From Ruegeria sp. A3M17 (lineage in GTDB: Bacteria > Pseudomonadota > Alphaproteobacteria > Rhodobacterales > Rhodobacteraceae): DNA of 64,000 bases. Position 1 is the stretch's first letter; the number at the start of each line of letters is the position of its first letter. Below are positions 1-64,000 of the stretch, one piece after another. The DNA lies in contig NZ_QOCF01000028.1 of NCBI RefSeq assembly GCF_003318255.1, positions 1-64,000 of the forward strand. Direction: 5' to 3'. A program made the position numbers and the translations under genes. A model generated the notes under the pieces. It was not told the DNA's origin and ran no database searches. It saw nothing but the letters and a program-made list of their open reading frames with translations.

Positions 1-20
1 ACGAAGAAGCCGCAGAGTAG
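1..20 (+). CDS. possible 3' end of a preceding gene (partial)
   Basis: The first bases can be read as the last five codons (Glu-Glu-Ala-Ala-Glu) of a plus-strand gene that stops with TAG at 18-20, directly before a strong hairpin. Too little is visible to name it, and the reading could be fortuitous. Confidence 0.25.
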
Positions 21-38
21 GCGGGCTGAAACTCACGA

Positions 39-64
39 CCGACCCCCGAATTTATGGGGGTCGG
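39..64 (+). terminator. strong hairpin, likely transcription terminator
   Basis: A perfect 9-bp stem (CCGACCCCC / GGGGGTCGG) encloses an 8-nt A/T-rich loop just after the partial gene at the left edge. No T tract follows, so it may act as a Rho-assisted or 3'-end stabilising structure rather than a classical intrinsic terminator. Confidence 0.55.
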
Positions 65-123
65 CCATAAGAAATGAGCGGTGCCCCGAAGGGCAAAGCC
101 GAAGACCATCAGGTGGAGGAACA

Positions 124-1119
124 ATGAAACACTATGTCCTCAAAAATGCCCGTTCACGGCAAGCCAGCGTTGCCAGGCAAACACCCAACAGAAATCATCA
201 TGTCGATGTTGTCCTCTCTGGCGCGGACACCGAAGCATCTGCACAGATCGTCCTGGATTTCTTTGATGCCTTGAACAGGCTGGCCGAACATCATTCTTAC
301 ATCATCAACATTCGCAGGTTGGCTAAAGACCCGGTCGGAGGGCCGCTGTACTGGTCTGGGCGAACGGCACTGTTTTGGGGGGATATCCACGAAAACTGGC
401 GGTTGGATGACTCTGAGAAATCCTGGACCTCGCAGGTTGTGAACCTGTCGTCGCGCACAATACTTGTCGGCAGCGCCGTTTTGCTGCTTGCTCAGATCGG
501 GCGGGCAGAAAAAACGGTCGCCGCGGTGCACCCTAACTTCACGGCCGCAGCGCAGGAAATCGGACTGATCGAAGATGGATCGGGTGTTCACATGGCCTAT
601 GATAACCGTTTGCACAGCGCATCGACCCGGTTAAGCGGCTTACGGTTGTTGTCCAATTTCGTTTCGATCGATCACGGAGAGCACCTCGCAGACACTCTGC
701 GTGGATACATTGGCCTGTCCGAGCCAAAAAGGACCGCCAAGAGCCATCTTGCAATCCGGCTTTTCCAACGATCCGAGGCCGATCCACAAGTGCGCAGAGC
801 CATCGAAACGATGAGTGATAATCTTGAGGAGCCATTGCGGATCTCGGATCTGGCGCAAATGCTGGGTACGTCTACCAGACAGTTGCAGCGTCGGTTCCTG
901 AACAGAACCGGCACAAAGCTTTTGACAACGTACAGAGAGCTGCGTCTGGAACGAGCTGACACCTTGCTTCGAACAACGGATCTGTCGCAGCGAGAGATTT
1001 CGGCAGCTACCGGGTTTTCTTCTGCCGTCGCTTTGGGTCGCGCCTTTCGTGCCCACTACAAGACATCCCCGGACGACATCCGAAATCAACGCTTTGCGGG
1101 ACAGTTGTCCGCCAGGTAG
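124..1119 (+). CDS. AraC-family transcriptional regulator with DJ-1/PfpI-like N-terminal domain
   Basis: This 331-residue protein has a C-terminal AraC/XylS DNA-binding domain (about residues 220-325). Its two helix-turn-helix units are visible as RISDLAQMLGTSTRQLQRRF and, later, SQREISAATGFSSAVALGRAFR, with the usual SPDDIR ending. The N-terminal 190 residues fit the class I glutamine-amidotransferase-like (DJ-1/PfpI) sensor domain found in GbdR/CdhR-type regulators, although the nucleophile-elbow Cys is not obvious, so it is probably non-catalytic. The start at 124 has a clear ribosome site (GGTGGAGGAACA). It is convergent with the cyclase gene that follows. The ligand and target genes cannot be told from the sequence. 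Confidence 0.85.
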   Translation: MKHYVLKNARSRQASVARQTPNRNHHVDVVLSGADTEASAQIVLDFFDALNRLAEHHSYIINIRRLAKDPVGGPLYWSGRTALFWGDIHENWRLDDSEKSWTSQVVNLSSRTILVGSAVLLLAQIGRAEKTVAAVHPNFTAAAQEIGLIEDGSGVHMAYDNRLHSASTRLSGLRLLSNFVSIDHGEHLADTLRGYIGLSEPKRTAKSHLAIRLFQRSEADPQVRRAIETMSDNLEEPLRISDLAQMLGTSTRQLQRRFLNRTGTKLLTTYRELRLERADTLLRTTDLSQREISAATGFSSAVALGRAFRAHYKTSPDDIRNQRFAGQLSAR

Positions 1120-1353
1120 GACGAAAAGGATCGCGCCCCGGTATACCGTCGGTTCGTAACCCCCACCTCAAGTCAAACACACCCGCTGACCCACGCATCG
1201 GGTGAGTTGCCGTTCCCATTGGGTCGTCATCTGCGTGGGTGCAGAAACTGCTTTGGTTGGCTCGGTCTTTTAATTGCAGGCGCGTCCATCGCTGGCACAT
1301 GACCGCCTGACCCCGCCTTTTGAAGTTACCAAGGGCGCAACTCCCTGCATTTG

Positions 1354-2991
1354 TCAGGGAAAGGGCGCATAAACGTGAGGCGCCGCCCGGCTTTCGACCA
1401 GACGCGCCAATTCAAAGGCCGAAACGCGGGTTCCTATGCCTTTCAGATCGAATGGTCCCGCCGGGGTCATATCTATCCGGACTTGACGCGCAGTCGCCCT
1501 TGAGACAAGCACCTGACCGTCCTTGGCAATTTTGCAAAGGCGTGCCGCCAGATTGGGCGCCGGCCCGATGGCCGAGTAATCCAGACGACCCTCAAAACCA
1601 ATTCGACCCAAGGTTGCTGCGCCCGTTGCGATCCCAATGCCGAGGCCAAGACCGTGTTGAGCTATACCGGCCCTGTATGGGACCATCGCCTTTCGGACAC
1701 CCACTTGCATTTTCTGGGCCAGATCAACGGCACGCTGCGCAGCATCATCCAGCGGCACCGGCGCGCCGAACAAAACCATCAAACCGTCGCCAAGAAACCG
1801 CTCCAACGTTCCTCCACAGGCTTCGACAAGCGGTCCACAAGTGCCGTGAAATGAGTTCAGGGCCGCGACGACCTGGTCCGCATTGGCAACAGTGGCGAAG
1901 GCCGTGAACCCGCGCAGATCGGCAAAAAGAACTGTGATCTCGGCCTTACGGGTTCTCAAGACATCCGCCTCATCCGTCGCGCCGACAATCATCGCTGCCA
2001 CCTGCGACGGCAGGAAGCGTTTCAGACGATTGGCGCGCTCGATCTCTTCTATCTGGTTGGCGACCCGAGTTTCCAGCGCTGCATTCAAATCGGCCAGCTG
2101 GGCTTTTTGCACTTCGACTTGCCCGTAAAGCGCACCCAGTTTTTCGCTGGTCTGGTTCACGTGGTTTGCCAGCTCGCCCAGTTCGTCCCGATTGGGAACC
2201 GTAATCCGGTTGTCGAACCCACCCCGGGACAGCTTGCTGAGCACCGCATGGATGCGTTCGATCGGCCACAATAGGGACGACGAAATCGAATATCCCAACA
2301 AAAGGGCAATCCCAATCGCTGCGATCGCCGCAGCCGTGATGCTCAGGCGTGAGGTCAAATATGCCTGTTCTGTTGTCCGCGCCAGTTCGCGCACTTCCTG
2401 TTCAACATCCTGCGCCACCGTATACGCCTCGCGTTGCATGGCTTGTAGTGGCTCAAACATTTGGTCGATACCGTGTTGCGCTGCGGCTAACAGATCGCCT
2501 TCGCGGTTCAGACGGCGCAGTTCAGTGATTGCCGGTAAAATGTCCTGAAGGTCAGATCGAAGGTTCGCGATCGCCTGCGCATCCGGCATTCCCGGCTGTC
2601 CGAAACTGCGAAAACCAAGGGCAAGGTTACGCTCCAGCGCCGCCGAAACGTGAAGTATCGAACGCGTAGAAGCTCCCAGAATTCCGTTCTGACGAGGAAA
2701 GTCCTTCAGGTTCTGCGGAACGAACAAGGACAGTAGGTGTGTGTTCAGGTTCGAGATCGTCGTGTGGGTGTCATTGAAAAACGCAATACGTTCCTGATCG
2801 CGCATCATCGTCTCGGACCGCAGATTGGCCTGATGCAAGGCATAAAGACCAAACAACACCAAGCAGACCAGCAAACCGGTTATCCCTAGAAAAGCCACCA
2901 GCAGCTTGGCCCGAACCGAAAGAGCGACCTTGGCGACGCTGAGCGCGACCAAGGGCGGCCTGTCAGGGCCACCGTTGCGGTCGTGTGTCAT
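1354..2991 (-). CDS. membrane-bound class III adenylate/guanylate cyclase with HAMP domain
   Basis: The protein has an N-terminal membrane segment, a periplasmic helical sensor region, a second membrane segment, a HAMP linker (PIERIHAVLSKLSRGGFDNR), a coiled coil and a C-terminal class III nucleotidyl cyclase domain. The metal-binding aspartates appear in VLFADLRGFTAF and RFLGDGLMVLFG, and the transition-state motif in PAPNLAARL. It should make cAMP or cGMP in response to an external or membrane signal. I place the start at 2991 (MTHDRNGG), preceded by a GGCGGGGGG ribosome site, giving about 545 residues. A start at 3063 would add 24 unconvincing residues. It lies beside the Crp/Fnr gene in the same direction with about 120 bp between them, so linkage to denitrification is possible but unproven. 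Confidence 0.88.
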   Translation of the reverse strand: MTHDRNGGPDRPPLVALSVAKVALSVRAKLLVAFLGITGLLVCLVLFGLYALHQANLRSETMMRDQERIAFFNDTHTTISNLNTHLLSLFVPQNLKDFPRQNGILGASTRSILHVSAALERNLALGFRSFGQPGMPDAQAIANLRSDLQDILPAITELRRLNREGDLLAAAQHGIDQMFEPLQAMQREAYTVAQDVEQEVRELARTTEQAYLTSRLSITAAAIAAIGIALLLGYSISSSLLWPIERIHAVLSKLSRGGFDNRITVPNRDELGELANHVNQTSEKLGALYGQVEVQKAQLADLNAALETRVANQIEEIERANRLKRFLPSQVAAMIVGATDEADVLRTRKAEITVLFADLRGFTAFATVANADQVVAALNSFHGTCGPLVEACGGTLERFLGDGLMVLFGAPVPLDDAAQRAVDLAQKMQVGVRKAMVPYRAGIAQHGLGLGIGIATGAATLGRIGFEGRLDYSAIGPAPNLAARLCKIAKDGQVLVSRATARQVRIDMTPAGPFDLKGIGTRVSAFELARLVESRAAPHVYAPFP

Positions 2992-3111
2992 GCTGCACCC
3001 CCCGCCGAAATACGCGGCAGAACTGACATCATTGTACACAAATATGCGAAAAAACGCTAGCAAATATGCCGAAATGTCTGCGCAAATAAGCCAGCCGAAG
3101 CGGAATGTGCA

Positions 3112-3804
3112 CTACTTTTCGGACGAGTCGCTTTCGGCGTAGTCGCGAAGGCTTTGGATATCCGCGATTTCGGCGTGATTACGGTTGATTTTCACGCCCA
3201 CCGGCTTGAGCCGCGAAAATGCCCGGCTCAGACTTTCGGGTTTCATGCCCAAGCGCCCGGCAATCAGCATTTTATCATAAGGCAGCTCAACCTCACAGCC
3301 GCCGGACACCTTGTCGGACAGGTTCAGCAAAAACTCGGCCACCCTTTGCGCGCCGGTCTGGGCCTTGAGTTGCTCCAGCTGCGCAACCAGTGAATGCAGA
3401 TGGGTAAAGGTCGAAGCCAGGATCGACACGCCAATCTCAGGGTCTTCGCGCATCAGAGACAAAAGAAGCGGGCTGGGAATATGCATGATTTCGCAGGCGG
3501 AAACAGCCTCGGCAGAGACAGGGTAAGGCACATTGCGCAGCGCGACCGCCTCGCCAAAACTTTCGCCACGGGTAAAGACACTCACCACGGCCTCGGCGCC
3601 TGTTGGCGCCATACGAAACAGCTTGACCCAACCCGCCAGAACCACGTGAACCGCCTTAGCCTCTTCCTCCTGCAGAAAAATCGTCTCGCCCCGATCGTAG
3701 CGCCGCCAGATCGCATGGCTGAGCAGCTTGTCGATATGATGCTCTGGCAGGCTTTTCAGCAATAGCGACTGTCTGGCGATTGCCTTTTGTGTTTCATGGG
3801 CCAA
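3112..3804 (-). CDS. dnr: Crp/Fnr-family regulator, Dnr/NnrR type (NO-responsive denitrification regulator)
   Basis: A 230-residue regulator with an N-terminal cyclic-nucleotide-like beta-barrel (about 20-140), a dimerisation helix and a C-terminal helix-turn-helix (KMLIAGRLGMKPESLSRAF). It lacks the N-terminal cysteine cluster that binds Fe-S in FNR, and it lies beside the denitrification genes. This is the pattern of Dnr/NnrR proteins, which sense NO (often through haem) and switch on nir, nor and nos. The recognition helix fits the TTGAC-N4-GTCAA-type sites found through the cluster. It is divergent from hemA, with one such site between them, suggesting autoregulation or joint control. Assignment to a precise Dnr subclass is not possible here. 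Confidence 0.8.
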   Translation of the reverse strand: MAHETQKAIARQSLLLKSLPEHHIDKLLSHAIWRRYDRGETIFLQEEEAKAVHVVLAGWVKLFRMAPTGAEAVVSVFTRGESFGEAVALRNVPYPVSAEAVSACEIMHIPSPLLLSLMREDPEIGVSILASTFTHLHSLVAQLEQLKAQTGAQRVAEFLLNLSDKVSGGCEVELPYDKMLIAGRLGMKPESLSRAFSRLKPVGVKINRNHAEIADIQSLRDYAESDSSEK

Positions 3805-3909
3805 GAAGTGCCCCCTTTTTCCCTGGCCAATCTCTCGGCCGGTACATTCGTTGCCTTATGGCTATGCCAAACCTGAATCCTCTGCACCAGCTTTTTCCTG
3901 CGCCACAAC

Positions 3910-3923
3910 TTGACAATTGTCAT
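3910..3923 (+). promoter_or_regulatory. FNR/Dnr-type box in the dnr-hemA intergenic region
   Basis: TTGACAATTGTCAT matches the TTGAC-N4-GTCAA dyad with one end mismatch and contains a perfect 12-bp palindrome. Its centre is about 69 bp before the chosen hemA start and 112 bp before dnr. The hemA spacing equals that of the norC, nirS, nnrS and nosC sites in this window. Confidence 0.65.
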
Positions 3924-3985
3924 GTCATCGCACCGCCACCATGCCTAACCTCAGGTCAAAGCCAGTATTCCCGGGAGTGTGTGAG

Positions 3986-5209
3986 ATGGACTACCAGCGA
4001 TTTTTCACCCAGAGCCTTGATGATTTGCGGGACGAAGGAAACTATCGCGTTTTCATAGATCTGCAACGGCACTGCGGGGCCTTCCCAAATGCGCGCCAGA
4101 CTGATGGAGCGGTGCAGCGAGATGTGCGGATCTGGTGTTCCAACGACTATCTGGGCATGGGGCAGCATTCGGAGGTGATTGGTGCGATGCATGACGCACT
4201 GGATCGCTGCGGTGCAGGTGCGGGTGGCACGCGCAACATCTCGGGAACAACACATGACCACGTGCTGCTGGAAAATGAACTGGCCGATCTGCACGGGAAA
4301 GAGGCCGCGCTGCTGTTCACTTCGGGCTACGTCTCGAACTGGGCCGCGCTGGGAACTCTGGCGGCCAAAATCCCCGGGCTGATCGTTTTCTCTGATGCGT
4401 TGAATCACGCGTCGATGATCGAAGGCATCCGCCATTCGCGCGCGCAAAAGGTCATCTGGAAGCACAACGATCTGGCAGACCTCGAGGCGAAGCTGGCTGC
4501 TGCCGATCCCGACGCGCCCAAGATGATTGCGTTTGAATCCGTCTATTCGATGGATGGCGACATCGCTCCGATCAAGGATATCTGCGATTTGGCCGACAAA
4601 TACGGCGCGATGACCTATCTGGATGAAGTTCACGCCGTTGGTCTTTACGGCCCCCGTGGCGGTGGCATTGCCGAGCGTGAGGGGCTGATGGACCGGCTGA
4701 CCGTGATCGAAGGCACGCTGGGCAAAGCATACGGCGTGGTTGGCGGGTACATCGCTGCCTCGGCTGCGCTATGCGATTTTGTGCGCAGTTTTTCCAGCGG
4801 GTTCATCTTTACCACCGCCCTGCCCCCCGCAATTGCGGCAGGTGCTGCCGCCTCGATCCGACATCTGAAGCAGTCGAATGCCGAGCGTGACCTTCAAAAA
4901 GCGCGCGTGGATAAGGTCCGGGCCCGGTTGGATGCCGAAGGTATCCCCCACTTGCCCAATCCCAGCCATATCATCCCCGTGATGGTGGGCGATCCAATGA
5001 AATGTAAATTCATCTCGGACACGCTGCTGGAAGAGTTCGGCATTTATATCCAGCCGATCAACTACCCCACCGTGCCCAAAGGGACTGAACGTTTGCGTAT
5101 CACGCCATCGCCCGTGCATACGGATGAAGATATCGACCATCTGGTCGGCGCACTGTCGGCGCTGTGGCAACGCTGCCAGATCGCGCGGATGCCGATGGCG
5201 GCGCAATAG
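3986..5209 (+). CDS. hemA: 5-aminolevulinate synthase
   Basis: This is the pyridoxal-phosphate enzyme that condenses succinyl-CoA and glycine, the first step of tetrapyrrole synthesis in Alphaproteobacteria. Visible motifs include the glycine-rich [12 protein letters not shown], the substrate region [17 protein letters not shown], the PLP-site [10 protein letters not shown] and the catalytic lysine in [13 protein letters not shown]. The start at 3986 (MDYQRFF) gives 407 residues, the normal family length, behind a GGGAGTGTGTGAG ribosome site. A start 23 codons upstream would overlap the FNR-type box. Its place next to dnr, with a matching box, suggests that haem supply for cytochrome cd1, NorBC and haem d1 is raised together with denitrification. 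Confidence 0.95.
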
Positions 5210-5235
5210 TCAAAGCGCCCCCTCGTTTCAAAATC

Positions 5236-5260
5236 GCCGCCTCATCGAGGCGGCTTTCTT
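5236..5260 (+). terminator. intrinsic terminator after hemA
   Basis: An 8-bp perfect GC-rich stem (GCCGCCTC / GAGGCGGC) with a 3-nt loop is followed by TTTCTT, 27 bp after the hemA stop codon. Confidence 0.85.
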
Positions 5261-5303
5261 GGCGCGACAAACTTCTGCCCAATTCACATTCTAACCGGAA
5301 AGC

Positions 5304-5783
5304 ATGAAGCAGTTTATTCCTTTAGGTTGTATTGTCCTCGCCCTCAGTGGGTGCAGCCGAGAAACCCCACGCGACAAGATGTTCGATGAATTGCGTACGC
5401 AAAAGGATGTTCAGACGCCTTTTCCAAGCGCAGGTTATACCTATGCCAGCTTTGACACCGGCCACGGCTATCAAATCGAGTATCTGGATTCCAATGGGCG
5501 CGCTTTTCTTTGGTACCCGGGCAATCGTAGTGCTGTGTCGGGCGAATGGAAAATCGTGCTGGACGAGATTTGCTATCGCTACGGCTCGAACACGTTCAAC
5601 CCTCAAACATTGCAGCGAGGCGGATCCTGGAGCTGCGATTACACGGGACGGGCTGGCTATCTCGTCACCGCCTATCAAAAAGGTGATCCCTTCAATTTGA
5701 GATCCGGGAAAATCCCTTATGCCCGCAGCAAATGCGATCTTCCCAAAGGTTTGAATCAAGTAAAAAACGTGAGTTGCAAATGA
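5304..5783 (+). CDS. small lipoprotein, DUF995-like
   Basis: A 159-residue protein with a lipoprotein signal peptide (lipobox LSGC, Cys at about residue 17), so it is expected to be anchored in the membrane facing the periplasm. The core has aromatic/glycine patches (YQIEYLDSNGRAFLWYPGN, GEWKI) and several cysteines, recalling the DUF995 family of alphaproteobacterial exported proteins. That match is from memory of the pattern and is tentative. Its stop codon overlaps the start of the next gene (ATGA), so the two are translationally coupled. No function is known. Confidence 0.7.
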   Translation: MKQFIPLGCIVLALSGCSRETPRDKMFDELRTQKDVQTPFPSAGYTYASFDTGHGYQIEYLDSNGRAFLWYPGNRSAVSGEWKIVLDEICYRYGSNTFNPQTLQRGGSWSCDYTGRAGYLVTAYQKGDPFNLRSGKIPYARSKCDLPKGLNQVKNVSCK

Positions 5784-6382
5784 AAGCTCTTTTGTCCGCA
5801 TTGGCATTTGTCCTGCTTGGCCACACAACTGCCATAGCTTGCACGAACATGAACCGTTTGCCGGTTTTCAACTACAAAAAGCATGCCAGCGGTAACGCCG
5901 ACTTTTACGGGGTCGACCCCAAGAAGGGTCGATCTATCATCATCCGACATACTGACGGTATCTCGAGGATTGATATCCGCGCAAAACGGGGCGCGAAGGA
6001 TCTATATACCAAGTCAGGAACAGGTTCGCCACTTCCTGTGACTGTCACGGTAACCGAGAATTTGTGCGTTCAAGGCAGCAAGAAGCTTTTCACCAAAAAG
6101 TTCCACGCCCGGTTGAAGGAACAGCATTCCACGCAGTTCTTTACCCCGTTTGTGGCGAAACAGAACAAAGATCAGGCCATTTCTCTGGCTCAATCGGTTT
6201 TGCGGGCAACGTACTGTCCAAAAGGTGAAATCGCGCTGAACCACAAATTCCAATATGTCGACAAGTCCGGCAACAATCCGGTGGTGAAAACTGCGCCTGC
6301 TGCCCGAGCCTGGGGGGCAGATCCATTCGATGAAGAGTGGATCATTCAACTCACCTGCTCGGAATGGCGAAGTATCCAATAG
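5780..6382 (+). CDS. exported protein of unknown function
   Basis: About 200 residues, beginning with a typical signal peptide (MKALLSALAFVLLGHTTAIA) followed by a Cys. I chose the start at 5780, which overlaps the previous stop codon. A start 48 bp upstream would put an unlikely basic stretch before the signal peptide. The mature part is basic, with a few cysteines and no motif I recognise. It pairs with the lipoprotein gene before it and is convergent with norF. Nothing in the sequence links it to nitrogen metabolism. Confidence 0.65.
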   Translation: MKALLSALAFVLLGHTTAIACTNMNRLPVFNYKKHASGNADFYGVDPKKGRSIIIRHTDGISRIDIRAKRGAKDLYTKSGTGSPLPVTVTVTENLCVQGSKKLFTKKFHARLKEQHSTQFFTPFVAKQNKDQAISLAQSVLRATYCPKGEIALNHKFQYVDKSGNNPVVKTAPAARAWGADPFDEEWIIQLTCSEWRSIQ

Positions 6383-6400
6383 TGACTGCGGCAGACGGCT

Positions 6401-6697
6401 TCAGATCAGGTACAACGCCAGAATAAGGCACGCAAAGGCGATCATGACAAAAGTGAACCCGCGCAGCCACGTGGGGCTTTCGGCAAGGTCGAGATAGCGC
6501 GCGAGGATCACCCGCGCTTTGATCAGCGCCAGAATCAGAATGCCTCCACCAAGTAAGGCCGAGTACACTGGCAGCATGGTCAGCAATGTGGATGCCAGGC
6601 TGAGTGCCAGCAGGGCAATCCATGCGTGTGTCAGTAGATTCGAATGCCTCCGGCGGGAGGAGTTGAGAAAAGAAGAAGCGCTAGGCATGCCTATCAT
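6401..6697 (-). CDS. norF: NorF-like small membrane protein (cytochrome c oxidase subunit IV-type)
   Basis: A protein of about 98 residues with three hydrophobic segments in the style of the subunit IV/NorF family, the last gene of the norCBQDEF operon. NorF is thought to help assemble or sustain nitric oxide reductase activity. The chosen start overlaps the norE stop codon (ATGA), with a second possible start three codons later at 6688. The family is poorly conserved, so position in the operon is the main evidence. Confidence 0.7.
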   Translation of the reverse strand: MIGMPSASSFLNSSRRRHSNLLTHAWIALLALSLASTLLTMLPVYSALLGGGILILALIKARVILARYLDLAESPTWLRGFTFVMIAFACLILALYLI

Positions 6698-7242
6698 CCC
6701 AACAGGTAGATCACGGGAAACAGCATGATCCAAACCAGATCGACCATGTGCCAGAACTGAGCGCCTGCCTCGATATTGTGGACATCGTCGCGCCAGGCGA
6801 CTAATAGCAGGATACCCACTCCGGCCAGCACATGTGCCGCGTGAAAGCCCGTCAGCAAGTAGTAGAACATGAAGAACGGGTGGGTCTCAAACGTGATTCC
6901 CTGCGCCGCTTTGCCTGCGTATTCGACACCTTTGATGACCAGGAACACCACGCCCAACAGAGCCGCGCCAATCAGCGCGAGGCGGGCGATGCCACGACGG
7001 CAAGCACGGCGCCAATTCAGCGCCTGCACGGCGAGGTAACCTGACGTAACCAGCACTGCTGTATTGAAGGCCGCACCCGTGCGATAAAGATGCGACTGCG
7101 CCTCCGCAAAGCCCGCCGGGTCGGTCAGGCGAACGGCCATAAAGGCGATCAAGCCTGCCCCGAATACCAGCAGCTCCGAGATGATGAGCACCCACATCAA
7201 CAACTCACCCGGAAGCTCGTCGATCAGGGAGGTATCGCTCAT
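6694..7242 (-). CDS. norE: NorE, cytochrome c oxidase subunit III-like protein of the nor operon
   Basis: A protein of about 182 residues with five hydrophobic helices and subunit III-like motifs (ELLMWVLIISELLVFG near the N-terminus, and the HAAHVLAGV and FWHMVDLVWI segments near the end). NorE is a membrane accessory protein for nitric oxide reductase. The start at 7242 (MSDTSLID) overlaps the norD stop codon by four bases. The open frame runs further upstream, but only as an out-of-frame shadow of norD. Confidence 0.85.
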   Translation of the reverse strand: MSDTSLIDELPGELLMWVLIISELLVFGAGLIAFMAVRLTDPAGFAEAQSHLYRTGAAFNTAVLVTSGYLAVQALNWRRACRRGIARLALIGAALLGVVFLVIKGVEYAGKAAQGITFETHPFFMFYYLLTGFHAAHVLAGVGILLLVAWRDDVHNIEAGAQFWHMVDLVWIMLFPVIYLLG

Positions 7243-9161
7243 GCGCCGACCAGTTGGCGGTAGATCTGCGGCAGCGCCATAGTCAGCCGGTGCGGGTCGG
7301 GGATGACGGCGAAACCGCCCTGTCCGAACATGCGGGGGAACCAGCTTTTGCCTGTCTTGTCGATGGTCACACCAAACACTGATTGCCCGGCGCGGCGGGC
7401 CTCGCGGACAGCCATGCAGGTGTCTTCGATACCGTGGCGGCCTTCGTAATGGTCCAGATCGTTGGGCTTGCCATCGGTGATGACCAGCAGCAGGCGGCGC
7501 TTTCGCGATTGTGCCGTCAGGTCGACTGAACAATGTCGGATCGCAGCCCCGAGCCGGGTATAGTGGCCCGGCCGCAGCGATGCGATGCGCTGTTCAACGG
7601 TCGTACCCATCGGCTCATCAAAGCGTTTGCAGCGCTGTACGTAGACGCGCTGGCGTTTTAGCGAACTGAAGGCGTGGATGGCGAAATCGTCACCACAGGC
7701 GTTCAGGCCCCAGGCGAGCGCGGCCAGTGCCTCGCGCGCGATGTCGATCACGGCCCGGCCTGTGACGGCGCTTTCAGTGGAGCGGCTGACATCCAGCAGG
7801 ATCGAGATGGCAAGGTCGCGCGCCTCGGGACGGGATTGCATCCAGATACGCTCGGTTCCTTCGCCATTGGCGCAGCGATCGACCTGCGCTCGAACGGCGG
7901 CCTCGATATCCAATTGGTCGCCATCCAGATGGCCGCGCGTCATAACACGACCTGGGCGAAGGGCTTCAAATTGGCGCTTAACGGCGCGGATCCGGCGGGC
8001 GGTCGCTGGATCCTTTCCGAACGCGGCCGCGTCATCGCGAATATCGGCATCCGAAAGTAGGACGTTAACGTGGTCAGGCAGGTATTGCCCCGTGCGTACA
8101 TCCCACTCGGGGTAGAGGATGCGGCCTGACAACCGCTCGCGATTCACATCCTCGGGTGCAAGGTCCAGATGCAGTTTCAGCTTGGTGGGCGGGGCTTTTG
8201 AGATTTGTCCAAGGCCAATCTCTTCTTGGTCGTCGGCAGCCTTTTTGGCGTTGTCGGGATCATCGTCGTCGATACGGCGATTGATGTTAAGAAACTCAGC
8301 CCAGCTGAGGATGGCTTCGAACTTGTGCAGGATGAAACTGTCACTGCGGGATGCCTGATCCGATTTGCGGCGGCGGGCGCGATGGGTTTTCTTGCCAGAT
8401 TCCTCGGGCGGACCTTCGGTGTCGGGGTTTTCTACCTCGTTGTGTTCGGAAAAGCCGACGGCGCGCAGTTCGGGCCACAAGGGGACCGGGCGCATCGGCT
8501 GATAGCCGCGCGGTGCAATCATGTCATCGTCCATTGCCAGAAGGTGTTCGGCTATTTCAGACAGCGGGCTTGGATCGCCCAGTCGATGTCGGATCAATTC
8601 TTCGACAGCGGCCTCGACGGGCGGAAGGTTGGGAATGTCACGTTGATGCAGCACCCCTTTGCAGAGTTCGGCGTAAAGTGGGCGCAAGCCGGGGGCGTCC
8701 TCCAGAGTCGCCTCGACCATGTGTCGAGCGGCGATCAGCGCACTCAAGTCGGCGCGTAACGGATCATTGTCATCAATTCGGGTTCCGGCATGGGCCGCCG
8801 CAGCCGCCAGCCAGACGTACAGTGCGCCGTTGGCCGCGCGCACGGGAAACACCGCCAAACGGTCCGGCAGGCGCAGAACCTCGCCATCAAACGAAGCGCG
8901 CGGCATCAGTTCCACCTCAGTGGCCAGCCGACGGCGCCAGCTTAGGCGATGGCGGGAAACCTCGGGTGAGACCGGGCGTAATTCGACGCCCGGACTACCC
9001 CCAAGTCCTCGGAAGAGGACAGCCAACCGCCCCGCGACCTCAGAAAGGTCGACCGCGGCTCCAACATGCACCTCCGGTGCATCGAAGCGGCTGGCAAGGG
9101 TGTGCCACAGTTTCCCGATCGTTTCTTCGGGTTCCCATGGCTCAAAATCGATCTTGACCAT
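7239..9161 (-). CDS. norD: NorD, von Willebrand factor A-domain protein for NO reductase activation
   Basis: A 640-residue protein with a C-terminal VWA domain (about residues 445-640) carrying the metal-ion-dependent adhesion motif as LLDVSRSTES and LLLVITDGKPND. A long, mainly helical N-terminal part holds an acidic/basic low-complexity patch around residues 250-300. NorD works with the AAA+ protein NorQ to mature NorCB, probably by remodelling the complex during insertion of the Fe-B centre. It lies 9 bp after norQ and overlaps norE, so it belongs to one operon. Confidence 0.92.
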   Translation of the reverse strand: MVKIDFEPWEPEETIGKLWHTLASRFDAPEVHVGAAVDLSEVAGRLAVLFRGLGGSPGVELRPVSPEVSRHRLSWRRRLATEVELMPRASFDGEVLRLPDRLAVFPVRAANGALYVWLAAAAAHAGTRIDDNDPLRADLSALIAARHMVEATLEDAPGLRPLYAELCKGVLHQRDIPNLPPVEAAVEELIRHRLGDPSPLSEIAEHLLAMDDDMIAPRGYQPMRPVPLWPELRAVGFSEHNEVENPDTEGPPEESGKKTHRARRRKSDQASRSDSFILHKFEAILSWAEFLNINRRIDDDDPDNAKKAADDQEEIGLGQISKAPPTKLKLHLDLAPEDVNRERLSGRILYPEWDVRTGQYLPDHVNVLLSDADIRDDAAAFGKDPATARRIRAVKRQFEALRPGRVMTRGHLDGDQLDIEAAVRAQVDRCANGEGTERIWMQSRPEARDLAISILLDVSRSTESAVTGRAVIDIAREALAALAWGLNACGDDFAIHAFSSLKRQRVYVQRCKRFDEPMGTTVEQRIASLRPGHYTRLGAAIRHCSVDLTAQSRKRRLLLVITDGKPNDLDHYEGRHGIEDTCMAVREARRAGQSVFGVTIDKTGKSWFPRMFGQGGFAVIPDPHRLTMALPQIYRQLVGA

Positions 9162-9170
9162 TGGCCGGCC

Positions 9171-9986
9171 TCACCCAAAGACAGCCGTGACAAGATCGAG
9201 GAGCCCGCGTTTGATATCCTCGTCATCCGTCAGAGGTTCGATCATAGCGGCGAGGATGGCGCGGTCGGTGGACATGCCCTGTGCGATCAGCGTCGCGGCA
9301 TAAACGACCAGACGGGTGGAAACGCCCTCCTCAAGATCCTGACCTTTGAGGCCCCTCAGCTTACCCGCCAGCCGAACCAACGGTTTGCAACGGTCCAGAG
9401 CCAGCCCACTTTCCTGTGCGACGACTTCGGCCTCCATTTCCGGTGATGGAAAGTCGAACTCCAGCGAGATAAATCGCTGACGGGTCGAGGGTTTCAGGGT
9501 TTTCAGGATGTTCTGGTAACCAGGGTTGTACGAGGCCACCAGCATGAAACCAGGTGTGGCCTCAAGCTCTTCGCCGGTGCGGTCGATCGGCAGGATACGT
9601 CTGTCGTCAGTCAGCGGGTGCAGTACGACAGTCACGTCTTTACGGGCCTCTACCACCTCATCCAGATAGCAGATTGCGCCCTCGCGGACAGCGCGGGTCA
9701 GAGGGCCGTCGACCCATATGGTCTCGCCCCCCTTTAGCAGATAACGACCGATCAGGTCTGCGGCGGCCAGATCGTCGTGGCAAGCCACTGTGTAGAGGGG
9801 CCGACGCAGGCGCGCGGCCATATGAGCCACAAAGCGGGTTTTTCCGCAGCCTGTCGGACCTTTCAGCAGGACCGGCAAGTTGTTGGCATAGGCGGCGGTG
9901 AACACATCGCATTCATCGCGTTGGGGCAGGTAGAAGGGGGCGTCAGCCGCCCCCGTTCCCATTTGAATGGAGCCATCCATTTGCAT
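9171..9986 (-). CDS. norQ: NorQ, MoxR-type AAA+ ATPase for NO reductase maturation
   Basis: About 271 residues. The Walker A motif GPTGCGKTRF lies near residue 44, Walker B is ICYLDEV, sensor 1 is in LVASYNPGYQ, and the arginine-finger region is STRQRFISLEF. This is the MoxR/NorQ/CbbQ class of AAA+ proteins, which pair with a VWA partner, here NorD. The ATG at 9986 overlaps the norB stop codon (TGATG); a GTG one codon earlier is also possible. Confidence 0.93.
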   Translation of the reverse strand: MQMDGSIQMGTGAADAPFYLPQRDECDVFTAAYANNLPVLLKGPTGCGKTRFVAHMAARLRRPLYTVACHDDLAAADLIGRYLLKGGETIWVDGPLTRAVREGAICYLDEVVEARKDVTVVLHPLTDDRRILPIDRTGEELEATPGFMLVASYNPGYQNILKTLKPSTRQRFISLEFDFPSPEMEAEVVAQESGLALDRCKPLVRLAGKLRGLKGQDLEEGVSTRLVVYAATLIAQGMSTDRAILAAMIEPLTDDEDIKRGLLDLVTAVFG

Positions 9987-11353
9987 CACTCCGCTGGGGT
10001 TTCAGCTGCGCCCGGCTCGATGATCTCTTTGCGAGGCACCCAGACCGAGTAGATGAACAACAGCGCGCCAAGGACCACCACAACTCCGGACCCAAAGCGC
10101 ATCCAGTAGAAGATCGCGATCTGGTCTTGCACGTCCATGAAGTAGTCTCCGACCACGCGCTGCATGTGCGTCTGCACGGTTCCGCCGAAGGTCAGCACGA
10201 AGGTCATGAAGACCATACCGCTGGTCATCAGCCAGAACGACCCCATGTTCATCACCTGATTGTACGGATCGCGGTTTTTAAGGATCGGCATGGCATAGCT
10301 GAAGATCGCCAGGTTGAGGCAGACATAGGCACCGTAAAAGGCCAGGTGACCATGGGCGGCCGTGATCTGCGTACCGTGGGTGTAATAGTTCACTCCGTGC
10401 AGCGTGTGCAGGAAGCCCCAGACGCCAGCGCCAAAGAAAGCCAGCGTGGCACAGCCCAGCGACCACAGCAGCGCGGCCTTGTTGGGGTGGTCCCGACGGC
10501 CTTTCCAGACCATGACGAAGGCAAAGGCCATCATCGCGAAGAACGGGATCACCTCGAGGCTTGAGAAGATCGACCCGATCCACTGCCAATACGCAGGCGT
10601 ACCAATCCAGTAGTAGTGGTGCCCGGTGCCGAGGATGCCCGAGAACAGCGCGGCGGCGACGATGACATAGAGCCATTTCTCGACCACCTCACGGTCAACA
10701 CCGGTCAGCTTCAGCATCAAGTAGGCCAGGATCGAGGCCATGATCAGTTCCCACACACCTTCGACCCACAGGTGGACAACATACCACCAGTATTGCTTGT
10801 CCAGCGACAGGTTGCCCGGGTTGTAGAAGGCAAACAGGAATAGCAGCGCCAGACCCCAAAGACCCAGCAGCAGGATGTTGGTGATCGCGGTCTTCTTGCC
10901 CTTCAGAACGGTCATCGACACGTTATAAAGGAAGATCAGTGCGGCCACGACGATCCCGGCCTTGACCCATTTGGGTTGCTCAAGGAACTCGCGCCCCTCT
11001 TTCCCCAGCAGCCAGTTTCCTTCGAACAGGTTGAATGTATAGGTCAAAACCACGCCAAGTGTACCGACAACCAGAATGATCAGTTGCAGATAGGCCAGCA
11101 TGGGCGAATGGATCTCACGTTCGGCCTCTTCCGGGATCAGAAAATAGGCCGCGCCAAAGAAGCCCAGGATCAACCAGACGATCAGCGCATTTGTATGTAG
11201 CATCCGCACAATGTTGAACGGCAGGAGCTCGCTCAGGAAATTGGGCGATACATAAATCCAGCCGGCGATCAGACCGCCGATTACCTGGATCGCGAAAAGG
11301 CCCATCGCTACGGCAAAGTAGGCGTAGGCAATTTTTTGGGATTCGTACTTCAT
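9986..11353 (-). CDS. norB: nitric oxide reductase large subunit, cytochrome b
   Basis: This is the catalytic subunit of cNor, a haem-copper oxidase relative reducing 2 NO to N2O in the cytoplasmic membrane. About 455 residues with 12 hydrophobic segments and the expected histidines: MLHTNAL (low-spin haem b), HLWVEGVWE and GTGHHYYW (Fe-B site, with the NOR-type glutamates), AAHGHLAFYG and TVQTHMQRVV (haem b and b3). The start at 11353 (MKYESQK) has a GGGAACGGAGT ribosome site. A longer frame to 11404 overlaps norC and is unlikely. It follows norC by 16 bp. Confidence 0.96.
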   Translation of the reverse strand: MKYESQKIAYAYFAVAMGLFAIQVIGGLIAGWIYVSPNFLSELLPFNIVRMLHTNALIVWLILGFFGAAYFLIPEEAEREIHSPMLAYLQLIILVVGTLGVVLTYTFNLFEGNWLLGKEGREFLEQPKWVKAGIVVAALIFLYNVSMTVLKGKKTAITNILLLGLWGLALLFLFAFYNPGNLSLDKQYWWYVVHLWVEGVWELIMASILAYLMLKLTGVDREVVEKWLYVIVAAALFSGILGTGHHYYWIGTPAYWQWIGSIFSSLEVIPFFAMMAFAFVMVWKGRRDHPNKAALLWSLGCATLAFFGAGVWGFLHTLHGVNYYTHGTQITAAHGHLAFYGAYVCLNLAIFSYAMPILKNRDPYNQVMNMGSFWLMTSGMVFMTFVLTFGGTVQTHMQRVVGDYFMDVQDQIAIFYWMRFGSGVVVVLGALLFIYSVWVPRKEIIEPGAAETPAE

Positions 11354-11369
11354 TACTCCGTTCCCTTCC

Positions 11370-11819
11370 TCAGCCGGCCTCGTTGGGCGGCCAGTCCTGA
11401 GCATCGATATTATCCGTCCAGATCAGGAAGTTGGTCAGATCGCGGATTTCTTCATCGCTAAGGTTGAATTGCGGCATCTGCCGACGTCCGGGGATGCCGG
11501 TAGGCTGTGCTTCCATCCACCCCTTGAGTGCATCAAAGGCCGATTCCGGATCATCCAGAACATCCCACCGTGTCATCACATTGCCGACCTCGGGGGCAAA
11601 GTAGGCCCCTTCACCCAGAATCGTGTGACAATTGATACAGGCGTGTTTTTCCCAGACGTGTTTGCCCCGCACCACGCTATCATCAAGATTCGCGGCATTC
11701 TCGGAATTCACGATGTACCAGTGGGAATGGGCCGACAAAGCCAGAAAGATAAGAATAAAGAACAATGACCCGCCATAGAAAATATTGCGGGCCATGCTCT
11801 TGGTCATGACTTCTCGCAT
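11370..11819 (-). CDS. norC: nitric oxide reductase small subunit, cytochrome c
   Basis: A 149-residue protein with one N-terminal membrane anchor (about residues 13-30) and a periplasmic monohaem cytochrome c domain (CINCH at 61-65, likely Met axial ligand in GRRQMPQF). It passes electrons to NorB. The start at 11819 follows AAAGGAGAGCGCG, an excellent ribosome site. It is the first gene of norCBQDEF, and an FNR/Dnr-type site lies about 70 bp upstream. Confidence 0.95.
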   Translation of the reverse strand: MREVMTKSMARNIFYGGSLFFILIFLALSAHSHWYIVNSENAANLDDSVVRGKHVWEKHACINCHTILGEGAYFAPEVGNVMTRWDVLDDPESAFDALKGWMEAQPTGIPGRRQMPQFNLSDEEIRDLTNFLIWTDNIDAQDWPPNEAG

Positions 11820-11883
11820 CGCGCTCTCCTTTGCGCAGATTAGCTTGTGAAGATCAGCATGCAGGTGGGGACGGTGGAGCGCC

Positions 11884-11897
11884 TTAACGAAAGTCAA
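11884..11897 (-). promoter_or_regulatory. FNR/Dnr-type box upstream of norC
   Basis: Read on the minus strand this is TTGACTTTCGTTAA, a TTGAC-N4-GTCAA dyad with one mismatch. Its centre is about 70 bp before the norC start, the same spacing as at nirS. The left half TTGACTTTCGT is identical to the nirS site. Confidence 0.75.
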
Positions 11898-12088
11898 GAC
11901 TGGAGATTTGTTGCGCTATGGCAAAAAAAACAGCCGCATTCATGAATTCAAAAAAATGCCGTGGTATTGCCTTGAAATAAGGGGATTGAGTAGAGATTGT
12001 TGCTGAACAATGCCCCTGAATGAAGATTTTCGTGCCAAAAGCACTGGCTGAAACGAACTGCGCGCGTGACAAGAGGTAGTGAGTACAG

Positions 12089-13198
12089 ATGGCAAACTAT
12101 TCCTACATTGGATATGATCCCGACGTCATTTCGGTCATCACGGCGGGGCCAGACCAGGTCATTTTGGACACCGATTTTGACCCGGCCACTGACCGGCGCG
12201 TTTTCAATGTCGAGGATGCCGCAGGCGGAAACATTCTGTCGCGCCCCGGGGAACCAACGCTTCCAGATACTGGCACCGTTTTTAACGGCGACTTCAATAA
12301 CGACGAAGTCGGCGATGACTTAACGCAATCCGGTACGGTCACCAATCTGGACGGGTCCACCACATTTCTGAGTGGTGATATCTATCTGGAAGAATCCTAT
12401 ATCCTGACCGATCCGGATGGCGGCACCATTACCGTTTACCGGGTTGAGGTCGAGGGTGACCTGGCAGGCTATATCACGTCAGAGCCTTTGGACCCCGGCA
12501 CTGCTTATTCGATGACAATTGTCAACGTCACGCCGGGCAATGCGCCTGACACAACCGACCCCACATCCATCGTTGACGTGCCCTGTTTTACCGCTGGTAC
12601 ACTGATCCGGACGCCGGGTGGAGATATGGCGATCGAACGTCTGAGTGCGGGCGATCTGGTTGAGACGATGGACCACGGGCCACAGCGCATTCGCTGGATC
12701 GGCGCGCGTAAGCTGTCCAGCCAGGAGTTGTCGGAAAAGCCCAAACTACGGCCCATCCATATCGCAGCCGGTGCACTGGGAAGCGGGTTGCCTCAGCGGG
12801 ATCTACTGGTGTCTCCGCAGCACCGGATGCTGGTGCGGTCCGCCATTGCAATCCGTATGTTCGAGACCAGCGAAATCCTTGTGGCCGCGCACGCGCTTGT
12901 TGGCGTTCCCGGCATATCCGTCGAGGAAAACGCTCAATCAGTCGAGTATTATCATATGCTGTTCGAACAGCATGAAATCGTTTTTGCCGACGGTGCCCCG
13001 TCTGAAAGTCTGTTTGCCGGCGCCGAGGCCCTCAGGACTGTGCCGCCTGTGGCGCGGGCAGAAATGCTGGAATTGTTTCCCGCCTTGGCCACCGAGGGTT
13101 TCGTACCTCCGCCCGCACGTCCGATCCCGACCAAAGGCAAGCAGGTTCGGAACATGGTGCAACGTCATATCAAGAACAGCCGATCGTTGATCGAGTGA
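12089..13198 (+). CDS. Hint-domain (hedgehog/intein-type) protein
   Basis: A 369-residue protein. The first 165 residues are acidic, Asp/Gly-rich and secretion-like, without a signal peptide. A Hint domain follows (about residues 168-310), opening with CFTAGTLIRTPGG and including a VSPQHRML block B-like motif. Roseobacters carry many such proteins, some linked to RTX-like secreted proteins, but their role is largely unknown. No second splice junction is visible, so it may cleave but not splice. It sits between norC and nnrS with no obvious denitrification role and no FNR-type box of its own. The start at 12089 is preceded by GAGGTAGTGAG. Confidence 0.8.
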   Translation: MANYSYIGYDPDVISVITAGPDQVILDTDFDPATDRRVFNVEDAAGGNILSRPGEPTLPDTGTVFNGDFNNDEVGDDLTQSGTVTNLDGSTTFLSGDIYLEESYILTDPDGGTITVYRVEVEGDLAGYITSEPLDPGTAYSMTIVNVTPGNAPDTTDPTSIVDVPCFTAGTLIRTPGGDMAIERLSAGDLVETMDHGPQRIRWIGARKLSSQELSEKPKLRPIHIAAGALGSGLPQRDLLVSPQHRMLVRSAIAIRMFETSEILVAAHALVGVPGISVEENAQSVEYYHMLFEQHEIVFADGAPSESLFAGAEALRTVPPVARAEMLELFPALATEGFVPPPARPIPTKGKQVRNMVQRHIKNSRSLIE

Positions 13199-13225
13199 CA
13201 TTGGCCTCTTGGAACGACGAGGTGC

Positions 13226-14404
13226 CTAGCTCCGCGTCGCGCGCGGGCCGGTCAAAGCAGGCCACATCGCAATCAGATACAGCGCAAAGGCGGTGACCCA
13301 CAAACCGTCCGACAAAAGCATCGCGACGAGATAGCCCGCATTCAACTCGGCCCCGACCCAGCGCGACAGTGCGGCCACCGCCATCAAACCATAGGCTAAA
13401 ACCATCAGCCCGGGCGCGACCAGCGCGCGACCGCTATGTCCAAGCGCAGCGCGGCTCATGACGGCCAATGTCATGCCACCTACGCAACCGATACCAAGGA
13501 CATGCAAGGCTGCAACCTCATTGCCAATGCCCAGAACCGCCATCCCCCACAGGATCAGACCCAGTGCCAGCATGCCCAACCCCAGATGCAGCGCCAGCAG
13601 GATCGGCTCCCGTGCGGCCCAAGCTGTCCGCCACCGGGCCATGCGCAGGATTTGCACGACGCCCAACACCAGGGCAACTACACCGGCAGCACCCCAATCG
13701 CCTGATGCCAAAACGCTCAACGGTAGGATAAGCGACAGTCCGATACCCAGCTTGTCCAATGCACCGACGGAAACGGGCCAATCCGTTTCGGGCACACCGG
13801 CGCGTTTCATGGCATTACGGGTAAAGGCCGGCGTGATCCGTCCGCCCAGAATGGCAATCATCGCGCAGAGCGCCAGCAGACCCGCCCGCAGCCCAGATTG
13901 CAACGTGTCATCCGTCAACCCTATCCACTCCAGATGGGTCAGCAGGTCCGCGACCCAGATCAAGCTGAGCAGCAGGAGGAAAATCAGGTTCTGTGGTTTT
14001 GGTCGGCGCATCAGCTGCGTCGCGATCTTCGCCGCGAGGATCGGAACAAAAGCAAGGTCTACCGCTGCAACCACCACCGGCGGCAATACACCCGAAAACC
14101 ACATCGCCATCCGGCCAGCCAGCCACACCCCGGCCGCGATCGCAATAAACCGCGCGCGCACGTCCGGCGCGCCAGTCCAGTTTGGCACTGCCGTCAGAAA
14201 GAAGCCGCCCAACGCTGCGGTCGCATATCCAAAGATCATCTCATGCGCGTGCCACATGGGCGGCGTCATGCCGTAATCCGGCGACAGGTAAGGCACCGTC
14301 AACCACAGCCCCCAGACCAATCCGACAAACAGGCCATACAATCCGGCGGACAGAAAAAATACGCGGAACCCCTCACCAAATATCCGGGTGATAATTGCGG
14401 GCAT
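13226..14404 (-). CDS. nnrS: NnrS family haem-copper membrane protein
   Basis: About 392 residues with roughly 12 hydrophobic segments. NnrS proteins bind haem and copper and protect against nitrosative stress during denitrification, and are usually under NnrR/Dnr control. N-terminal motifs typical of the family are visible (PPMWHAHEMIFGYATAALGG, GFFLTAVPNWTG), with the AGRMAMW segment after them. The start at 14404 follows AAGGAGAGCAGCC. The gene is divergent from nirS, and an FNR/Dnr-type site lies about 62 bp upstream. NnrS here could limit iron-nitrosyl stress while NirS makes NO. Confidence 0.92.
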   Translation of the reverse strand: MPAIITRIFGEGFRVFFLSAGLYGLFVGLVWGLWLTVPYLSPDYGMTPPMWHAHEMIFGYATAALGGFFLTAVPNWTGAPDVRARFIAIAAGVWLAGRMAMWFSGVLPPVVVAAVDLAFVPILAAKIATQLMRRPKPQNLIFLLLLSLIWVADLLTHLEWIGLTDDTLQSGLRAGLLALCAMIAILGGRITPAFTRNAMKRAGVPETDWPVSVGALDKLGIGLSLILPLSVLASGDWGAAGVVALVLGVVQILRMARWRTAWAAREPILLALHLGLGMLALGLILWGMAVLGIGNEVAALHVLGIGCVGGMTLAVMSRAALGHSGRALVAPGLMVLAYGLMAVAALSRWVGAELNAGYLVAMLLSDGLWVTAFALYLIAMWPALTGPRATRS

Positions 14405-14459
14405 GGCTGCTCTCCTTGGCCGTTTTCCCAAGCCCTAACATCCCATCTGCGCGCAGCAC

Positions 14460-14473
14460 TTAACCAAAATCAA
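14460..14473 (-). promoter_or_regulatory. FNR/Dnr-type box upstream of nnrS
   Basis: Minus-strand TTGATTTTGGTTAA, a TTGAT/C-N4-GTTAA dyad, centred about 62 bp before the nnrS start. It lies in the same nnrS-nirS intergenic region as the nirS box. Confidence 0.6.
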
Positions 14474-14564
14474 AACCGGCGGAAAACATGTCCCTAGAAC
14501 ACAGATTTTCTAAGGTTCTTTTGGCGCATTTTTTGCATTCATGCCCCTGTTTGCGCGCCATCCG

Positions 14565-14578
14565 TTGACTTTCGTCAA
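14565..14578 (+). promoter_or_regulatory. FNR/Dnr-type box upstream of nirS
   Basis: TTGACTTTCGTCAA is a perfect TTGAC-N4-GTCAA dyad, the best in the window, centred about 68 bp before the nirS start. This fits an activator bound near -41.5. Confidence 0.82.
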
Positions 14579-14639
14579 GGAGCCGAAGGCTGCGATGGGC
14601 CACCCTTAGAGCTGCCTCACCAGCAAATGGAGAGTGATC

Positions 14640-16316
14640 ATGTCACTTGGAATCAGCTACATAAAAACTGGCCGTGCCTTTGGGGTCGGTTTGGCGATGC
14701 TGTTGGGCAGCGTCGCTGCCCCTACACTCGCCGAAGAGCCAACCCTTGACAAGGAAGCCTTTGAATCGTCCAAACAATTGTACTTTGAACGCTGCGCCGG
14801 GTGCCATGGCGTATTGCGCAAAGGGGCGACCGGTAAAAGCCTTGAACCATTGGTCGAAACGAAAAACGCCGACGGTACCGTGACCGAATCCGGCACCCTG
14901 AAACTGGGACAGGAACGGCTTGAAAAGATCATCGCCTGGGGCACCGAAGGCGGGATGAACAACTTCTCGGACGTGATGTCCGAGGACGAGATTAGCAACA
15001 TGGCGACCTACATCCAGATGGAGCCACCCAAGCCGCCGGAAATGTCTCTTGAGCAGATGATGGCGACCCGCAAAGTCTACGTTGAACCCGAAGATTACCC
15101 AAACGAGCCGTTGCATGGTCGCAACTGGGAAAACTTCTTCGTTGTCATCGAACGTGACGTGGGCAAAGTGGCCGTGATCGATGGCGACACCAAGGAAGTG
15201 CTGGCACATATTCCGACAGGTTATGCCGTGCACGTCCTGAAAGCGTCCGAGCATCACAAGCTGGAGGAACCCGAAAACCCTGGCCGTTTCTGGTACACTA
15301 TGGGCCGCGACGGCAAGATGACCAAGATCGACCTGTGGCAGAACCCTGAAAACATGCTCGTGGCCGAGGTGACCATTGGCTATGACGCCCGTGACGTAGC
15401 CGTATCTGGCGACGGTAAATATGTGATCGGTGGGGCCTATTGGCCGCCGCATTTCGCCATCGTGGATGCCGACACAATGGAACCGAAAAAGGTTGTCTCT
15501 ACCCGGGGCTACAATGTGGACGGGGACTATGTGGAAGAGGCTCGCGTGGCCGCAATCTACACCACCCCGAATGAACCCACGTGGATTGTGGCCGTGAAGG
15601 AACTCGGTCAGCTGTGGCAGGTGGACTATTCCGATCTGGACAACCTGCGGATCGACAAAATCGACAGCGCCAAATTCCTGCATGACGGGTTTTTCGATCC
15701 AACCGGTCGTTATTTCCAGATCGCCGCCAACGCGTCGAACAAGATGGTTGTGGTCGATACCGAAACCCACAAACTAGAAGCCATGATCGACACCGCGCCG
15801 CTGCCACACCCCGGTCCGGGCGCCAACTGGGAAGACCCGAATTGTGGCCCGGTTGCCGGTACGACCCACTTGGGCGAAGGCACTGTCACCGTGTGGGGCA
15901 ACGACCCCGAAGGTCGTCCGGATGACGCCTGGAAAGTCTGCTACGAGGTGGAAACCGACGGACCCGGTCTGTTCATTCGGACACACCCGGAATCGGACTA
16001 TATCTGGGCCGACCAGACCAAGCACCCTGAGCCTGAGGTTCAGCAATCGGTGCAGGTCATCGACAAGGCCACCGGTGAGATCGTGAAAACGATCCAGATC
16101 ACAGAAGAGGAAGGCAACGTCGCCGTCCACTTCGAGTTCAACCAGGACGGCTCTGAGGTTTGGGTTTCCAAATGGAACCGCTCGACCTCGAAAGAAGCGA
16201 ACGGTGAAATCGTGATCTACGACGCCAAGACGCTGGAAGAGATCGGCCGCGTGAAGGGTCTGTTTGCGCCCACCGGCAAGTTCAACGTCTACAACCGGTC
16301 GAACCACGTCACCTGA
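14640..16316 (+). CDS. nirS: cytochrome cd1 nitrite reductase
   Basis: This periplasmic enzyme reduces nitrite to NO. The 558-residue precursor has a signal peptide (cleavage near ALA/EEP-like TLAEEP, residues 29-34), an N-terminal cytochrome c domain (CAGCH at 52-56) and an eight-bladed haem d1 propeller (about 150-558) with the expected active-site His regions (for example GYAVHVLK and the conserved PHPGPG segment). I chose the ATG at 14640 behind AATGGAGAGTG; a GTG two codons earlier is also in frame. It needs haem d1 made by the nirE-to-nirN genes downstream. Confidence 0.97.
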
Positions 16317-16337
16317 CGGTTTCGCAACCAACTCCGG

Positions 16338-16364
16338 AAAGGGCGGGCCCCTCGCCCGCCCTTT
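16338..16364 (+). terminator. hairpin after nirS, likely partial terminator
   Basis: A perfect 10-bp stem (AAAGGGCGGG / CCCGCCCTTT) with a 7-nt loop, 21 bp after nirS, is followed by CCTCGTTTGTT. It probably attenuates transcription so that nirS is expressed above the following genes, or protects the nirS mRNA 3' end. Confidence 0.75.
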
Positions 16365-16440
16365 CCTCGTTTGTTCACTCAGCCAAACTCACCGGCCTGC
16401 CATCCAAGGCCAGACAAGACAGCCAAAACGGAGCCCGGAC

Positions 16441-18231
16441 ATGACTTCCGAACCGGATAAGAAAAAACCGATCTGGCGCCGGTATTTCCTGTGGGGAATG
16501 CCCGTGGCCGGTATTGCCGCAGCCTTTGTCGGCGGCATCATCTTCTGGGGTGGATTCAACACCGCCATGGAAGCCACCAACACCAAAGATTTCTGTATCT
16601 CTTGTCACGAGATGCGCGACTTTGTCTACGAAGAATACACCGGCACGATCCATGACGTGAACCGGTCCGGTGTCGGTGCGGTCTGTTCTGACTGCCACGT
16701 GCCGAAGGACTGGACCCACAAGATGATCCGCAAGATCAAGGCGTCCAAAGAGCTGTACGGCAAGGTGGTTGGCACCATCAACACCCGCGAAAAGTTCGAA
16801 GCTAAACGCGTACATCTGGCCATGAACGAATGGGAGCGGATGAAAGCCACCGACTCGCGTGAATGCCGCAACTGCCACGACTTTGAATCGATGATGCCCG
16901 AATTCCAGAAACCCCGTGCGCGTCAACAGCACCTGAACGCGATGACTGTGGGCCAGACCTGTATCGACTGTCACAAGGGGATTGCGCACTCGGACGCCCG
17001 CGATCGGGCCGACGAAGAGTATCTGGAAGAGCTTGAAGCGCCGAACCCGGACTTTATCCGTCAGATCCCGCCGGAATATATGGCGAGCCTTGAACGGATC
17101 GAAGCCAAGGAAGCCGCAGAAGCCGCGACCGAGAAAGCAGCCAAACAGGCGCAGCATGAAGCCGTGCAGGCTCAGATTGCAGCTGCTGTGGACGCAGCCG
17201 TGGCGGAAGAACGCGCCAAATCCAGCGGCGAGGAAGCCGGAGCACCCGCAGGTGGTGGGGGTGGTGGCGACGTCGCTGCGAATGTCGACTGGAACGCGGT
17301 TGCCAGCGCCGACTTGAAACTGTTCTACCCCGGTCAAGCTTCGTTTGAATGGGTCCAAAACGGTAAGTCCCACGGCGGCGCCCGTCCTCTGACCAAAGGG
17401 GGCGACCAGTGTACGACTTGCCACGCCAAAGAGCTGGACACGATCGGCAACAAGATTGTTGCGGGCGGCGAATTGGAGCCGACCCCAATCCCCGGTAAAC
17501 GCGGCGTGATCGACGCAACCGTTCAGGCAGCGCATGATGACGAGAACCTATATATCCGTCTGCAATGGCCGGATGCAGGTCACAACCCCGCGCCTTTCGT
17601 GGACGGTGGCAAAATGGATCCCGACAACCAGATCAAGGTCGCCATGATGATCACCGGCACCGGGATTGAGCTGGGCGATCAGGTTGGCTGCTGGGCTTCG
17701 TGCCATGCCGACAACAGCTATATGCCCTTCGCACCTGAGGCGGATGCGATTGCCGCAAATGGTGATGTTGCGGGCCGTTTGGCCACGCAGGATACGGTGA
17801 CCAAATACATCAGCGAAAGCCGCACAGATGTTGAGGTCAAAGGCCGCCGTGGCAAAGCTCTGGGCGGTTGGGACAAGCTAGAGGCAGAAGCTCAGATCGA
17901 GCAATACCTGGCCGATGGCACCTATCTAGACCTGATGCGCGTCTATGCCGATGGCAGTGCGTCAAACGGCTATCTGCTGGAACAGCGCGTGGTCAATGAC
18001 GGTGAAATCGCCGCCTCGGCCAATCTAGCTGGCGGTATGTGGACCGTTGTGTTTGCCCGCCCGCTGAATTCAGGCGCGCCGGGTGACGTCCCGCTTGAGC
18101 CTGGTCAGACCTATACGGTTGGTTTTGCGATCCACGACGATTTCGCCGCCGCCCGGTTCCACCATGTCACGTTGGACACCAGCCTGGCGCTGGATGACGA
18201 CAGCGCGTTCATCAATGTTGTCAAACAATAA
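16441..18231 (+). CDS. NapC/NirT-type multihaem cytochrome fused to an ethylbenzene-dehydrogenase-like haem domain
   Basis: A 596-residue protein with an N-terminal membrane anchor (about 15-38) and a NapC/NirT tetrahaem domain (CISCH 52-56, CSDCH 82-86, CRNCH 142-146, CIDCH 174-178). An Ala/Glu-rich coiled-coil linker (about 217-262) and a glycine run (271-276) follow. The C-terminal domain has a fifth site (CTTCH 324-328) and an unusual CX3CH site (CWASCH 417-422), and resembles the EB_dh family of haem-binding gamma subunits. NirT/NapC proteins take electrons from quinol, so this fusion could feed NirS and/or the cupredoxin encoded next. Its location between nirS and the haem d1 genes supports that. 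The start at 16441 is fixed by the membrane anchor that follows. Confidence 0.87.
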
Positions 18232-18285
18232 CGGACGGGGGCCGGGTATTCCGACCCCTTTCTTTTTGGAAAGGAGATTTGGACG

Positions 18286-18687
18286 ATGAAGCCTCAACGC
18301 CTTCTTCCCGCCTTGCTTCTTCTGTCTTTGCCCGCATGGGCGGATGAGGCCGCCGATATCTGCGCCGAGGCTGAGGACCGTTATGTCGAGCTTCTGGGTC
18401 AATCATCTTCGGCCGTCGAGGATGCCGAGGTGGTGCTGATGTACAAGTACAACTTCTGCCCGTCCGAACTGACCGTGAAGGCTGGCACTACAGTCCGTTG
18501 GGTCAATGTCGACAAGCGGACCAGCCACTCGGTCCTGCTGAAGGATGGCGGCGAGCCGGAAAGCGACCGGTTGTTCCCTGAAGAAACGGTCGAGATAACC
18601 TTCCTTACCCCGGGTCCGCAGGAATACCTGTGCGGCCCACATTGGGAAACACAGAACATGATCGGAATGATCACAGTCGAACCCTGA
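18286..18687 (+). CDS. periplasmic cupredoxin (plastocyanin/azurin-type)
   Basis: A 133-residue protein with a signal peptide (ending AWA/DE at about 19) and a type I copper fold. Likely copper ligands are His81 (TSHSV), Cys116 and His119 (LCGPHW) and Met125 (NMIG). It is a probable periplasmic electron carrier between the membrane cytochrome encoded before it and NirS or NorC, by analogy with pseudoazurin. The extra cysteines at residues 26 and 58 could form a disulfide. A good ribosome site (GGAAAGGAGATTTGGACG) precedes the ATG, and a terminator hairpin follows. Confidence 0.85.
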   Translation: MKPQRLLPALLLLSLPAWADEAADICAEAEDRYVELLGQSSSAVEDAEVVLMYKYNFCPSELTVKAGTTVRWVNVDKRTSHSVLLKDGGEPESDRLFPEETVEITFLTPGPQEYLCGPHWETQNMIGMITVEP

Positions 18688-18714
18688 GCCGAGGCAAAAA
18701 TACAGGCAGAAAGA

Positions 18715-18745
18715 AAGGAGCGCGGGCGCAATTCCCGCGCTCCTT
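18715..18745 (+). terminator. terminator hairpin between the cupredoxin gene and nirE
   Basis: A 12-bp stem (AAGGAGCGCGGG / CCCGCGCTCCTT) with a 7-nt loop. Its right edge touches the next FNR-type box at 18744, so termination of the first unit and activation of the nirE unit are packed into about 40 bp. Confidence 0.75.
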
Positions 18746-18757
18746 AACTTTAGTCAA
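18744..18757 (+). promoter_or_regulatory. FNR/Dnr-type box upstream of nirE
   Basis: TTAACTTTAGTCAA is a TTGAC-N4-GTCAA dyad with one mismatch. Its centre is about 127 bp before nirE, further away than in the other promoters here, which implies a leader of roughly 85 nt. Confidence 0.68.
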
Positions 18758-18877
18758 GGAAGTCGCGCGGTTATTGCGCAAACCTGCCCACATGACACGC
18801 CCGGTTGGCCCAGCGACGTCCTCAATTCGCCGAATGGACCCGGGTTTCGAAGACATTCAGACCAAGCGAGTTTGCAC

Positions 18878-19639
18878 ATGAGCGGTAAGGTTTTTCTGAT
18901 TGGTGCCGGTCCCGGCGACCCCGAACTCATGACCCTGCGCGCACTGCGCATGCTGCAAGAGGCCGATGTGGTTGTTTATGACCGGCTGGTCTCGGCCGAC
19001 ATTCTGGAGCTGCATGCCCCCGGCGCGCGGCTGATCCCGGTCGGCAAAGCGCCCAAGTGCCATACGGTGCCGCAGGATCGCATCAACGACATTCTGGTCA
19101 AAGAAGCCCGCGCAGGCCATTGCGTTGCGCGTTTGAAAGGCGGCGACCCGATGATCTTTGGACGTGGTTCGGAAGAGGCCGCGTATCTGATGGCCCACGA
19201 TATCGCGATTGAATACGCGCCGGGCATCACCGCCGCACAAGGAGCATCCAGTTCCACCGGCGTGCCGCTGACCCATCGCGGCCTTGCAACCTCGGTTCAA
19301 TATGTCACTGGTCACAGACAGGCCGACAAGGTGCTGGATCTGGATTGGAAGCGACTGGCCGATCCTGACGCGACGCTGGTCATCTACATGGGTGTCGCAA
19401 ATATCGGTCAGATCGCCATGGGCCTGATGACGGAAAACCTGCCTGGCTCGACGCCTGTTTTGGCCGTAGGCAAAGCGACAAAGCCAGACGAGCGTCGACT
19501 TGTTTCAAGACTGGACAAATTGGCGGCGGATGTGCGCGAGGCGGATCTGAAGGCCCCGACGCTGTTTATCGTCGGGCAAGTGGTTACCCTTTATGCGGAT
19601 CAACCCGTGACGAACCTGCTGGAGCAGGCCCATGGCTAG
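18878..19639 (+). CDS. nirE: uroporphyrinogen-III C-methyltransferase for haem d1
   Basis: About 253 residues of the SUMT/CobA fold. Motifs include the N-terminal GAGPGDPELMTLRALR loop, the VVYDRLVS segment, the SAM-site VARLKGGDPMIFGRG and the GITAAQGAS/GVPLTHRG region. It makes precorrin-2, which leads to sirohaem and then haem d1. Being the first gene of the haem d1 operon, rather than beside cobalamin genes, marks it as NirE. The ATG at 18878 overlaps no other gene, and its ribosome site is weak. It overlaps nirC by eight bases. Confidence 0.92.
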   Translation: MSGKVFLIGAGPGDPELMTLRALRMLQEADVVVYDRLVSADILELHAPGARLIPVGKAPKCHTVPQDRINDILVKEARAGHCVARLKGGDPMIFGRGSEEAAYLMAHDIAIEYAPGITAAQGASSSTGVPLTHRGLATSVQYVTGHRQADKVLDLDWKRLADPDATLVIYMGVANIGQIAMGLMTENLPGSTPVLAVGKATKPDERRLVSRLDKLAADVREADLKAPTLFIVGQVVTLYADQPVTNLLEQAHG

Positions 19640-19982
19640 TGTCCTCCAATCGAATGGCGGGCTTCCGGCATGGACTTCGCGCGCTTTTCTCACAACAGCC
19701 GTCCTCATCGCCACCTCGGCCCTTGCCGCCGACGTGCTGGATGGCAACGCCCTGAAACGCCTTGTTCATCAGGATTGTGGCTCGTGCCACGGCTTGTCTT
19801 TGAAGGGTGGCCTTGGGCCGGATCTGCGGTCGAAATCGCTGGACCATTATGATGCTGATGTTTTGACCGACGTCATCCTTGACGGCATCCCCGGCACCGC
19901 AATGCCCCCGTGGCGGCCCCTGATCAGCGAGGAAGAGGCCGAATGGATCGCCCGCTATCTTCTGGAATCGGAGGCACAATGA
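19632..19982 (+). CDS. nirC: NirC, periplasmic monohaem cytochrome c
   Basis: A 116-residue precursor with a signal sequence (ending SALA/AD near residue 33) and one haem c site (CGSCH 49-53) with a possible Met ligand in TAMPPWRPL. In denitrifiers NirC has been proposed as an electron carrier for NirS or in haem d1 maturation. The gene overlaps nirE at its start and nirF at its end (ATGA), so it is tightly coupled. Confidence 0.88.
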   Translation: MASVLQSNGGLPAWTSRAFLTTAVLIATSALAADVLDGNALKRLVHQDCGSCHGLSLKGGLGPDLRSKSLDHYDADVLTDVILDGIPGTAMPPWRPLISEEEAEWIARYLLESEAQ

Positions 19983-21124
19983 AACACCTCATCCTTAGCC
20001 TTGCGGCCACCCTAATCATGACAACGGCGCAGGCCGAGCCCACCGCTACAGGCGATTTAGGTCTGGTAGTCGAACGTGCCAACGGTTCGGTTCTGCTGGT
20101 GGATCAATCTGACCGGGCAGCGTTGGCGCGGATCGAAGGCTTAGGTGATCTGTCCCACGCTTCGCTGGTCTATTCGCCTGATGAACGTTTCGCGTATGTG
20201 TTCGGACGCGATGGTGGGCTGACCAAGGTCGATATTGTGACACGCCAGATCGTGAACCGGGTCGTGCAGGCAGGCAACGCCATCGGCGGTGCTATCTCGG
20301 ACGACGGTCAACTGGTGGCCGTCTCGAATTACGAACCGGGCGGTGTTCGCGTCTTCAATGCCGAGACGCTCGAGATGGTCGCGGATATTCCTACCGAAAG
20401 CAAAACCATCGGTCTGGTCGACGCACCAGGCCGCCGGTTTGTGTTCACCATGTGGGACACGGGCGAAACCTGGATCGCCGATTTCTCAGCGGGCACCCCC
20501 GAAATCACCAAGATCCCAGAGATGGGCAAGAACCCCTATGACGCGCTTATCACCGCCAATGGTCGGACCTACATCACCGGGCTATTCGGCGAAGACGGGC
20601 TAACCGCACTGGACCTCTGGGCCGACAACCCCGAACCGATCCGCATGCTGCCCGATTATGGCCGTGGTCAGGAAGAGATGCCCGTCTACAAGATGCCTCA
20701 TCTGGAAGGCTGGGCGCTGACCGGGCGCGAATTCGTGTTGCCTGCAGTTGGTCATCACGAGGTGCTCTGGATCGACGCCGATACTCTGACCGAGACCGGT
20801 CGGACGCAAACCCACGGCCAGCCTGTCTTTGCCATGGCGCGGCCCGACGGACGGCAGGTCTGGGTGAATTTTGCCCACCCGCTGAACGACACGATTCAGG
20901 TGATCGACAGTGTCAGCAAGGAGATCATCCACGAGTTCAAGCCGGGGCCTGCCGTGCTGCATATGGAGTTCACCCCGCGCGGGCATGAGGTCTGGATCAG
21001 CGTGCGGGATGCCAACAAGGTCATCGTCTACGACACACAAACCTTCGAAAAGCTACGCGAGATCGAGGCAGACAGCCCATCTGGTATTTTCTTCACCGCC
21101 CGCGCGCACAAAACGGGGCTATAG
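19979..21124 (+). CDS. nirF: NirF, haem d1 biosynthesis propeller protein
   Basis: About 381 residues: a cleavable signal peptide (ending AQA/EP) and an eight-bladed propeller similar to the NirS d1 domain but with no cytochrome c domain. NirF acts in the periplasm late in haem d1 synthesis. The conserved PHLEGWALTGREFVLPAVGHHE-like region is present. The signal is a plain Sec type with no lipobox, unlike the lipoprotein NirF of Pseudomonas. The start overlaps the nirC stop codon. Confidence 0.92.
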   Translation: MKHLILSLAATLIMTTAQAEPTATGDLGLVVERANGSVLLVDQSDRAALARIEGLGDLSHASLVYSPDERFAYVFGRDGGLTKVDIVTRQIVNRVVQAGNAIGGAISDDGQLVAVSNYEPGGVRVFNAETLEMVADIPTESKTIGLVDAPGRRFVFTMWDTGETWIADFSAGTPEITKIPEMGKNPYDALITANGRTYITGLFGEDGLTALDLWADNPEPIRMLPDYGRGQEEMPVYKMPHLEGWALTGREFVLPAVGHHEVLWIDADTLTETGRTQTHGQPVFAMARPDGRQVWVNFAHPLNDTIQVIDSVSKEIIHEFKPGPAVLHMEFTPRGHEVWISVRDANKVIVYDTQTFEKLREIEADSPSGIFFTARAHKTGL

Positions 21125-21127
21125 GCG

Positions 21128-22117
21128 ATGGAACATATCACCGATCCGATCGATCGCCGCCTGCTGGATGAGTTTCAACGCAATTTTCCGGTAACGGACC
21201 GCCCATTCCAGGTTTTGGCTTTCACGTTGGGGCTGGACGAGATTGAAGTGTTGGATCGCCTAGCCCGAATGCGGGCAACCGGCCGGATTACGAGAGTCGG
21301 CGCGACCATTGCCCCTGGCGCGGTTTCTGCCAGCACTCTGGCCGCCGTCGCTGCACCGGGTGAACGCCTGGAAGAAGTGGCCGCTCTGATCGACGCCGAA
21401 CCGGGTGTGAACCATAACTACCAGCGCGAGGACGAATGGAACCTCTGGTTCGTGGCAACCGGTCCGGACCGGGCGCATGTCAATGACACGCTGGCTCGGA
21501 TCGCACAGCGCACAGGGCTGCAGGTTCTCGACCTTCGGTTGGTTCGTCCGTTCAACGTGGATCTGGGGTTTCGCATGTCCGGCAAGACCCGAAACGTTCC
21601 AAGCCCGCGCAAGATAGATCGATCGGTCTTGCAGGACGGCGATCGCGCGTTGCTTCAAGCCCTCAGTTCGGGTTTGCCGCTGGTCGCTGAACCCTATGCC
21701 GTACTGGCCCAGTCAATGGGTCGCGACGCTGCGGGTGTGACGGTTCGGATCGAGGTACTGCACAGAGCCGGTATCATCTCGCGCCTGGGCGTGATCGTAC
21801 GCCACCGTGCGCTCGGATGGTCGGCCAACGCGATGGTTGTCTGGGACTTGCCATCCGAACAGATCGACACCGCCGGTCCTGCCCTTGCAGCCCACCCCGG
21901 AGTGACCTTGTGCTATGAACGGTGTCCGGTCGAAGGGGTCTGGCCTTATCGCCTTTACTCAATGATCCACGCCCGTACCCGCAGCGAAGCGCTGGAGATT
22001 CTGGCCAGTGCGCACGCGCTGCCGGACCTGTTTGGAGCGCAGCACAAGGTTTTGTTCTCGACGCGCTGTTTCAAACAGACCGGCGCGCTGATCCAACCGA
22101 AAGAGGCCGCCGCATGA
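21128..22117 (+). CDS. nirDL: fused NirD-NirL, sirohaem decarboxylase subunit
   Basis: A 329-residue protein containing two AsnC/Lrp-like units, each a winged helix plus an RAM-like domain: about residues 1-165 (NirD-like) and 175-329 (NirL-like). The two units are related to each other and to NirG and NirH. Together these proteins decarboxylate sirohaem to didecarboxysirohaem. The fusion is known from Paracoccus-type clusters, whereas the genes are separate in Pseudomonas. It starts 3 bp after nirF and overlaps nirG by four bases. The YQREDEWNLWFVAT and YERCPVEGVWPYRLY segments are the equivalent blocks of the two halves. Confidence 0.92.
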   Translation: MEHITDPIDRRLLDEFQRNFPVTDRPFQVLAFTLGLDEIEVLDRLARMRATGRITRVGATIAPGAVSASTLAAVAAPGERLEEVAALIDAEPGVNHNYQREDEWNLWFVATGPDRAHVNDTLARIAQRTGLQVLDLRLVRPFNVDLGFRMSGKTRNVPSPRKIDRSVLQDGDRALLQALSSGLPLVAEPYAVLAQSMGRDAAGVTVRIEVLHRAGIISRLGVIVRHRALGWSANAMVVWDLPSEQIDTAGPALAAHPGVTLCYERCPVEGVWPYRLYSMIHARTRSEALEILASAHALPDLFGAQHKVLFSTRCFKQTGALIQPKEAAA

Positions 22118-22563
22118 CACTGGATGGAACCGACCGCGCGATCCTGAACCGGATGCAGGACGATCTGCCCTTGGTATCGCACCCTTATGCAGCCGTGGCA
22201 GAGGAGTTGGGCATTCCTGAAAGCGAAGTGCTTAACCGCCTGACCCGTATGAAAGACGCCCGAGTGATCACCCGCTTTGGTCCGTTCTTCGACGCCGCCG
22301 CCATGGGGGGCGCTTTTTGCCTGTGTGCAATGGCGGTTCCAACTGAAGAATTCGAAACCGTCCTGACCAAAGTCAATGCGCATGCAGAGGTTGCCCACAA
22401 TTATGAACGTACGCACCGGCTGAACATGTGGTTCGTGCTGGCCACCGAAACTCCCGAGGGGATCGTGGGCACTGCTGATGCAATCGAATGGGAAACGGGG
22501 ATCTGCGTTCTTCGTTTCCCCAAACTACAGGAATTTTTCATCGGCTTTCGGGTGGCGGCATGA
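22114..22563 (+). CDS. nirG: NirG, sirohaem decarboxylase component
   Basis: A 149-residue AsnC/Lrp-like protein with an N-terminal winged helix (DLPLVSHPYAAVAEELGIPE) and a C-terminal ligand-binding domain carrying the block YERTHRLNMWFVLAT. It is a partner of NirDL and NirH in haem d1 synthesis, not a transcription regulator. The start overlaps the nirDL stop codon and the end overlaps nirH. Confidence 0.9.
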   Translation: MTLDGTDRAILNRMQDDLPLVSHPYAAVAEELGIPESEVLNRLTRMKDARVITRFGPFFDAAAMGGAFCLCAMAVPTEEFETVLTKVNAHAEVAHNYERTHRLNMWFVLATETPEGIVGTADAIEWETGICVLRFPKLQEFFIGFRVAA

Positions 22564-23042
22564 TCGACGCAAGAGATCGAGAGATTATCGAGGCGCTGCA
22601 AGGCGGCCTGCCCCTTGTGCCCGCGCCTTATGCGCAGGTGGCCGAGATACTTGGCATGGATGAAGATGCCCTTTTGTACCGCTTGGCCGAGTTGAAGTCG
22701 CGCGGTGTGATCCGTCGCATCGCTGCCGCGCCGAACCACTACAAATTGGGCATGACATCGAACGGGATGACCGTCTGGGATGTGGATGACGACCGGATCA
22801 CCGAATTAGGTGCCCGGATCGGCGCGTTGCCCTTTGTCACCCATTGCTATGAACGCCCCCGCGCCCTGCCCGATTGGCCATACAATCTGTTCGCCATGGT
22901 ACACGGCGCTGATCGTGACGAGGTCGAAGCAAAGCGCGCCGAAATTGCTGCCATTCTGGGCGATGCCTGCCGTTTCAAAGATATCCTTTATTCCACGCGC
23001 ATCCTGAAAAAGACCGGGCTGCGCCTGAAAGCGAAAGGCTGA
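22560..23042 (+). CDS. nirH: NirH, sirohaem decarboxylase component
   Basis: A 160-residue AsnC/Lrp-like protein (winged helix GGLPLVPAPYAQVAEILGMD, C-terminal block YERPRALPDWPYNLFAMVHG). It is the fourth sirohaem decarboxylase unit of the cluster and the one most like the NirL half of NirDL. It overlaps nirG by four bases and is followed 3 bp later by nirJ. Confidence 0.9.
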   Translation: MIDARDREIIEALQGGLPLVPAPYAQVAEILGMDEDALLYRLAELKSRGVIRRIAAAPNHYKLGMTSNGMTVWDVDDDRITELGARIGALPFVTHCYERPRALPDWPYNLFAMVHGADRDEVEAKRAEIAAILGDACRFKDILYSTRILKKTGLRLKAKG

Positions 23043-23045
23043 GAC

Positions 23046-24260
23046 ATGTTCCGCCTGACCGAATACATGCACCAACTGGTCAATCCGACCTCGGTGCGCA
23101 AACGCCGCTCCGGCCCGGTGAAACCGGTGGTTATCTGGAACCTGACGCGGCGCTGCAATTTGAAATGCCGCCATTGCTATACCGTTTCGGCGGATGTGGC
23201 CTTCCCCGGCGAGCTCAGCCATGAGCAAGCCATGGTAACCCTTGAGGATCTGGGCCAATTTCGCGTCCCGGCCCTGATCCTCTCGGGTGGGGAACCACTC
23301 GACCGGTTCGATTTCTTTGACATCGCCAAACGGGCCCGCGATCTGGTGCCGATGCTGGCACTGTCGACCAACGGCACGCGGATCTATGACGAAACAGCCG
23401 ATTTGATTGCCGATGTGGGATTCAACTATGTTGGCATCTCGCTAGACGGGATCGGAGCCACGAACGATTGGTTTCGCGGTGTCGAGGGCGCCTTTGCCGA
23501 CGCCCTGCGCGGCGTGCGTGAGTGTAAGAAACGAGGCATCAAGGTGGGCCTTCGGTTTTGCCTGACTGAGGGCACGCAACACCATCTGCCCGATCTGCTG
23601 CAGCTGTGCGATGACGAGGGTGTCGACAAGTTCTACTTATCCCATCTGGTTTATGCCGGGCGTGGCGACAAGAACCGGGGAGAAGATGCTGAACATCTGC
23701 GTACACGGAAAGGGCTGGATCTGCTGTTGGAGCGCGCATGGGAGGCTGCCTCGGGTGGTCGTCCTCTGGATATCGTGACCGGGAATAACGACGCTGACGC
23801 GGGGTATTTCCTGAACTGGGTCCGCGCCCGTTTCGATGCTGAAAAAGCAGTTCATGTACGCGAGCATCTGGCGGCGTGGGGCGGAAACTCCAGTGGTTTG
23901 GGCGTGGCCAATATTGACAACCTGGGCCGCGTGCACCCTGATACCTATTGGTCGGATTACACGGTTGGCAATGTGAAAACCCGGCCGTTCTCCGAGCTCT
24001 GGACCAGCGATGATCAAATGTTGGCCATGCTGCGCACACGTCCCCGCCCCCTGAAAGGGCGCTGCGGCGCCTGTCAGCTCAAGGATGTCTGTGGTGGCAA
24101 CACCCGTATCCGAGCTTTGCAGGTGACCGGCGACCCGTGGGCGGAAGATCCGGCATGCTATCTGTCAAACCAAGAAATCGGCGTGGATGACGCGGGCGAA
24201 CGCCTGCAGGTCACGCCGTTCCGGGGGAAACGCCATGATCCAGCGCATCAGTTCTTCTAA
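23046..24260 (+). CDS. nirJ: NirJ, radical SAM enzyme of haem d1 synthesis
   Basis: A 404-residue radical SAM protein. The [4Fe-4S]-SAM motif is CNLKCRHC (Cys37, Cys41, Cys44), followed by the GGEPL segment. A C-terminal SPASM/twitch-type cluster region is visible as [12 protein letters not shown] plus a later Cys (DPACYLS). NirJ removes the propionate groups from didecarboxysirohaem on the way to haem d1. It overlaps nirN by 26 bases. Confidence 0.94.
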
Positions 24261-25788
24261 GACACTCAAACTCGGCGCTCTCTGCTCGCTGTTGTTGATC
24301 GGAACCGCGTGGGCTGGCGCTCCCTCGGATTACGCTGAGTTTTGTGCGTCCTGCCACGGCGAAAGCCGCTTGGGCGGCGTGGGTCCGGCGCTTATCCCTG
24401 AAACGCTTAAGCGGATGCGCGGTCCTCGCGTCGCCGCAGTTATCGCCGAAGGGCGGACCGCAACCCAAATGCCTGCTTTCTCGCACGAACTGGATGCGCT
24501 GCAGATCGAAGAATTGGCGGGTTGGTTGAAATCACCGCTGGAAAGCGATCCCGAGTGGGGTGAGGCCGACATAATGGCCAGCCGAATTCTGGACGAGAAT
24601 TACGTCGCAGTTGAAGCACCAGTCTGGGACAGCGACCCGATGAACATCACTCTGGCTGTGGAGACCGGTGACCATCACGTCAGCGTGCTGGACGGTGACA
24701 CTTTCGAGGTTTTGGACCGGTTCGAGACACCCTTTGCCGTTCATGGCGGTCCAAAATTCAGCCCCGATGGGCGATATGTGTTCATCATGTCACGTGATGG
24801 CTGGGTCCAGAAGTATGATATCTGGGCCTTGGAACAGGTGGGCCGCGTGCGCGCTGGCCTGAACAGCCGCAACATCGCCATGTCGAGCGATGGCAAATGG
24901 GTGGCCGTGGCAAATTACCTGCCGAACAGCCTGACCCTGCTGTCGACCGAGGATCTAACCGTGGCCAAGGTCATCGACATCAAAAGTAAGAAGGGCAAAC
25001 CCAGCCGCGTTTCGGCGGTCTATCAGGCCCCCCCACGCGAGAGCTTTGTTCTGGCCCTCAAGGATGTGCCGGAGATCTGGGAGGTCTTCTACGGGGCCAA
25101 TCCTCCTCAATTTGGTATCGGTCATGATTTCCGCATCGAAGGACAATTCAAGAACCCCGACCCCTTCCCGGTGCGCAAGATCACCACGCCGGACTATCTG
25201 GACGATTTCTTTTTCGACCAGAGCTATGAATACGTCATGGGCGCATCCCGCGGCGGCGAGGGCGGTCAGGTGATTGATCTAGTCATCGGTCAGAAAGTCG
25301 CCGATCTGGATCTGCCGGGGATGCCGCATCTGGGCTCGGGGATCACGTGGAGGTATGGCGATACGACCGTGATGGCAACGCCGCACCTGACCGACGGCAC
25401 CGTTTCCGTGATCGACATGGAGACATGGGAAACCGTGAAGCAGATCAAAACCGAAGGGCCGGGTTTTTTCATGCGCAGCCATGAGAATTCTCCTTACGTC
25501 TGGGCCGATGTGTTCTTTGGACCCAACAAGGACGCTATGCATGTGATCGACAAGCAGAGTCTTGAAATCGTTAAGACTCTGCGCCCGGCCCCCGGTCAAA
25601 CCGTGGCTCATGTAGAGTTCACCAAAGATGGCAGCCACGCGCTCGTGTCCATCTGGGAAGATGATGGCGCGGTGATTGTCTATAACGCGCAAACATTGGA
25701 AGAGGTCCGCCGCCTGCCGATGCGCAAACCTTCAGGGAAATACAATGTCTGGAACAAAATCACCTTCTCGGAAGGCACCAGCCACTGA
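24235..25788 (+). CDS. nirN: NirN, dihydro-haem d1 dehydrogenase
   Basis: A 517-residue NirS paralogue: signal peptide (ending AWA/GA), a small cytochrome c domain (Cys37-Ala-Ser-Cys40-His41), then an eight-bladed d1 propeller. NirN introduces the acrylate double bond that completes haem d1 and helps deliver it to NirS. It differs from nirS in lacking the longer N-terminal arm and in its place at the end of the haem d1 operon. The start at 24235 lies inside the end of nirJ. Its own 3' end overlaps a small membrane-protein gene by 44 bp. Confidence 0.93.
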
Positions 25789-26008
25789 GGGCAATTGGCC
25801 GGTTTGGAAACTGGCCATCCTTTTGTATCCGGCCACGGCTTTGACCGTGGCCATCAACCTGTTTCTAGCGGGGCTGATCGCCAACAGCGCCGGGTTTGGC
25901 GTGATTACGCCTGTAGCCGCGATCCTGTGGTCGATTCCTCTGGGCGTACCCGCCGCGTGGTTGGCAGGGCGTTGGTTGCGCGGGTTGATGGATGAAGCGG
26001 ACGAATAA
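25745..26008 (+). CDS. small two-helix membrane protein at the end of the nir operon
   Basis: An 87-residue protein with two predicted membrane helices (KLAILLYPATALTVAINLFL and PVAAILWSIPLGVPAAWLAG) and a charged C-terminus. It begins inside nirN in another frame, behind a CAGGGA ribosome site. Small membrane proteins occur in denitrification clusters of related bacteria (for example NnrT), but I cannot confirm that identity. Its role could be in assembling or anchoring nitrite-reduction components. Confidence 0.7.
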   Translation: MSGTKSPSRKAPATEGNWPVWKLAILLYPATALTVAINLFLAGLIANSAGFGVITPVAAILWSIPLGVPAAWLAGRWLRGLMDEADE

Positions 26009-26026
26009 CGCGAAATTTCCTGCAGC

Positions 26027-26040
26027 CTAACCGAAGTCAA
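26027..26040 (-). promoter_or_regulatory. FNR/Dnr-type box upstream of nosC
   Basis: Minus-strand TTGACTTCGGTTAG, a TTGAC-N4-GTCAA dyad with two mismatches in the right half. Its centre is about 64 bp before the nosC start. Confidence 0.62.
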
Positions 26041-26097
26041 GTATCACCACGCGAGAATCCCCTACGACTTAGGAAAGACTTCCGAGTTGGATTCTCC

Positions 26098-26562
26098 ATG
26101 CCCACCCTTAGCCCTCTGCACAGCCTCCCTGTTCGCGCGTTTCGTACGACGTGTGCGTTGGCGGGCATCCTTCTGCTGTTGTTGCAAATGCTTGGCCCGG
26201 CGCTGGCGAGTCCCGGCCAAAGCATGTGGGTGGAAATCTGCTCGGAGGCAGGGGCGGTCTGGGTCCAGATAGACCTTGAGGAGGAAGATCAAGACCCAGC
26301 CGCGCCCTGTCCCAAATGCGCCGACTGCGCCTTGTGTGCCGTCACCTCAGCGGCCCCGGTGCCGGATCTGCCCGTCCTGATACGGGGCAGCATCGTTCAC
26401 ACCGCACACCCTTCGCCTTGCGATCTGGTCCAGGTCTGCAACTTGAAACGATTGTGGCCTGAAACCCGTGGCCCCCCGGCTGCGCCCAAATACAAAGCCG
26501 AACGCGCCCAGCGCGCGTCCATAGCGTCAATCCAAGTATCCGGAGGTGCGCTGTGGTCGTAA
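26098..26562 (+). CDS. nosC: NosC-like exported cysteine-rich protein (DUF2946-like)
   Basis: A 154-residue protein with a signal/anchor segment (about 17-38) and a Cys cluster, CPKCADCALC (Cys71, 74, 77 and 80), in an otherwise unremarkable chain. In Paracoccus the nos operon begins with nosC, encoding a small protein with a CXXCXXC motif upstream of nosR. Position and motif agree here. The role is unknown; metal or redox sensing for the nos system has been suggested. It overlaps nosR by 10 bases. Confidence 0.75.
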   Translation: MPTLSPLHSLPVRAFRTTCALAGILLLLLQMLGPALASPGQSMWVEICSEAGAVWVQIDLEEEDQDPAAPCPKCADCALCAVTSAAPVPDLPVLIRGSIVHTAHPSPCDLVQVCNLKRLWPETRGPPAAPKYKAERAQRASIASIQVSGGALWS

Positions 26563-28730
26563 GTCGCGCAATCCAATTCCTGCTGGCCATTGCCCTGTCC
26601 TGCCTGATGGCAATCAGCGCCCATGCCGACAGCCTTGCCAGCTTCCTGCCTGATATCACCCCTTCTGAGTTGGTTCCCGGTGCCGATGCCTTTGGCCCGG
26701 TACGTGATGACGTGCCTGTTGCCCCAGTTCTGAAGGGTGGCGAGACCGTCGCCTGGGCCTTCCTGACCTCGGATTTCGTCGGCACCACCGGTTATTCGGG
26801 CAAACCTATCCACGTAGTGGCCGCCATCGACGACGATGCGGTTCTGACCGGTGTGAAACTGGTTAAGCACTCCGAACCGATTGTGCTGATCGGCATCCCC
26901 AATTCGCGCATGGTTAAATTGACGGAAGGCTATGCTGGGCTCGACCTGAAGGTTGAAGCTGAGACCGGTGGCGAAGGACATGACCTCGATATCATCTCGG
27001 GCGCGACCGTGACGATCATGGTGATTGATGACAGCCTGGTTCGCGGCGGCATCAAGGTAGCCCGCGCGTTGGGTCTGGGGGGGCTTTCTCCGTTGCAGGC
27101 CGATGGTCCCAAGCGCGAAATCGATATGGCTAAGAACTCAGTCTATGACTGGACCACTCTGTCCGGCGATGGCTCGGTCCGACGCCTGACGCTGGATGTC
27201 GGTCAGGTCAATGCCGCCTTTGCAGCCACAGGCGATCAGCGTGCAATTAAACGCCCGGAACCGGGCGAGCCGGATGACACGTTCATCGACATGCATTTGG
27301 CGCTGGTCTCGGTCCCTTCGATCGGCAAGTCCCTGTTGGGCGAGGCTGAATATCAGAACCTGACCGAGCGGCTGGACGAAGGTGAACAAGCCATTCTGGT
27401 GCTGGGTCGCGGGGCCTACAGCTTCAAGGGATCGGGCTATGTGCGCGGCGGTATTTTCGACCGCATTCAGTTAATCCAGGGCGACAATTCCGTTCGGTTC
27501 TTTGACAAGCAGCAAGAGCGTCTGGGCAAGGTTGCAGCCCCGGATGCGCCCAGTTTCACCGAGCTGGATATCTTCAAAATCCCCGCTGAAGCAGAGTTTG
27601 ATCCCGCCGAGCCGTTCCGCCTGCAATTGCTGGTGCAACGGGCCGTGGGCGCGGTTGAGAAGACGTTCCTAACCTTTGATCTGGGCTACAAACTGCCCGA
27701 GCAATATCTGCTGCCCGTCACCGCCCCGGCGGTCGTAGACGATGCCACCGGCGAAGCCGCGGCCAAAGCCGCACTTTGGAAGCGTATCTGGAAGGATCGC
27801 ACCGTCGAAATTGGTGTCCTTGGCGTCATGCTGCTGGTTCTGAGCGCGACTTTCTTCTTCCAGTTCCACGCCACGATGAATGCACGGTTCTTCTACTGGT
27901 TCCGCATCGGCTACCTGACCATGACCCTGTTCTTCATCGGCTGGTATGCCAATGCACAGCTGAGCGTGGTGAACCTGATGGCACTGGCAGGCAGCCTGCG
28001 CACGGGCTTTTCATGGGACGCTTTCCTGCTGGACCCGCTGGTGTTCATCCAATGGTTCGCCGTCGCCGCAGCGCTGCTGTTCTGGGGTCGTGGGGCCTAT
28101 TGCGGCTGGCTGTGCCCGTTTGGTGCCTTGCAAGAACTGACCAACAAGATCGCCCGCGCGCTGAAAGTGCCGCAATGGACGCTGCCCTGGGGTCTGAACG
28201 AACGCCTCTGGCCTGCAAAATACATGATCTTTCTGGGTCTCTTCGGCCTCAGCTTTGTGTCGATCCCACTGGCAGAGAAATATGCCGAGGTCGAGCCGTT
28301 CAAGACCGCGATCATTCTAAAATTCATGCGCGACTGGCCCTTTGTTGTCTTTGCGCTGGCCCTGCTGGGGATCGGGCTGTTCATTGAACGCTTCTATTGC
28401 CGCTACCTCTGCCCGCTGGGCGGAGCGCTGGCGATCCCGGCCCGAATGCGCATGTTCGACTGGCTGCGCCGCTACAAGGGCTGCGGCACCCCCTGTCAGA
28501 CCTGCGCCAACGAATGCCCCGTTCAGGCGATCCACCCCACCGGTGAGATCAATCCGAACGAGTGCGTCACCTGCCTGCATTGTCAGGTGCTCTACCAGTC
28601 CGAGGACAAATGTCCCGTCGTTATCCGCCAGCTCAAGCGGCGGGCCAAGACAGGGTCGGTCGAACTCAAGACCCCACTCGGGCAACCACCGGCGAACCAT
28701 CCGAACGCCAAACCGAAAACCGTTTCCTAA
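26553..28730 (+). CDS. nosR: NosR, membrane flavo-iron-sulfur protein for N2O reductase
   Basis: A 725-residue polytopic protein with a signal sequence and a periplasmic FMN-binding domain whose flavinylation motif SGATVT is at 149-154. About six membrane helices carry CGWLCP and CRYLCP motifs, and a C-terminal ferredoxin-like domain has two 4Fe-4S clusters ([20 protein letters not shown]). NosR is needed for nos expression and for electron supply to NosZ. NosX downstream probably attaches its FMN. The GTG start at 26553 has a good CGGAGG ribosome site and lies within the end of nosC. Confidence 0.96.
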
Positions 28731-28743
28731 AGGAGGAACGATC

Positions 28744-30651
28744 ATGTCGGAACATGACAACAAACTGAACATTACACGCCGCGGGATGCTGGGTGCAACC
28801 GCAACCGGCGCCGTGCTGGCCGGGACCGGTCTGGGCTCAACCCTGATGACCGCGAAAGAGGCCAGTGCCGCAGCCAATGCCAATCTGCAGCCCGGCGAAC
28901 TGGACGAATATTACGGCTTCTGGTCCTCGGGTCAGACCGGTGAACTGCGTATCCTTGGCTTCCCATCCATGCGCGAGCTGATGCGAGTGCCGGTGTTCAA
29001 CCGCTGCTCGGCCACTGGTTGGGGCCAGACCAATGAATCGCTGAAAATCATGACCGATGGTCTGTTGCCGGAAACCAAGGAATTTCTCGCCAAGCGCGGC
29101 ATGAAAACCTATGACAACGGCGACCTTCACCACCCGCATATGTCGTTCACCGACGGCACCTATGATGGCCGCTACCTGTTCATGAACGACAAGGCCAACA
29201 CTCGTGTCGCCCGCGTGCGCTGCGATGTGATGAAATGCGACAAGATCACCGAGATCCCGAACGCCAAGGCGATCCACGGTCTGCGTCCGCAGAAATTCCC
29301 GCGCACCGGTTATGTCTTTGCCAATGGTGAAGATGAAACTCCGCTGGTCAACGATGGCACAGTGCTGGACGATCCGTCGCAGTACGTGAACATCTTCACC
29401 GCGCTGGACGGCGACACCATGGAGGTCGCATGGCAGGTGATCGTGTCGGGGAACCTCGACAACACGGACTGCGACTATCAGGGCAAATACGCCTATTCGA
29501 CATCATACAACTCGGAAATGGGCATGAACCTGGCCGAGATGACCGAGAACGAGCTGGACCACGTCGTTGTCTTCAACCTCGCGGAAATCGAAGCAGGGAT
29601 TGAGGCCGGTGACTATCAGGAACTGAAAGGCGTCAAGGTTCTGGACGGACGCAAGGGTCAGAACAAGAAGTACACCCGTTACATCCCGATCCCGAACTCG
29701 CCGCACGGCATCAACACCGCGCCCGACGGCAAGCACGTCTGCATCAACGGTAAGCTGTCGCCGACCGTATCGATCATGGATGTGACCAAACTGGATGCTC
29801 TGTTCGAAAGCGATGCAGACCCGCGGTCCTGCATCGTGGGTGAGCCGCAGCTGGGTCTTGGCCCGCTTCACACCGCCTATGACGGTCAGGGCAACGCTTT
29901 CACCACGCTGTTCCTCGACAGCCAGATCGTGAAGTGGAACATCGACAAGGCGATCGAGGCTTACGGTGGGGCCGATGTGGACCCGATCATCTCGAAGGTC
30001 GACGTGCATTATCAGCCAGGCCACAACTCGACCACCATGGGTGAGACCAAGGAAGCCGACGGCAAATGGCTGATTTCGATGAACAAGTTTTCGAAAGACC
30101 GGTTCCTGAACACAGGTCCGCTGAAGCCTGAAAATGAGCAGCTGATCGACATCTCATCCAACGAGATGAAGGTGGTTCACGACGGTCCGACCTTTGCCGA
30201 GCCGCATGACTCGATCATGGTTCGCGCCGACATCGTCAACCCGGTCAACGTCTGGGACCGCGCCGATGTCACATGGGAAGACGCTCGCAAACAGGCCGAG
30301 GCTGATGGAATCGATTTGGAGGACGGCGCCGAGGAGCCCATCCGGGACGGCAATAAGGTGCGGGTCTATATGACATCGCAAGCCCCGACCTTCAGCCTTG
30401 AGAAGTTCACCGTCAAACAGGGTGACGAGGTAACGGTTTACATCACCAACCTGGATGACGTGGACGACGTAACCCACGGCTTCTGCCTGGGCAACTACGG
30501 CGTCGCGATGGAAGTGGCTCCGATGGCAACCGCATCGGTCACCTTCACTGCTGACCGTCCGGGCGTGCACTGGTTCTATTGCCAGTGGTTCTGCCACGCG
30601 CTGCACATGGAAATGCGCGGCCGGATGCTGGTCGAACCGGCGGGAGCATAA
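28744..30651 (+). CDS. nosZ: nitrous oxide reductase
   Basis: This periplasmic multicopper enzyme reduces N2O to N2. The 635-residue precursor has a twin-arginine signal (TRRGMLG), making it a clade I, Tat-exported NosZ. A seven-bladed propeller carries Cu-Z histidines (DLHHPHMS near 120, PHGINT and others), and a C-terminal cupredoxin domain has the Cu-A motif [13 protein letters not shown] very strong ribosome site (AAAGGAGG) precedes the start, 13 bp after nosR. The maturation genes nosDFYLX follow. Confidence 0.98.
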
Positions 30652-30654
30652 CCC

Positions 30655-31911
30655 ATGCGTTGGTCCCTGCTTATACCGCTCCTGCTTGGCTCGCCCCTTT
30701 GGGCGGCGGACTGGGATGTGCCCAACCGGGCGGGGGCCATCAACGAGATACTGGCGCAGGCGGCGGATGGGGACACCCTCCGCCTGAGCCCCGGTGTCTA
30801 CACCGAAACGCTTGTGCTGGGCCGGCCCGTCACCATCGACGGGCTGGGACAGGCTACCATAAACGGACAAGGTGAAGGCAGTGTCATCACCGTGACTGGG
30901 CTCGGCGTAACCGTTCGGGGTCTGACAGTGATCGGTTCCGGTTCAAGCCATGAAGGGATCGACAGCGGCATCCAACTGACCAAAACGGCCAAGGCCCCTG
31001 TGGTCGAGGATAATGTGCTGCTGGGCAATCTCTATGGCGTCGACATTCATGGTGCCAAAGACAGCATCGTTCGTGGTAACCGCATTGAAGGTCGCCAAGA
31101 CCAGCGAATGAATGACCGTGGAAACGGAGTCTATGTCTGGAACGCGCCCGGTTCGGTGGTGGATCGCAATGACATCCGCTATGGCCGCGACGGGATCTTT
31201 GTGAACTCGTCGAAAAAGAACACCTTTACCGGCAACCTGTTCCGCGACCTGCGTTTTGCGGTGCATTACATGTATGCCGACGACTCTGTTGTCAGTGACA
31301 ATGTCTCGATCGGCAACGATCTGGGCTATGCAGTGATGTTCACGACCAACGTGAAGGTCGCAGACAACGTCTCAATCGGTGACCGCGAACATGGTGTCAT
31401 GCTGAACTACGCCAACAAGAGCGAGATCACCGGCAACGTCGTGATCGGTGCCAAGGAAAAATGCACCTTCCTTTATAACTCCAACAAGAACGAATTCACC
31501 GACAACTGGTTCGAGGGATGCGGCATCGGCATCCACTTTACCGCTGGCAGCGAGCGCAACCGCATCGTTGGCAACGCGTTCATCGGGAATCGGACTCAGG
31601 TGAAATACGTCTCGACCAAATGGGTCGAGTGGTCCCAAGACGGGCGCGGCAATTACTGGTCCGATTTTGCCGCCTATGATGTGGATGGCGACGGCATCGC
31701 TGACGCCCCTTACCGCCCCAATGACAGTATGGACCATGTGCTGTGGACCCAACCCGCAGCCAAACTTTTGCTCGGCTCCCCTGCCGTGCAGCTAGTGCGC
31801 TGGTCCCAATCGGCCTTCCCGGCGCTGTTGCCGGGCGGTGTGATGGACACCAACCCATTGATGCAAGCCCCTGAACCCCCAGCTATGAAAAAGGTGCCTC
31901 ATGACGGATAA
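30655..31911 (+). CDS. nosD: NosD, periplasmic copper-processing/sulfide-handling protein
   Basis: A 418-residue protein with a signal peptide (ending LWA/AD) and a right-handed parallel beta-helix of CASH/carbohydrate-binding type, seen as repeats built on N-x-(I/V)-x-x-N turns. With the NosFY ABC transporter it supplies sulfur for the Cu-Z site of NosZ and hands over copper from NosL. It starts 3 bp after nosZ and overlaps nosF by 11 bases. Confidence 0.94.
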   Translation: MRWSLLIPLLLGSPLWAADWDVPNRAGAINEILAQAADGDTLRLSPGVYTETLVLGRPVTIDGLGQATINGQGEGSVITVTGLGVTVRGLTVIGSGSSHEGIDSGIQLTKTAKAPVVEDNVLLGNLYGVDIHGAKDSIVRGNRIEGRQDQRMNDRGNGVYVWNAPGSVVDRNDIRYGRDGIFVNSSKKNTFTGNLFRDLRFAVHYMYADDSVVSDNVSIGNDLGYAVMFTTNVKVADNVSIGDREHGVMLNYANKSEITGNVVIGAKEKCTFLYNSNKNEFTDNWFEGCGIGIHFTAGSERNRIVGNAFIGNRTQVKYVSTKWVEWSQDGRGNYWSDFAAYDVDGDGIADAPYRPNDSMDHVLWTQPAAKLLLGSPAVQLVRWSQSAFPALLPGGVMDTNPLMQAPEPPAMKKVPHDG

Positions 31912-32794
31912 GGCCCTGAGTATTACCCAAGTCAGCAAGGACCGAGGTAAAACCCGTGTTCTTGACGAAATCACCCTGTCTCTTGCCCCTGGTCAGCGCG
32001 TCGCGCTGCTGGGCCATAACGGCGCGGGCAAGTCGACCCTGATCAAATCCATCCTTGGTCTGACGCCGATCCACGACGGAACCATCCGGATCGGCGTCGC
32101 CGCTCCCGGCAGTGCGCAGGCGCGGCGCGAAACGGCCTATCTACCCGAGGCTGTGTCTTTCCATCCGGCACTTACGGGCCGAGAACAGCTGACCCTGTTC
32201 GCGCAGCTCTCCGGGTCCAAGGTCGATGTCCCCTGCCTGCTGGACCGCGTGGGCCTTAGCGACGCTCTGGACCGCCGGATCGGAACCTACTCCAAAGGCA
32301 TGCGCCAACGTCTGGGTCTGGCGCAAGTGCTGCTGGGCCAGCCGAAAGTGGCGCTGTTGGATGAGCCGACGAGCGGGTTGGACCCGATCTCGCGGCAAGA
32401 TCTTTATGCCATCATCGATGAATTGGCCGGGCAGGGCACAGCGGTCCTGATCGCGTCCCACGCTCTGACCGAGGTCGAGGCCCGCACCGACCGCATTGCG
32501 ATCATGCGGAAGGGGCGGATGGTCGCGGATGACACTCTGACCAATCTGTCTGCCCTGGCTGGCCTGCCGATCCGGCTGAAAGTGCGTGCCAGCGCCAACC
32601 CCGAAGCACTTGCCGCCGAATTAGGTGGTAAACGGATAAATGGCGCGTCGATCGAAATGCTCTGCACACCCGATGACAAGATGGAGGCGCTGCGCCGCAT
32701 CGCCGGGATGGGCGACGCCGTGGCGGATGTGGAAATGACCCCGCCCAAACTTGAAGACCTCTACCGCCATTACGCACAGGAGGAGATGCAATGA
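31901..32794 (+). CDS. nosF: NosF, ABC transporter ATPase for NosZ maturation
   Basis: A 297-residue ABC ATPase: Walker A GHNGAGKST (about 40), a modified signature YSKGMRQRL, Walker B VALLDEPTSGLDP and a switch His in IASHALTEVE. It pairs with NosY and NosD to assemble the copper-sulfur centre of nitrous oxide reductase. It overlaps nosY by four bases. Confidence 0.94.
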   Translation: MTDKALSITQVSKDRGKTRVLDEITLSLAPGQRVALLGHNGAGKSTLIKSILGLTPIHDGTIRIGVAAPGSAQARRETAYLPEAVSFHPALTGREQLTLFAQLSGSKVDVPCLLDRVGLSDALDRRIGTYSKGMRQRLGLAQVLLGQPKVALLDEPTSGLDPISRQDLYAIIDELAGQGTAVLIASHALTEVEARTDRIAIMRKGRMVADDTLTNLSALAGLPIRLKVRASANPEALAAELGGKRINGASIEMLCTPDDKMEALRRIAGMGDAVADVEMTPPKLEDLYRHYAQEEMQ

Positions 32795-33612
32795 CCCGCT
32801 TCCTCGCCATCACCCGCACCGAAATGTTGATCCTGCGCCGCAACCGTTGGCTGTTGATGGCCACGCTGATCATGGTGCTGTTCGCCTTGGCCCTGACCTT
32901 TGCAGGCAGCGCGCCGACCGGCACGCTGGGCGTCGATATGCTGACCGTCTCGGTCGCCTCGATGACCACGCTTTCGGTCTATCTTGCACCGCTGCTGGCG
33001 CTGATGATCGCTTTCGACGCCATCGCAGGCGACGTGGACCGGGGCAGTCTGTCGTTGCTGCTGTCCTACCCTGCCGGGCGCGGAGAAATCCTGCTTGGCA
33101 AGTTCGCCGCTCATCTCGCCGCTTTGGCCTTTGCCATGACCATCGGCTTCGGCACCGCTGGTGCGGTCGCCGCTTGGTTCGGCGGCGCGGGCCCCGAAAG
33201 CCTGATGGCTCTGGCGCGCCTAATCCTTACCTCCATCTTGCTGGGCGCCGTTTTTCTGGCGCTGGGATACCTGCTGTCTGCTCTGGCAAGGGGCGCTACG
33301 GCGGCGGCAGGTCTGTCGGCCGGGCTTTGGCTGGTCTTTGTCGTCCTCTATGATCTTGGCTTGTTGGGAGCCGTGGTCATGGACGAGGGCGGCACATTCA
33401 CCCAATCCGTCTTTCCATGGGTGATGGTGGCCAACCCGGCCGACGCATTTCGGCTGTGGAACATCGCCGCGACCGAAGGCGTCGCAATGGCGTCCGGCAT
33501 GACCGGTGCGGCCCAAGCCCTGCCCGTCTGGGCCGCGCCCGCCTCGCTGCTGATCTGGCCGATACTGGGCTTTGCCCTTGCCCGCGCAGCCTTCCGGAGG
33601 GTTGAACCATGA
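32791..33612 (+). CDS. nosY: NosY, ABC transporter permease for NosZ maturation
   Basis: A 273-residue membrane protein with six hydrophobic segments of the ABC-2 type and the conserved GDVDRGSLSLLLSYPAGR loop. It forms the membrane part of the NosDFY complex. ATGA overlaps with nosF and nosL show translational coupling. Confidence 0.93.
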   Translation: MTRFLAITRTEMLILRRNRWLLMATLIMVLFALALTFAGSAPTGTLGVDMLTVSVASMTTLSVYLAPLLALMIAFDAIAGDVDRGSLSLLLSYPAGRGEILLGKFAAHLAALAFAMTIGFGTAGAVAAWFGGAGPESLMALARLILTSILLGAVFLALGYLLSALARGATAAAGLSAGLWLVFVVLYDLGLLGAVVMDEGGTFTQSVFPWVMVANPADAFRLWNIAATEGVAMASGMTGAAQALPVWAAPASLLIWPILGFALARAAFRRVEP

Positions 33613-34124
33613 AACGTCTTGTGCTGATTGCGCTGATTGCCTTGACGGCTTGCAAAGAGGAAGTCGCCGTTGCCCCCGACCCGGTTGATCTGACTCGCGA
33701 TGCGCTGAGCTTCTTCTGCCAAATGAACATCGCCGAGCATGGCGGACCCAAAGGGCAAATCCACCTGGAAGGATACCCCACGCCGCTGTTTTTTGCGCAG
33801 GTGCGGGACATGGTAGCCTATCTTAAAAGCCCCGAACGGGACGCTGATATCACCGCTGTCTATGTCAGCGATATGAGCGTTGCAACCAACTGGCGTCAGC
33901 CAGGCATCTCGAATTGGATCGACGCCGACGGCGCGACATTTGTTGTCGGCTCCAACGTGGCAGGCGGCATGGGTGCGCGTGAGGTGGTGCCATTTTCCAA
34001 CCCAGACGATGCCGCATCATTCATCGATCAGTATGGCGGTGCCGCTCTGCCCTTGTCCGAGATCCCTGATACCGAGGTGCTAGGCCCGGTCGATCTGGGC
34101 TTACTACTGGAGACACCCGCATGA
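33609..34124 (+). CDS. nosL: NosL, copper-chaperone lipoprotein
   Basis: A 171-residue lipoprotein (lipobox LTAC, Cys at about 15) of the NosL/MerB-like fold. The conserved FCQMNI motif supplies Cys/Met for Cu(I), with a second Met patch downstream (SDMSV). NosL delivers copper to NosDFY and NosZ at the outer face of the periplasm. It overlaps nosY and nosX by four bases each. Confidence 0.92.
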   Translation: MKRLVLIALIALTACKEEVAVAPDPVDLTRDALSFFCQMNIAEHGGPKGQIHLEGYPTPLFFAQVRDMVAYLKSPERDADITAVYVSDMSVATNWRQPGISNWIDADGATFVVGSNVAGGMGAREVVPFSNPDDAASFIDQYGGAALPLSEIPDTEVLGPVDLGLLLETPA

Positions 34125-35014
34125 CCTTTCTGTCCCGCCGCCGGTTTCTGACCATCTCGGCTGCAAGCGCGGCCTGCCCTGCAATCGCTAGCCCTGATAC
34201 AGCGGCACGGTGGCGCGGTTCCGCGTTGGGCGCACCAGCAAGCATGCAATTGGTCGGGCTGACAGATGTCCAAGCCCACCCGATTTTTGCCGCCATTGAA
34301 GCAGAAGTCACACGGCTGGAGGATATCTTCAGCCTGTACCGCCCGGATTCCCAACTCTCACGCCTGAACCGCGACGGGTATCTGGCGCATCCGGCACCAG
34401 AGATGTTGGACCTGCTCAGCCTGTGCACGGTTTTGCACGAGAATTCCGGGGGCGCATTCGACCCAACAATCCAACCTCTCTGGACTGCTTTGGTAAGCGG
34501 TACCGACACAGCTAACGCCCGGAAAACCATCGGATGGAACAAGGTCTCGGTTAACAGTGATGTCGTGCGCCTGCCCTATCCCGGCCATTCGGCGCTGACT
34601 CTGAATGGAATAGCGCAAGGGGCAATCACGGATCGCATCGCCGCCCTGCTCATCTCAAAGGGGCTGCAAGACATTTTGGTCGATATGGGGGAAATCGCGG
34701 CCTTCGGACAACGTCACGATGGGCGCGATTGGCAAGTCGGTTTGGCAGGCCCCGAAAGCCAGATTACAAAGCGTATCTTTCTGCGCGACCGAGCTGTTGC
34801 GACCTCTGATTCCGCTAACCTGATGCTGACTGACGCTCACGGTCACATCCTCAGCCCCACCGGGCAAACACCAGCGCGCCGGGTTTTGTCGGTATCTGCA
34901 AACTCCGCAGCGCTCGCCGATGGACTTTCAACTACCCTGTGCGCACTGTCTGACAAAGATCTGCCAAACGTTCTGAACCGTTTCCAAGATGCGCGACTGG
35001 AGATGAAAGTCTGA
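34121..35014 (+). CDS. nosX: NosX, ApbE-type FMN transferase
   Basis: A 297-residue ApbE-family protein with a twin-arginine signal (SRRRFLTIS). The substrate motifs GGAFDPTIQPLW, GIAQGAITDRIA and VDMGEIAAFG are visible. It is expected to attach FMN covalently to the threonine of the SGATVT motif in NosR. It is the last nos gene, and the genomic island begins 83 bp after it. Confidence 0.93.
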   Translation: MTFLSRRRFLTISAASAACPAIASPDTAARWRGSALGAPASMQLVGLTDVQAHPIFAAIEAEVTRLEDIFSLYRPDSQLSRLNRDGYLAHPAPEMLDLLSLCTVLHENSGGAFDPTIQPLWTALVSGTDTANARKTIGWNKVSVNSDVVRLPYPGHSALTLNGIAQGAITDRIAALLISKGLQDILVDMGEIAAFGQRHDGRDWQVGLAGPESQITKRIFLRDRAVATSDSANLMLTDAHGHILSPTGQTPARRVLSVSANSAALADGLSTTLCALSDKDLPNVLNRFQDARLEMKV

Positions 35015-35096
35015 CCCGGACCGCACGCGTCGGACATAAACGTCGCGCATCATCGGCAACAAATGAATTCGCGATTACTACCAATTCAGAGTGTAA

Positions 35097-35114
35097 TGGC
35101 GGAGACGAAGGGAT
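35097..35114. repeat. left attachment site (attL), 18-bp direct repeat of tRNA-Ser 3' end
   Basis: TGGCGGAGACGAAGGGAT, identical to 52472-52489. It is the displaced 3' end of the target tRNA gene (acceptor stem and part of the T arm), 82 bp after nosX. The match stops at the next base. Confidence 0.93.
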
Positions 35115-35239
35115 CAATACTTAACCTATAAGCCACTGTTAATAAACATTAAAAAAACTAAGATTTTATTTTGTACCACATTTCGCACCCCATCTTGCAA
35201 ATTTACCATGCCGAACGGTTTCAATGCGGCGAAACAGTA
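35115..35239. other. A/T-rich island edge with candidate integrase arm-type site
   Basis: This 125-bp A/T-rich stretch holds no gene. GTACCACATTTC at 35173-35184 matches GTACCACAATTC at 52329-52340, beside the integrase start, in 11 of 12 positions and in the same orientation. Arm-type binding sites for the integrase are a plausible reading. Confidence 0.4.
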
Positions 35240-36118
35240 TCACTCAAATTCTTCGTCACAAAACCAGTTCGAACTTACTAACGCAGAATAGAGCACCCTC
35301 TTCCAACCATTGATTGGCAACCCTGGTTCATTTGCGGCCACAGCAAGGTGCTCTCTAAATTGATCCGGACTCAAGCTGCTCAGTGAGGACCGCCTTTGCG
35401 AAATGAGCGGGCTAATCTCTGACCATACCCGAGATCGATAACGCGACCCCAACTTACAAGCTTCGAAATGAGCAGCGACACGTAGCCTATCCTTCTCAGG
35501 CCAATCCGCAGGCGGGTTCGCGGCATAGTCAACTGCCAACGGGTCGCCGGGGCGAACAGAAGCAAACAACCACTTTGTGGTAAAGAAGTGATCTTCGTCC
35601 AAATATGGATGCAATGGTTGCAAATGTTCGTCGGTCGGAAAGCTTGCACCCATACCTTTATTGCAAACTTGGCATGCGGGCACCAAGTTGACCGGCATCA
35701 CAGAATAGGTGGGAAAGTAGGCTTTCGGCAGAAAATGGTCGGCTGTTCCAAGTTCACCTACCTCGCCCATCTCGCCAATTCCACCGCAATATGGACATTC
35801 ATCGCGGGCAGAAACCTTGATCTGATCATAGATCCTTCTTGGTTCTCCACGCGACTTAACAACGCCTTCATCATACAGAGCCACCAACTCCCCTTTAGAA
35901 AGCGTACCAACAACGATTGCATCCGGATGTCCGTGAGCAGCCCTTGGAAGGTTGCACCAAGTTTTTGTTTGCGAATTTTCATCAAACAAGTGGAACGCTT
36001 CGACTACCGTCGGTCGATTTTCTTCGAATTTCGCTCGAAGTGCTTCATCTGCTAGGCCAGCTACACTAGAATCATACAAAGCCGCCGACTCGTATGCCGG
36101 TAAGTCTAGCCTCTTCAT
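35240..36118 (-). CDS. HNH endonuclease paired with the upstream ATPase (Septu PtuB-like)
   Basis: A 292-residue protein with a zinc-bound HNH nuclease core: CPYC (Cys108, Cys111), the catalytic TADHFLPK (Asp127-His128) and NLVPACQVCNKG (Asn144, Cys149, Cys152, Asn153). Its ATG overlaps the stop of the ATPase gene (ATGA). An ATPase followed by an HNH nuclease is the layout of the Septu anti-phage system (PtuA-PtuB) and of related two-gene modules. Residues 160-292 match nothing I recognise. It is the gene closest to the left island end. Confidence 0.8.
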   Translation of the reverse strand: MKRLDLPAYESAALYDSSVAGLADEALRAKFEENRPTVVEAFHLFDENSQTKTWCNLPRAAHGHPDAIVVGTLSKGELVALYDEGVVKSRGEPRRIYDQIKVSARDECPYCGGIGEMGEVGELGTADHFLPKAYFPTYSVMPVNLVPACQVCNKGMGASFPTDEHLQPLHPYLDEDHFFTTKWLFASVRPGDPLAVDYAANPPADWPEKDRLRVAAHFEACKLGSRYRSRVWSEISPLISQRRSSLSSLSPDQFREHLAVAANEPGLPINGWKRVLYSALVSSNWFCDEEFE

Positions 36119-37641
36119 TCGTCGAAGGGCTCCTCATCGCGATTGATAATCATCGCTCTGAGAATTCCTCTTGCCTCATTACCTAGACTATCACCTAGCT
36201 CAGCGACAATTTCCTCATAGCTACCGCCGCGGCCAACCAAATCGGATAGTACGGTATGGAAACCAGATCGGGTGACCTCAAGGCCAAAGACATCCCGTGT
36301 CAACACACCGACGTTTTCACCAAAAGTTTCTGAATCGGGACGTTTTTTCTCGGAAGCAAGCTTGCTGCGAAAAACCTTCCAAACGCATGATCGGGGAATT
36401 TCCTGCAATACAACCGGCGAATGGGTCGCAATAATCGCAACCGCATTTCGCATATGAAGTAGCTGGCTGAGGCTTCGCATTAAGGCAGAGAGCAAAGGCG
36501 GATGGAGATGGCTTTCCGGTTCGTCAAAGAGCACAAGTGTCTTCTCTTCCACTTTGGCAACCAAGAGGGTCATCGTAAGGAGTACAACTGCGTGACCAGA
36601 GCTCATCTTCCCGATCAAGAAAAGCGCCCGGTTCCTCAGTTCATCACCCCGCAAGTCAGTCAGCGAAGATAGTTGCATATCGGCAAAATTCTCGTCGCTT
36701 TGGAGAGTTTCAATGGCCTGAACCCAGCGGTTTCTTCTCAAGTCATCGTCTAAGCAAAATGCAAGGCCTTCAGCGAATTCTTCGAAAATGGCATCCTTTG
36801 ACTTAATGATAGCGCCATCGTCGCCCGCGTAGTCCGTCAGCCCAATGTAGGTATATGGGGTGTGGTCTCCGTCTTCCGGCAGATCAAACGGGTCGAACGC
36901 GCTGAATGCGACTGACACCAGGCTTGGGAAATAGCCGTTATCTTTTGATAAGTTGCCGAACGGACCTGATGTGTAAAAATGTGCATCAGTTTCCACTTCG
37001 TCAGCAATCGCCTTGACCATAGAGTTCAACAGGGTCGTCTTACCGACGCCGTTTCGACCTATCACCGCATGCATGTTTGTACTGGGCGTAGAACTTGCCC
37101 TAACGCTGAACTTGAGGTCGAAGCCCGCGAACTTTTCCGCAGGAGGAAGGCAGAAGCCAAACTTGAAATCTGTTAGGAGCACATCGCCCCTCAGCACACT
37201 GGCGAACTGGTCCCGTACTTTACTTATTGAGATCGAACGTAGATGAGAGATGTCAAAAACACTTTCGTTTTTCGCAGCTTCCAACAGTGTCTGATCCCAA
37301 ACAACATCTCGAATACCGGTCAAGAAGCCGGCCCTCCAATTTTCAGAAAAGTTGGAGAAAAGGTTCTTGTAGTAGTCGACATCCATGCCAAGTGAGAAAA
37401 AGGTCTCATCGAGAGAGTCAAAACTGTCACCTAGTTTTTCGTAAGTCGCTACTTCCTTGGTCTGACCAAAGAAGCCAATCCTCACACTCGATAGCTCGTG
37501 TTTAACACCGTTTTCATCGAAGGCGAAAACACCAAAGCTTGTGACAAACGAGTAATCGTTCCAATGATCAATTATGAGGTAAACTTCGTTACATCCTGAT
37601 GATGGCGGCCCACTTCGTGCCGGGAGAACGTGAAATCTCAT
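36115..37641 (-). CDS. AAA/ABC-type ATPase of a two-gene defence module (Septu PtuA-like)
   Basis: A 508-residue ATPase with Walker A GRNGVGKT at 195-202, a reduced ABC-like signature MSSGH (346-350), Walker B TLVLFDEPES at 368-377 and a switch region IATHSPVVLQ. These features fit the SMC/ABC-like ATPases used with nucleases in defence (PtuA, OLD, AbiEii-like). The N-terminal extension of about 190 residues (with DHWNDYSFVTSF and DVDYYKNLFSNF) is unlike the classical Septu ATPase as I know it, so it may represent a separate subtype. It begins 33 bp after hsdM in the same direction, so it is probably part of the restriction operon. Confidence 0.8.
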   Translation of the reverse strand: MRFHVLPARSGPPSSGCNEVYLIIDHWNDYSFVTSFGVFAFDENGVKHELSSVRIGFFGQTKEVATYEKLGDSFDSLDETFFSLGMDVDYYKNLFSNFSENWRAGFLTGIRDVVWDQTLLEAAKNESVFDISHLRSISISKVRDQFASVLRGDVLLTDFKFGFCLPPAEKFAGFDLKFSVRASSTPSTNMHAVIGRNGVGKTTLLNSMVKAIADEVETDAHFYTSGPFGNLSKDNGYFPSLVSVAFSAFDPFDLPEDGDHTPYTYIGLTDYAGDDGAIIKSKDAIFEEFAEGLAFCLDDDLRRNRWVQAIETLQSDENFADMQLSSLTDLRGDELRNRALFLIGKMSSGHAVVLLTMTLLVAKVEEKTLVLFDEPESHLHPPLLSALMRSLSQLLHMRNAVAIIATHSPVVLQEIPRSCVWKVFRSKLASEKKRPDSETFGENVGVLTRDVFGLEVTRSGFHTVLSDLVGRGGSYEEIVAELGDSLGNEARGILRAMIINRDEEPFDE

Positions 37642-37674
37642 GTCTCACATTCCAGTGCGGTATTGAAACCCATT

Positions 37675-39162
37675 TCAAACGTCCTCCATCAGTTCCGCTC
37701 GAACGTTTCGGAAGCTCTCCAGCCCTGCCTGCAACTCATCAATAATCTCTTCCGCAAGGACATCCGGCGCGGGCAAGTTGTCCATGTCCGTCAAGCTCTT
37801 GTCCTTAAGCCAGAACACATCGAGGCTGGCCTTGTCTCTGTCGAGAAGCTCTTTCAGCGGGTACTTCCGCCAGCGCCCGTCTGGCGTTTCCTTAGACCAA
37901 GATTCGGCCCGTCCGTGCATCTCGCCAGCTTTGAAACACGCCACGAAGTCCGACAGATGGGCATAGGTCATCGGCTTTTTCTTCAACGTGTGATGCACGT
38001 TCGTGCGGTAGTCGTAGAACCAGACCTCTTTTGTCTGGGCATCCGGGCTCGCCGGTTTGTTGTCGAAGAACAGGACATTCGCCTTCACGCCTTGCGCATA
38101 AAAGATACCTGTTGGCAGGCGTAAAATGGTGTGCAGATCGGTGGATTGCAGCAACTTGCGCCGCACCGTCTCACCCGCGCCGCCCTCGAACAGCACATTG
38201 TCTGGCACCACCACAGCTGCGCGACCGGTACTCTTGAGCATCGACCGTATGTGTTGGACAAAGTTCAGCTGCTTGTTCGATGTAGTCGCCCAGAAATCTT
38301 GACGATTGTAGGTCAGATCATCCGTTTCCTGCTCGCCCTCGTCATTGGTGAAGCTCATTGAGCTTTTCTTGCCAAACGGCGGGTTCGCTAGGACGTAGTC
38401 AAAGGTCTGAGTTGAAGCGGTCACCAACGCATCGTTGGGCGATACAAGGCTGTCACCATCAATCTCGCCGATATTGTGCAGCATCATGTTCATCAGGCAC
38501 ATCCGGCGCGTATTGGCGACGATCTCATTCCCGAAAAAAGTATCGTGTTTAAGGAACGCCTTCTGATCTCGGTCCAGAGCACCGCGTTTTGGGTCATTAA
38601 GATAGTCGTATGCAGCAAGAAAAAAGCCACCGGTTCCGCAAGCTGGATCCGCGATTGTCTTGCCCGGTTCCGGCGACAGGCATTCCACCATTGCTGAAAT
38701 CAGGGAACGAGGCGTAAAGTACTGGCCTGCACCAGATTTCGTATCTTCGGCGTTCTTCTCCAAAAGCCCTTCGTACACATCGCCCTTAACGTCTGCGCCC
38801 AGCATCACCCAATCGACACCATCCACCATGTCGATTAACCGATAGAGCTTCGCCGGATCCTGAATCTTGTTCTGCGCCTTCGTGAAAATCTGCCCCAACA
38901 TCCCCGACTTAGTGCCAAGCGACCGAAGTAGATCGACGTAGTGAACCTCAAGCTCTGCGCCGCGCTTTGCCTTAAGCGAAGCCCAGTCATATCCTTCCGG
39001 TACTCCGACGCTCCGACTATGCGGCGGCTTGGCGTACTCGTCCGCCATCTTAAGGAAAATCAGATAAGTCAGCTGCTCAAGATAATCACCATATCCGACG
39101 CCGTCATCGCGTAGGGTTGTGCAGAAGCTCCACACTTTTGAAACAATGGGGGCCGTATTCAT
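37675..39162 (-). CDS. hsdM: type I restriction-modification DNA methyltransferase subunit
   Basis: A 495-residue N6-adenine methyltransferase with the N-terminal HsdM helical domain, SAM motif I IADPACGTGGFFLAAYDYL (about 160) and catalytic motif IV NPPFGKKSSM. It modifies the host recognition sites and forms the M2S core with HsdS. It overlaps the GIY-YIG gene by four bases and is followed by the ATPase gene. The order here is R-S-GIY-M, with M last. Confidence 0.95.
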   Translation of the reverse strand: MNTAPIVSKVWSFCTTLRDDGVGYGDYLEQLTYLIFLKMADEYAKPPHSRSVGVPEGYDWASLKAKRGAELEVHYVDLLRSLGTKSGMLGQIFTKAQNKIQDPAKLYRLIDMVDGVDWVMLGADVKGDVYEGLLEKNAEDTKSGAGQYFTPRSLISAMVECLSPEPGKTIADPACGTGGFFLAAYDYLNDPKRGALDRDQKAFLKHDTFFGNEIVANTRRMCLMNMMLHNIGEIDGDSLVSPNDALVTASTQTFDYVLANPPFGKKSSMSFTNDEGEQETDDLTYNRQDFWATTSNKQLNFVQHIRSMLKSTGRAAVVVPDNVLFEGGAGETVRRKLLQSTDLHTILRLPTGIFYAQGVKANVLFFDNKPASPDAQTKEVWFYDYRTNVHHTLKKKPMTYAHLSDFVACFKAGEMHGRAESWSKETPDGRWRKYPLKELLDRDKASLDVFWLKDKSLTDMDNLPAPDVLAEEIIDELQAGLESFRNVRAELMEDV

Positions 39163-40076
39163 ATCGCTGCCTCTTCTTCGGTCTGCGAAGCTTTCTCAAC
39201 CTCGTAGTCACCGTATTTTTTCGTCTGATCACTCTCTAGCAGCCAGGCACTGGGGCCTGCTGCGGGTCGTCCTGTCACAACAGACGCAGCTGCGCTTACG
39301 CTGTTGAAGGCATAGCTTTTCAGGAATTGCCGCGCCCCGTCTTTTTCTCCAATCACCCCTTGGGCGACGAGCGATTCATAGAGCCGGCCATAAGTGGAAT
39401 CCTTCGTGGTCGAACCAACCCATTTGCTGCGGGCACCGGATCCTTCTTCAACAACAAAGTCACCGCCTTCTTGGCGCGCTCGGGCTGTCACACCTTTGGA
39501 TGAAAGGACAAAGTAGACTGTTTCAGGCTCGTCGTCAGCCTTGGCCACCGGCACCTTCGGCTTGGTCTGCTCTGTCAGAAAATCAAACCGCAATGCCGGA
39601 AGTACGAGGCGCAAATTCCGCAGAAAGTCCTCCATATGAGCAAGTGCCGCTTTGCTGAGCGGGCTTTCAGTAGGAGCCTTATTGTTTGCCAGAGCGACCT
39701 TTGAGATCCGCGACGCCAGCCCATAGATCCGGCTTTCAAGATAACGGGCATGCGCTTTGTTGAGTGGCTCGCCTTGTGCCGTCACAAAGATTGCCCGCTC
39801 CCACCAGTCTTTGGACGCATCCTTGATGTGCTGATTGATCCTCGCGCGGATCTCGTCCGTCTCTCCCACGTAGAGCGTCAGGCCGTTTTCGGTTTCGCCG
39901 ACCAGAAAGTAGATGCCTGGCTGAGACGCTTCCGGTTCCTTAAGTGCATCGAAAACCTGTGTTCGGTTTGTGACCAAGACATGCCCTGTCCACTGAAATG
40001 GGATTGTTGCCGTCGTCATCCCATCGGGATCGCCATCATGGAAAAAGAGTTCGATTGAGCGTCCTTGCGGCGTCAT
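39159..40076 (-). CDS. GIY-YIG nuclease-like protein with DUF4357 domain, inside the hsd operon
   Basis: A 305-residue protein. GIY (54-56) and YVG (69-71) motifs are followed by ETDEIRARI, with a downstream Glu in ARYLESRIYG, which are the elements of a GIY-YIG nuclease. A C-terminal DUF4357 domain (about 225-285, with SYAFNSVSAAASVVTGRPA) follows. It overlaps both hsdS and hsdM by four bases, so it is translated with them. It may cut DNA under the control of the restriction complex or act as an independent second barrier. Its function is not established. Confidence 0.82.
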   Translation of the reverse strand: MTPQGRSIELFFHDGDPDGMTTATIPFQWTGHVLVTNRTQVFDALKEPEASQPGIYFLVGETENGLTLYVGETDEIRARINQHIKDASKDWWERAIFVTAQGEPLNKAHARYLESRIYGLASRISKVALANNKAPTESPLSKAALAHMEDFLRNLRLVLPALRFDFLTEQTKPKVPVAKADDEPETVYFVLSSKGVTARARQEGGDFVVEEGSGARSKWVGSTTKDSTYGRLYESLVAQGVIGEKDGARQFLKSYAFNSVSAAASVVTGRPAAGPSAWLLESDQTKKYGDYEVEKASQTEEEAAI

Positions 40077-41617
40077 GCGGGCGTCTTTCGTTTTCGCTTA
40101 GGCTTCGGGGCTGCATCCCGTTCGGATTTAATGCGAGCGAGGAGGGCTGAGGCGGGTTCATCTGTTGGGTCTTGGGGGACGAGTTTGCCCTCAAAGGCGC
40201 GTTTGAGTATCGATTGGCGTAACGCGCGGGAGCGGGCGAGTTGATTGTCGATGTCGGCCTCAAGTGCGTCGAGGAAAGAGAGCTTAGCTTCGAGACGGTT
40301 GACGATTTCCGCTTGTTCGGCGGGCGAACAGAGTGGAATAATAAGCTCTTCCAAAGTTGTTAAGTTGATATTTTTTTGAGCCGTTGCTGGCGCGTAGGCC
40401 TCGACCCGTTGCCGAACTGCCTGAATGAAAAGCTCAACGTAGTACGGTGAAACGAGGTCTTCAAAAGAGGAAAAACCAACAACGCTGTCAGGAAAACAAG
40501 CATCGATGCCAAGAAAGGCTGTCTCAGCGATATTCGCTGCAATAGTGATGCAAAGCGTCCCCTTTGGCCAAAGCTTGCTTTGCGCAAGGCCCGTCTCTGA
40601 ATAGGTCTGCTTATATTCACGGATGACGCGTGAAGCTGCTTTGACCTCTCCAGTTTGAATGAACGGGTACTTCCCGCCGAACAAGGCTTTGTCATTGCGT
40701 GGCCTGTGCTTGGACTTTCCTCGACCAAGATCGCCAAGGTTTGATAGATTGGTGTACGCCCATTTCTCAGGGATCAATGGGAGTTCTTCGTCATCCTCTT
40801 CATCGAGCGCGAGGAGGGCTTTCTGACGTTTCGGTTTCGCGGGCTTCTTCGCTTCCTCACCGTCCACGCGCCATTTGACCAAAGCATCCTGCCAGTCGTC
40901 GAGGGATTGTTTGTAGCGGGCGTCGCGTTCTTCCTGGATGCGGGCCAAAAGGGTTTCGGGGTCTTCGAGTTTGTCGGGGTTGGCGGCGCGCCAGTCGGCG
41001 GTCAGGTGGCCCTCGAAGGCGTGTTTGAGCAGGGATTGCCGATACAGGCCCGCCTTGTCCCGCGCCGCCCGCAAACTCTCCTCCCCCTTGTCCAGAAAGT
41101 CAAAAAGCTGCTCGATCTTCTCCACGATGCGACGTTGTTCGTTGGTGGGAGGGAGTAAGAAATGAAAGTTTGAGAGATAAGGTTCAGGGACGCGCTTTTG
41201 GCCTACAGCGCCAGTCATATTGTGTTCCGCATCGTAGCGGAAACCAAGTGACGAAACGCGATAGTACACAAACTTTGGCACCACCCCTTCCGGGCTTCGC
41301 AAGACGTGAAATTCAGTGGAGCCAAAGCCTAAACTGCATGGAAGCTCTGGCACCACAGCCATTTTGCCATTTTCCATACACGGCGTAATTTTGGCGAACA
41401 GGACGTCGTTGGCTTCAAAGGGCGTATAGCCCGTTTTGACTTTGGCGAAGCGACGAGTCTCCGAAACATCAATTGCTCCGGTTTCCGCTTCTACTGCGGG
41501 CATCGGAACAAAGTTCACGTCAGCATCCAGTGGTATGGATTTCTTGTCGGCTACTGGATTAATCTCGACGATTTGGGAAAGCGGCGCATCAGCCCACCCA
41601 CTCGGCAACTCACTCAT
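40073..41617 (-). CDS. hsdS: type I restriction-modification specificity subunit
   Basis: A 514-residue HsdS with two target-recognition domains: the first in residues 1-165, the second in about 270-430. Conserved coiled-coil spacers (EQRRIVEKIEQLFDFLDKGE and EQAEIVNRLEAKLSFLDALE) link them. A basic, low-complexity stretch lies at about 235-275. The recognition sequence cannot be read from the protein. It overlaps hsdR and the GIY-YIG gene by four bases. Confidence 0.94.
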   Translation of the reverse strand: MSELPSGWADAPLSQIVEINPVADKKSIPLDADVNFVPMPAVEAETGAIDVSETRRFAKVKTGYTPFEANDVLFAKITPCMENGKMAVVPELPCSLGFGSTEFHVLRSPEGVVPKFVYYRVSSLGFRYDAEHNMTGAVGQKRVPEPYLSNFHFLLPPTNEQRRIVEKIEQLFDFLDKGEESLRAARDKAGLYRQSLLKHAFEGHLTADWRAANPDKLEDPETLLARIQEERDARYKQSLDDWQDALVKWRVDGEEAKKPAKPKRQKALLALDEEDDEELPLIPEKWAYTNLSNLGDLGRGKSKHRPRNDKALFGGKYPFIQTGEVKAASRVIREYKQTYSETGLAQSKLWPKGTLCITIAANIAETAFLGIDACFPDSVVGFSSFEDLVSPYYVELFIQAVRQRVEAYAPATAQKNINLTTLEELIIPLCSPAEQAEIVNRLEAKLSFLDALEADIDNQLARSRALRQSILKRAFEGKLVPQDPTDEPASALLARIKSERDAAPKPKRKRKTPA

Positions 41618-44376
41618 CCCGCCACAGCCTCATTCATCTCAGCCATCAGTGGCTCCATTTCTTCACCGAACAGTTGATACATCCGGCCTAGCCCGCCTTG
41701 CCCGTCGAAAGGGGCAAAGTCCAGATCATCTCGTTCGATATGGAAGCTGCTGGACAAATGATCACGGATCATCCGCAGCCAAGTCATTTGCTCCTCGTCA
41801 AACTTGGCCCCCTTGCCAGCGTGGCGCTTCAGAACCCAGTTCTGGAAATTCTTGCGAACGCGATCCGCATGAGGCGTCAGCTTGTCATCCAGCCCAACAA
41901 CACGGCGGATCAGAGCAACCAGGGCTTCCAGCTCTTTCTCGGGTGCGGCTCCTTGCACCACGTCCAGATGCGCGTAGGCCCGCCACACATTGAGTGGGGC
42001 CAAGCGCGGGGCATCGGCCCGCAATGCCTCCAATACAACGCGGATCATGGCGAATGTGATTTCTGATCGGCGTGCTGGCTGGTTAAAGAAAATTGTCAGG
42101 GCCTCAAGCCGATCGCGGTTATCATTGAGGTAGGCCTCAAAATCCTGACTGAGCGCTTTCGCGTTCTCATCCGTGTCGCCCGCCCATTCCGCCTTGGTCA
42201 CATGGTCAAGGTTTTCATGGTCTACGGTCTGTTCCAGATCGCGTCGAATGGTTTCGAGCGTATTGATGAGTGTGCCGTTCAACATCTTGGCTGCTTCACC
42301 CACACGCTTGGCCCGCGCGGTGTCCTGAGCGGCCTCGTCAGGCTCATCCTGGCCCGTTGCCGCCTTGGCATCAGCCAAGACATCATCCGCGTCGATGGCA
42401 TCAAACAGGCCCTTAATCACTGAGCGCAAGGAACGACCCGCGGCAGCCTCTACCTGCGTGCGTTGCTGATCATCAATTTGCCTATCGATCCGCGAAAGGC
42501 GGCCAGCAAGGGACGTGACTGATGCTTCATCCCGTGCCGCGCCCATCATGACACCCATAGCGAGGTCTTTGAGAGGAACGGAAGGCTTAGTGTCCAATGG
42601 CTGGCTTGCCGTTTTCACCGACTTCGTCACGCCGATCGCATCGACGATCACGTAGTGACTTTTTGCGCGGGCTGATGGCGTGACCTTTTTTAGATCGTCA
42701 GCTTTCACCACACGGGTGCCGCGTCCTTTCATTTGTTCAAAGTAGTTTTTCGATTTCACGTCCCGCATGAACAAGAGACATTCGAGCGGCTTCACGTCCG
42801 TACCGGTTGCGATCATGTCGACGGTCACAGCGATACGCGGATAGTAATCGTTGCGGAAGGCCGCGAGAACGGATTTCGGATCGCCGTCAGTCTTGCTTGT
42901 GATCTTTTTGCAGAACTCATTGCCTTCGCCAAACTCCTGGCGGACGGTTTGAATGATATCATCCGCGTGGCTATCGGTTTTAGCAAAAATAAGGGTCTTC
43001 GGAACTTCGTTCCGACCAGGAAAGATGTTGGGCAGATTGTCTTTGAAAGCCCTGATGACTGTCCGGATTTGGTCCGCATTCACGACTGAGCGGTCGAGCT
43101 GCTTGGCCGAATATGCTTCATCCTCGTCTTGTTGTTCCCACCGTTTCTTTCTGGACAGCTTCTCGCGGCGCTCGACTTGCTGCCTCGCAACCAGTTTTGC
43201 TCCCTTCTGGGTAACTTCGGTCTCGATCACGTAGATTTCGTTGCCGACGTTCACGCCATCGGCAACGGCATCTTCGTGTGTATATTCGCTCACAACATTC
43301 TTCTGGAAAAACCCGAAGGTGCGATCATCGGGCGTGGCCGTGAGACCAATCAGGAAAGCATCAAAATACTCAATGACCTGGCGCCATAAGTTATAGATCG
43401 AGCGGTGTGCTTCATCGATGACGATGAAGTCGAAATACTCAGGCGGGATCTTATCGCTATAAACCACAGGAAGTGGCTCACGTTTCCGCTTCCATTGTTC
43501 AGCTGGGTTTTCGTCTTCAGCGCCTTCTGGCAGCTCCTCATCCTTTAGGATCGCATACATACGTTGAATAGTTGAGATGCAAACCTGGCTATCGCCAGCA
43601 ACATGTTGCGACTTGAGACGCTGCACGTTGTAAAGCTCGGTGAACTTTCTAGTATCGTCACTCGGGACGAAAGACATGAACTCTTGCTCAGCTTGCTCGC
43701 CTAGGTTTTTCGTATCGACCAGGAACAGCACTCGTTTGGCATCCGCGTGCTTTAGCAAACGGTAGATTTCCGTAATCGCGGTAAAAGTTTTGCCTGACCC
43801 AGTGGCCATCTGGATCAGCGCTCGTGGCCGATTGTCTTTCAAAGACTCTTCGAGCTTATTAATGGCGTTGATCTGGCAGTCTCGCAGCCCTTCCTCATTG
43901 AGCTTAGGCAAGTCTCTCAGCGCTGACCTGAGCGACTGCGGCTGGTTGATCCAACCGGCCAACGTTTCAGGACGGTGAAACGAAAAAACTTCACGTGACC
44001 TTGGCTTAGGGTCCCGACCATCGGTGAACCGAGTAATCGCACCAGTGCTCTCGTAGATGAACGGCAACGGATCCGGATTGTTGATCCACTTTAGTTGAGC
44101 TGTGGCGTATCCGCCGGATTGCTCTTCGACCGTTGTAAGCTTCTGCCCCCACTCTTCAGGCTTTGCTTCCAAAACCCCAACTGCAGTACCGTTAACAAAC
44201 AGGACGTAGTCAGCGGGCCCGATGTCAGTTTGGTACTCGCGAACAGCAACACCCATTGCTGCCGTAGGGTTCAGTTCGGCCTTGTTTTGAATCACCCACC
44301 CGGATGACCGAAGCAGCTCATCGATCCTGTCACGAGCAATTTGCTCAGGATTTTGGTTAATTTCGTTCAAGTTCAT
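41614..44376 (-). CDS. hsdR: type I restriction endonuclease subunit
   Basis: A protein of about 920 residues: an N-terminal PD-(D/E)XK nuclease (Asp in IGPADYVLF, then GVLEAK), a superfamily 2 motor (Walker A MATGSGKT, DEAH box VIDEAHRS, motif VI-like QMKGRGTR) and a C-terminal helical domain for binding the M2S core. It translocates and cuts unmodified foreign DNA. The start at 44376 (MNLNEINQ) is the first with a family-like sequence; the frame upstream to 44523 is poor. It is the first gene of the defence operon. Confidence 0.93.
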   Translation of the reverse strand: MNLNEINQNPEQIARDRIDELLRSSGWVIQNKAELNPTAAMGVAVREYQTDIGPADYVLFVNGTAVGVLEAKPEEWGQKLTTVEEQSGGYATAQLKWINNPDPLPFIYESTGAITRFTDGRDPKPRSREVFSFHRPETLAGWINQPQSLRSALRDLPKLNEEGLRDCQINAINKLEESLKDNRPRALIQMATGSGKTFTAITEIYRLLKHADAKRVLFLVDTKNLGEQAEQEFMSFVPSDDTRKFTELYNVQRLKSQHVAGDSQVCISTIQRMYAILKDEELPEGAEDENPAEQWKRKREPLPVVYSDKIPPEYFDFIVIDEAHRSIYNLWRQVIEYFDAFLIGLTATPDDRTFGFFQKNVVSEYTHEDAVADGVNVGNEIYVIETEVTQKGAKLVARQQVERREKLSRKKRWEQQDEDEAYSAKQLDRSVVNADQIRTVIRAFKDNLPNIFPGRNEVPKTLIFAKTDSHADDIIQTVRQEFGEGNEFCKKITSKTDGDPKSVLAAFRNDYYPRIAVTVDMIATGTDVKPLECLLFMRDVKSKNYFEQMKGRGTRVVKADDLKKVTPSARAKSHYVIVDAIGVTKSVKTASQPLDTKPSVPLKDLAMGVMMGAARDEASVTSLAGRLSRIDRQIDDQQRTQVEAAAGRSLRSVIKGLFDAIDADDVLADAKAATGQDEPDEAAQDTARAKRVGEAAKMLNGTLINTLETIRRDLEQTVDHENLDHVTKAEWAGDTDENAKALSQDFEAYLNDNRDRLEALTIFFNQPARRSEITFAMIRVVLEALRADAPRLAPLNVWRAYAHLDVVQGAAPEKELEALVALIRRVVGLDDKLTPHADRVRKNFQNWVLKRHAGKGAKFDEEQMTWLRMIRDHLSSSFHIERDDLDFAPFDGQGGLGRMYQLFGEEMEPLMAEMNEAVAG

Positions 44377-44581
44377 TTGCCCTAAATTACGCCGCAACTT
44401 TAGAGTGCAAGCAAAGGGAATAAAACTGAAAAAGGTCAGATGAACTTGAATGGAAGTGGAACGCCAAACCCTAGGGATGTCTACAATCTCAACTCGTGGG
44501 CAAAGCCGCCACACCGAGACCACTATCGCGTTAGAAACTTGGCCTTAGCGGCTTGCTGTCAGCATTCATGTGCGGCTGAAA

Positions 44582-44746
44582 TCATGGATCCGCTAACTCG
44601 TAAATTACGTTCTCCCGGCGCATATCCTTCCAGAGAGGCGCTTGTTCCCCAGTGTTCCACTCGTAAAGCCAGCCCACATGCTCACGTGTGTCCGCATCAA
44701 TAATGCGTGCGATGGCTCCTGCTTCTAGCTTTTTTTGTCTTGGCAT
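44582..44746 (-). CDS. small protein of unknown function upstream of hsdR
   Basis: A 54-residue ORF starting MPRQKKLEAG, with a good GGAG ribosome site 9 bp before the ATG. It is in the same direction as hsdR and ends about 205 bp before it. The sequence (GAIARIIDADTREHVGWLYEWNTGE) looks like a small beta-strand protein. It could be a control protein of the restriction operon, but nothing proves this. Confidence 0.45.
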   Translation of the reverse strand: MPRQKKLEAGAIARIIDADTREHVGWLYEWNTGEQAPLWKDMRRENVIYELADP

Positions 44747-44785
44747 AGTCTTCACTCCAGTTTGAAACACAGAGCGCTCTTCCAT

Positions 44786-45084
44786 CGCACAGTTAAGAAT
44801 TTGTACGGGTAAGCGCCCGCTTACCCCTGCCTAGCGGCGAGCGTGAGAGGATGGGGGTGAAGTAAAATTGACAGGGGTGGTGCGGCCCACAGCGCAGCGA
44901 GGACACGGCTCTGTCCATTTTGCTTCAGGGGGAAGGAAGCCAAAACTCCTTACCCCTACAATGTCAATAACGTGGCGCGTCATACGGCGCCTTCTTAGTC
45001 TTTTGAGACGTGATTTGAATTGCTTGTTGCAAGTATGCAGTGTGCCGCCCACAATGACATTGACATCGAAATGGCGGACGACAA
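44786..45084. other. intergenic region with two inverted repeats
   Basis: About 300 bp without a convincing gene. It contains a perfect 9-bp inverted repeat GGGTAAGCG-CC-CGCTTACCC (44807-44826). It also holds a longer imperfect one, GTGAAGTAAAATTGACAG (44857-44874) against CTGTCCATTTTGCTTCAG (44911-44928), which pairs at 15 of 18 positions around a 36-nt GC-rich spacer. Candidate roles are promoter/operator structure for the defence operon, a transfer origin, or a small repeated element. Confidence 0.4.
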
Positions 45085-45372
45085 TTGCCCGATATTACCT
45101 TTGATCTGCCGGACGAGCTGTACGATAGCCTTTGCGAAATGGCTACAGACTTTGGTATCTCTGCCGAAGATCTGGTGCGCCAAATGATAGCGCTGAAGGT
45201 CGGTTTCAACCCTTCGTCCAGCGCCACCCCAATCTCAGCCTGTTTTCTGCGACGGCTTACAGATGACGTATTGGCCATTGCGAACAGGGAGCCTGTTCAT
45301 TTCGTCGACTTGGATAAACGGAAGTATGTTTTGATTTCAATCGATGACTATAACCAGCTCAAAGCTTCTTAG
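45085..45372 (+). CDS. small putative antitoxin-like protein
   Basis: A 95-residue ORF with a TTG start. The N-terminus (DITFDLPDELYDSLCEMATDFGISAEDLVRQ, cited in two parts by position 3-33) resembles a ribbon-helix-helix DNA-binding unit. The C-terminus (FVDLDKRKYVLISIDDYNQL) resembles the Phd/YefM antitoxin ending. No toxin gene follows, so it may be an orphan. The weak start codon and ribosome site lower confidence. Confidence 0.5.
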   Translation: MPDITFDLPDELYDSLCEMATDFGISAEDLVRQMIALKVGFNPSSSATPISACFLRRLTDDVLAIANREPVHFVDLDKRKYVLISIDDYNQLKAS

Positions 45373-45824
45373 TCCTGAGTTGTCTTGGGGCTGTCTGCCC
45401 CCGCGTCTTGCGTCGCTCCCCCGAGGATGTATGAGGGAAGATGAAAATGAAGAAATTACGTTCCATCAAGCGTTAGGCGCAGATTTTGGCGATCAGCTCA
45501 TGAGGCTCATTTCTCTTCCTCATCACGATATATATCCGCTGGCACGTTTTGGACCTTAGTGCTTGAGACAGCACATTCAGGTTCAATAAACCATGCGACC
45601 GCGGGCATCATTTCCCCCTTGGCAATCGACAAGGCTTCATTTGCACCTCGGATGAGGCTTTGGCCAATGGTTTCCAATTTCATCTCCACTTTGATTGCCC
45701 GCAGGCCGAAATATGCGCGCCGAAAAACCGAATTTTTTTCCTCGGCCGTGTCGTTTGCGGTTTATCGAATGCCTACTTTCCACGATGGCAACACACAACA
45801 GGTTTTCCGGATTGTGGCCGCTGG
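45373..45824. other. gene-poor stretch with a possible antitoxin remnant
   Basis: About 450 bp between the antitoxin-like gene and the VirB6-like gene. The only protein-like signal is a 60-codon minus-strand frame (45507-45689). Its first half, LETIGQSLIRGANEALSIAKG, resembles the opening of HigA-type antitoxins, but it lacks the HTH part and then loses similarity. It is probably a decayed fragment. Confidence 0.35.
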
Positions 45825-46853
45825 TTAGTTCCGGAGTCGATCGGCCCGTTCTTTAATCCGCAGCAGCTTAGCGCCTGTTCCTGTGCTTTGCGGATCTGAT
45901 GTTCGCGGCGTCGCATCACTGGTAGGTGAACTCCCTCGCTGCATATTTCGTTGGATAACATCTGAGTTTGGCCGAATACCGCTTTGTGGCGGTCGCGTCA
46001 TACGTTGCCCCATGCCTGCCGTAAACGACCCGGCGATACCGGCGTTAATGTCACCCGAAAGGGTTCGAACAATCGTCGGGATAAACCAGATCATCGCCAG
46101 CGACAGTGAAATCAGCGCAAGAAAAGGAATGGCTGCACCGATGTTGGTTGTATTGCCAGCCCCACCCAACGCGCTCTGCATCACGCGCATAAGGCCGAAT
46201 ATCACCGAAAAAACACCGGCTATAACAACGGGATAGAACGACCAACTGACGAGCGCCGCCAACCAGCGCTGGAAGTAGTCGTGAGTAGTTCTGAACAGTG
46301 ACATCATTATCATCGCTGGGGCGATGCCGATCAGCAATGTCACCACCATTTTGGCCAGCACGAGCACGAGCGCCGCCGCGCCACCAAGAACTGAAAGCAG
46401 TACAGTAAGAACCACGCTCAAAACTGCTCCAGTCATCCAATTTAGGTTCGACCCGATTTCATTGGCATAGTCGGCAAGATCATCAATCATCTGATCGAAA
46501 CGATCGGCGAAATACCCAGCACCTGAGCCACTATCGCCGGTTATCGACCCGATGAGCATGCCAGCGACGTTATCAAGCCCATCAAAGATTTGGCCACTGA
46601 CATAGTTGAAATTCACCCAATTGAAGGCAAAAGCGTTGATCAGCGCAATCTTGAACAGAAGTGGATAGACTTCGCTGGCGACCATCGGCCTGATCTGCAG
46701 AGCCAAATTGATGAACAACATAATCATGGCGAACGTGGCGGCGATGACGATTGCCGTTCCGAGGCCTCCTGCTACAGCTGCAAACTGAGAGGCAGCTACT
46801 GTTTCGAGGCCTTGGTCGGCTGCATCTACAATGAAACTTACAATCCCCATCAC
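45825..46853 (-). CDS. VirB6/TrbL-like type IV secretion membrane protein
   Basis: A 342-residue polytopic protein with about six hydrophobic segments, a central GGAAALVLVLAKMVVTLLIG block and a disordered Ser/Thr/Pro-rich tail (about 280-342). This is the profile of VirB6, the inner-membrane channel component of type IV secretion systems. Its start overlaps the stop of the preceding exported-protein gene (ATGA). No other VirB/Tra core gene is present in the window. It may serve to join or alter a helper element's secretion channel. Confidence 0.78.
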   Translation of the reverse strand: MMGIVSFIVDAADQGLETVAASQFAAVAGGLGTAIVIAATFAMIMLFINLALQIRPMVASEVYPLLFKIALINAFAFNWVNFNYVSGQIFDGLDNVAGMLIGSITGDSGSGAGYFADRFDQMIDDLADYANEIGSNLNWMTGAVLSVVLTVLLSVLGGAAALVLVLAKMVVTLLIGIAPAMIMMSLFRTTHDYFQRWLAALVSWSFYPVVIAGVFSVIFGLMRVMQSALGGAGNTTNIGAAIPFLALISLSLAMIWFIPTIVRTLSGDINAGIAGSFTAGMGQRMTRPPQSGIRPNSDVIQRNMQRGSSPTSDATPRTSDPQSTGTGAKLLRIKERADRLRN

Positions 46854-47257
46854 TCAATCCCCCCGCAAAGATTTTGCACAGCATCGCGAAGACCTGAGAT
46901 TACCGGAAAATAGTCGATATCCACCCATTCGTTATAGGTGCTGGATTCCCCCGCAGCGAACCCCAGAGATTGATAATCATCCTCGATGACAGACCAATCC
47001 GGTCGCAAGGTTGCGCAATCGCAGCTCTGATCTTTCAACGACGTGCCATAGCGATGGATATCATAGAGTTTGTCAGCGGCAATTGAACGCCATGCATCTC
47101 GGAATGTGGTAAACGTCAGATGTTCCGGCCGCTGCAAGATCTGACAACCGAAGCGATCAACAGTAAGGTCCTCTTGATTGACCTGGGGCTGCGGGACTTC
47201 AGCAAAGGCGGTCGATGCCGCACCAACAAAACCAATCAGAAAAATTTTCAAAATCAT
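46850..47257 (-). CDS. small exported protein coupled to the VirB6-like gene
   Basis: A 135-residue protein with a signal peptide (ILKIFLIGFVGAASTAFA) and several cysteines, which matches nothing I recognise. The start at 47257 is preceded by GCAGGAGTAGCTAT, a clear ribosome site. The reading frame stays open upstream through the heptanucleotide array to 47476, which would add 73 residues with a QETGNRK repeat before the signal peptide. I consider this unlikely. Position before virB6 suggests a periplasmic secretion-channel partner (VirB5- or VirB7-like role), by context only. Confidence 0.6.
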   Translation of the reverse strand: MILKIFLIGFVGAASTAFAEVPQPQVNQEDLTVDRFGCQILQRPEHLTFTTFRDAWRSIAADKLYDIHRYGTSLKDQSCDCATLRPDWSVIEDDYQSLGFAAGESSTYNEWVDIDYFPVISGLRDAVQNLCGGIE

Positions 47258-47307
47258 ATAGCTACTCCTGCGTTGGATGTTGACCGGGCGATATAGGTTC
47301 CGCAGCG

Positions 47308-47384
47308 TTTCCTGTTTCCTGTTTCCTGTTTCCTGTTTCCTGTTTCCTGTTTCCTGTTTCCTGTTGCCTGTTTCCTGTTGCCTG
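47308..47384. repeat. heptanucleotide tandem repeat (TTTCCTG)8 plus three variant units
   Basis: Eight perfect TTTCCTG units are followed by TTGCCTG, TTTCCTG, TTGCCTG, 77 bp in all, with degenerate GTTCCCTG copies continuing to about 47440. The array lies 51 bp before the start codon of the exported-protein/virB6 unit and 60 bp after the relaxase stop codon. Confidence 0.95.
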
Positions 47385-47444
47385 TTGAAGGTGCCGTGTT
47401 CTTTGTTCCCTGCACCATGTCGCGTGTTCCCTGTTCCTTGCTGA

Positions 47445-48989
47445 TCAGTGGCGAAGTCCATGAGTTTCATCGCCATTTTGGTAGCTCAACGTGTCGTAAG
47501 TTGTTTCTGGGCCCTCTGTACGTGCTCCATGCTGTCTTTCAGTTTCGGCGACGTCTGCTCCGTGCCTGAGGCTTCCTGCATCCAACCGTTTAAGGCTTCG
47601 ACCAATGAGATCTGTGATCTGAGCAACGCGATCACGGAGTTGCGCAAACAATCCACTTCCTCTCCGAGATCCTTCCCTAAGGTGACCAATTCCCTCGCTG
47701 ATGCCTCGGAGGCTTCCGTCAACCGCTCGACGTAGCTCAGCAATTCGCGTTCTAGCGGTGTCAGACCATCCATTGTTCAGTCCTTGCTGATCATCAGACA
47801 ATTCACGGTTTGACCTGCGAGCGTACATCTGGTCAGCACCGCATTGTCGTTTAAGGGGATCAAATAGATCGCCTCTGTTCGTTCGATTTTCCTGACACCC
47901 ATCGACGCCATCGATGGCGTCAACCAGGTCAACACCGACCACGTGGCCGTCGACGAACTGATCATCAGGCAACAGGCCACCAACACCGGCCAGATCATCG
48001 CCCTCGCTTCCGAGTGTGCTTTTTTCGCGTTCTGCCTCAGAAGGTGCTTCCTCACCCGCAGAAGATACCCTTCCGTATCTGTCTTGATTATAGCCAGCGC
48101 GCTTTCGGCAGTGGCTTTCAAATCGCTCCTGAAGCTCTTCAATTGAGAATCTATCAAGGCGGCGTTCTCTGTTCTGATCCGCTCCATATCTTCGTTCAGT
48201 TTCTCGCTCAGACGTTGTTTCGGCACGCCAGTCTTCATGAAAAATCTCTCCTTTCAGCCGAAACCGCTCTTCGGTGTCGGGGTCTTTGACGGTCAGATAG
48301 TTTTTTCCCGTACGCGGCACCTCGAAGCCCGCATCTGTCAGAACGGCAATCATCTCCGCTCGATCGTTGATCAGGCCCATAGAAATCTGGTCGCTAATCC
48401 AGATATGGAGCCCGTCGCGACCGGCGGCGCGGTCCGGGGCCTCCGACACCGACTTGACCTCGGCCGCTCGCTCCACATCCATGGGATCGGCCCAGCCGTG
48501 GGCCTTGTTCATCAGGTCGCGCAGACTGTCAAAGGCACGCTCATAGCCGGGCGGAGCGATGTTGAGACTGCGCCCGCTGTGCAACTCCATACGCGGTGTG
48601 CAGAAATGCAGCTCAACACGATCTTCGTGAGTGTGTCGCACCCAAAGGCAGGCGTAACGATCGACATCAAGGCTGGCGAAAGCGATCTCCTCGAAACGAT
48701 TGATCACCTCCTGCTGCTGTTCTTCGGTCGGGGCGTCTTCGCGAGCGAAGCTTACAACGCCGGCGCGGTAGGTCCATTTGTGCGGGCAGGCACCGATTAG
48801 GTCGATCATGCCCTGGGGATCGCCGCGAACGATTTCTGGCAAGGGCTCGCGGGTCACGGACATGGGCCGCCCCGAGGCATCGCGGACCAGGTCGCGGTTG
48901 TCGTCATAGGCAAGCACCGTGCGGGCGGTCAAATACTGGACAGGACCCACGCCTCTGCCTTTGCCGTTGGGGAAAAATTTGATCAGCAT
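47445..48989 (-). CDS. MbeA/MobA-type relaxase (MOBP, ColE1-like)
   Basis: A 514-residue protein. The N-terminal 260 residues form a relaxase domain: a candidate catalytic Tyr in GPVQYLTA (Tyr19) and the metal-site region WVRHTHEDRVELHF, typical of the MobA/MbeA group of mobilisable plasmids. It nicks the transfer origin and pilots the strand. Beyond residue about 300 the composition becomes odd (Gly/Asp/Val runs), because two other genes are encoded there in another frame. The start overlaps the mobC stop codon (TGATG). Confidence 0.88.
   Translation of the reverse strand: MLIKFFPNGKGRGVGPVQYLTARTVLAYDDNRDLVRDASGRPMSVTREPLPEIVRGDPQGMIDLIGACPHKWTYRAGVVSFAREDAPTEEQQQEVINRFEEIAFASLDVDRYACLWVRHTHEDRVELHFCTPRMELHSGRSLNIAPPGYERAFDSLRDLMNKAHGWADPMDVERAAEVKSVSEAPDRAAGRDGLHIWISDQISMGLINDRAEMIAVLTDAGFEVPRTGKNYLTVKDPDTEERFRLKGEIFHEDWRAETTSERETERRYGADQNRERRLDRFSIEELQERFESHCRKRAGYNQDRYGRVSSAGEEAPSEAEREKSTLGSEGDDLAGVGGLLPDDQFVDGHVVGVDLVDAIDGVDGCQENRTNRGDLFDPLKRQCGADQMYARRSNRELSDDQQGLNNGWSDTARTRIAELRRAVDGSLRGISEGIGHLREGSRRGSGLFAQLRDRVAQITDLIGRSLKRLDAGSLRHGADVAETERQHGARTEGPETTYDTLSYQNGDETHGLRH
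47486..47773 (-). CDS. MbeD/MobD-like mobilisation protein, nested in the relaxase gene
   Basis: A 95-residue helical protein lying wholly inside the relaxase gene, +1 frame on the same strand. The start MDGLTPLERELLSYVERL and the following coiled-coil match the MbeD/MobD family of small mobilisation proteins. It begins 3 bp after the mbeB-like gene, with AAGGA as ribosome site. MbeD of ColE1 is linked to entry exclusion and mobilisation. The identical gene order in ColE1 supports this call. Confidence 0.72.
   Translation of the reverse strand: MDGLTPLERELLSYVERLTEASEASARELVTLGKDLGEEVDCLRNSVIALLRSQISLVEALNGWMQEASGTEQTSPKLKDSMEHVQRAQKQLTTR
47777..48238 (-). CDS. MbeB-like mobilisation protein with membrane helix, nested in the relaxase gene
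   Basis: A 153-residue protein encoded wholly within the relaxase gene in the +1 frame. An N-terminal helical, coiled-coil half (RIRTENAALIDSQLKSFRSD) is followed by a membrane segment (about 82-103) and a short C-terminal domain. MbeB of ColE1 has the same plan and helps target the relaxosome to the membrane. A near-ideal ribosome site, AAAGGAGAG at 48246-48254, lies 8 bp before the ATG, which is strong evidence that this nested frame is translated. Confidence 0.75.
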   Translation of the reverse strand: MKTGVPKQRLSEKLNEDMERIRTENAALIDSQLKSFRSDLKATAESALAIIKTDTEGYLLRVRKHLLRQNAKKAHSEARAMIWPVLVACCLMISSSTATWSVLTWLTPSMASMGVRKIERTEAIYLIPLNDNAVLTRCTLAGQTVNCLMISKD

Positions 48990-49453
48990 CAGGACGGTCT
49001 CCTGTGCTGAGCAACAATTTCCGCCAACCGCCGCTCGATGCCCACCAAGGCCGCTGCCACACGCAGGGCATCAACCTCTCTGGCTGAGCCCGCGCGGGCT
49101 GCGGTATTAAGCCAACGCGAAATCTGGTTGAGGTTCCCGCCGTAGCGGGACACAGCCAGAATAAGCGCCGGATCGACATGGGGCGCAGGTTTGCGCCGCT
49201 TCTGTGCAACGCCGGTGGCAAGCTGACGAAGCATGGCAGACATCGACAGCCCGCGATCCGCCGCCGCCTGTCTGATCAGCGCCTTTTCATCGGAGGAGCA
49301 ATAAAAGAACACCGCTTCTTGCTTCTCTGAGGAGACCGCGCCCAGCGTGGTCTGGTTGGGGTTCGAAGGGGAGGCTCGCCGCCCCTCGCAAGGTCCCGGT
49401 TCGCAGGTCGCAGACCTAGAATTGGGTCGCCTTGCTCTTTGCTCACGCGACAT
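48989..49453 (-). CDS. MobC/MbeC-like relaxosome accessory protein
   Basis: A 154-residue protein. A low-complexity basic N-terminus (about 1-45) precedes a MobC-like domain: FFYCSSDEKALIRQAAADRG (a ribbon-helix-helix-like start) and the family block SRYGGNLNQISRWLN. MobC proteins bind the transfer origin and help the relaxase open it. The ATG lies inside the end of the HTH gene upstream, and the stop codon overlaps the relaxase start. Confidence 0.82.
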   Translation of the reverse strand: MSREQRARRPNSRSATCEPGPCEGRRASPSNPNQTTLGAVSSEKQEAVFFYCSSDEKALIRQAAADRGLSMSAMLRQLATGVAQKRRKPAPHVDPALILAVSRYGGNLNQISRWLNTAARAGSAREVDALRVAAALVGIERRLAEIVAQHRRPS

Positions 49454-50195
49454 CACTTTGCCTCCGCTCTGCAGCGTGGATGTCGACTAGACTCTCGACT
49501 ATCTCAATCTGTTCCCTCAGCAGCTCGCTATCTTTTGGTGCCGGACCAAGTGCGGGCAACATATAGCCTCGCCGCCCTTCTTCGCAGCGCACCTCTGGCA
49601 AGCAGCGACTGAGCGCGCGGATGCCGTGGCGGCGAAGGCAATCATCCCAGTCTCTTTCAAGCCGCCCTCCGCCACCGGGGACAAAGACTAAGTATGGACC
49701 GTTCTGCCTCGCTTTGGGCAAATCCTGAGCGCAAGTGCTCCCAAGTTCTCTTTTTAGTTCTTGTTCTCTATTCGGGGGGCGATCCTGTCCCCCTTCACTG
49801 GACGAAACTGTCCTGCTTCGCAGACGGTTTTGCCCCCCTTTAGTACGGTTAAGCAGTACAATTTTGTCCCCTTCTTTGCGGCGACTTGTAGCTCTCATGA
49901 TTGCGGCTTCTGTAGGACGGTAGCGCGATGAGTTTCCTTTGTTGGTCCCGCGTACCACGGTCATATAGCCCGCCTCTTCCAAGCCGTTTACGGCCCGTTT
50001 TACAGACTTCGCATGTTTGCCGATGGCAGCACCGATAGTCTCAAAAGAAGGGTGACTTTCACCAGTCTTATGATCCGCGTGGGCCAGTGAAAGATAGAGC
50101 GCAACACGCAGAGCATTGTCGTTTAGCTGATGATCAGAGACCATCTCCAGAAGGTACTGCAACTTTATTTTGCAGAAGGGCAACGGCTCAGACAT
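49443..50195 (-). CDS. helix-turn-helix protein, possibly replication- or island-maintenance related
   Basis: A 250-residue protein with an N-terminal winged HTH_36-type domain (HPSFETIGAAIGKHAKSVKRAV) such as occurs in plasmid replication initiators and phage replication proteins. A basic linker with low complexity (about 105-160) precedes a C-terminal region without recognisable motifs. Its location between an AlpA-like gene and mobC suggests control of excision, replication or transfer. No origin-like iteron array is visible nearby. Confidence 0.65.
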   Translation of the reverse strand: MSEPLPFCKIKLQYLLEMVSDHQLNDNALRVALYLSLAHADHKTGESHPSFETIGAAIGKHAKSVKRAVNGLEEAGYMTVVRGTNKGNSSRYRPTEAAIMRATSRRKEGDKIVLLNRTKGGQNRLRSRTVSSSEGGQDRPPNREQELKRELGSTCAQDLPKARQNGPYLVFVPGGGGRLERDWDDCLRRHGIRALSRCLPEVRCEEGRRGYMLPALGPAPKDSELLREQIEIVESLVDIHAAERRQSDVA

Positions 50196-50400
50196 GAGAC
50201 GTAGTCGTCGTGATCCGGTTGCGGTTGATCCATTCGTTTAGATCAGCACCGTGATACTTTACCCTGCGCCCAAATTTCAGAAAGCTAGGCCCAACTCTTC
50301 GATGCCGCCATTGAGCCCGTTTTGCTTTTGGCGCGATAAGGTCCAGTTCGGTATCGGCATCGTCATAGAGCCTCTCGCTTTCAAAAACTTCATGTGGCAT
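50188..50400 (-). CDS. AlpA-like/MerR-type small DNA-binding protein (excisionase candidate)
   Basis: A 70-residue basic protein. Its C-terminus, VGPSFLKFGRRVKYHGADLNEWI, is the typical HTH_17/AlpA ending (recognition of a Lys-rich wing, then DLxxWL). Small proteins of this type beside P4-like integrases usually act as excisionases or regulators of integrase. The ribosome site is GAGGACCGATAA. It overlaps the following gene by eight bases. Confidence 0.75.
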   Translation of the reverse strand: MPHEVFESERLYDDADTELDLIAPKAKRAQWRHRRVGPSFLKFGRRVKYHGADLNEWINRNRITTTTSHV

Positions 50401-50484
50401 TTATCGGTCCTCGTAGTGAAACGTTGATACCGATGACCATTCATTTCCGTGCAGTTATTGATAGCGACAGTGGATTGGCGGAAA

Positions 50485-51153
50485 CTAGCAGAACCTCAGC
50501 TCAATCCATGGCTCAAGGTTAGGTTTACGCGTCTTCGCTTCGGATATGAGCTTTCTCGAAAGCTCGTTTTCGATGGCAGGAAGATCCGAGGCTAGTGGTG
50601 CTTCTTCATCATTTTGGATCGCTAGTTGTCTGAGGTAAATCATCATCACGTGCGGCAAAACACATTGATATTGCGACCATTTTCGCTCCAATGTACGGAC
50701 GCTCACATCGCTTAAGGATTTTGGCCATTTCTTTGTGTGATCAGGGTCGTCACTGCGGTGCAGAAACGACCCATAAGCTGCCTGTTCGGCGAGCGCCGCA
50801 GATTTTGTTCTGCCATCTTTCCAAATAAGTGAGACGGCTCTTCCCAAGGGACCGACTGCCTCAGAGAAAACGTCTTCGACACGCTCCATTACTTCATTTG
50901 CATAAAGTCGCGGTCGGTCGAATTGCACTACGTTTGTTAGCGCCGCAGCCCTATCCGACGTCGACAGAACGTGATGGTGTGACCTCAGCCAGTCAAAGTA
51001 CAACTGTCCCAATAGACCGTTATATAGGTCATAGAATTTTTTCCCTGACCCAACCGATATCACAAGCGCCTCAATCGCCAGCCAAGATGCCACCTCTTCA
51101 TTTACGAAAGATAGGTTCTTGGTCTTAGCCACGTATACTTTTGCTGCCTTCAT
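50485..51153 (-). CDS. unknown protein translationally coupled to the integrase
   Basis: A protein of about 222 residues, starting at the ATG that overlaps the integrase stop codon (51150-51153). It appears mainly alpha-helical, with no signal peptide, no membrane segment and no nuclease or ATPase motif that I can see. Its coupling to the integrase suggests either a role in recombination control or cargo read from the integrase promoter. Confidence 0.6.
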   Translation of the reverse strand: MKAAKVYVAKTKNLSFVNEEVASWLAIEALVISVGSGKKFYDLYNGLLGQLYFDWLRSHHHVLSTSDRAAALTNVVQFDRPRLYANEVMERVEDVFSEAVGPLGRAVSLIWKDGRTKSAALAEQAAYGSFLHRSDDPDHTKKWPKSLSDVSVRTLERKWSQYQCVLPHVMMIYLRQLAIQNDEEAPLASDLPAIENELSRKLISEAKTRKPNLEPWIELRFC

Positions 51154-52325
51154 TGCGCACCAGAAACAAACAGATTCCAAGCAGACATCAGTTTTCTTCT
51201 ATGCTGGATTAGGTCCGAGCGAGCGTATGCGCGCTCGACCTCTGAACCTATCTGGTGCGCCAAGCTCATTTCAGCTAGTTCCCGACTGAATCCCGGCTGC
51301 TCTGCAGCCCAATCGCGAAAAGCCGATCGGAATCCGTGGACAGTGATGCCATCAACTTTCATGCGGCGAAGAAGCATTAGCATTGCCATGTTTGACATTG
51401 GTCGGTGACGCTTCTGACCTTCGAAAACCACCTCTGAGCGCAGAGCCTGAAGTGGCTCAATGATTGCCAACATCTGTTCTGTTAGAGGAATGCGGTGCTC
51501 CTTGTCCGCTTTCATTCGCTCGGCTGGGATCGTCCATAGAAGCTCCTCCAAGTCGAACTCCTCCCATCGAGCTTTCAGCACTTCACTTGTGCGGCTAGCG
51601 GTAAGGCAGGTGAACATCAGCGCTTTGGCCGCCATTGCATCTTTCTTTGCCACATCCGCATAGAATGCGGGCACGTCCTTCCAGTGCATCGCTTTGTGGT
51701 GTTGGACCTTCTGTTTGACCTGCGGCAACACCCGTGCATCACGGATCGTCGTCACCGGGTTCTCACCGTCTCGGAACCCCTTCGATTTTGCGACGTCCAA
51801 AACTGCTTTGATTCGCTGTGCAAGGCGCTTGGCTGTTTCGTGTTTATCTGTCCAAACCGGCAACAGGACTTGCAAAATTTCGGGCTGTCCAACCTCAGAG
51901 ACGGGCAAGCGACCAATCTTGGGAAACGCATATTCGGCCAGTGTATTGATCCATTGCTGGCCGTGCTTAGGGTTCTTCCAGGTCGGCAAGCGCTCGATGT
52001 GGACTTGCCGCGCGATTTCTTCAAAGCAAGGGATTTCCTGACGTCCGTTGTACCGCGGGTTGATGCCTTGCTTTGCTAGCCGACGATATTCCAATGCGCG
52101 GTCGCGCGCTTCATTCAACGTCACAACATCAGCGCCGCCCAGGCCGAAGTCTGTGCGCAATGGCTTGCCTTCGCGGTTGCGCTGCCCCTTCACTGTCACC
52201 CGAACAATCCAACGCCGAGCGCCAGATGGATCAACAACAAGGTACAACCCGCTTCCATCGCCGTGACGACCGGGACCCAAGGTCCGCACCAGATTCTTCG
52301 TCAGCTTTCCACTAAGAGCAGTCAT
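51150..52325 (-). CDS. P4-type tyrosine recombinase (island integrase)
   Basis: A protein of about 391 residues. It has an N-terminal DUF4102-like arm-binding domain (GDGSGLYLVVDPSGARRWI), a core-binding domain, and a catalytic domain with the tetrad: Arg in TASRTSEVLKARW, His-x-x-Arg in HGFRSAFRDWAAE, His in SLAHQIGSEV and Tyr in ERAYARSD. It integrates at the tRNA-Ser gene whose 3' end lies about 150 bp away. The ATG at 52325 was chosen over a GTG at 52337. The gene points into the island, away from the tRNA. Confidence 0.94.
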   Translation of the reverse strand: MTALSGKLTKNLVRTLGPGRHGDGSGLYLVVDPSGARRWIVRVTVKGQRNREGKPLRTDFGLGGADVVTLNEARDRALEYRRLAKQGINPRYNGRQEIPCFEEIARQVHIERLPTWKNPKHGQQWINTLAEYAFPKIGRLPVSEVGQPEILQVLLPVWTDKHETAKRLAQRIKAVLDVAKSKGFRDGENPVTTIRDARVLPQVKQKVQHHKAMHWKDVPAFYADVAKKDAMAAKALMFTCLTASRTSEVLKARWEEFDLEELLWTIPAERMKADKEHRIPLTEQMLAIIEPLQALRSEVVFEGQKRHRPMSNMAMLMLLRRMKVDGITVHGFRSAFRDWAAEQPGFSRELAEMSLAHQIGSEVERAYARSDLIQHRRKLMSAWNLFVSGAQ

Positions 52326-52471
52326 AAAGTACCACAATTCCTACCACGCAATGAACAGAAATCAGTCTAATCGAAGAAAGCCCAATAGCAACAACGAATG
52401 CAGATTAATCAACAAAAACAGCCCCATAAGGGGCTAAACAGCATCGAACACAAGTGAATGAAAATGGTGGG

Positions 52472-52489
52472 TGGCGGAGACGAAGGGAT
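52472..52489. repeat. right attachment site (attR), 18-bp direct repeat within tRNA-Ser
   Basis: The same 18 bp as at 35097-35114. It covers the encoded CCA end, the acceptor strand and the start of the T arm of tRNA-Ser, so integration leaves the tRNA gene intact. Confidence 0.93.
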
Positions 52490-52561
52490 TCGAACCCTCG
52501 AGACCCTTCCGGGCCTACTCCCTTAGCAGGGGAGCGCCTTCGACCACTCGGCCACGTCTCC
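52472..52561 (-). tRNA. tRNA-Ser (anticodon GCT)
   Basis: The minus strand begins GGAGACGTGGCCGAGTGG and ends TTCGAATCCCTTCGTCTCCG plus an encoded CCA, with a long variable arm typical of serine tRNAs. The anticodon loop CTGCTAA gives anticodon GCT (codons AGC/AGU). The acceptor stem GGAGACG/CGTCTCC is perfect. Its 3' end is the island insertion site. Confidence 0.95.
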
Positions 52562-52732
52562 GCTGGCGGGTATATCCTTGCATGTCGACCAGATACAAGA
52601 CGATTTTGATCGAGCGCGATATTTTTCTGAAATCGATTGCGCTGATGCTGCTAGGGTGCATTTGCTTGGCGAAAGCGCTGCCTCATCTGTTACCGAAAGC
52701 GATTTGGAACTATGAGGAGCGCCACCGCGACG

Positions 52733-53806
52733 TTAACCCGGTTCGTCAGCTTCGATTGCCGCTCGCATTAGAAACAGCGTCGCCGGGTCCAGATCATTTT
52801 GAGCCATGATAGCCTCAAAGTTGGGGTTCAGTGCGTTGGTGCCCCATGGTCGGACAGCCAGGGCAATCCAGATCGCAACAGTGCTGTCTTTGTCCAAATG
52901 ATGCCTAAACACATCCAGGATCAGGGGTCGCAACTTGGGATAGGTCGTTCCGCCATCGGCCAGACTGCGGATCAGGAATCGCTTTTCGTCGGCGGTGCGC
53001 TCAGACCGCTCCAGCGACTTTTCAATTTCAAGTATTGCCTGATCACCATCCACTGCGATACCGGCCAAACCCCAGTCGTACAGGTTGAGGCCTCCACTGC
53101 GGAGCGCGCTTTGATAACCAAGCCTTACGCGTTCTTTGGCCTTTGGGTCCGACTGAAGACCCAACAATCTGATAAGTGCCGGTGCGTAGGCGAGGCGATT
53201 GGGATTGCGCAGGTCCTGCAACAATTGTGCGGTTGGCACGGTATCGGTCAGGTGGGTCAAAAGCCAATAGGGCGCGCGGTGGATTTCGATCAGCGCCGTG
53301 TTGCGCAACAGGCGATCGTCATGTGAGAGATAGGCACTAAAAAAGGCAACCTGCGCCGCGCGATCCGGCGCGCCACTGGCCCAGTCCTGCCCCTCGGCAC
53401 GCAGCGTATGAAGGAAATCGGCCCGATCCGGTGTCATCAAGAACCCTTTGGTCCAACCACTGGGCAGGCTGCGACCGGCCTTGTCCTGATACCCCGCCCC
53501 GTAGACCATCAAAACCGTTCTGCCCGGTTTCGCGCGAAAGGCGGATCGCATGACACTGTCGACCAGGAAAGGAATTTCGGGCAAAGCCTCAACCTGTTCC
53601 GGCGTGCCTTTCAAAACCGAAACGGGGGTGAACCTGAAAGGGTTGTCTGGCGATGGTGCCGCCAGCACGATCACACGCGCCGAAAGGATTCGGTCCGCCA
53701 GAGAATATTCCGGAAGCTCAACGCAGACGCCGCAGGCGTGGGCCGGGCGGGAATGGAAGCCCACGCAAAGCGCGAGTACCGCAAACATTTGCAAGACGCG
53801 CCACAT
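52733..53806 (-). CDS. exported protein of unknown function
   Basis: A 357-residue precursor with a signal peptide (ending AHA/CG), then CGVCVELPE at the mature N-terminus. A beta-rich part (about 40-130) is followed by a helical, HEAT-like region (about 165-340). The Cys-x-x-Cys at the start could bind a metal or form a disulfide. I do not recognise the family. It lies alone between the tRNA and the DUF3775 gene on the same strand. Confidence 0.7.
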   Translation of the reverse strand: MWRVLQMFAVLALCVGFHSRPAHACGVCVELPEYSLADRILSARVIVLAAPSPDNPFRFTPVSVLKGTPEQVEALPEIPFLVDSVMRSAFRAKPGRTVLMVYGAGYQDKAGRSLPSGWTKGFLMTPDRADFLHTLRAEGQDWASGAPDRAAQVAFFSAYLSHDDRLLRNTALIEIHRAPYWLLTHLTDTVPTAQLLQDLRNPNRLAYAPALIRLLGLQSDPKAKERVRLGYQSALRSGGLNLYDWGLAGIAVDGDQAILEIEKSLERSERTADEKRFLIRSLADGGTTYPKLRPLILDVFRHHLDKDSTVAIWIALAVRPWGTNALNPNFEAIMAQNDLDPATLFLMRAAIEADEPG

Positions 53807-53941
53807 GGATCACGCTCCGTCTAATAGCACCCCAGCCTGAATGCGTGCTTTCGGGTTTCCTGATCATGTTATCCGAAAACCGGGTATTCAGCGAATGGTT
53901 TGCAATTTGCGGGCTGCACCTGTTGCACATAGCCGGTGCAC

Positions 53942-54259
53942 TTACATCAGGTCGTTTTCCACATCCTCAGCCGAGATGCCCAGTGCATCCAAGCCGTTCT
54001 CAAGGTGATCCGACAGGTGCGGCGTACCGATCAGGTAGTCTGCGCAAGGGGTCGAAGCCTCGGACTTGGCGGTTGCGATGGCCTCAGGCAGATCTTCGGC
54101 GAAAAAGCTTTCGCGCCCGACCCACATGACAGCCACCAGTTCGGCCTGTTCGTCCTCGCTCATTCGGTCGATGAAGGCGCGCAATTCGCCCTCGGCGCGA
54201 CCCAACTCGCGCCCCATCATCGCAACCTGAGCGATTTTCCTTGGCGAAATTTCCATCAT
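53942..54259 (-). CDS. DUF3775 family protein
   Basis: A 105-residue soluble acidic protein matching the DUF3775 pattern (SPRKIAQVAMMGRELG at the start, EQAELVAVMWVGRE in the middle, ISAEDVENDLM at the end). No function is known. The ribosome site GAGGAGCTGGGTC precedes the start. Confidence 0.7.
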   Translation of the reverse strand: MMEISPRKIAQVAMMGRELGRAEGELRAFIDRMSEDEQAELVAVMWVGRESFFAEDLPEAIATAKSEASTPCADYLIGTPHLSDHLENGLDALGISAEDVENDLM

Positions 54260-54346
54260 GACCCAGCTCCTCGTATTCGCGGTTTCAATAATACCACAAC
54301 CATGAGGAGGGGGCTGAGTCTTTGATCTTAAGCAAAGACCTAAGGG

Positions 54347-55120
54347 CTAAGGCTTGCGACTGCGGGATATCGGCTGATCGGGCACAGGGGCCGTTCGGAA
54401 CGGGACAAACCGTGCCTTTTTGATCTTAAGTTTGATCGCCTGCCACACAATAAGGAAAAACGCACGCCGCGCACCGAAGGGCCGCCGCAGCAACGACCAC
54501 AGGATCGCCCGGTTGGTCAGCGGTGCACGCGGCCCGGTCAGGGTGGCAATCAACCCACCCGCTTTTCGACCATAGTCGATCCAGACGCCGATACGCTTGG
54601 GGCGGTGGTCGAACCGGAACTCATACGTCCCTTCGATCTTTTGAAACGGTGAGACATGCATCAGCTTATCCGCAACGATGCGATCCGTCGGTTGGATTGG
54701 CGCAAACCCGGGATTGTTGCACAGATAGCTGTGGCGCGTGCCGTAGGTGTTCGTAACCTCGGCCACCACCGCATATAGCTGTTCACCGGCATCGAAGCAG
54801 AACCAGAAGCTGACCGGATTAAAGACATGCCCCAGCACCCGTGGCTGCGTCAGCAACTCGAGTCTTGCAGGTTGCGTCACACCCATTTCGTCGAATTTGG
54901 CTCGCAACCACGCCGCACCCTGCCCTTTGCCGGGTTCACCACCGTGGTCAAGGTCTCGCCAATACATCGCATTTACGCGGTTCATCGAAAACAAAAACGG
55001 TGTGTCAGGCCGGGCTTCGGGGTCCAACAGGATGTAATCGATGGAATACCGAAACGCATTCTCGATCCCGCCTTTTCGACCGTGGTAAGTATGGCCTGAA
55101 ATATGGTCGATCTTGTTCAT
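54347..55120 (-). CDS. DUF1365 family protein, likely singlet-oxygen response
   Basis: A 257-residue protein of the DUF1365 family: GHTYHGRKGGIENAFRYSID at the start, FNPVSFWFCFD and DKLMHVSPFQ inside. In Rhodobacter-type bacteria such genes belong to the RpoE-ChrR regulon together with cyclopropane-fatty-acid-synthase-like genes and act on membrane lipids under singlet oxygen stress. Here it is divergent from rpoE-chrR, in agreement with this. The biochemical role is not established. Confidence 0.85.
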   Translation of the reverse strand: MNKIDHISGHTYHGRKGGIENAFRYSIDYILLDPEARPDTPFLFSMNRVNAMYWRDLDHGGEPGKGQGAAWLRAKFDEMGVTQPARLELLTQPRVLGHVFNPVSFWFCFDAGEQLYAVVAEVTNTYGTRHSYLCNNPGFAPIQPTDRIVADKLMHVSPFQKIEGTYEFRFDHRPKRIGVWIDYGRKAGGLIATLTGPRAPLTNRAILWSLLRRPFGARRAFFLIVWQAIKLKIKKARFVPFRTAPVPDQPISRSRKP

Positions 55121-55235
55121 TCTCGTCTGTGTTCCAGTTTTCCTGTAAGCTGTTCAAGTGGCGGTGTTTTTTTCACCATGCACATACTTATCATACGAAA
55201 CATGGTCCGGTTCGGATTAAAATAGCATCACGTTG

Positions 55236-55265
55236 TGATCCAGCTTGGGGATTACCGCGTAATGT
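55236..55265 (+). promoter_or_regulatory. candidate RpoE-type promoter of rpoE-chrR
   Basis: TGATCC (55236-55241), then 18 bp, then TAATGT (55260-55265). The -35 element equals the core of the known Rhodobacter RpoE -35. Transcription would begin near 55272, which rules out the ATG at 55270 as the start on this transcript and favours the GTG at 55369. Confidence 0.5.
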
Positions 55266-55368
55266 TGTTATGTTTACCGAGATCGATACCGCGACCTTGG
55301 ATGAACCGGTGGCCAGCAGGCCTTCACAGAAACCGTGGCGCGCAAAGAAACGCATCAAGGGAAAACCG

Positions 55369-55926
55369 GTGAACCGAGCGCAAGACAGTTGTGACAAACG
55401 AGCTGAGTGGGTGGACCACGTCAGGCGCATAAGGGACGCGCAGGATCAGGCAGCGTTTGCTGAGTTGTTTCAGCACTTCGCGCCGCGGATCAAGGGTTTC
55501 CTGATCAAGTCGGGCTCAGATGCGGCCATGGCCGAAGAGTGCGCGCAAGAGGTGATGGTCACGCTGTGGCACAAGTCTCATTTGTTCGACCCCACGCGGG
55601 CAACGGTGGCCACATGGGTGTTCACGATAGCCCGGAACAAGCGCATTGACGTCCTGCGCAAACAACGTCGCCCCGAGCCCGAAGAACTGGGATGGGGACC
55701 CGAGGCTGAGCCGGAGCAGGACGACATACTCGTGCTGCAACAGGAAACCGCGCAGCTGCGCAACGCGATGACCGCGCTGCCAGAAGCGCAAAGACAACTG
55801 ATCGAGAAAGCCTATTTTGGCGATCTGAGCCATCGAGAAATCGCTTCTCAGACCGGATTGCCACTGGGAACGATCAAATCACGGATACGGCTGGCGCTGG
55901 ACCGCTTGCGCCATGCGATGAATTGA
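55369..55926 (+). CDS. rpoE: ECF sigma factor of the RpoE/ChrR type
   Basis: A group 4 (ECF11-like) sigma factor: region 2 (FQHFAPRIKGFLIKSG, AEECAQEVMVTLWHKS, ATWVFTIARNKRIDVLR) and region 4 (LPEAQRQLIEKAYFGDLSHR, GLPLGTIKSRIRLALDRLRH). It is paired with chrR 1 bp downstream. The GTG at 55369 has an AAGGGA ribosome site and gives 185 residues, close to the family length. An in-frame ATG at 55270 would add 33 residues but has no ribosome site. Confidence 0.88.
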   Translation: MNRAQDSCDKRAEWVDHVRRIRDAQDQAAFAELFQHFAPRIKGFLIKSGSDAAMAEECAQEVMVTLWHKSHLFDPTRATVATWVFTIARNKRIDVLRKQRRPEPEELGWGPEAEPEQDDILVLQQETAQLRNAMTALPEAQRQLIEKAYFGDLSHREIASQTGLPLGTIKSRIRLALDRLRHAMN

Positions 55927-55927
55927 G

Positions 55928-56587
55928 ATGACGGATATGAGCAACAAGATCAAACATCACCTGACAGACGACCTGCTGATGGCTTACGCCGCAGGCACTC
56001 TGCCCGAGGCTTTCGACCTGATGGTCGCGACACATCTGTCCCTGTGCAATCAATGTCGTGCGCAGGCCGAAAGCTTTGACGCCGTTGGCGGATATGTCCT
56101 GGAAGAACAGGACGAGACCGTTGCGATGAACGACAAGGCATTTGCGGAAACGATGGCTTTGATTGCAAACGGTGCGCCGATTGCCAAACCCAGGCGACCC
56201 GGCTGCTCGGTTTTGCCAACCCCGTTGCAGGATTACGTGGGCGGTGACGTAAATGACATCCGCTGGCGACCAATCGGCATGGGGGTCAAGCAGGCGATCC
56301 TGCCGACGAGCGGCGAAGCAACAGCTCGGTTGCTGTTCATTCCGGCGGGCTCCGCAGTTCCCGACCACAGCCACAACGGCGTGGAACTGACCATGGTTTT
56401 GCAGGGCGCGTTTTCGGACGAGGTCGACCATTTTGCCCGTGGTGATGTGGAGATTGCAGATGAAGACCTGCACCACACGCCGACAGCCGACATAAGTGGA
56501 GATTGCATTTGCCTGGCTGTCACTGACGCGCCGCTGAAATTCAACAAGCTGATGCCGCGCCTGTTCCAACCTTTCCTGAAAATCTGA
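55928..56587 (+). CDS. chrR: ChrR-type zinc anti-sigma factor
   Basis: A 219-residue anti-sigma factor. The N-terminal zinc domain has the His-x25-His-x3-Cys-x2-Cys pattern (His11, His36, Cys40, Cys43). The C-terminal cupin domain has metal ligands in PDHSHNGVELTMVLQG and a later DLHHTPTA. ChrR holds RpoE inactive until singlet oxygen releases it. It follows rpoE by 1 bp. Confidence 0.93.
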   Translation: MTDMSNKIKHHLTDDLLMAYAAGTLPEAFDLMVATHLSLCNQCRAQAESFDAVGGYVLEEQDETVAMNDKAFAETMALIANGAPIAKPRRPGCSVLPTPLQDYVGGDVNDIRWRPIGMGVKQAILPTSGEATARLLFIPAGSAVPDHSHNGVELTMVLQGAFSDEVDHFARGDVEIADEDLHHTPTADISGDCICLAVTDAPLKFNKLMPRLFQPFLKI

Positions 56588-56645
56588 CGCAACCAGCGCT
56601 CATGTGGTACGCTGCCCTGCAAGCTGATTGGTGGAGGCATTTGAA

Positions 56646-57050
56646 ATGATCCGGTCTATGTTCTTTGTTCTTCCCCTTATGGGTTTTGCATCTGTCGCTT
56701 CGGCACAGCTGGTCGCTGACGTGAAGTTCGAACCGGGCAATTTCGGGACGATGGTCAATGGGACCGTTACAGGGAACGAGTACTTCGACTACAAGCTGGG
56801 CGCAAAGGCCGGGCAAGAGATGTTTGCCGACCTCAAAGTCAGCGATACAAACGGCAATGGCGTGATCTACTTCAACATCCTGCCACCGGACAGCGATGGC
56901 GTCGCGATCTACAACGGCTCGATCGACGGGAATACCGCTCGCATCGAACTTCCAGAGGATGGAGATTACACAATCCGAGTCTATCTGATGGGCAATGACC
57001 GCGATACTGACAAGACGGTCGGTTATAACCTGGATTTGTCAATCCAGTAG
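56646..57050 (+). CDS. small periplasmic beta-rich protein
   Basis: A 134-residue protein with a signal peptide (ending ASA/QL) and a compact beta-rich domain with repeated Gly/Asn/Asp turns (YFDYKLGAKAGQEM, GDYTIRVYLMGN). It resembles the inhibitor-of-g-type-lysozyme/DNA-breaking-rejoining-annotated group of small secreted proteins, but this is uncertain. The ribosome site is GGTGGAGG, just before an alternative GTG at 56628. Confidence 0.65.
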   Translation: MIRSMFFVLPLMGFASVASAQLVADVKFEPGNFGTMVNGTVTGNEYFDYKLGAKAGQEMFADLKVSDTNGNGVIYFNILPPDSDGVAIYNGSIDGNTARIELPEDGDYTIRVYLMGNDRDTDKTVGYNLDLSIQ

Positions 57051-57053
57051 CGC

Positions 57054-58283
57054 CTACCCCTCGGACTGGCCCAGAGGCACAACGTTGGTCTGATCATCCG
57101 GTGCCAACTCCTCGAAATCGAAGTTATCCAACCGCTGAGCCCGGCGACCAGCCTTTTCGGCACTGATCTTGATTTCCGAGATATCCTTGGCCGCCTGCCC
57201 GAAATGGCGGTCCAGATTGCCGACCCGATCCCCCAGACGCTCAACATCCTTGTGAAGCAAACCCAGTTCTTTGCGGATCGCCCCAGCTTGTTCCCGCATC
57301 CGCGCGTCTTTGAGGATCGCACGCATCGTGTTCAGTGTCGCCATGCAGGTGGTGGGCGAGACGATCCATACGCGTTTGGTAAAACTCTCCTGCACCAGTT
57401 CCGGAAACTTGGCGTGCAGTTCGGCATAGACCGCCTCGGACGGCAGGAACATCAGTGCACCATCGGCCGTTTCACCGTCCAGAATGTACTTCTCGGAAAT
57501 ATCCGTAATGTGCTTGCGCACCGTGCTGCGGAACATCTGAACCGCCGCCTTCAGCTCCATGTCATTGGTTGAACCGATCAGCGCCTCATAGGCCTCCAAC
57601 GGGAACTTGCTGTCGATCACAATCGGCCCCGGAGGGTTCGGCAGGTTGATCAGGCAATCTGCGCGTCGCCCGTTCGACAGGGTTGCTTGCAGCTTGAAAC
57701 TGTCCGAAGGCAGCGCTTTAGTCACGATATCATTCAGCTGAATCTCGCCGAATGCACCGCGTGTTTGTTTGTTCGACAGGATGTCCTGCAGGGACAGAAC
57801 ATCGCCCGACAGCTTGGTGATGTTGTCCTGTGCCTTGTCGATGGCCGCCAGACGTTCCTGTAACTGCGTCAGCGATGTCGCGGTTTGTTTTGACGAACCG
57901 TGCAGGGATTCCTTCATCCGTTCCTGCATCTCGGCAAGCGCACGCGCCGACTTCATTGCATTGTCTGCCAGCCGGTCATTCATCTGCTGCTGGACCGAAG
58001 ACAGGCGGGATTCAACCGTCTGGATGACTTGCACCTGCGCATTGGCTTGCGTGTCCGAGACATGCTGCAATCCACCGCGCAATTGTTCCTGCCCCTGCCC
58101 CAACTGCTGCACATGCTGTCCCAGATGCGCCATCTGGCGGGACAAAGGTTCCGCCATCCGAGCCGACCGGTTGGCCGCGCGCAGCGACAGGAACAGCAGC
58201 AGCAGGATCAGCGTAACAACCCCACCCACGGCCAGGATCACGGGGTCGTTCAGCGCATAATGGGTTCCTGCAATCTCGATCAT
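57054..58283 (-). CDS. rmuC: RmuC family DNA recombination protein
   Basis: A 409-residue protein: one N-terminal membrane anchor (about 15-35), a long coiled coil (about 40-165) and a PD-(D/E)XK-like nuclease domain seen in the RmuC blocks GAFGEIQLNDIV, NPPGPIVIDSKFPLEAYEAL and the SPTTCMATLNTMRAIL segment. RmuC limits recombination at short inverted repeats. It is encoded beside mutL in the same direction but with its own ribosome site. Confidence 0.93.
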   Translation of the reverse strand: MIEIAGTHYALNDPVILAVGGVVTLILLLLFLSLRAANRSARMAEPLSRQMAHLGQHVQQLGQGQEQLRGGLQHVSDTQANAQVQVIQTVESRLSSVQQQMNDRLADNAMKSARALAEMQERMKESLHGSSKQTATSLTQLQERLAAIDKAQDNITKLSGDVLSLQDILSNKQTRGAFGEIQLNDIVTKALPSDSFKLQATLSNGRRADCLINLPNPPGPIVIDSKFPLEAYEALIGSTNDMELKAAVQMFRSTVRKHITDISEKYILDGETADGALMFLPSEAVYAELHAKFPELVQESFTKRVWIVSPTTCMATLNTMRAILKDARMREQAGAIRKELGLLHKDVERLGDRVGNLDRHFGQAAKDISEIKISAEKAGRRAQRLDNFDFEELAPDDQTNVVPLGQSEG

Positions 58284-58335
58284 GTCGCCTCGGATGTTCT
58301 TGTTTTATTCTCCATAGCCCAACCAAGCCAATGGA

Positions 58336-60180
58336 TCAACTGCGGCCGAACAATCGTTCGATATCGCTCAGCTTCAATTCCACATAAGTCGGCCGCCCGT
58401 GGTTGCACTGACCGGAATGGGGCGTGGCCTCCATTTCCCGTAGCAGGGCGTTCATTTCTTCGGCCCGCATACGGCGACCCGACCGGACCGAGCCGTGACA
58501 GGCCACCCTGCTGAGGATCGCCTCAATCCGCGCTTGCACCATCTGGCTTTCGCCCTGATCGGCCAGTTCATCCAATATATCCAGGATCATCGCCCGTGCG
58601 TCCACGTCGCCCAGAATGGCCGGCGTTTCACGCACAGCGACCGCACCGCCGCCAAAGGGTTCAATCGTCAGCCCCAGCTTTGTCAGGTCATCCGCAACCT
58701 GCATCAGGCGCGCGCAATCGCTGTCGGACAGTTCAATGATTTCCGGGATCAGAAGCGCCTGCGCCGCGACCCCGTTTTCGGCCATCTGGTTTTTGAGCCT
58801 TTCATAAACCAGCCGCTCATGTGCCGCATGTTGATCTACGATCACCATGCCGTCTGCGGTTTGGGCGATGATGTAGTTCTCATGCACCTGTCCACGCGCC
58901 GCCCCCAAAGGCAGGTCTTCGACCGGTGTTTCTGGGACCGAAGCCGGTTCGACAATGCTGCCGCTGTAGTCCTGAGACAGCTCGGCAAATCCCGGTGCCT
59001 GTGCCTGATACGCCACTTTTCGAGCAGCTGGCGAGGGACGGTCCATCTGATAGACGCGTGCCGGCGCAGATTGTGCCGGTTCCGGACGCATAGCGCCCAA
59101 AGTCGCATTCGCCACTGTGGAGGAGGCCCTGTGCCCGGCCTCGGCCAGCGCGTGCCTCAGGGCCGAGACGATCAACCCGCGCGCGACGCCCGGATCGCGG
59201 AACCGGACCTCGGACTTAGCAGGATGCACATTCACATCCACCAACGTCGGATCGCAATCAACGAACAGAGCAGCTGCCGGATGACGATCGCGGCTGAGAA
59301 AATCGAAATAGGCCGCCCGAAGCGCGCCCGTCAGCATCTTGTCGCGCACAGGACGACCATTGACGAACAGATACTGCGCCACCGCCGCACCGCGGGAATA
59401 GGTCGGCAAGGCGGCATATCCGTACAACCGGATCCCCTCGCGCGTGGCATCGATCTGCAGGGCATTTTCAGCAAACTCGCGCCCGATCACGCGGGCCAGT
59501 CGGGCGTGAAGCGCGTCGAACAGATCACCATTTTCGCGGTCGGCGCGGAAGGTCACGCGCCCCTCTCCACCACCAGAGACGTCACGCAAAGTGAAAGTCA
59601 CCGAAGGTTCGGCCATGGCAAGACGTTTGACTGTGTCGCTGATCGCCTGCGCTTCGGCCCGGTCGGTGCGCATGAATTTCAATCGCGCAGGCGTGGCAAA
59701 AAAGAGATCGCGCAGGTCCACCACTGTGCCAGCACGCAAGGCGGCAGGTTTCACCGCCTCGATCCGACCACCTGCCACATGGACCGAAGCCGCCTCGCCC
59801 CCCGGCACCCGGCTTGTAATGGTGAGGCGCCCGACCGCGCCCAGCGATGGCAGCGCCTCACCCCGAAACCCGAAAGTGTGGATATTCAACAGATCGGACC
59901 CGTCGATTTTTGACGTCGCGTGGCGTGACAATGCCAATGGCAGATCTTCCGCAGAAATCCCGCAGCCATCATCGGTGACGCGAATCAGCGTCTTACCCCC
60001 ATCGGCAATGTCGATCGCGACGCGGGTTGCGCCTGCGTCGATGGCATTTTCCACCAATTCCTTGACCGCAGAAGCCGGACGTTCAACAACCTCGCCTGCC
60101 GCAATACGGTTGATTGCTGCGTCGTCAAGTTGCCGGATGACCGGTCGATTTTCGCTGATATTGGGGTGTGCCTGCGCCAT
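58336..60180 (-). CDS. mutL: DNA mismatch repair protein MutL
   Basis: A protein of about 614 residues: an N-terminal GHKL ATPase ([35 protein letters not shown]) and a C-terminal dimerisation/endonuclease domain with the metal motif [12 protein letters not shown], plus ACHGSVRSG and CNHGRPT. It has the nicking-type MutL typical of bacteria without MutH. The start at 60180 (MAQAHPN) precedes the conserved [20 protein letters not shown]. The longer frame to 60270 adds residues not expected in the family. Confidence 0.95.
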
Positions 60181-60461
60181 ACCACCAGACCTAGCACAGT
60201 CGCGCACGATTCTGCCACCGCTTTGGCTTGTATTTAATGTGAGGAGGGGGCGTTCGAACAATCTCACCATGCCAGCCTAGGCTTGCGGCCAGTCTGGGCG
60301 CGATTGCTCGAACGATCCGGAGTGAGTGGTGGTCATCCAATAATCAATGGACCAATTTATACCACGAATACGGCCTCACGACGTGAAGACTCTCCGCGCC
60401 CCATTCAGGTGGCGAAGTTTGGCCGATGCGGTGCAGAGCCTGACGGCGGGAAAATGCCGGG

Positions 60462-61391
60462 TCAAGCGGGTCCGGGCGCACCTGCCCGCGTCCGGCACGG
60501 CCCCCACAAAGCCGCAAACGCAAGGATCAGACCGGACATCGTTGCGATCATGCCCGCTGCACTGACCGCGTCCGCCGCCCCCAGCCAGAGCGGACCGTAT
60601 CCGGCCAGCACGTACCCGGAGACAGCCGACAGGATGGCAAAGATGATGCTCCACGCGATTTGGGTTTCCAGCCGGTTAGTCATCATCCGCGCCGCCGCCG
60701 GGGGGCAAATAAACATGGCAATCACGATGATCGAACCCACTGCGTCAAATGCCGCTACGGCGGCAATCGCTGCCGTGATCACAAGGGCCATGCCCAGAAC
60801 TCCGGTCCGGACACCAATGGTGCGCGCGAACCCTTCGTCAAAGGTGGAAATCTTCAGCGGCCGCCAGAACAGCCATACAAAGACAGATACCCCCAGCAAA
60901 GTCAGCGCAATCCGAGGCAATTCCGGCGGCAACCCCGCCAGTGCCACGGGATCCAACACCGAAGACCAACCCACCGCGTCCAACCAGATCAGGCTTTCCA
61001 GATTGCCATAAAGCGCATGTTCAACATCCAGGTGCACGGTCGAGGTATCGGTTTGTTCCAACAGCAGCACACCGGCTGCAAACATCGTGGTGAAAACCAC
61101 CCCCATCGCGGCACCCGCCTCGATCTGCCCCAGCCGCCTGACGGCTTCGATCAGAACCACAGCCACCACCGCCGCGCCCGCGGCACCCAGAATCATCGGC
61201 CAGGTTGAAATCGTTCCGGTCAGCAGAAAGGCCACGACAATACCCGGCAGCACCACATGGCTGATCGCATCCCCGATCAGAGCCTGTTTGCGTAGGACCA
61301 GAAAGTTCCCGGGCAAAGCACACGCGATGGCGGCAAACGTGCCGATCAGCAATGGTGTCAAAGACAGGGGTACGAATTCTTCACCGCTCAT
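60462..61391 (-). CDS. metal ABC transporter permease (SitD/TroD-like)
   Basis: A 309-residue permease with about eight hydrophobic helices of the FecCD-like/ZnuB group (FLVLRKQALIGDAISHVVLPG, FDAVGSIIVIAMFICPPAAA). It is the second permease of a four-gene transporter. It overlaps the first permease by four bases, a two-permease arrangement typical of Mn/Fe (SitABCD, TroABCD) transporters. Confidence 0.85.
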   Translation of the reverse strand: MSGEEFVPLSLTPLLIGTFAAIACALPGNFLVLRKQALIGDAISHVVLPGIVVAFLLTGTISTWPMILGAAGAAVVAVVLIEAVRRLGQIEAGAAMGVVFTTMFAAGVLLLEQTDTSTVHLDVEHALYGNLESLIWLDAVGWSSVLDPVALAGLPPELPRIALTLLGVSVFVWLFWRPLKISTFDEGFARTIGVRTGVLGMALVITAAIAAVAAFDAVGSIIVIAMFICPPAAARMMTNRLETQIAWSIIFAILSAVSGYVLAGYGPLWLGAADAVSAAGMIATMSGLILAFAALWGPCRTRAGAPGPA

Positions 61392-62593
61392 GCGGGAACC
61401 TCCTGCGGGCCACCGATCTGACGGTCGATCTCGGCGATCTGATCGTGGGTCAGGACGGTTTCGATGTCCCGCAACCCGTCATAAAGCGCAGCCGTTGCCT
61501 CTTGCATCTGATCTGCCCTGACGATTTCCCAGCGCTTTTCATCGCGCAGCGCCTTGGCAGCGCGGGCCTTGCCTGTGTCGGTGGCCACGCCATCTGCCCG
61601 CGCCAAACCGGTGCGCCGCAAGAGACGCAAGGTCAGCGGCTCATAGATCTTTTGCCCTTGCGCCAGTGCCAGAAGACCCTGCCGAATGTGAACCCGGCGC
61701 TGGAACCGCAGTTGCCGCAGAATGGCAGCCAGAACACCCCGAACAGGCGCAAGTAACAGGGACAGTGCGAAAAAGCCAAAGCTGACCAGAACAATGATCG
61801 GGCCGGTGGGCAGATTGGGGGCCGAGGCCGACATCGCCGCACCCAGATAACCCGCCAACCCTCCGGCCAGGCCAGCCAGCAACACCACGCGGTCCGAGCG
61901 GTCCGTCCAGAACCGCGCCGTGACAGGCGGGATGATCAACAACGCCACAATCAGGATCAGCCCGACGATTTTCAGGCCCACCACAGTAACTGCCATGACC
62001 AGCCCCATCATCGCCAGATCAATCCGGTGCACCGGCAGGCCCCGTGCTGCGGCGTATTCCGGGTCAAAGGCGACCATAGTCATCGGGCGCCGAATGATCA
62101 TGACCAGCAACAATGTCGCTGCTCCGCCAATCGCAATGACCAGCGCATCCGCCCACAGCATCCCTGCGGTCGAGCCCAGCAGGAACCCTTCCAGCCCGGC
62201 CTGACGACCGACGCCCATAGTCTGGATCACGGTCAACAGCACAATGCCAAGACCGAAGAACACCGACAGGATGGCACCAATGGCGGCATCCTCGGCCAGT
62301 CGTGTGTGGCGTGTCAGCCAGTTCATGCAAAGCAAACCGACCCAGGCCGACACGGCCGATCCGGCCAGCAGACCGATCAGGTTGCGCCCATCGCCGCCAA
62401 GGGCGACCAAAACCATGAACCCGAGGCAGACGCCGGGCAGAGTCGCGTGGCTGATTGCGTCGCTGACCAGCGCGCGTTTGCGCAGGAACAGAAACGTGCC
62501 GGTCACACCAGCGGATATACCCAGCAAGGTCGCACCAATCGCGACCAGCGTGGCGTTATAACCCAGCTGCAGGGTCAGAGCATCCCAAAGCAT
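61388..62593 (-). CDS. metal ABC transporter permease with C-terminal winged-helix extension (SitC/TroC-like)
   Basis: A 401-residue protein: eight-helix ABC permease core (FLRKRALVSDAISHATLPGVCLGF, LILIVALLIIPPVTA), then a soluble extension of about 110 residues (about 295-401). That extension, with ILRQLRFQRRVHIRQGLLAL and EIVRADQMQEATAALYDGLR, resembles a DtxR/IdeR-like winged helix. Such fusions occur in this permease family and could sense the metal. It lies 3 bp after the ATPase gene. Confidence 0.85.
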   Translation of the reverse strand: MLWDALTLQLGYNATLVAIGATLLGISAGVTGTFLFLRKRALVSDAISHATLPGVCLGFMVLVALGGDGRNLIGLLAGSAVSAWVGLLCMNWLTRHTRLAEDAAIGAILSVFFGLGIVLLTVIQTMGVGRQAGLEGFLLGSTAGMLWADALVIAIGGAATLLLVMIIRRPMTMVAFDPEYAAARGLPVHRIDLAMMGLVMAVTVVGLKIVGLILIVALLIIPPVTARFWTDRSDRVVLLAGLAGGLAGYLGAAMSASAPNLPTGPIIVLVSFGFFALSLLLAPVRGVLAAILRQLRFQRRVHIRQGLLALAQGQKIYEPLTLRLLRRTGLARADGVATDTGKARAAKALRDEKRWEIVRADQMQEATAALYDGLRDIETVLTHDQIAEIDRQIGGPQEVPA

Positions 62594-62596
62594 GAT

Positions 62597-63400
62597 TTAC
62601 CCCAATGCGCGTGAAATCTGGTCGATCTGCGCAGTGGCCAGACGGCCGCCATACGCCGATTGCAGGGTTTCGGCGGTAAAGGCCTCGGCCACAGTTCCCT
62701 CGGCCACTTTGCGGGTATTGATCAGGAATACATGGTCGAAGTAATCGGTTACGGTGGCCAGATCGTGATGAACGACAACAACGGTCCTGCCCGCCTCTTT
62801 CAGCGACTTCAGCACTGCGATAATTGCTTTCTCCGTCGCGGCATCGACACCGGCAAAGGGTTCATCCAACAGATAAAGATCAGCATCCTGCGCCAGAGCA
62901 CGGGCAAGAAAAACGCGCTGTTGCTGGCCACCGGACAATTGACCAATCTGACGATCGGCAAAATCGCGCATCCCGACCCGGTTAAGACAGTCCATGGCCC
63001 GGGACATATGCCGGGCACGGACACGACCCAGCAAGCCCAGCTCACGGGACAGACCCATCAACACAACATCAATCACGCGCGTCGGAAAATCCCAGTCGAC
63101 GCTTGCGCGTTGCGGCACATAGGCAATTCGTGCACGCTGTTTCTCCAGCGGTTCACCAAAGACGGACACCTGCCCGGACAGGGGCGAAACGATGCCCAGC
63201 GCCGCCTTCAGAAGCGTAGACTTCCCCGCCCCGTTCGGGCCGATGATCGCCGTCATCGCGCCGGGTTGCACGGTCATATCCACCGAAAACACGGCAGGTT
63301 TCTGACCGTATGAGACAGTCAGACCGCGAATGGCCAGCGGGCAGTCCTTTGTAATTTTTTCAGCAACCGAAGCACCCTGATGCGCAGCCAGCGACAGCAT
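62597..63400 (-). CDS. metal ABC transporter ATPase (SitB/TroB/ZnuC-like)
   Basis: A 267-residue ABC ATPase: Walker A GPNGAGKST, signature LSGGQQQR, Walker B LYLLDEPFAGVD and switch VVVHHDLATV. The YVPQRASVDWDFPTRVIDVVLMG block is characteristic of Mn/Zn importers of this family. It is encoded 3 bp downstream of the binding-protein gene. The metal (Mn, Zn or Fe) cannot be fixed from the ATPase. Confidence 0.9.
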   Translation of the reverse strand: MLSLAAHQGASVAEKITKDCPLAIRGLTVSYGQKPAVFSVDMTVQPGAMTAIIGPNGAGKSTLLKAALGIVSPLSGQVSVFGEPLEKQRARIAYVPQRASVDWDFPTRVIDVVLMGLSRELGLLGRVRARHMSRAMDCLNRVGMRDFADRQIGQLSGGQQQRVFLARALAQDADLYLLDEPFAGVDAATEKAIIAVLKSLKEAGRTVVVVHHDLATVTDYFDHVFLINTRKVAEGTVAEAFTAETLQSAYGGRLATAQIDQISRALG

Positions 63401-63403
63401 CGT

Positions 63404-64000
63404 TCAAGACCCCGCCGACAATTTGCCGTTCATGCCGCGTTCGGGCACGTCTGCGCCCAGCGCTCCGGCGATCACAGAGATGTTGTGATCCAGCATACCG
63501 ATATAGGTGCCCTCGTAGGTGCCCGGTTCTCCCATAGCGTCGGAATACAGCTCTCCGCCGATGCCAACATCATGATCTTTGGCCGCAGCACCCTCAATCA
63601 GCGCGCGCATGGACCGATCAGAAACCGAGCTTTCCACGAAGACTGCCGTCAGCTGCTGATCCACCAAGGTATCGACCAGCTCGCCAATCCGGTTCAGACC
63701 GGCTTCGGACTGGGTCGAGATGCCCTGAATGCCAAGCACCTCATAGCCGTATTCCTCACCGAAATAGCCAAAGGCGTCGTGCGCCGTCACAAGCACACGG
63801 TTGTTTTCCGGCACCTCGGCCAGCACTTGTTTGCCGTAGGCCTCCAACTGATCGATTTCAGCCAGAAAGGCCTGCGTGTTGGCCGCGAAGGCATCCGCAG
63901 CCTCGGGGCGCGCGTCTGTCAGGGCTTTTTGAACCTCGACCACCACATCGCGCCAAACGGCCGGGCTCATCCATACATGCGGATCATACTTGTCGGCATA
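63404..64000 (-). CDS. metal ABC transporter substrate-binding protein (partial, runs off the right edge)
   Basis: The last 198 codons of a cluster A-I (ZnuA/TroA/SitA/PsaA) binding protein. The frame is open to the end of the window and starts there at ADKYDPHVWMSP, whose His is a metal ligand. Other ligand regions are VTAHDAFGYFGEEYG, ISTQSEAG, VFVESSVSDRSM and YSDAMGEPG. No His-rich loop is visible in this part, which favours Mn/Fe over Zn, but the missing N-terminal half is needed to judge. Confidence 0.88.
   Translation of the reverse strand, partial: YADKYDPHVWMSPAVWRDVVVEVQKALTDARPEAADAFAANTQAFLAEIDQLEAYGKQVLAEVPENNRVLVTAHDAFGYFGEEYGYEVLGIQGISTQSEAGLNRIGELVDTLVDQQLTAVFVESSVSDRSMRALIEGAAAKDHDVGIGGELYSDAMGEPGTYEGTYIGMLDHNISVIAGALGADVPERGMNGKLSAGS

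Follow-up and report, generated by a model that had tools for sequence, protein, structure and literature searches.

In the chromosome of Ruegeria sp. A3M17, two open reading frames lie wholly inside a relaxase gene, in its +1 frame, which raises the questions of whether both are genes and whether they are counterparts of mbeB and mbeD, nested in the relaxase gene of ColE1. From the sequence of the window (the whole stretch of 64,000 nucleotides that was analysed) and of related loci, the region is quite likely a mobilization module of the ColE1 plan carried by an integrative and mobilizable element (IME), in which mobC is followed by a relaxase gene containing two +1-frame accessory genes.

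The element and its mobilization genes

The mobilization module is part of a 17.4-kb IME inserted in tRNA-Ser. The element has an integrase, att repeats and a relaxase, without a complete type IV secretion system (T4SS) of its own; a profile search with PF03135, which represents one VirB4 family only, gave no match in this genome. The proximal att repeat (52472..52489) lies at the 3' end of tRNA-Ser(GCT) (52472-52561), and the distal one (35097..35114), where the GC content per kilobase drops from 0.59 to 0.48, is an exact 18-bp copy of the tRNA-Ser 3'-end stretch. All genes of the element given here are on the minus strand. A tyrosine integrase gene (51150..52337; PF22022, PF13356 and PF00589) adjoins the tRNA gene and is followed by genes for an HTH_17 protein (50188..50400; PF12728, E = 7e-4, below Pfam's cut-off), perhaps an AlpA-type excisionase, and an HTH_36 protein (49443..50195; PF13730, E = 4.5e-10). 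A mobC/NikA-like ribbon-helix-helix accessory gene with a GTG start (48989..49456; PF21983, E = 9e-11, and PF05713, E = 6e-5, both above cut-off) lies just upstream of the relaxase gene and shares one base with its start, in agreement with the overlap originally reported. The relaxase, of MbeA-like MOBP type and 514 aa long (47445..48989; PF03432, E = 6e-6), overlaps the nested genes in its C-terminal half. Beyond it are genes for a protein of roughly 132 aa that contains several Cys and has a signal-like N-terminus (46850..47248, in an ORF extendable to 47476) and for a TrbL/VirB6-like T4SS subunit (45825..46853; PF04610, E = 1.8e-28), and then cargo (35240..44523), comprising type I restriction-modification HsdR, HsdS and HsdM, a GIY-YIG/DUF4357 protein, an AAA ATPase and one product that matches no Pfam family. 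The core of the ColE1-type nic site is CTGGCTTA; it is absent from the plus strand of the window, its reverse complement occurs at 3087 and 37806, outside the mobilization region, and an oriT was not located in the window by this search.

Position and start signals of the nested frames

The initial annotation gave coordinates, strand and frame of both nested ORFs correctly. Nested gene 1 (47777..48238, minus strand, 153 aa), MbeB-like by position, begins at nucleotide offset 751 of the relaxase gene, and nested gene 2 (47486..47773, minus strand, 95 aa), MbeD-like by position, at offset 1216. The near-ideal ribosome-binding site reported for the first, AAAGGAGAG (48246..48254, minus strand), is present, but its spacing from the ATG is 7 nt rather than 8 bp; the AAGGA reported for the second stands 7 nt upstream of its ATG. 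Among 31 loci of the family fetched by relaxase similarity (the window included; the other 16 of 47 relaxase match rows being mostly lower-scoring or partial), ORF 1 begins at offset 751 in every case. ORF 2 was scored in 28, the three remaining cases being a contig end (L019), a position beyond the scan's own limit (L014) and a frame with no intact in-frame start (L006). A frame-fixed count placed nested gene 2 directly after the MbeB-like gene in 95 of 98 distinct loci, and homologues of both nested frames are thus present in related elements. Because nested protein 1 served as the query for loci L041-L120, the presence of its gene there is uninformative; free of this bias are the 31 relaxase-match loci and a set that includes related relaxases without nested ORFs. 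The gene table, known to be incomplete, has an annotation gap here: for a Ruegeria conchae replicon it gives the relaxase without the nested genes, and for a Neotabrizicola plasmid both nested genes without the relaxase.

The start signal of nested gene 1, its ATG and predicted ribosome-binding site alike, falls within the relaxase codons that specify the conserved motif RLKGEIF[H][E/D]; the predicted site coincides with K246-G247-E248. The Gly247 codon is GGA in 94 and GGG in 4 of 98 loci (98/98), whereas other conserved Gly codons of the relaxase are GGA or GGG in only 100 of 916 cases (30 and 70, respectively). We found a +1 start at the RLKG motif also in six named gammaproteobacterial plasmids, including ColE1, in four loci of other genomes in the phylum, and in one alphaproteobacterial genome outside the family.

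Selection on both reading frames

The length of the nested ORFs was dropped as evidence for genes: in 5000 synonymous-codon shuffles of this relaxase, scored for a +1 ATG ORF of 153 aa or more, 292 yielded one, so that length, being only marginal and not significant alone, proves nothing by itself. This figure would fit a by-product, in which the +1 frame stays free of stops through relaxase-frame conservation and base composition, and nothing is made from it. The substitution pattern argues otherwise. Outside the overlap, pairwise differences averaged.16,.14 and.41 at positions 1, 2 and 3 of relaxase codons, whereas inside it position 3 was the least variable (.26 and.23); the oddness of the relaxase frame just at the overlap, remarked on earlier, is thus poor conservation there. 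Substitutions were then counted on a tree and classed as silent (S) or changing (N), first for the relaxase and second for the nested frame. The control region, which is the relaxase gene outside the overlap, had 1149 SN substitutions against 466 expected and 273 NS against 493, but this was reversed in the nested-1 region (SN, 307 against 376; NS, 517 against 342) and the nested-2 region (SN, 185 against 225; NS, 315 against 207), with relaxase-silent, nested-changing substitutions at 0.82 of expectation in the overlap vs 2.46 outside. Stop-gains in the nested-1 region numbered only 5 in the nested frame against 45 expected, whereas the control region, where the +1 frame is unused, had 58 in that frame against 77. 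Together with the codon choice at Gly247 and the annotation of both nested ORFs as genes in one plasmid, these counts make a by-product extremely improbable. Within the overlap, the nested amino-acid sequence is under stronger purifying selection than the relaxase frame, and the synonymous/non-synonymous comparison proposed with the initial annotation did not single out the relaxase frame alone.

Even so, stops are kept out of the relaxase frame where it covers the nested genes. Of 98 loci, 96 have it uninterrupted across nested gene 1, and the same holds across nested gene 2 in 91 of 95; its stop-gains in the nested-1 region were 7 against 57 expected. These numbers bear on another reading, compatible with the ColE1 plan, in which the relaxase frame past about residue 305 is not usefully translated and the functional relaxase is short, the overlap in effect serving the nested genes alone. 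The weak constraint on the relaxase frame in the overlap would agree with it, as would the internal stops in L018 (codon 243) and L021 (codon 304) and the relaxase of L014, which ends after 345 residues, nested gene 1 being intact in these loci; however, the stop in L018 lies upstream of the overlap and would disrupt the relaxase proper, and with the frame open in nearly all loci we regard a short relaxase as improbable. Under the ColE1-plan explanation, the C-terminal half would be a weakly constrained tail with the main duty of staying open over the nested genes.

Relationship to MbeB and MbeD

The products had been described as MbeB- and MbeD-like, with an HMM search against MbeB_N, MbeD_MobD and MobC proposed as a check. 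The mobC product gave matches (PF05713 and PF21983), but MbeB_N (PF04837) matched 0 of 31 nested protein 1 sequences and MbeD_MobD (PF04899) 0 of 28 nested protein 2 sequences, although ColE1 MbeB itself matches MbeB_N at E = 3.6e-22. The likeness is instead one of position, frame, topology and weak profile similarity. Nested protein 1 is predicted to have a long helix, one membrane span and a C-terminal beta part with a Cys pair: the structure model has a helix at 10-112 and then four strands, and a hydrophobic stretch, an N-in charge pattern and two C-terminal Cys are found in 96 of 96 distinct homologues. The single-sequence model of an MbeB_N-domain protein (L136) has a helix at 3-117, with a C-terminal part too uncertain for fold comparison. 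With eight members, the profiles of nested protein 1 and MbeB scored 43.2 (90%; shuffle maximum, 22.5), and with nine 34.4 (66%; shuffle maximum, 17.4), values that are weak and set-dependent. Both sets exclude duplicate f26 loci L135, L151 and L158 and also L040, a +1 ORF in an Acinetobacter relaxase that is broken. With five members the score was 26.9 (17%), and against an Aeromonas protein 27.4 (22%), L135, L151 and L158 again being excluded as duplicates. The N-terminal motif of nested protein 2, LTxLERxLLxxVERL, resembles the start of MbeD (TxLExxLLxxLExL) in a match of 17-19 columns only, scoring 20.9-23.6 against shuffle maxima of 15.2-15.3.

The relaxase itself is related to ColE1 MbeA by sequence: it matches NCBIfam relax_MbeA_E1 over residues 1-330 (E = 3.7e-38, 132 bits), below the curated cut-off of 500. 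Its motif residues are the catalytic Tyr, Tyr19, and, in motif III, H119-E126-H128. Tyr19 is found in 114 of 116 Rhodobacterales-type rows, with a gap in the other two, and the N position of motif III is H in all 116, with E in 114 (some rows being duplicate loci), whereas N occurs in 9 of 16 rows of the ColE1 group and 5 of 5 f26 rows. The window relaxase does not have the H-E-N in motif III by which MOB-HEN is defined in the available text of the source (PMC12857230).

The initial annotation also inferred a wide spread of the architecture. Within the family, 42 of 295 genomes have a relaxase match, but the spread is uneven: in two samples of the class outside it, only two genomes have one, and one of these is without nested ORFs. 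Eleven distinct loci carry a related relaxase without a nested ORF (L125, L138-L140, L144-L149 and L155). The sister group of the Rhodobacterales clade consists of three lineages without one (L125/L157, L145/L146 and L148; support 90, midpoint rooting), two of them from the window's own family, so a single origin of the nested genes needs losses; elsewhere on the relaxase tree, loci with and without nested ORFs are interleaved. This distribution, the failed Pfam matches and the weakness of the profile similarity would suit nested genes that are real but independent of mbeB and mbeD, having arisen by separate overprinting of the same permissive C-terminal part of the relaxase. Against separate origins, the frame is the same and the start lies within one codon of the RLKG position in the named gammaproteobacterial plasmids, the f26 genome and the Rhodobacterales loci, order and topology are alike, and the profile scores exceed all shuffles, and we therefore consider independent overprinting unlikely. 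Because mbeB of ColE1 has its start in the homologous relaxase motif and in this same frame, one codon earlier, the ColE1 and Rhodobacterales layouts are probably homologous, as the comparison with mbeC-A and nested mbeB-D had implied.

Comparison with known systems

Like ColE1, the module has a relaxase homologous to MbeA, the same gene order, the +1 frame, a start motif with its Shine-Dalgarno sequence in K-G codons, and a second nested gene directly after the first. It differs in that the start lies one codon further from the motif, the MbeB_N and MbeD models do not match the nested proteins, motif III reads H-E-H instead of H-E-N, the C-terminal Cys pair of nested protein 1 is missing in ColE1 MbeB, and the carrier is a chromosomal island in tRNA-Ser, not a small plasmid. 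R1162 itself, a MOBQ plasmid, has the same mobA/mobB nesting. Compared by description only, MobB of the R1162/RSF1010 type shares the relaxase-overlapping frame and a membrane domain, which in nested protein 1 is predicted: the available text on Aeromonas plasmids, in which mobB overlaps mobA in a different frame, cites R1162 work in which MobB, with its membrane domain at the C-terminus, binds to MobA and increases transfer (PMC4655240). Overlapping mobA/mobB/mobC genes in a MOBP5 module have already been published for an alphaproteobacterial host, in the Paracoccus plasmids pMARC2 and pAES4; these, likewise compared by description only, are plasmid-borne, and the accessible part of the report mentions neither mobD nor selection analysis (PMC3832669). 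Searches of the open-licence PMC literature turned up no account of these nested genes in Rhodobacterales chromosomes; "nested" and "overlap" do not occur in the available text of a surface-ocean mobilome paper (PMC11104534), and that of PMC8683028 has nothing on gene overlap.

Possible roles in transfer

The two nested genes probably help DNA transfer. The relaxase and MobC would nick at oriT, and nested protein 1, with a cytoplasmic helix, one membrane span and a small outer domain bearing the Cys pair, would hold the relaxosome at the inner membrane, near the helper's coupling protein, with nested protein 2 as a partner of MbeD type. The secretion channel would be provided by a helper plasmid, since no PF03135 VirB4 was found in the genome.

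The IME clade of the window also carries a VirB6/TrbL gene pair resembling the end of roseobacter virB operons. The TrbL/VirB6-like protein is 42% identical to a VirB6-type protein of Phaeobacter plasmids, two roseobacter plasmids encode a homologue of the 132-aa Cys protein immediately before virB6, and the Cys protein is found in 12 distinct loci of the clade. By analogy, and only tentatively, two adaptor devices may be joined in these elements, with the overprinted proteins tying the relaxosome to the membrane and the Cys protein and VirB6 cassette replacing the helper's VirB6, favouring the IME or evading entry exclusion; in the same speculative scheme, the nested start signal would have frozen the relaxase motif from a time before HEN and H-E-H relaxases diverged. 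The replacement is modelled on TraG of SGI1, which belongs to an unrelated T4SS type: as far as the accessible text describes, SGI1, also a mobilizable island with its own copies of helper T4SS subunits, swaps TraN/H/G subunits of an F-type system in the IncC mating pore through traN/traH/traG (PMC5389848), whereas the putative counterpart in the present element is a VirB6/TrbL gene together with the preceding gene. If true, the VirB6 pair would be a case of an island remodelling its helper's channel outside F-type systems.

With selection measurable on both frames and a start signal within conserved codons, these loci form a natural data set for frame sharing. The gene overlap of ColE1 type is not a quirk of small plasmids, its layout being found also in integrated elements across one large family.

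Genes nested within the relaxase gene

The relaxase gene (47445-48989, minus strand), whose first base is the end of mobC, encloses two ORFs in its +1 frame, as the initial annotation had it: nested ORF 1 (47777-48238, minus strand; 153 aa) and nested ORF 2 (47486-47773, minus strand; 95 aa). The Shine-Dalgarno (SD) sites proposed for them were also seen, but the SD-like sequence lies 7 nt ahead of the ATG in each, not 8 bp as had been given for nested ORF 1. The relaxase matched the Pfam family Relaxase and, better, the NCBIfam model relax_MbeA_E1 (E 3.7e-38, residues 1-330; 132 bits, the family cut-off being 500). The mobC product gave NikA-like and MobC matches in Pfam, in agreement with its assignment, and neither nested product reached the cut-off of any Pfam family, the top match being that of nested product 2 to DUF7653 (23.3 bits versus 27).

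In length alone, nested ORF 1 barely exceeds chance, a +1 ATG ORF of equal length appearing in 292 of 5000 synonymous-codon shuffles of the relaxase; it is by conservation that the nested ORFs exceed it. Among 295 genomes of the window's family searched at E 1e-20, 42, the window's own included, had a relaxase match. At the 31 loci examined out of 47 match rows, the window being one of them, nested ORF 1 always started at relaxase nucleotide offset 751 (length 142-157 aa) and nested ORF 2 was seen in 28, so homologues of both nested frames do exist in related elements. A second relaxase, 50% identical, is present in the window's own genome, at 313 kb of the window's contig (L002; contig C38, 311605-316059); it is among the 31 loci, has its own nested pair and belongs to the clade that showed no TrbL.

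The ATG of nested gene 1 spans the codons of relaxase residues 251-252. In 98 distinct Rhodobacterales-type loci (113 loci minus duplicates), the Gly247 codon was GGA in 94 and GGG in 4, and the K246 codon was AAA in 93; at ten other conserved relaxase glycines, GGA accounted for 30 and GGG for 70 of 916 codons. Many of these loci were retrieved with nested protein 1 as the query, and their having nested gene 1 is thus no evidence; the upstream codon choice counts as evidence despite this bias. Nested gene 2 was found in 95 of the 98 loci, with an SD-like match in 86 of the 95.

Selection on the two frames

In the control region (relaxase codons 1-250, outside the overlap), mean pairwise differences were.16,.14 and.41 at relaxase codon positions 1, 2 and 3. 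In the nested-1 region, variability was lowest at relaxase position 3, which is nested position 2 (.26), and highest at relaxase position 1, which is nested position 3 (.32); the nested-2 region had.23 and.34 at these positions. Substitutions were mapped on a tree built from relaxase codons 1-250 and compared with expectation, the ratios being only approximate because of the parsimony reconstruction and a transition weight fixed at 2. For relaxase-silent, nested-changing substitutions, the ratio of observed to expected was 0.82 in each overlap region versus 2.46 in the control, showing constraint on the nested frame and not on the relaxase frame alone, a possibility that the initial annotation had raised. 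Nested-silent, relaxase-changing substitutions stood at 1.51 and 1.52 versus 0.55 in the control, and those silent in both frames at 2.29 and 1.75 in the two overlap regions, so weak constraint remains on the relaxase frame. In addition, stop-gains in the nested-1 region numbered 7 (57 expected) in the relaxase frame and 5 (45 expected) in the nested frame, and those in the unused +1 frame of the control region numbered 58 (77 expected). Of 98 distinct loci, 96 had a relaxase frame without interruption across nested gene 1; across nested gene 2 the figure was 91 of 95. The substitution ratios, the depletion of stop-gains and the open relaxase frames therefore show that both frames are maintained, with the larger share of amino-acid constraint on the nested frame.

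Natural relaxase-frame stops occur with nested gene 1 intact at codon 243 of L018 and codon 304 of L021, and the relaxase of L014 ends after 345 residues, also with nested gene 1 intact. The plasmid gene table, which is incomplete, lists the relaxase and not the nested ORFs for Ruegeria conchae (L033, 12001-13563), and the two nested ORFs and not the relaxase for a Neotabrizicola plasmid (L034, 5250-6771), both relaxase frames being open.

Relation to ColE1-type modules

The likeness of the nested products to MbeB and MbeD was not borne out by Pfam HMM searches, with MbeB_N matching 0 of 31 nested proteins and MbeD_MobD 0 of 28. Against MbeB-type profiles, nested protein 1 scored 43.2 with eight members (probability 90%; shuffle maximum 22.5) and 34.4 with nine (66%; 17.4). 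The score was lower with a five-member MbeB set (26.9, 17%); it was 27.4 (22%) with an Aeromonas protein and 31.3 (47%) with proteins of f26, an alphaproteobacterial genome outside the family, rising to 37.4 (78%) when a Serratia protein was added. Nested protein 2 gave a short match to the first 17-19 MbeD columns (20.9-23.6 versus 15.2-15.3 for shuffles). Motif III of the relaxase is H-E-H in the window's clade, with the third-place H in 116 of 116 domain rows and G instead of E at the second place in two; it is not H-E-N, the mark of the ColE1 group according to PMC12857230. Judged by sequence, the relaxase is not of the HEN kind, nor do the accessory proteins belong to the curated families; the module is probably homologous to that of ColE1 and may work like it.

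In the AlphaFold model of nested protein 1, a single helix (residues 10-112) precedes four strands (mean pLDDT 80.5, pTM 0.33). Among 96 distinct homologues, the 19-residue hydropathy maximum exceeded 1.6 in 95 and 1.3 in all, and all had more positive charge before than after the hydrophobic stretch and two cysteines within the final 25 residues. From these features the helix is predicted to be cytoplasmic and the small domain to be outside, perhaps disulphide-bonded. The mechanism proposed for nested protein 1 would follow that of MobB as described in PMC4655240, which reports MobB as read within mobA in Aeromonas plasmids and, citing R1162 work, ascribes to it a membrane domain, relaxase binding and raised transfer.

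The ColE1 gene listing gives mbeC, mbeB and mbeD. In ColE1 and in E. coli, Erwinia, Serratia, Aeromonas and Psychrobacter plasmids, the first nested gene is in the +1 frame just past RLKG/RLTG, but starts one codon closer to this motif than in the window's module. The same +1 start was found in four loci from genomes of the phylum (L136, L137, L141 and L152), L141 having the spacing of the window's module, and in G319, an alphaproteobacterial genome outside the family. In 140 of 155 relaxase-match loci, the motif position had a +1 ORF that started with ATG and was 90 aa or longer; duplicates, loci selected by the query and the spurious L040 are among the 140. The 15 others comprise L018 (ORF present, relaxase frame broken), L142 (ORF in a shifted frame), L153 (a fragment), L157 (a repeat of L125) and eleven with no nested ORF at the motif position. 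The main rival explanation is that the nested genes arose independently of ColE1 mbeB/mbeD: in the relaxase tree, loci that have nested ORFs and loci that lack them are intermixed at deep nodes of weak support, and nested ORFs are absent from the Rhodobacterales clade's sister group (L125/L157, L145/L146 and L148; support 90). We infer a single ancient origin followed by losses, in keeping with a frame that is identical and a start point that is nearly so. Passages in print describe MobB and MobD of ColE1-type plasmids as internally encoded (PMC9282650) and, for Paracoccus plasmids, a MOBP5 module whose mobA, mobB and mobC overlap (PMC3832669); our search of open-licence PMC papers found no description of nested genes in chromosomal Rhodobacterales relaxases.

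The island and its VirB6 pair

Exact 18-bp copies of the tRNA-Ser(GCT) 3' end (35097-35114 and 52472-52489) form att repeats about 17.4 kb apart; between them lie an integrase gene (51150-52337), HTH genes, the mob module and the genes of a type I restriction system. The island is most likely an integrative and mobilizable element dependent on a helper, because it has att repeats, an integrase and a mob module and no VirB4 of family PF03135 was found in the window's genome. Its cargo (island 35097-52489) comprises type I restriction-modification, an AAA ATPase and a GIY-YIG/DUF4357 protein. In three relatives (L041, L045 and L047), tRNA-Ser(GCT) likewise adjoins the integrase; in the other two scanned (L043 and L051), the stretch examined had neither a tRNA nor such an integrase.

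In two samples of the class, of 385 and 289 genomes, relaxase matches outside the family occurred only in G319, with nested ORFs, and G556, without them; a phylum sample gave matches in 23 of 398 genomes (E 1e-15). Three of these 23, from the window's own family (G205, G967 and G994), have a distant relaxase without nested ORFs. A nested-protein scan of named genomes yielded 156 relatives, 80 of them kept, with titles mostly of Rhodobacterales genera, a few less specific bins and one bin labelled Alteromonadaceae.

Downstream of the relaxase lie the gene of a small signal-bearing Cys protein and a TrbL/VirB6 gene (45825-47248). Within the window's clade, 12 distinct loci have this order, with a signal-like start in the small protein; a further member, L050, ends too early to show the pair, and no TrbL of this type was seen in other loci up to L158, with about 1.5 kb of flank examined for many. 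Tandem TTTCCTG-like 7-bp units (47310-47390), noted by eye past the end of the relaxase and ahead of the likely small-protein start, sit within the 5' extension of the small secreted protein ORF. Proteins similar to the TrbL occur in 216 plasmid records, among them 57 of Phaeobacter, 31 of Sulfitobacter and 19 of Paracoccus; 130 of the 216 plasmids are predicted conjugative. In two roseobacter plasmids inspected, the TrbL-like gene is last in the virB run, with a homologue of the small protein just before it (28% identity over 53 residues, profile probability 96%); both are typed mobilizable, yet carry virB4, virB9, virB10, a virB11-type ATPase and a coupling protein. SGI1, according to PMC5389848, swaps IncC mating-pore subunits for its own, thereby evading entry exclusion. 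By analogy, we hypothesize that the small protein/VirB6 pair may, as in SGI1, replace a subunit of the helper's channel.
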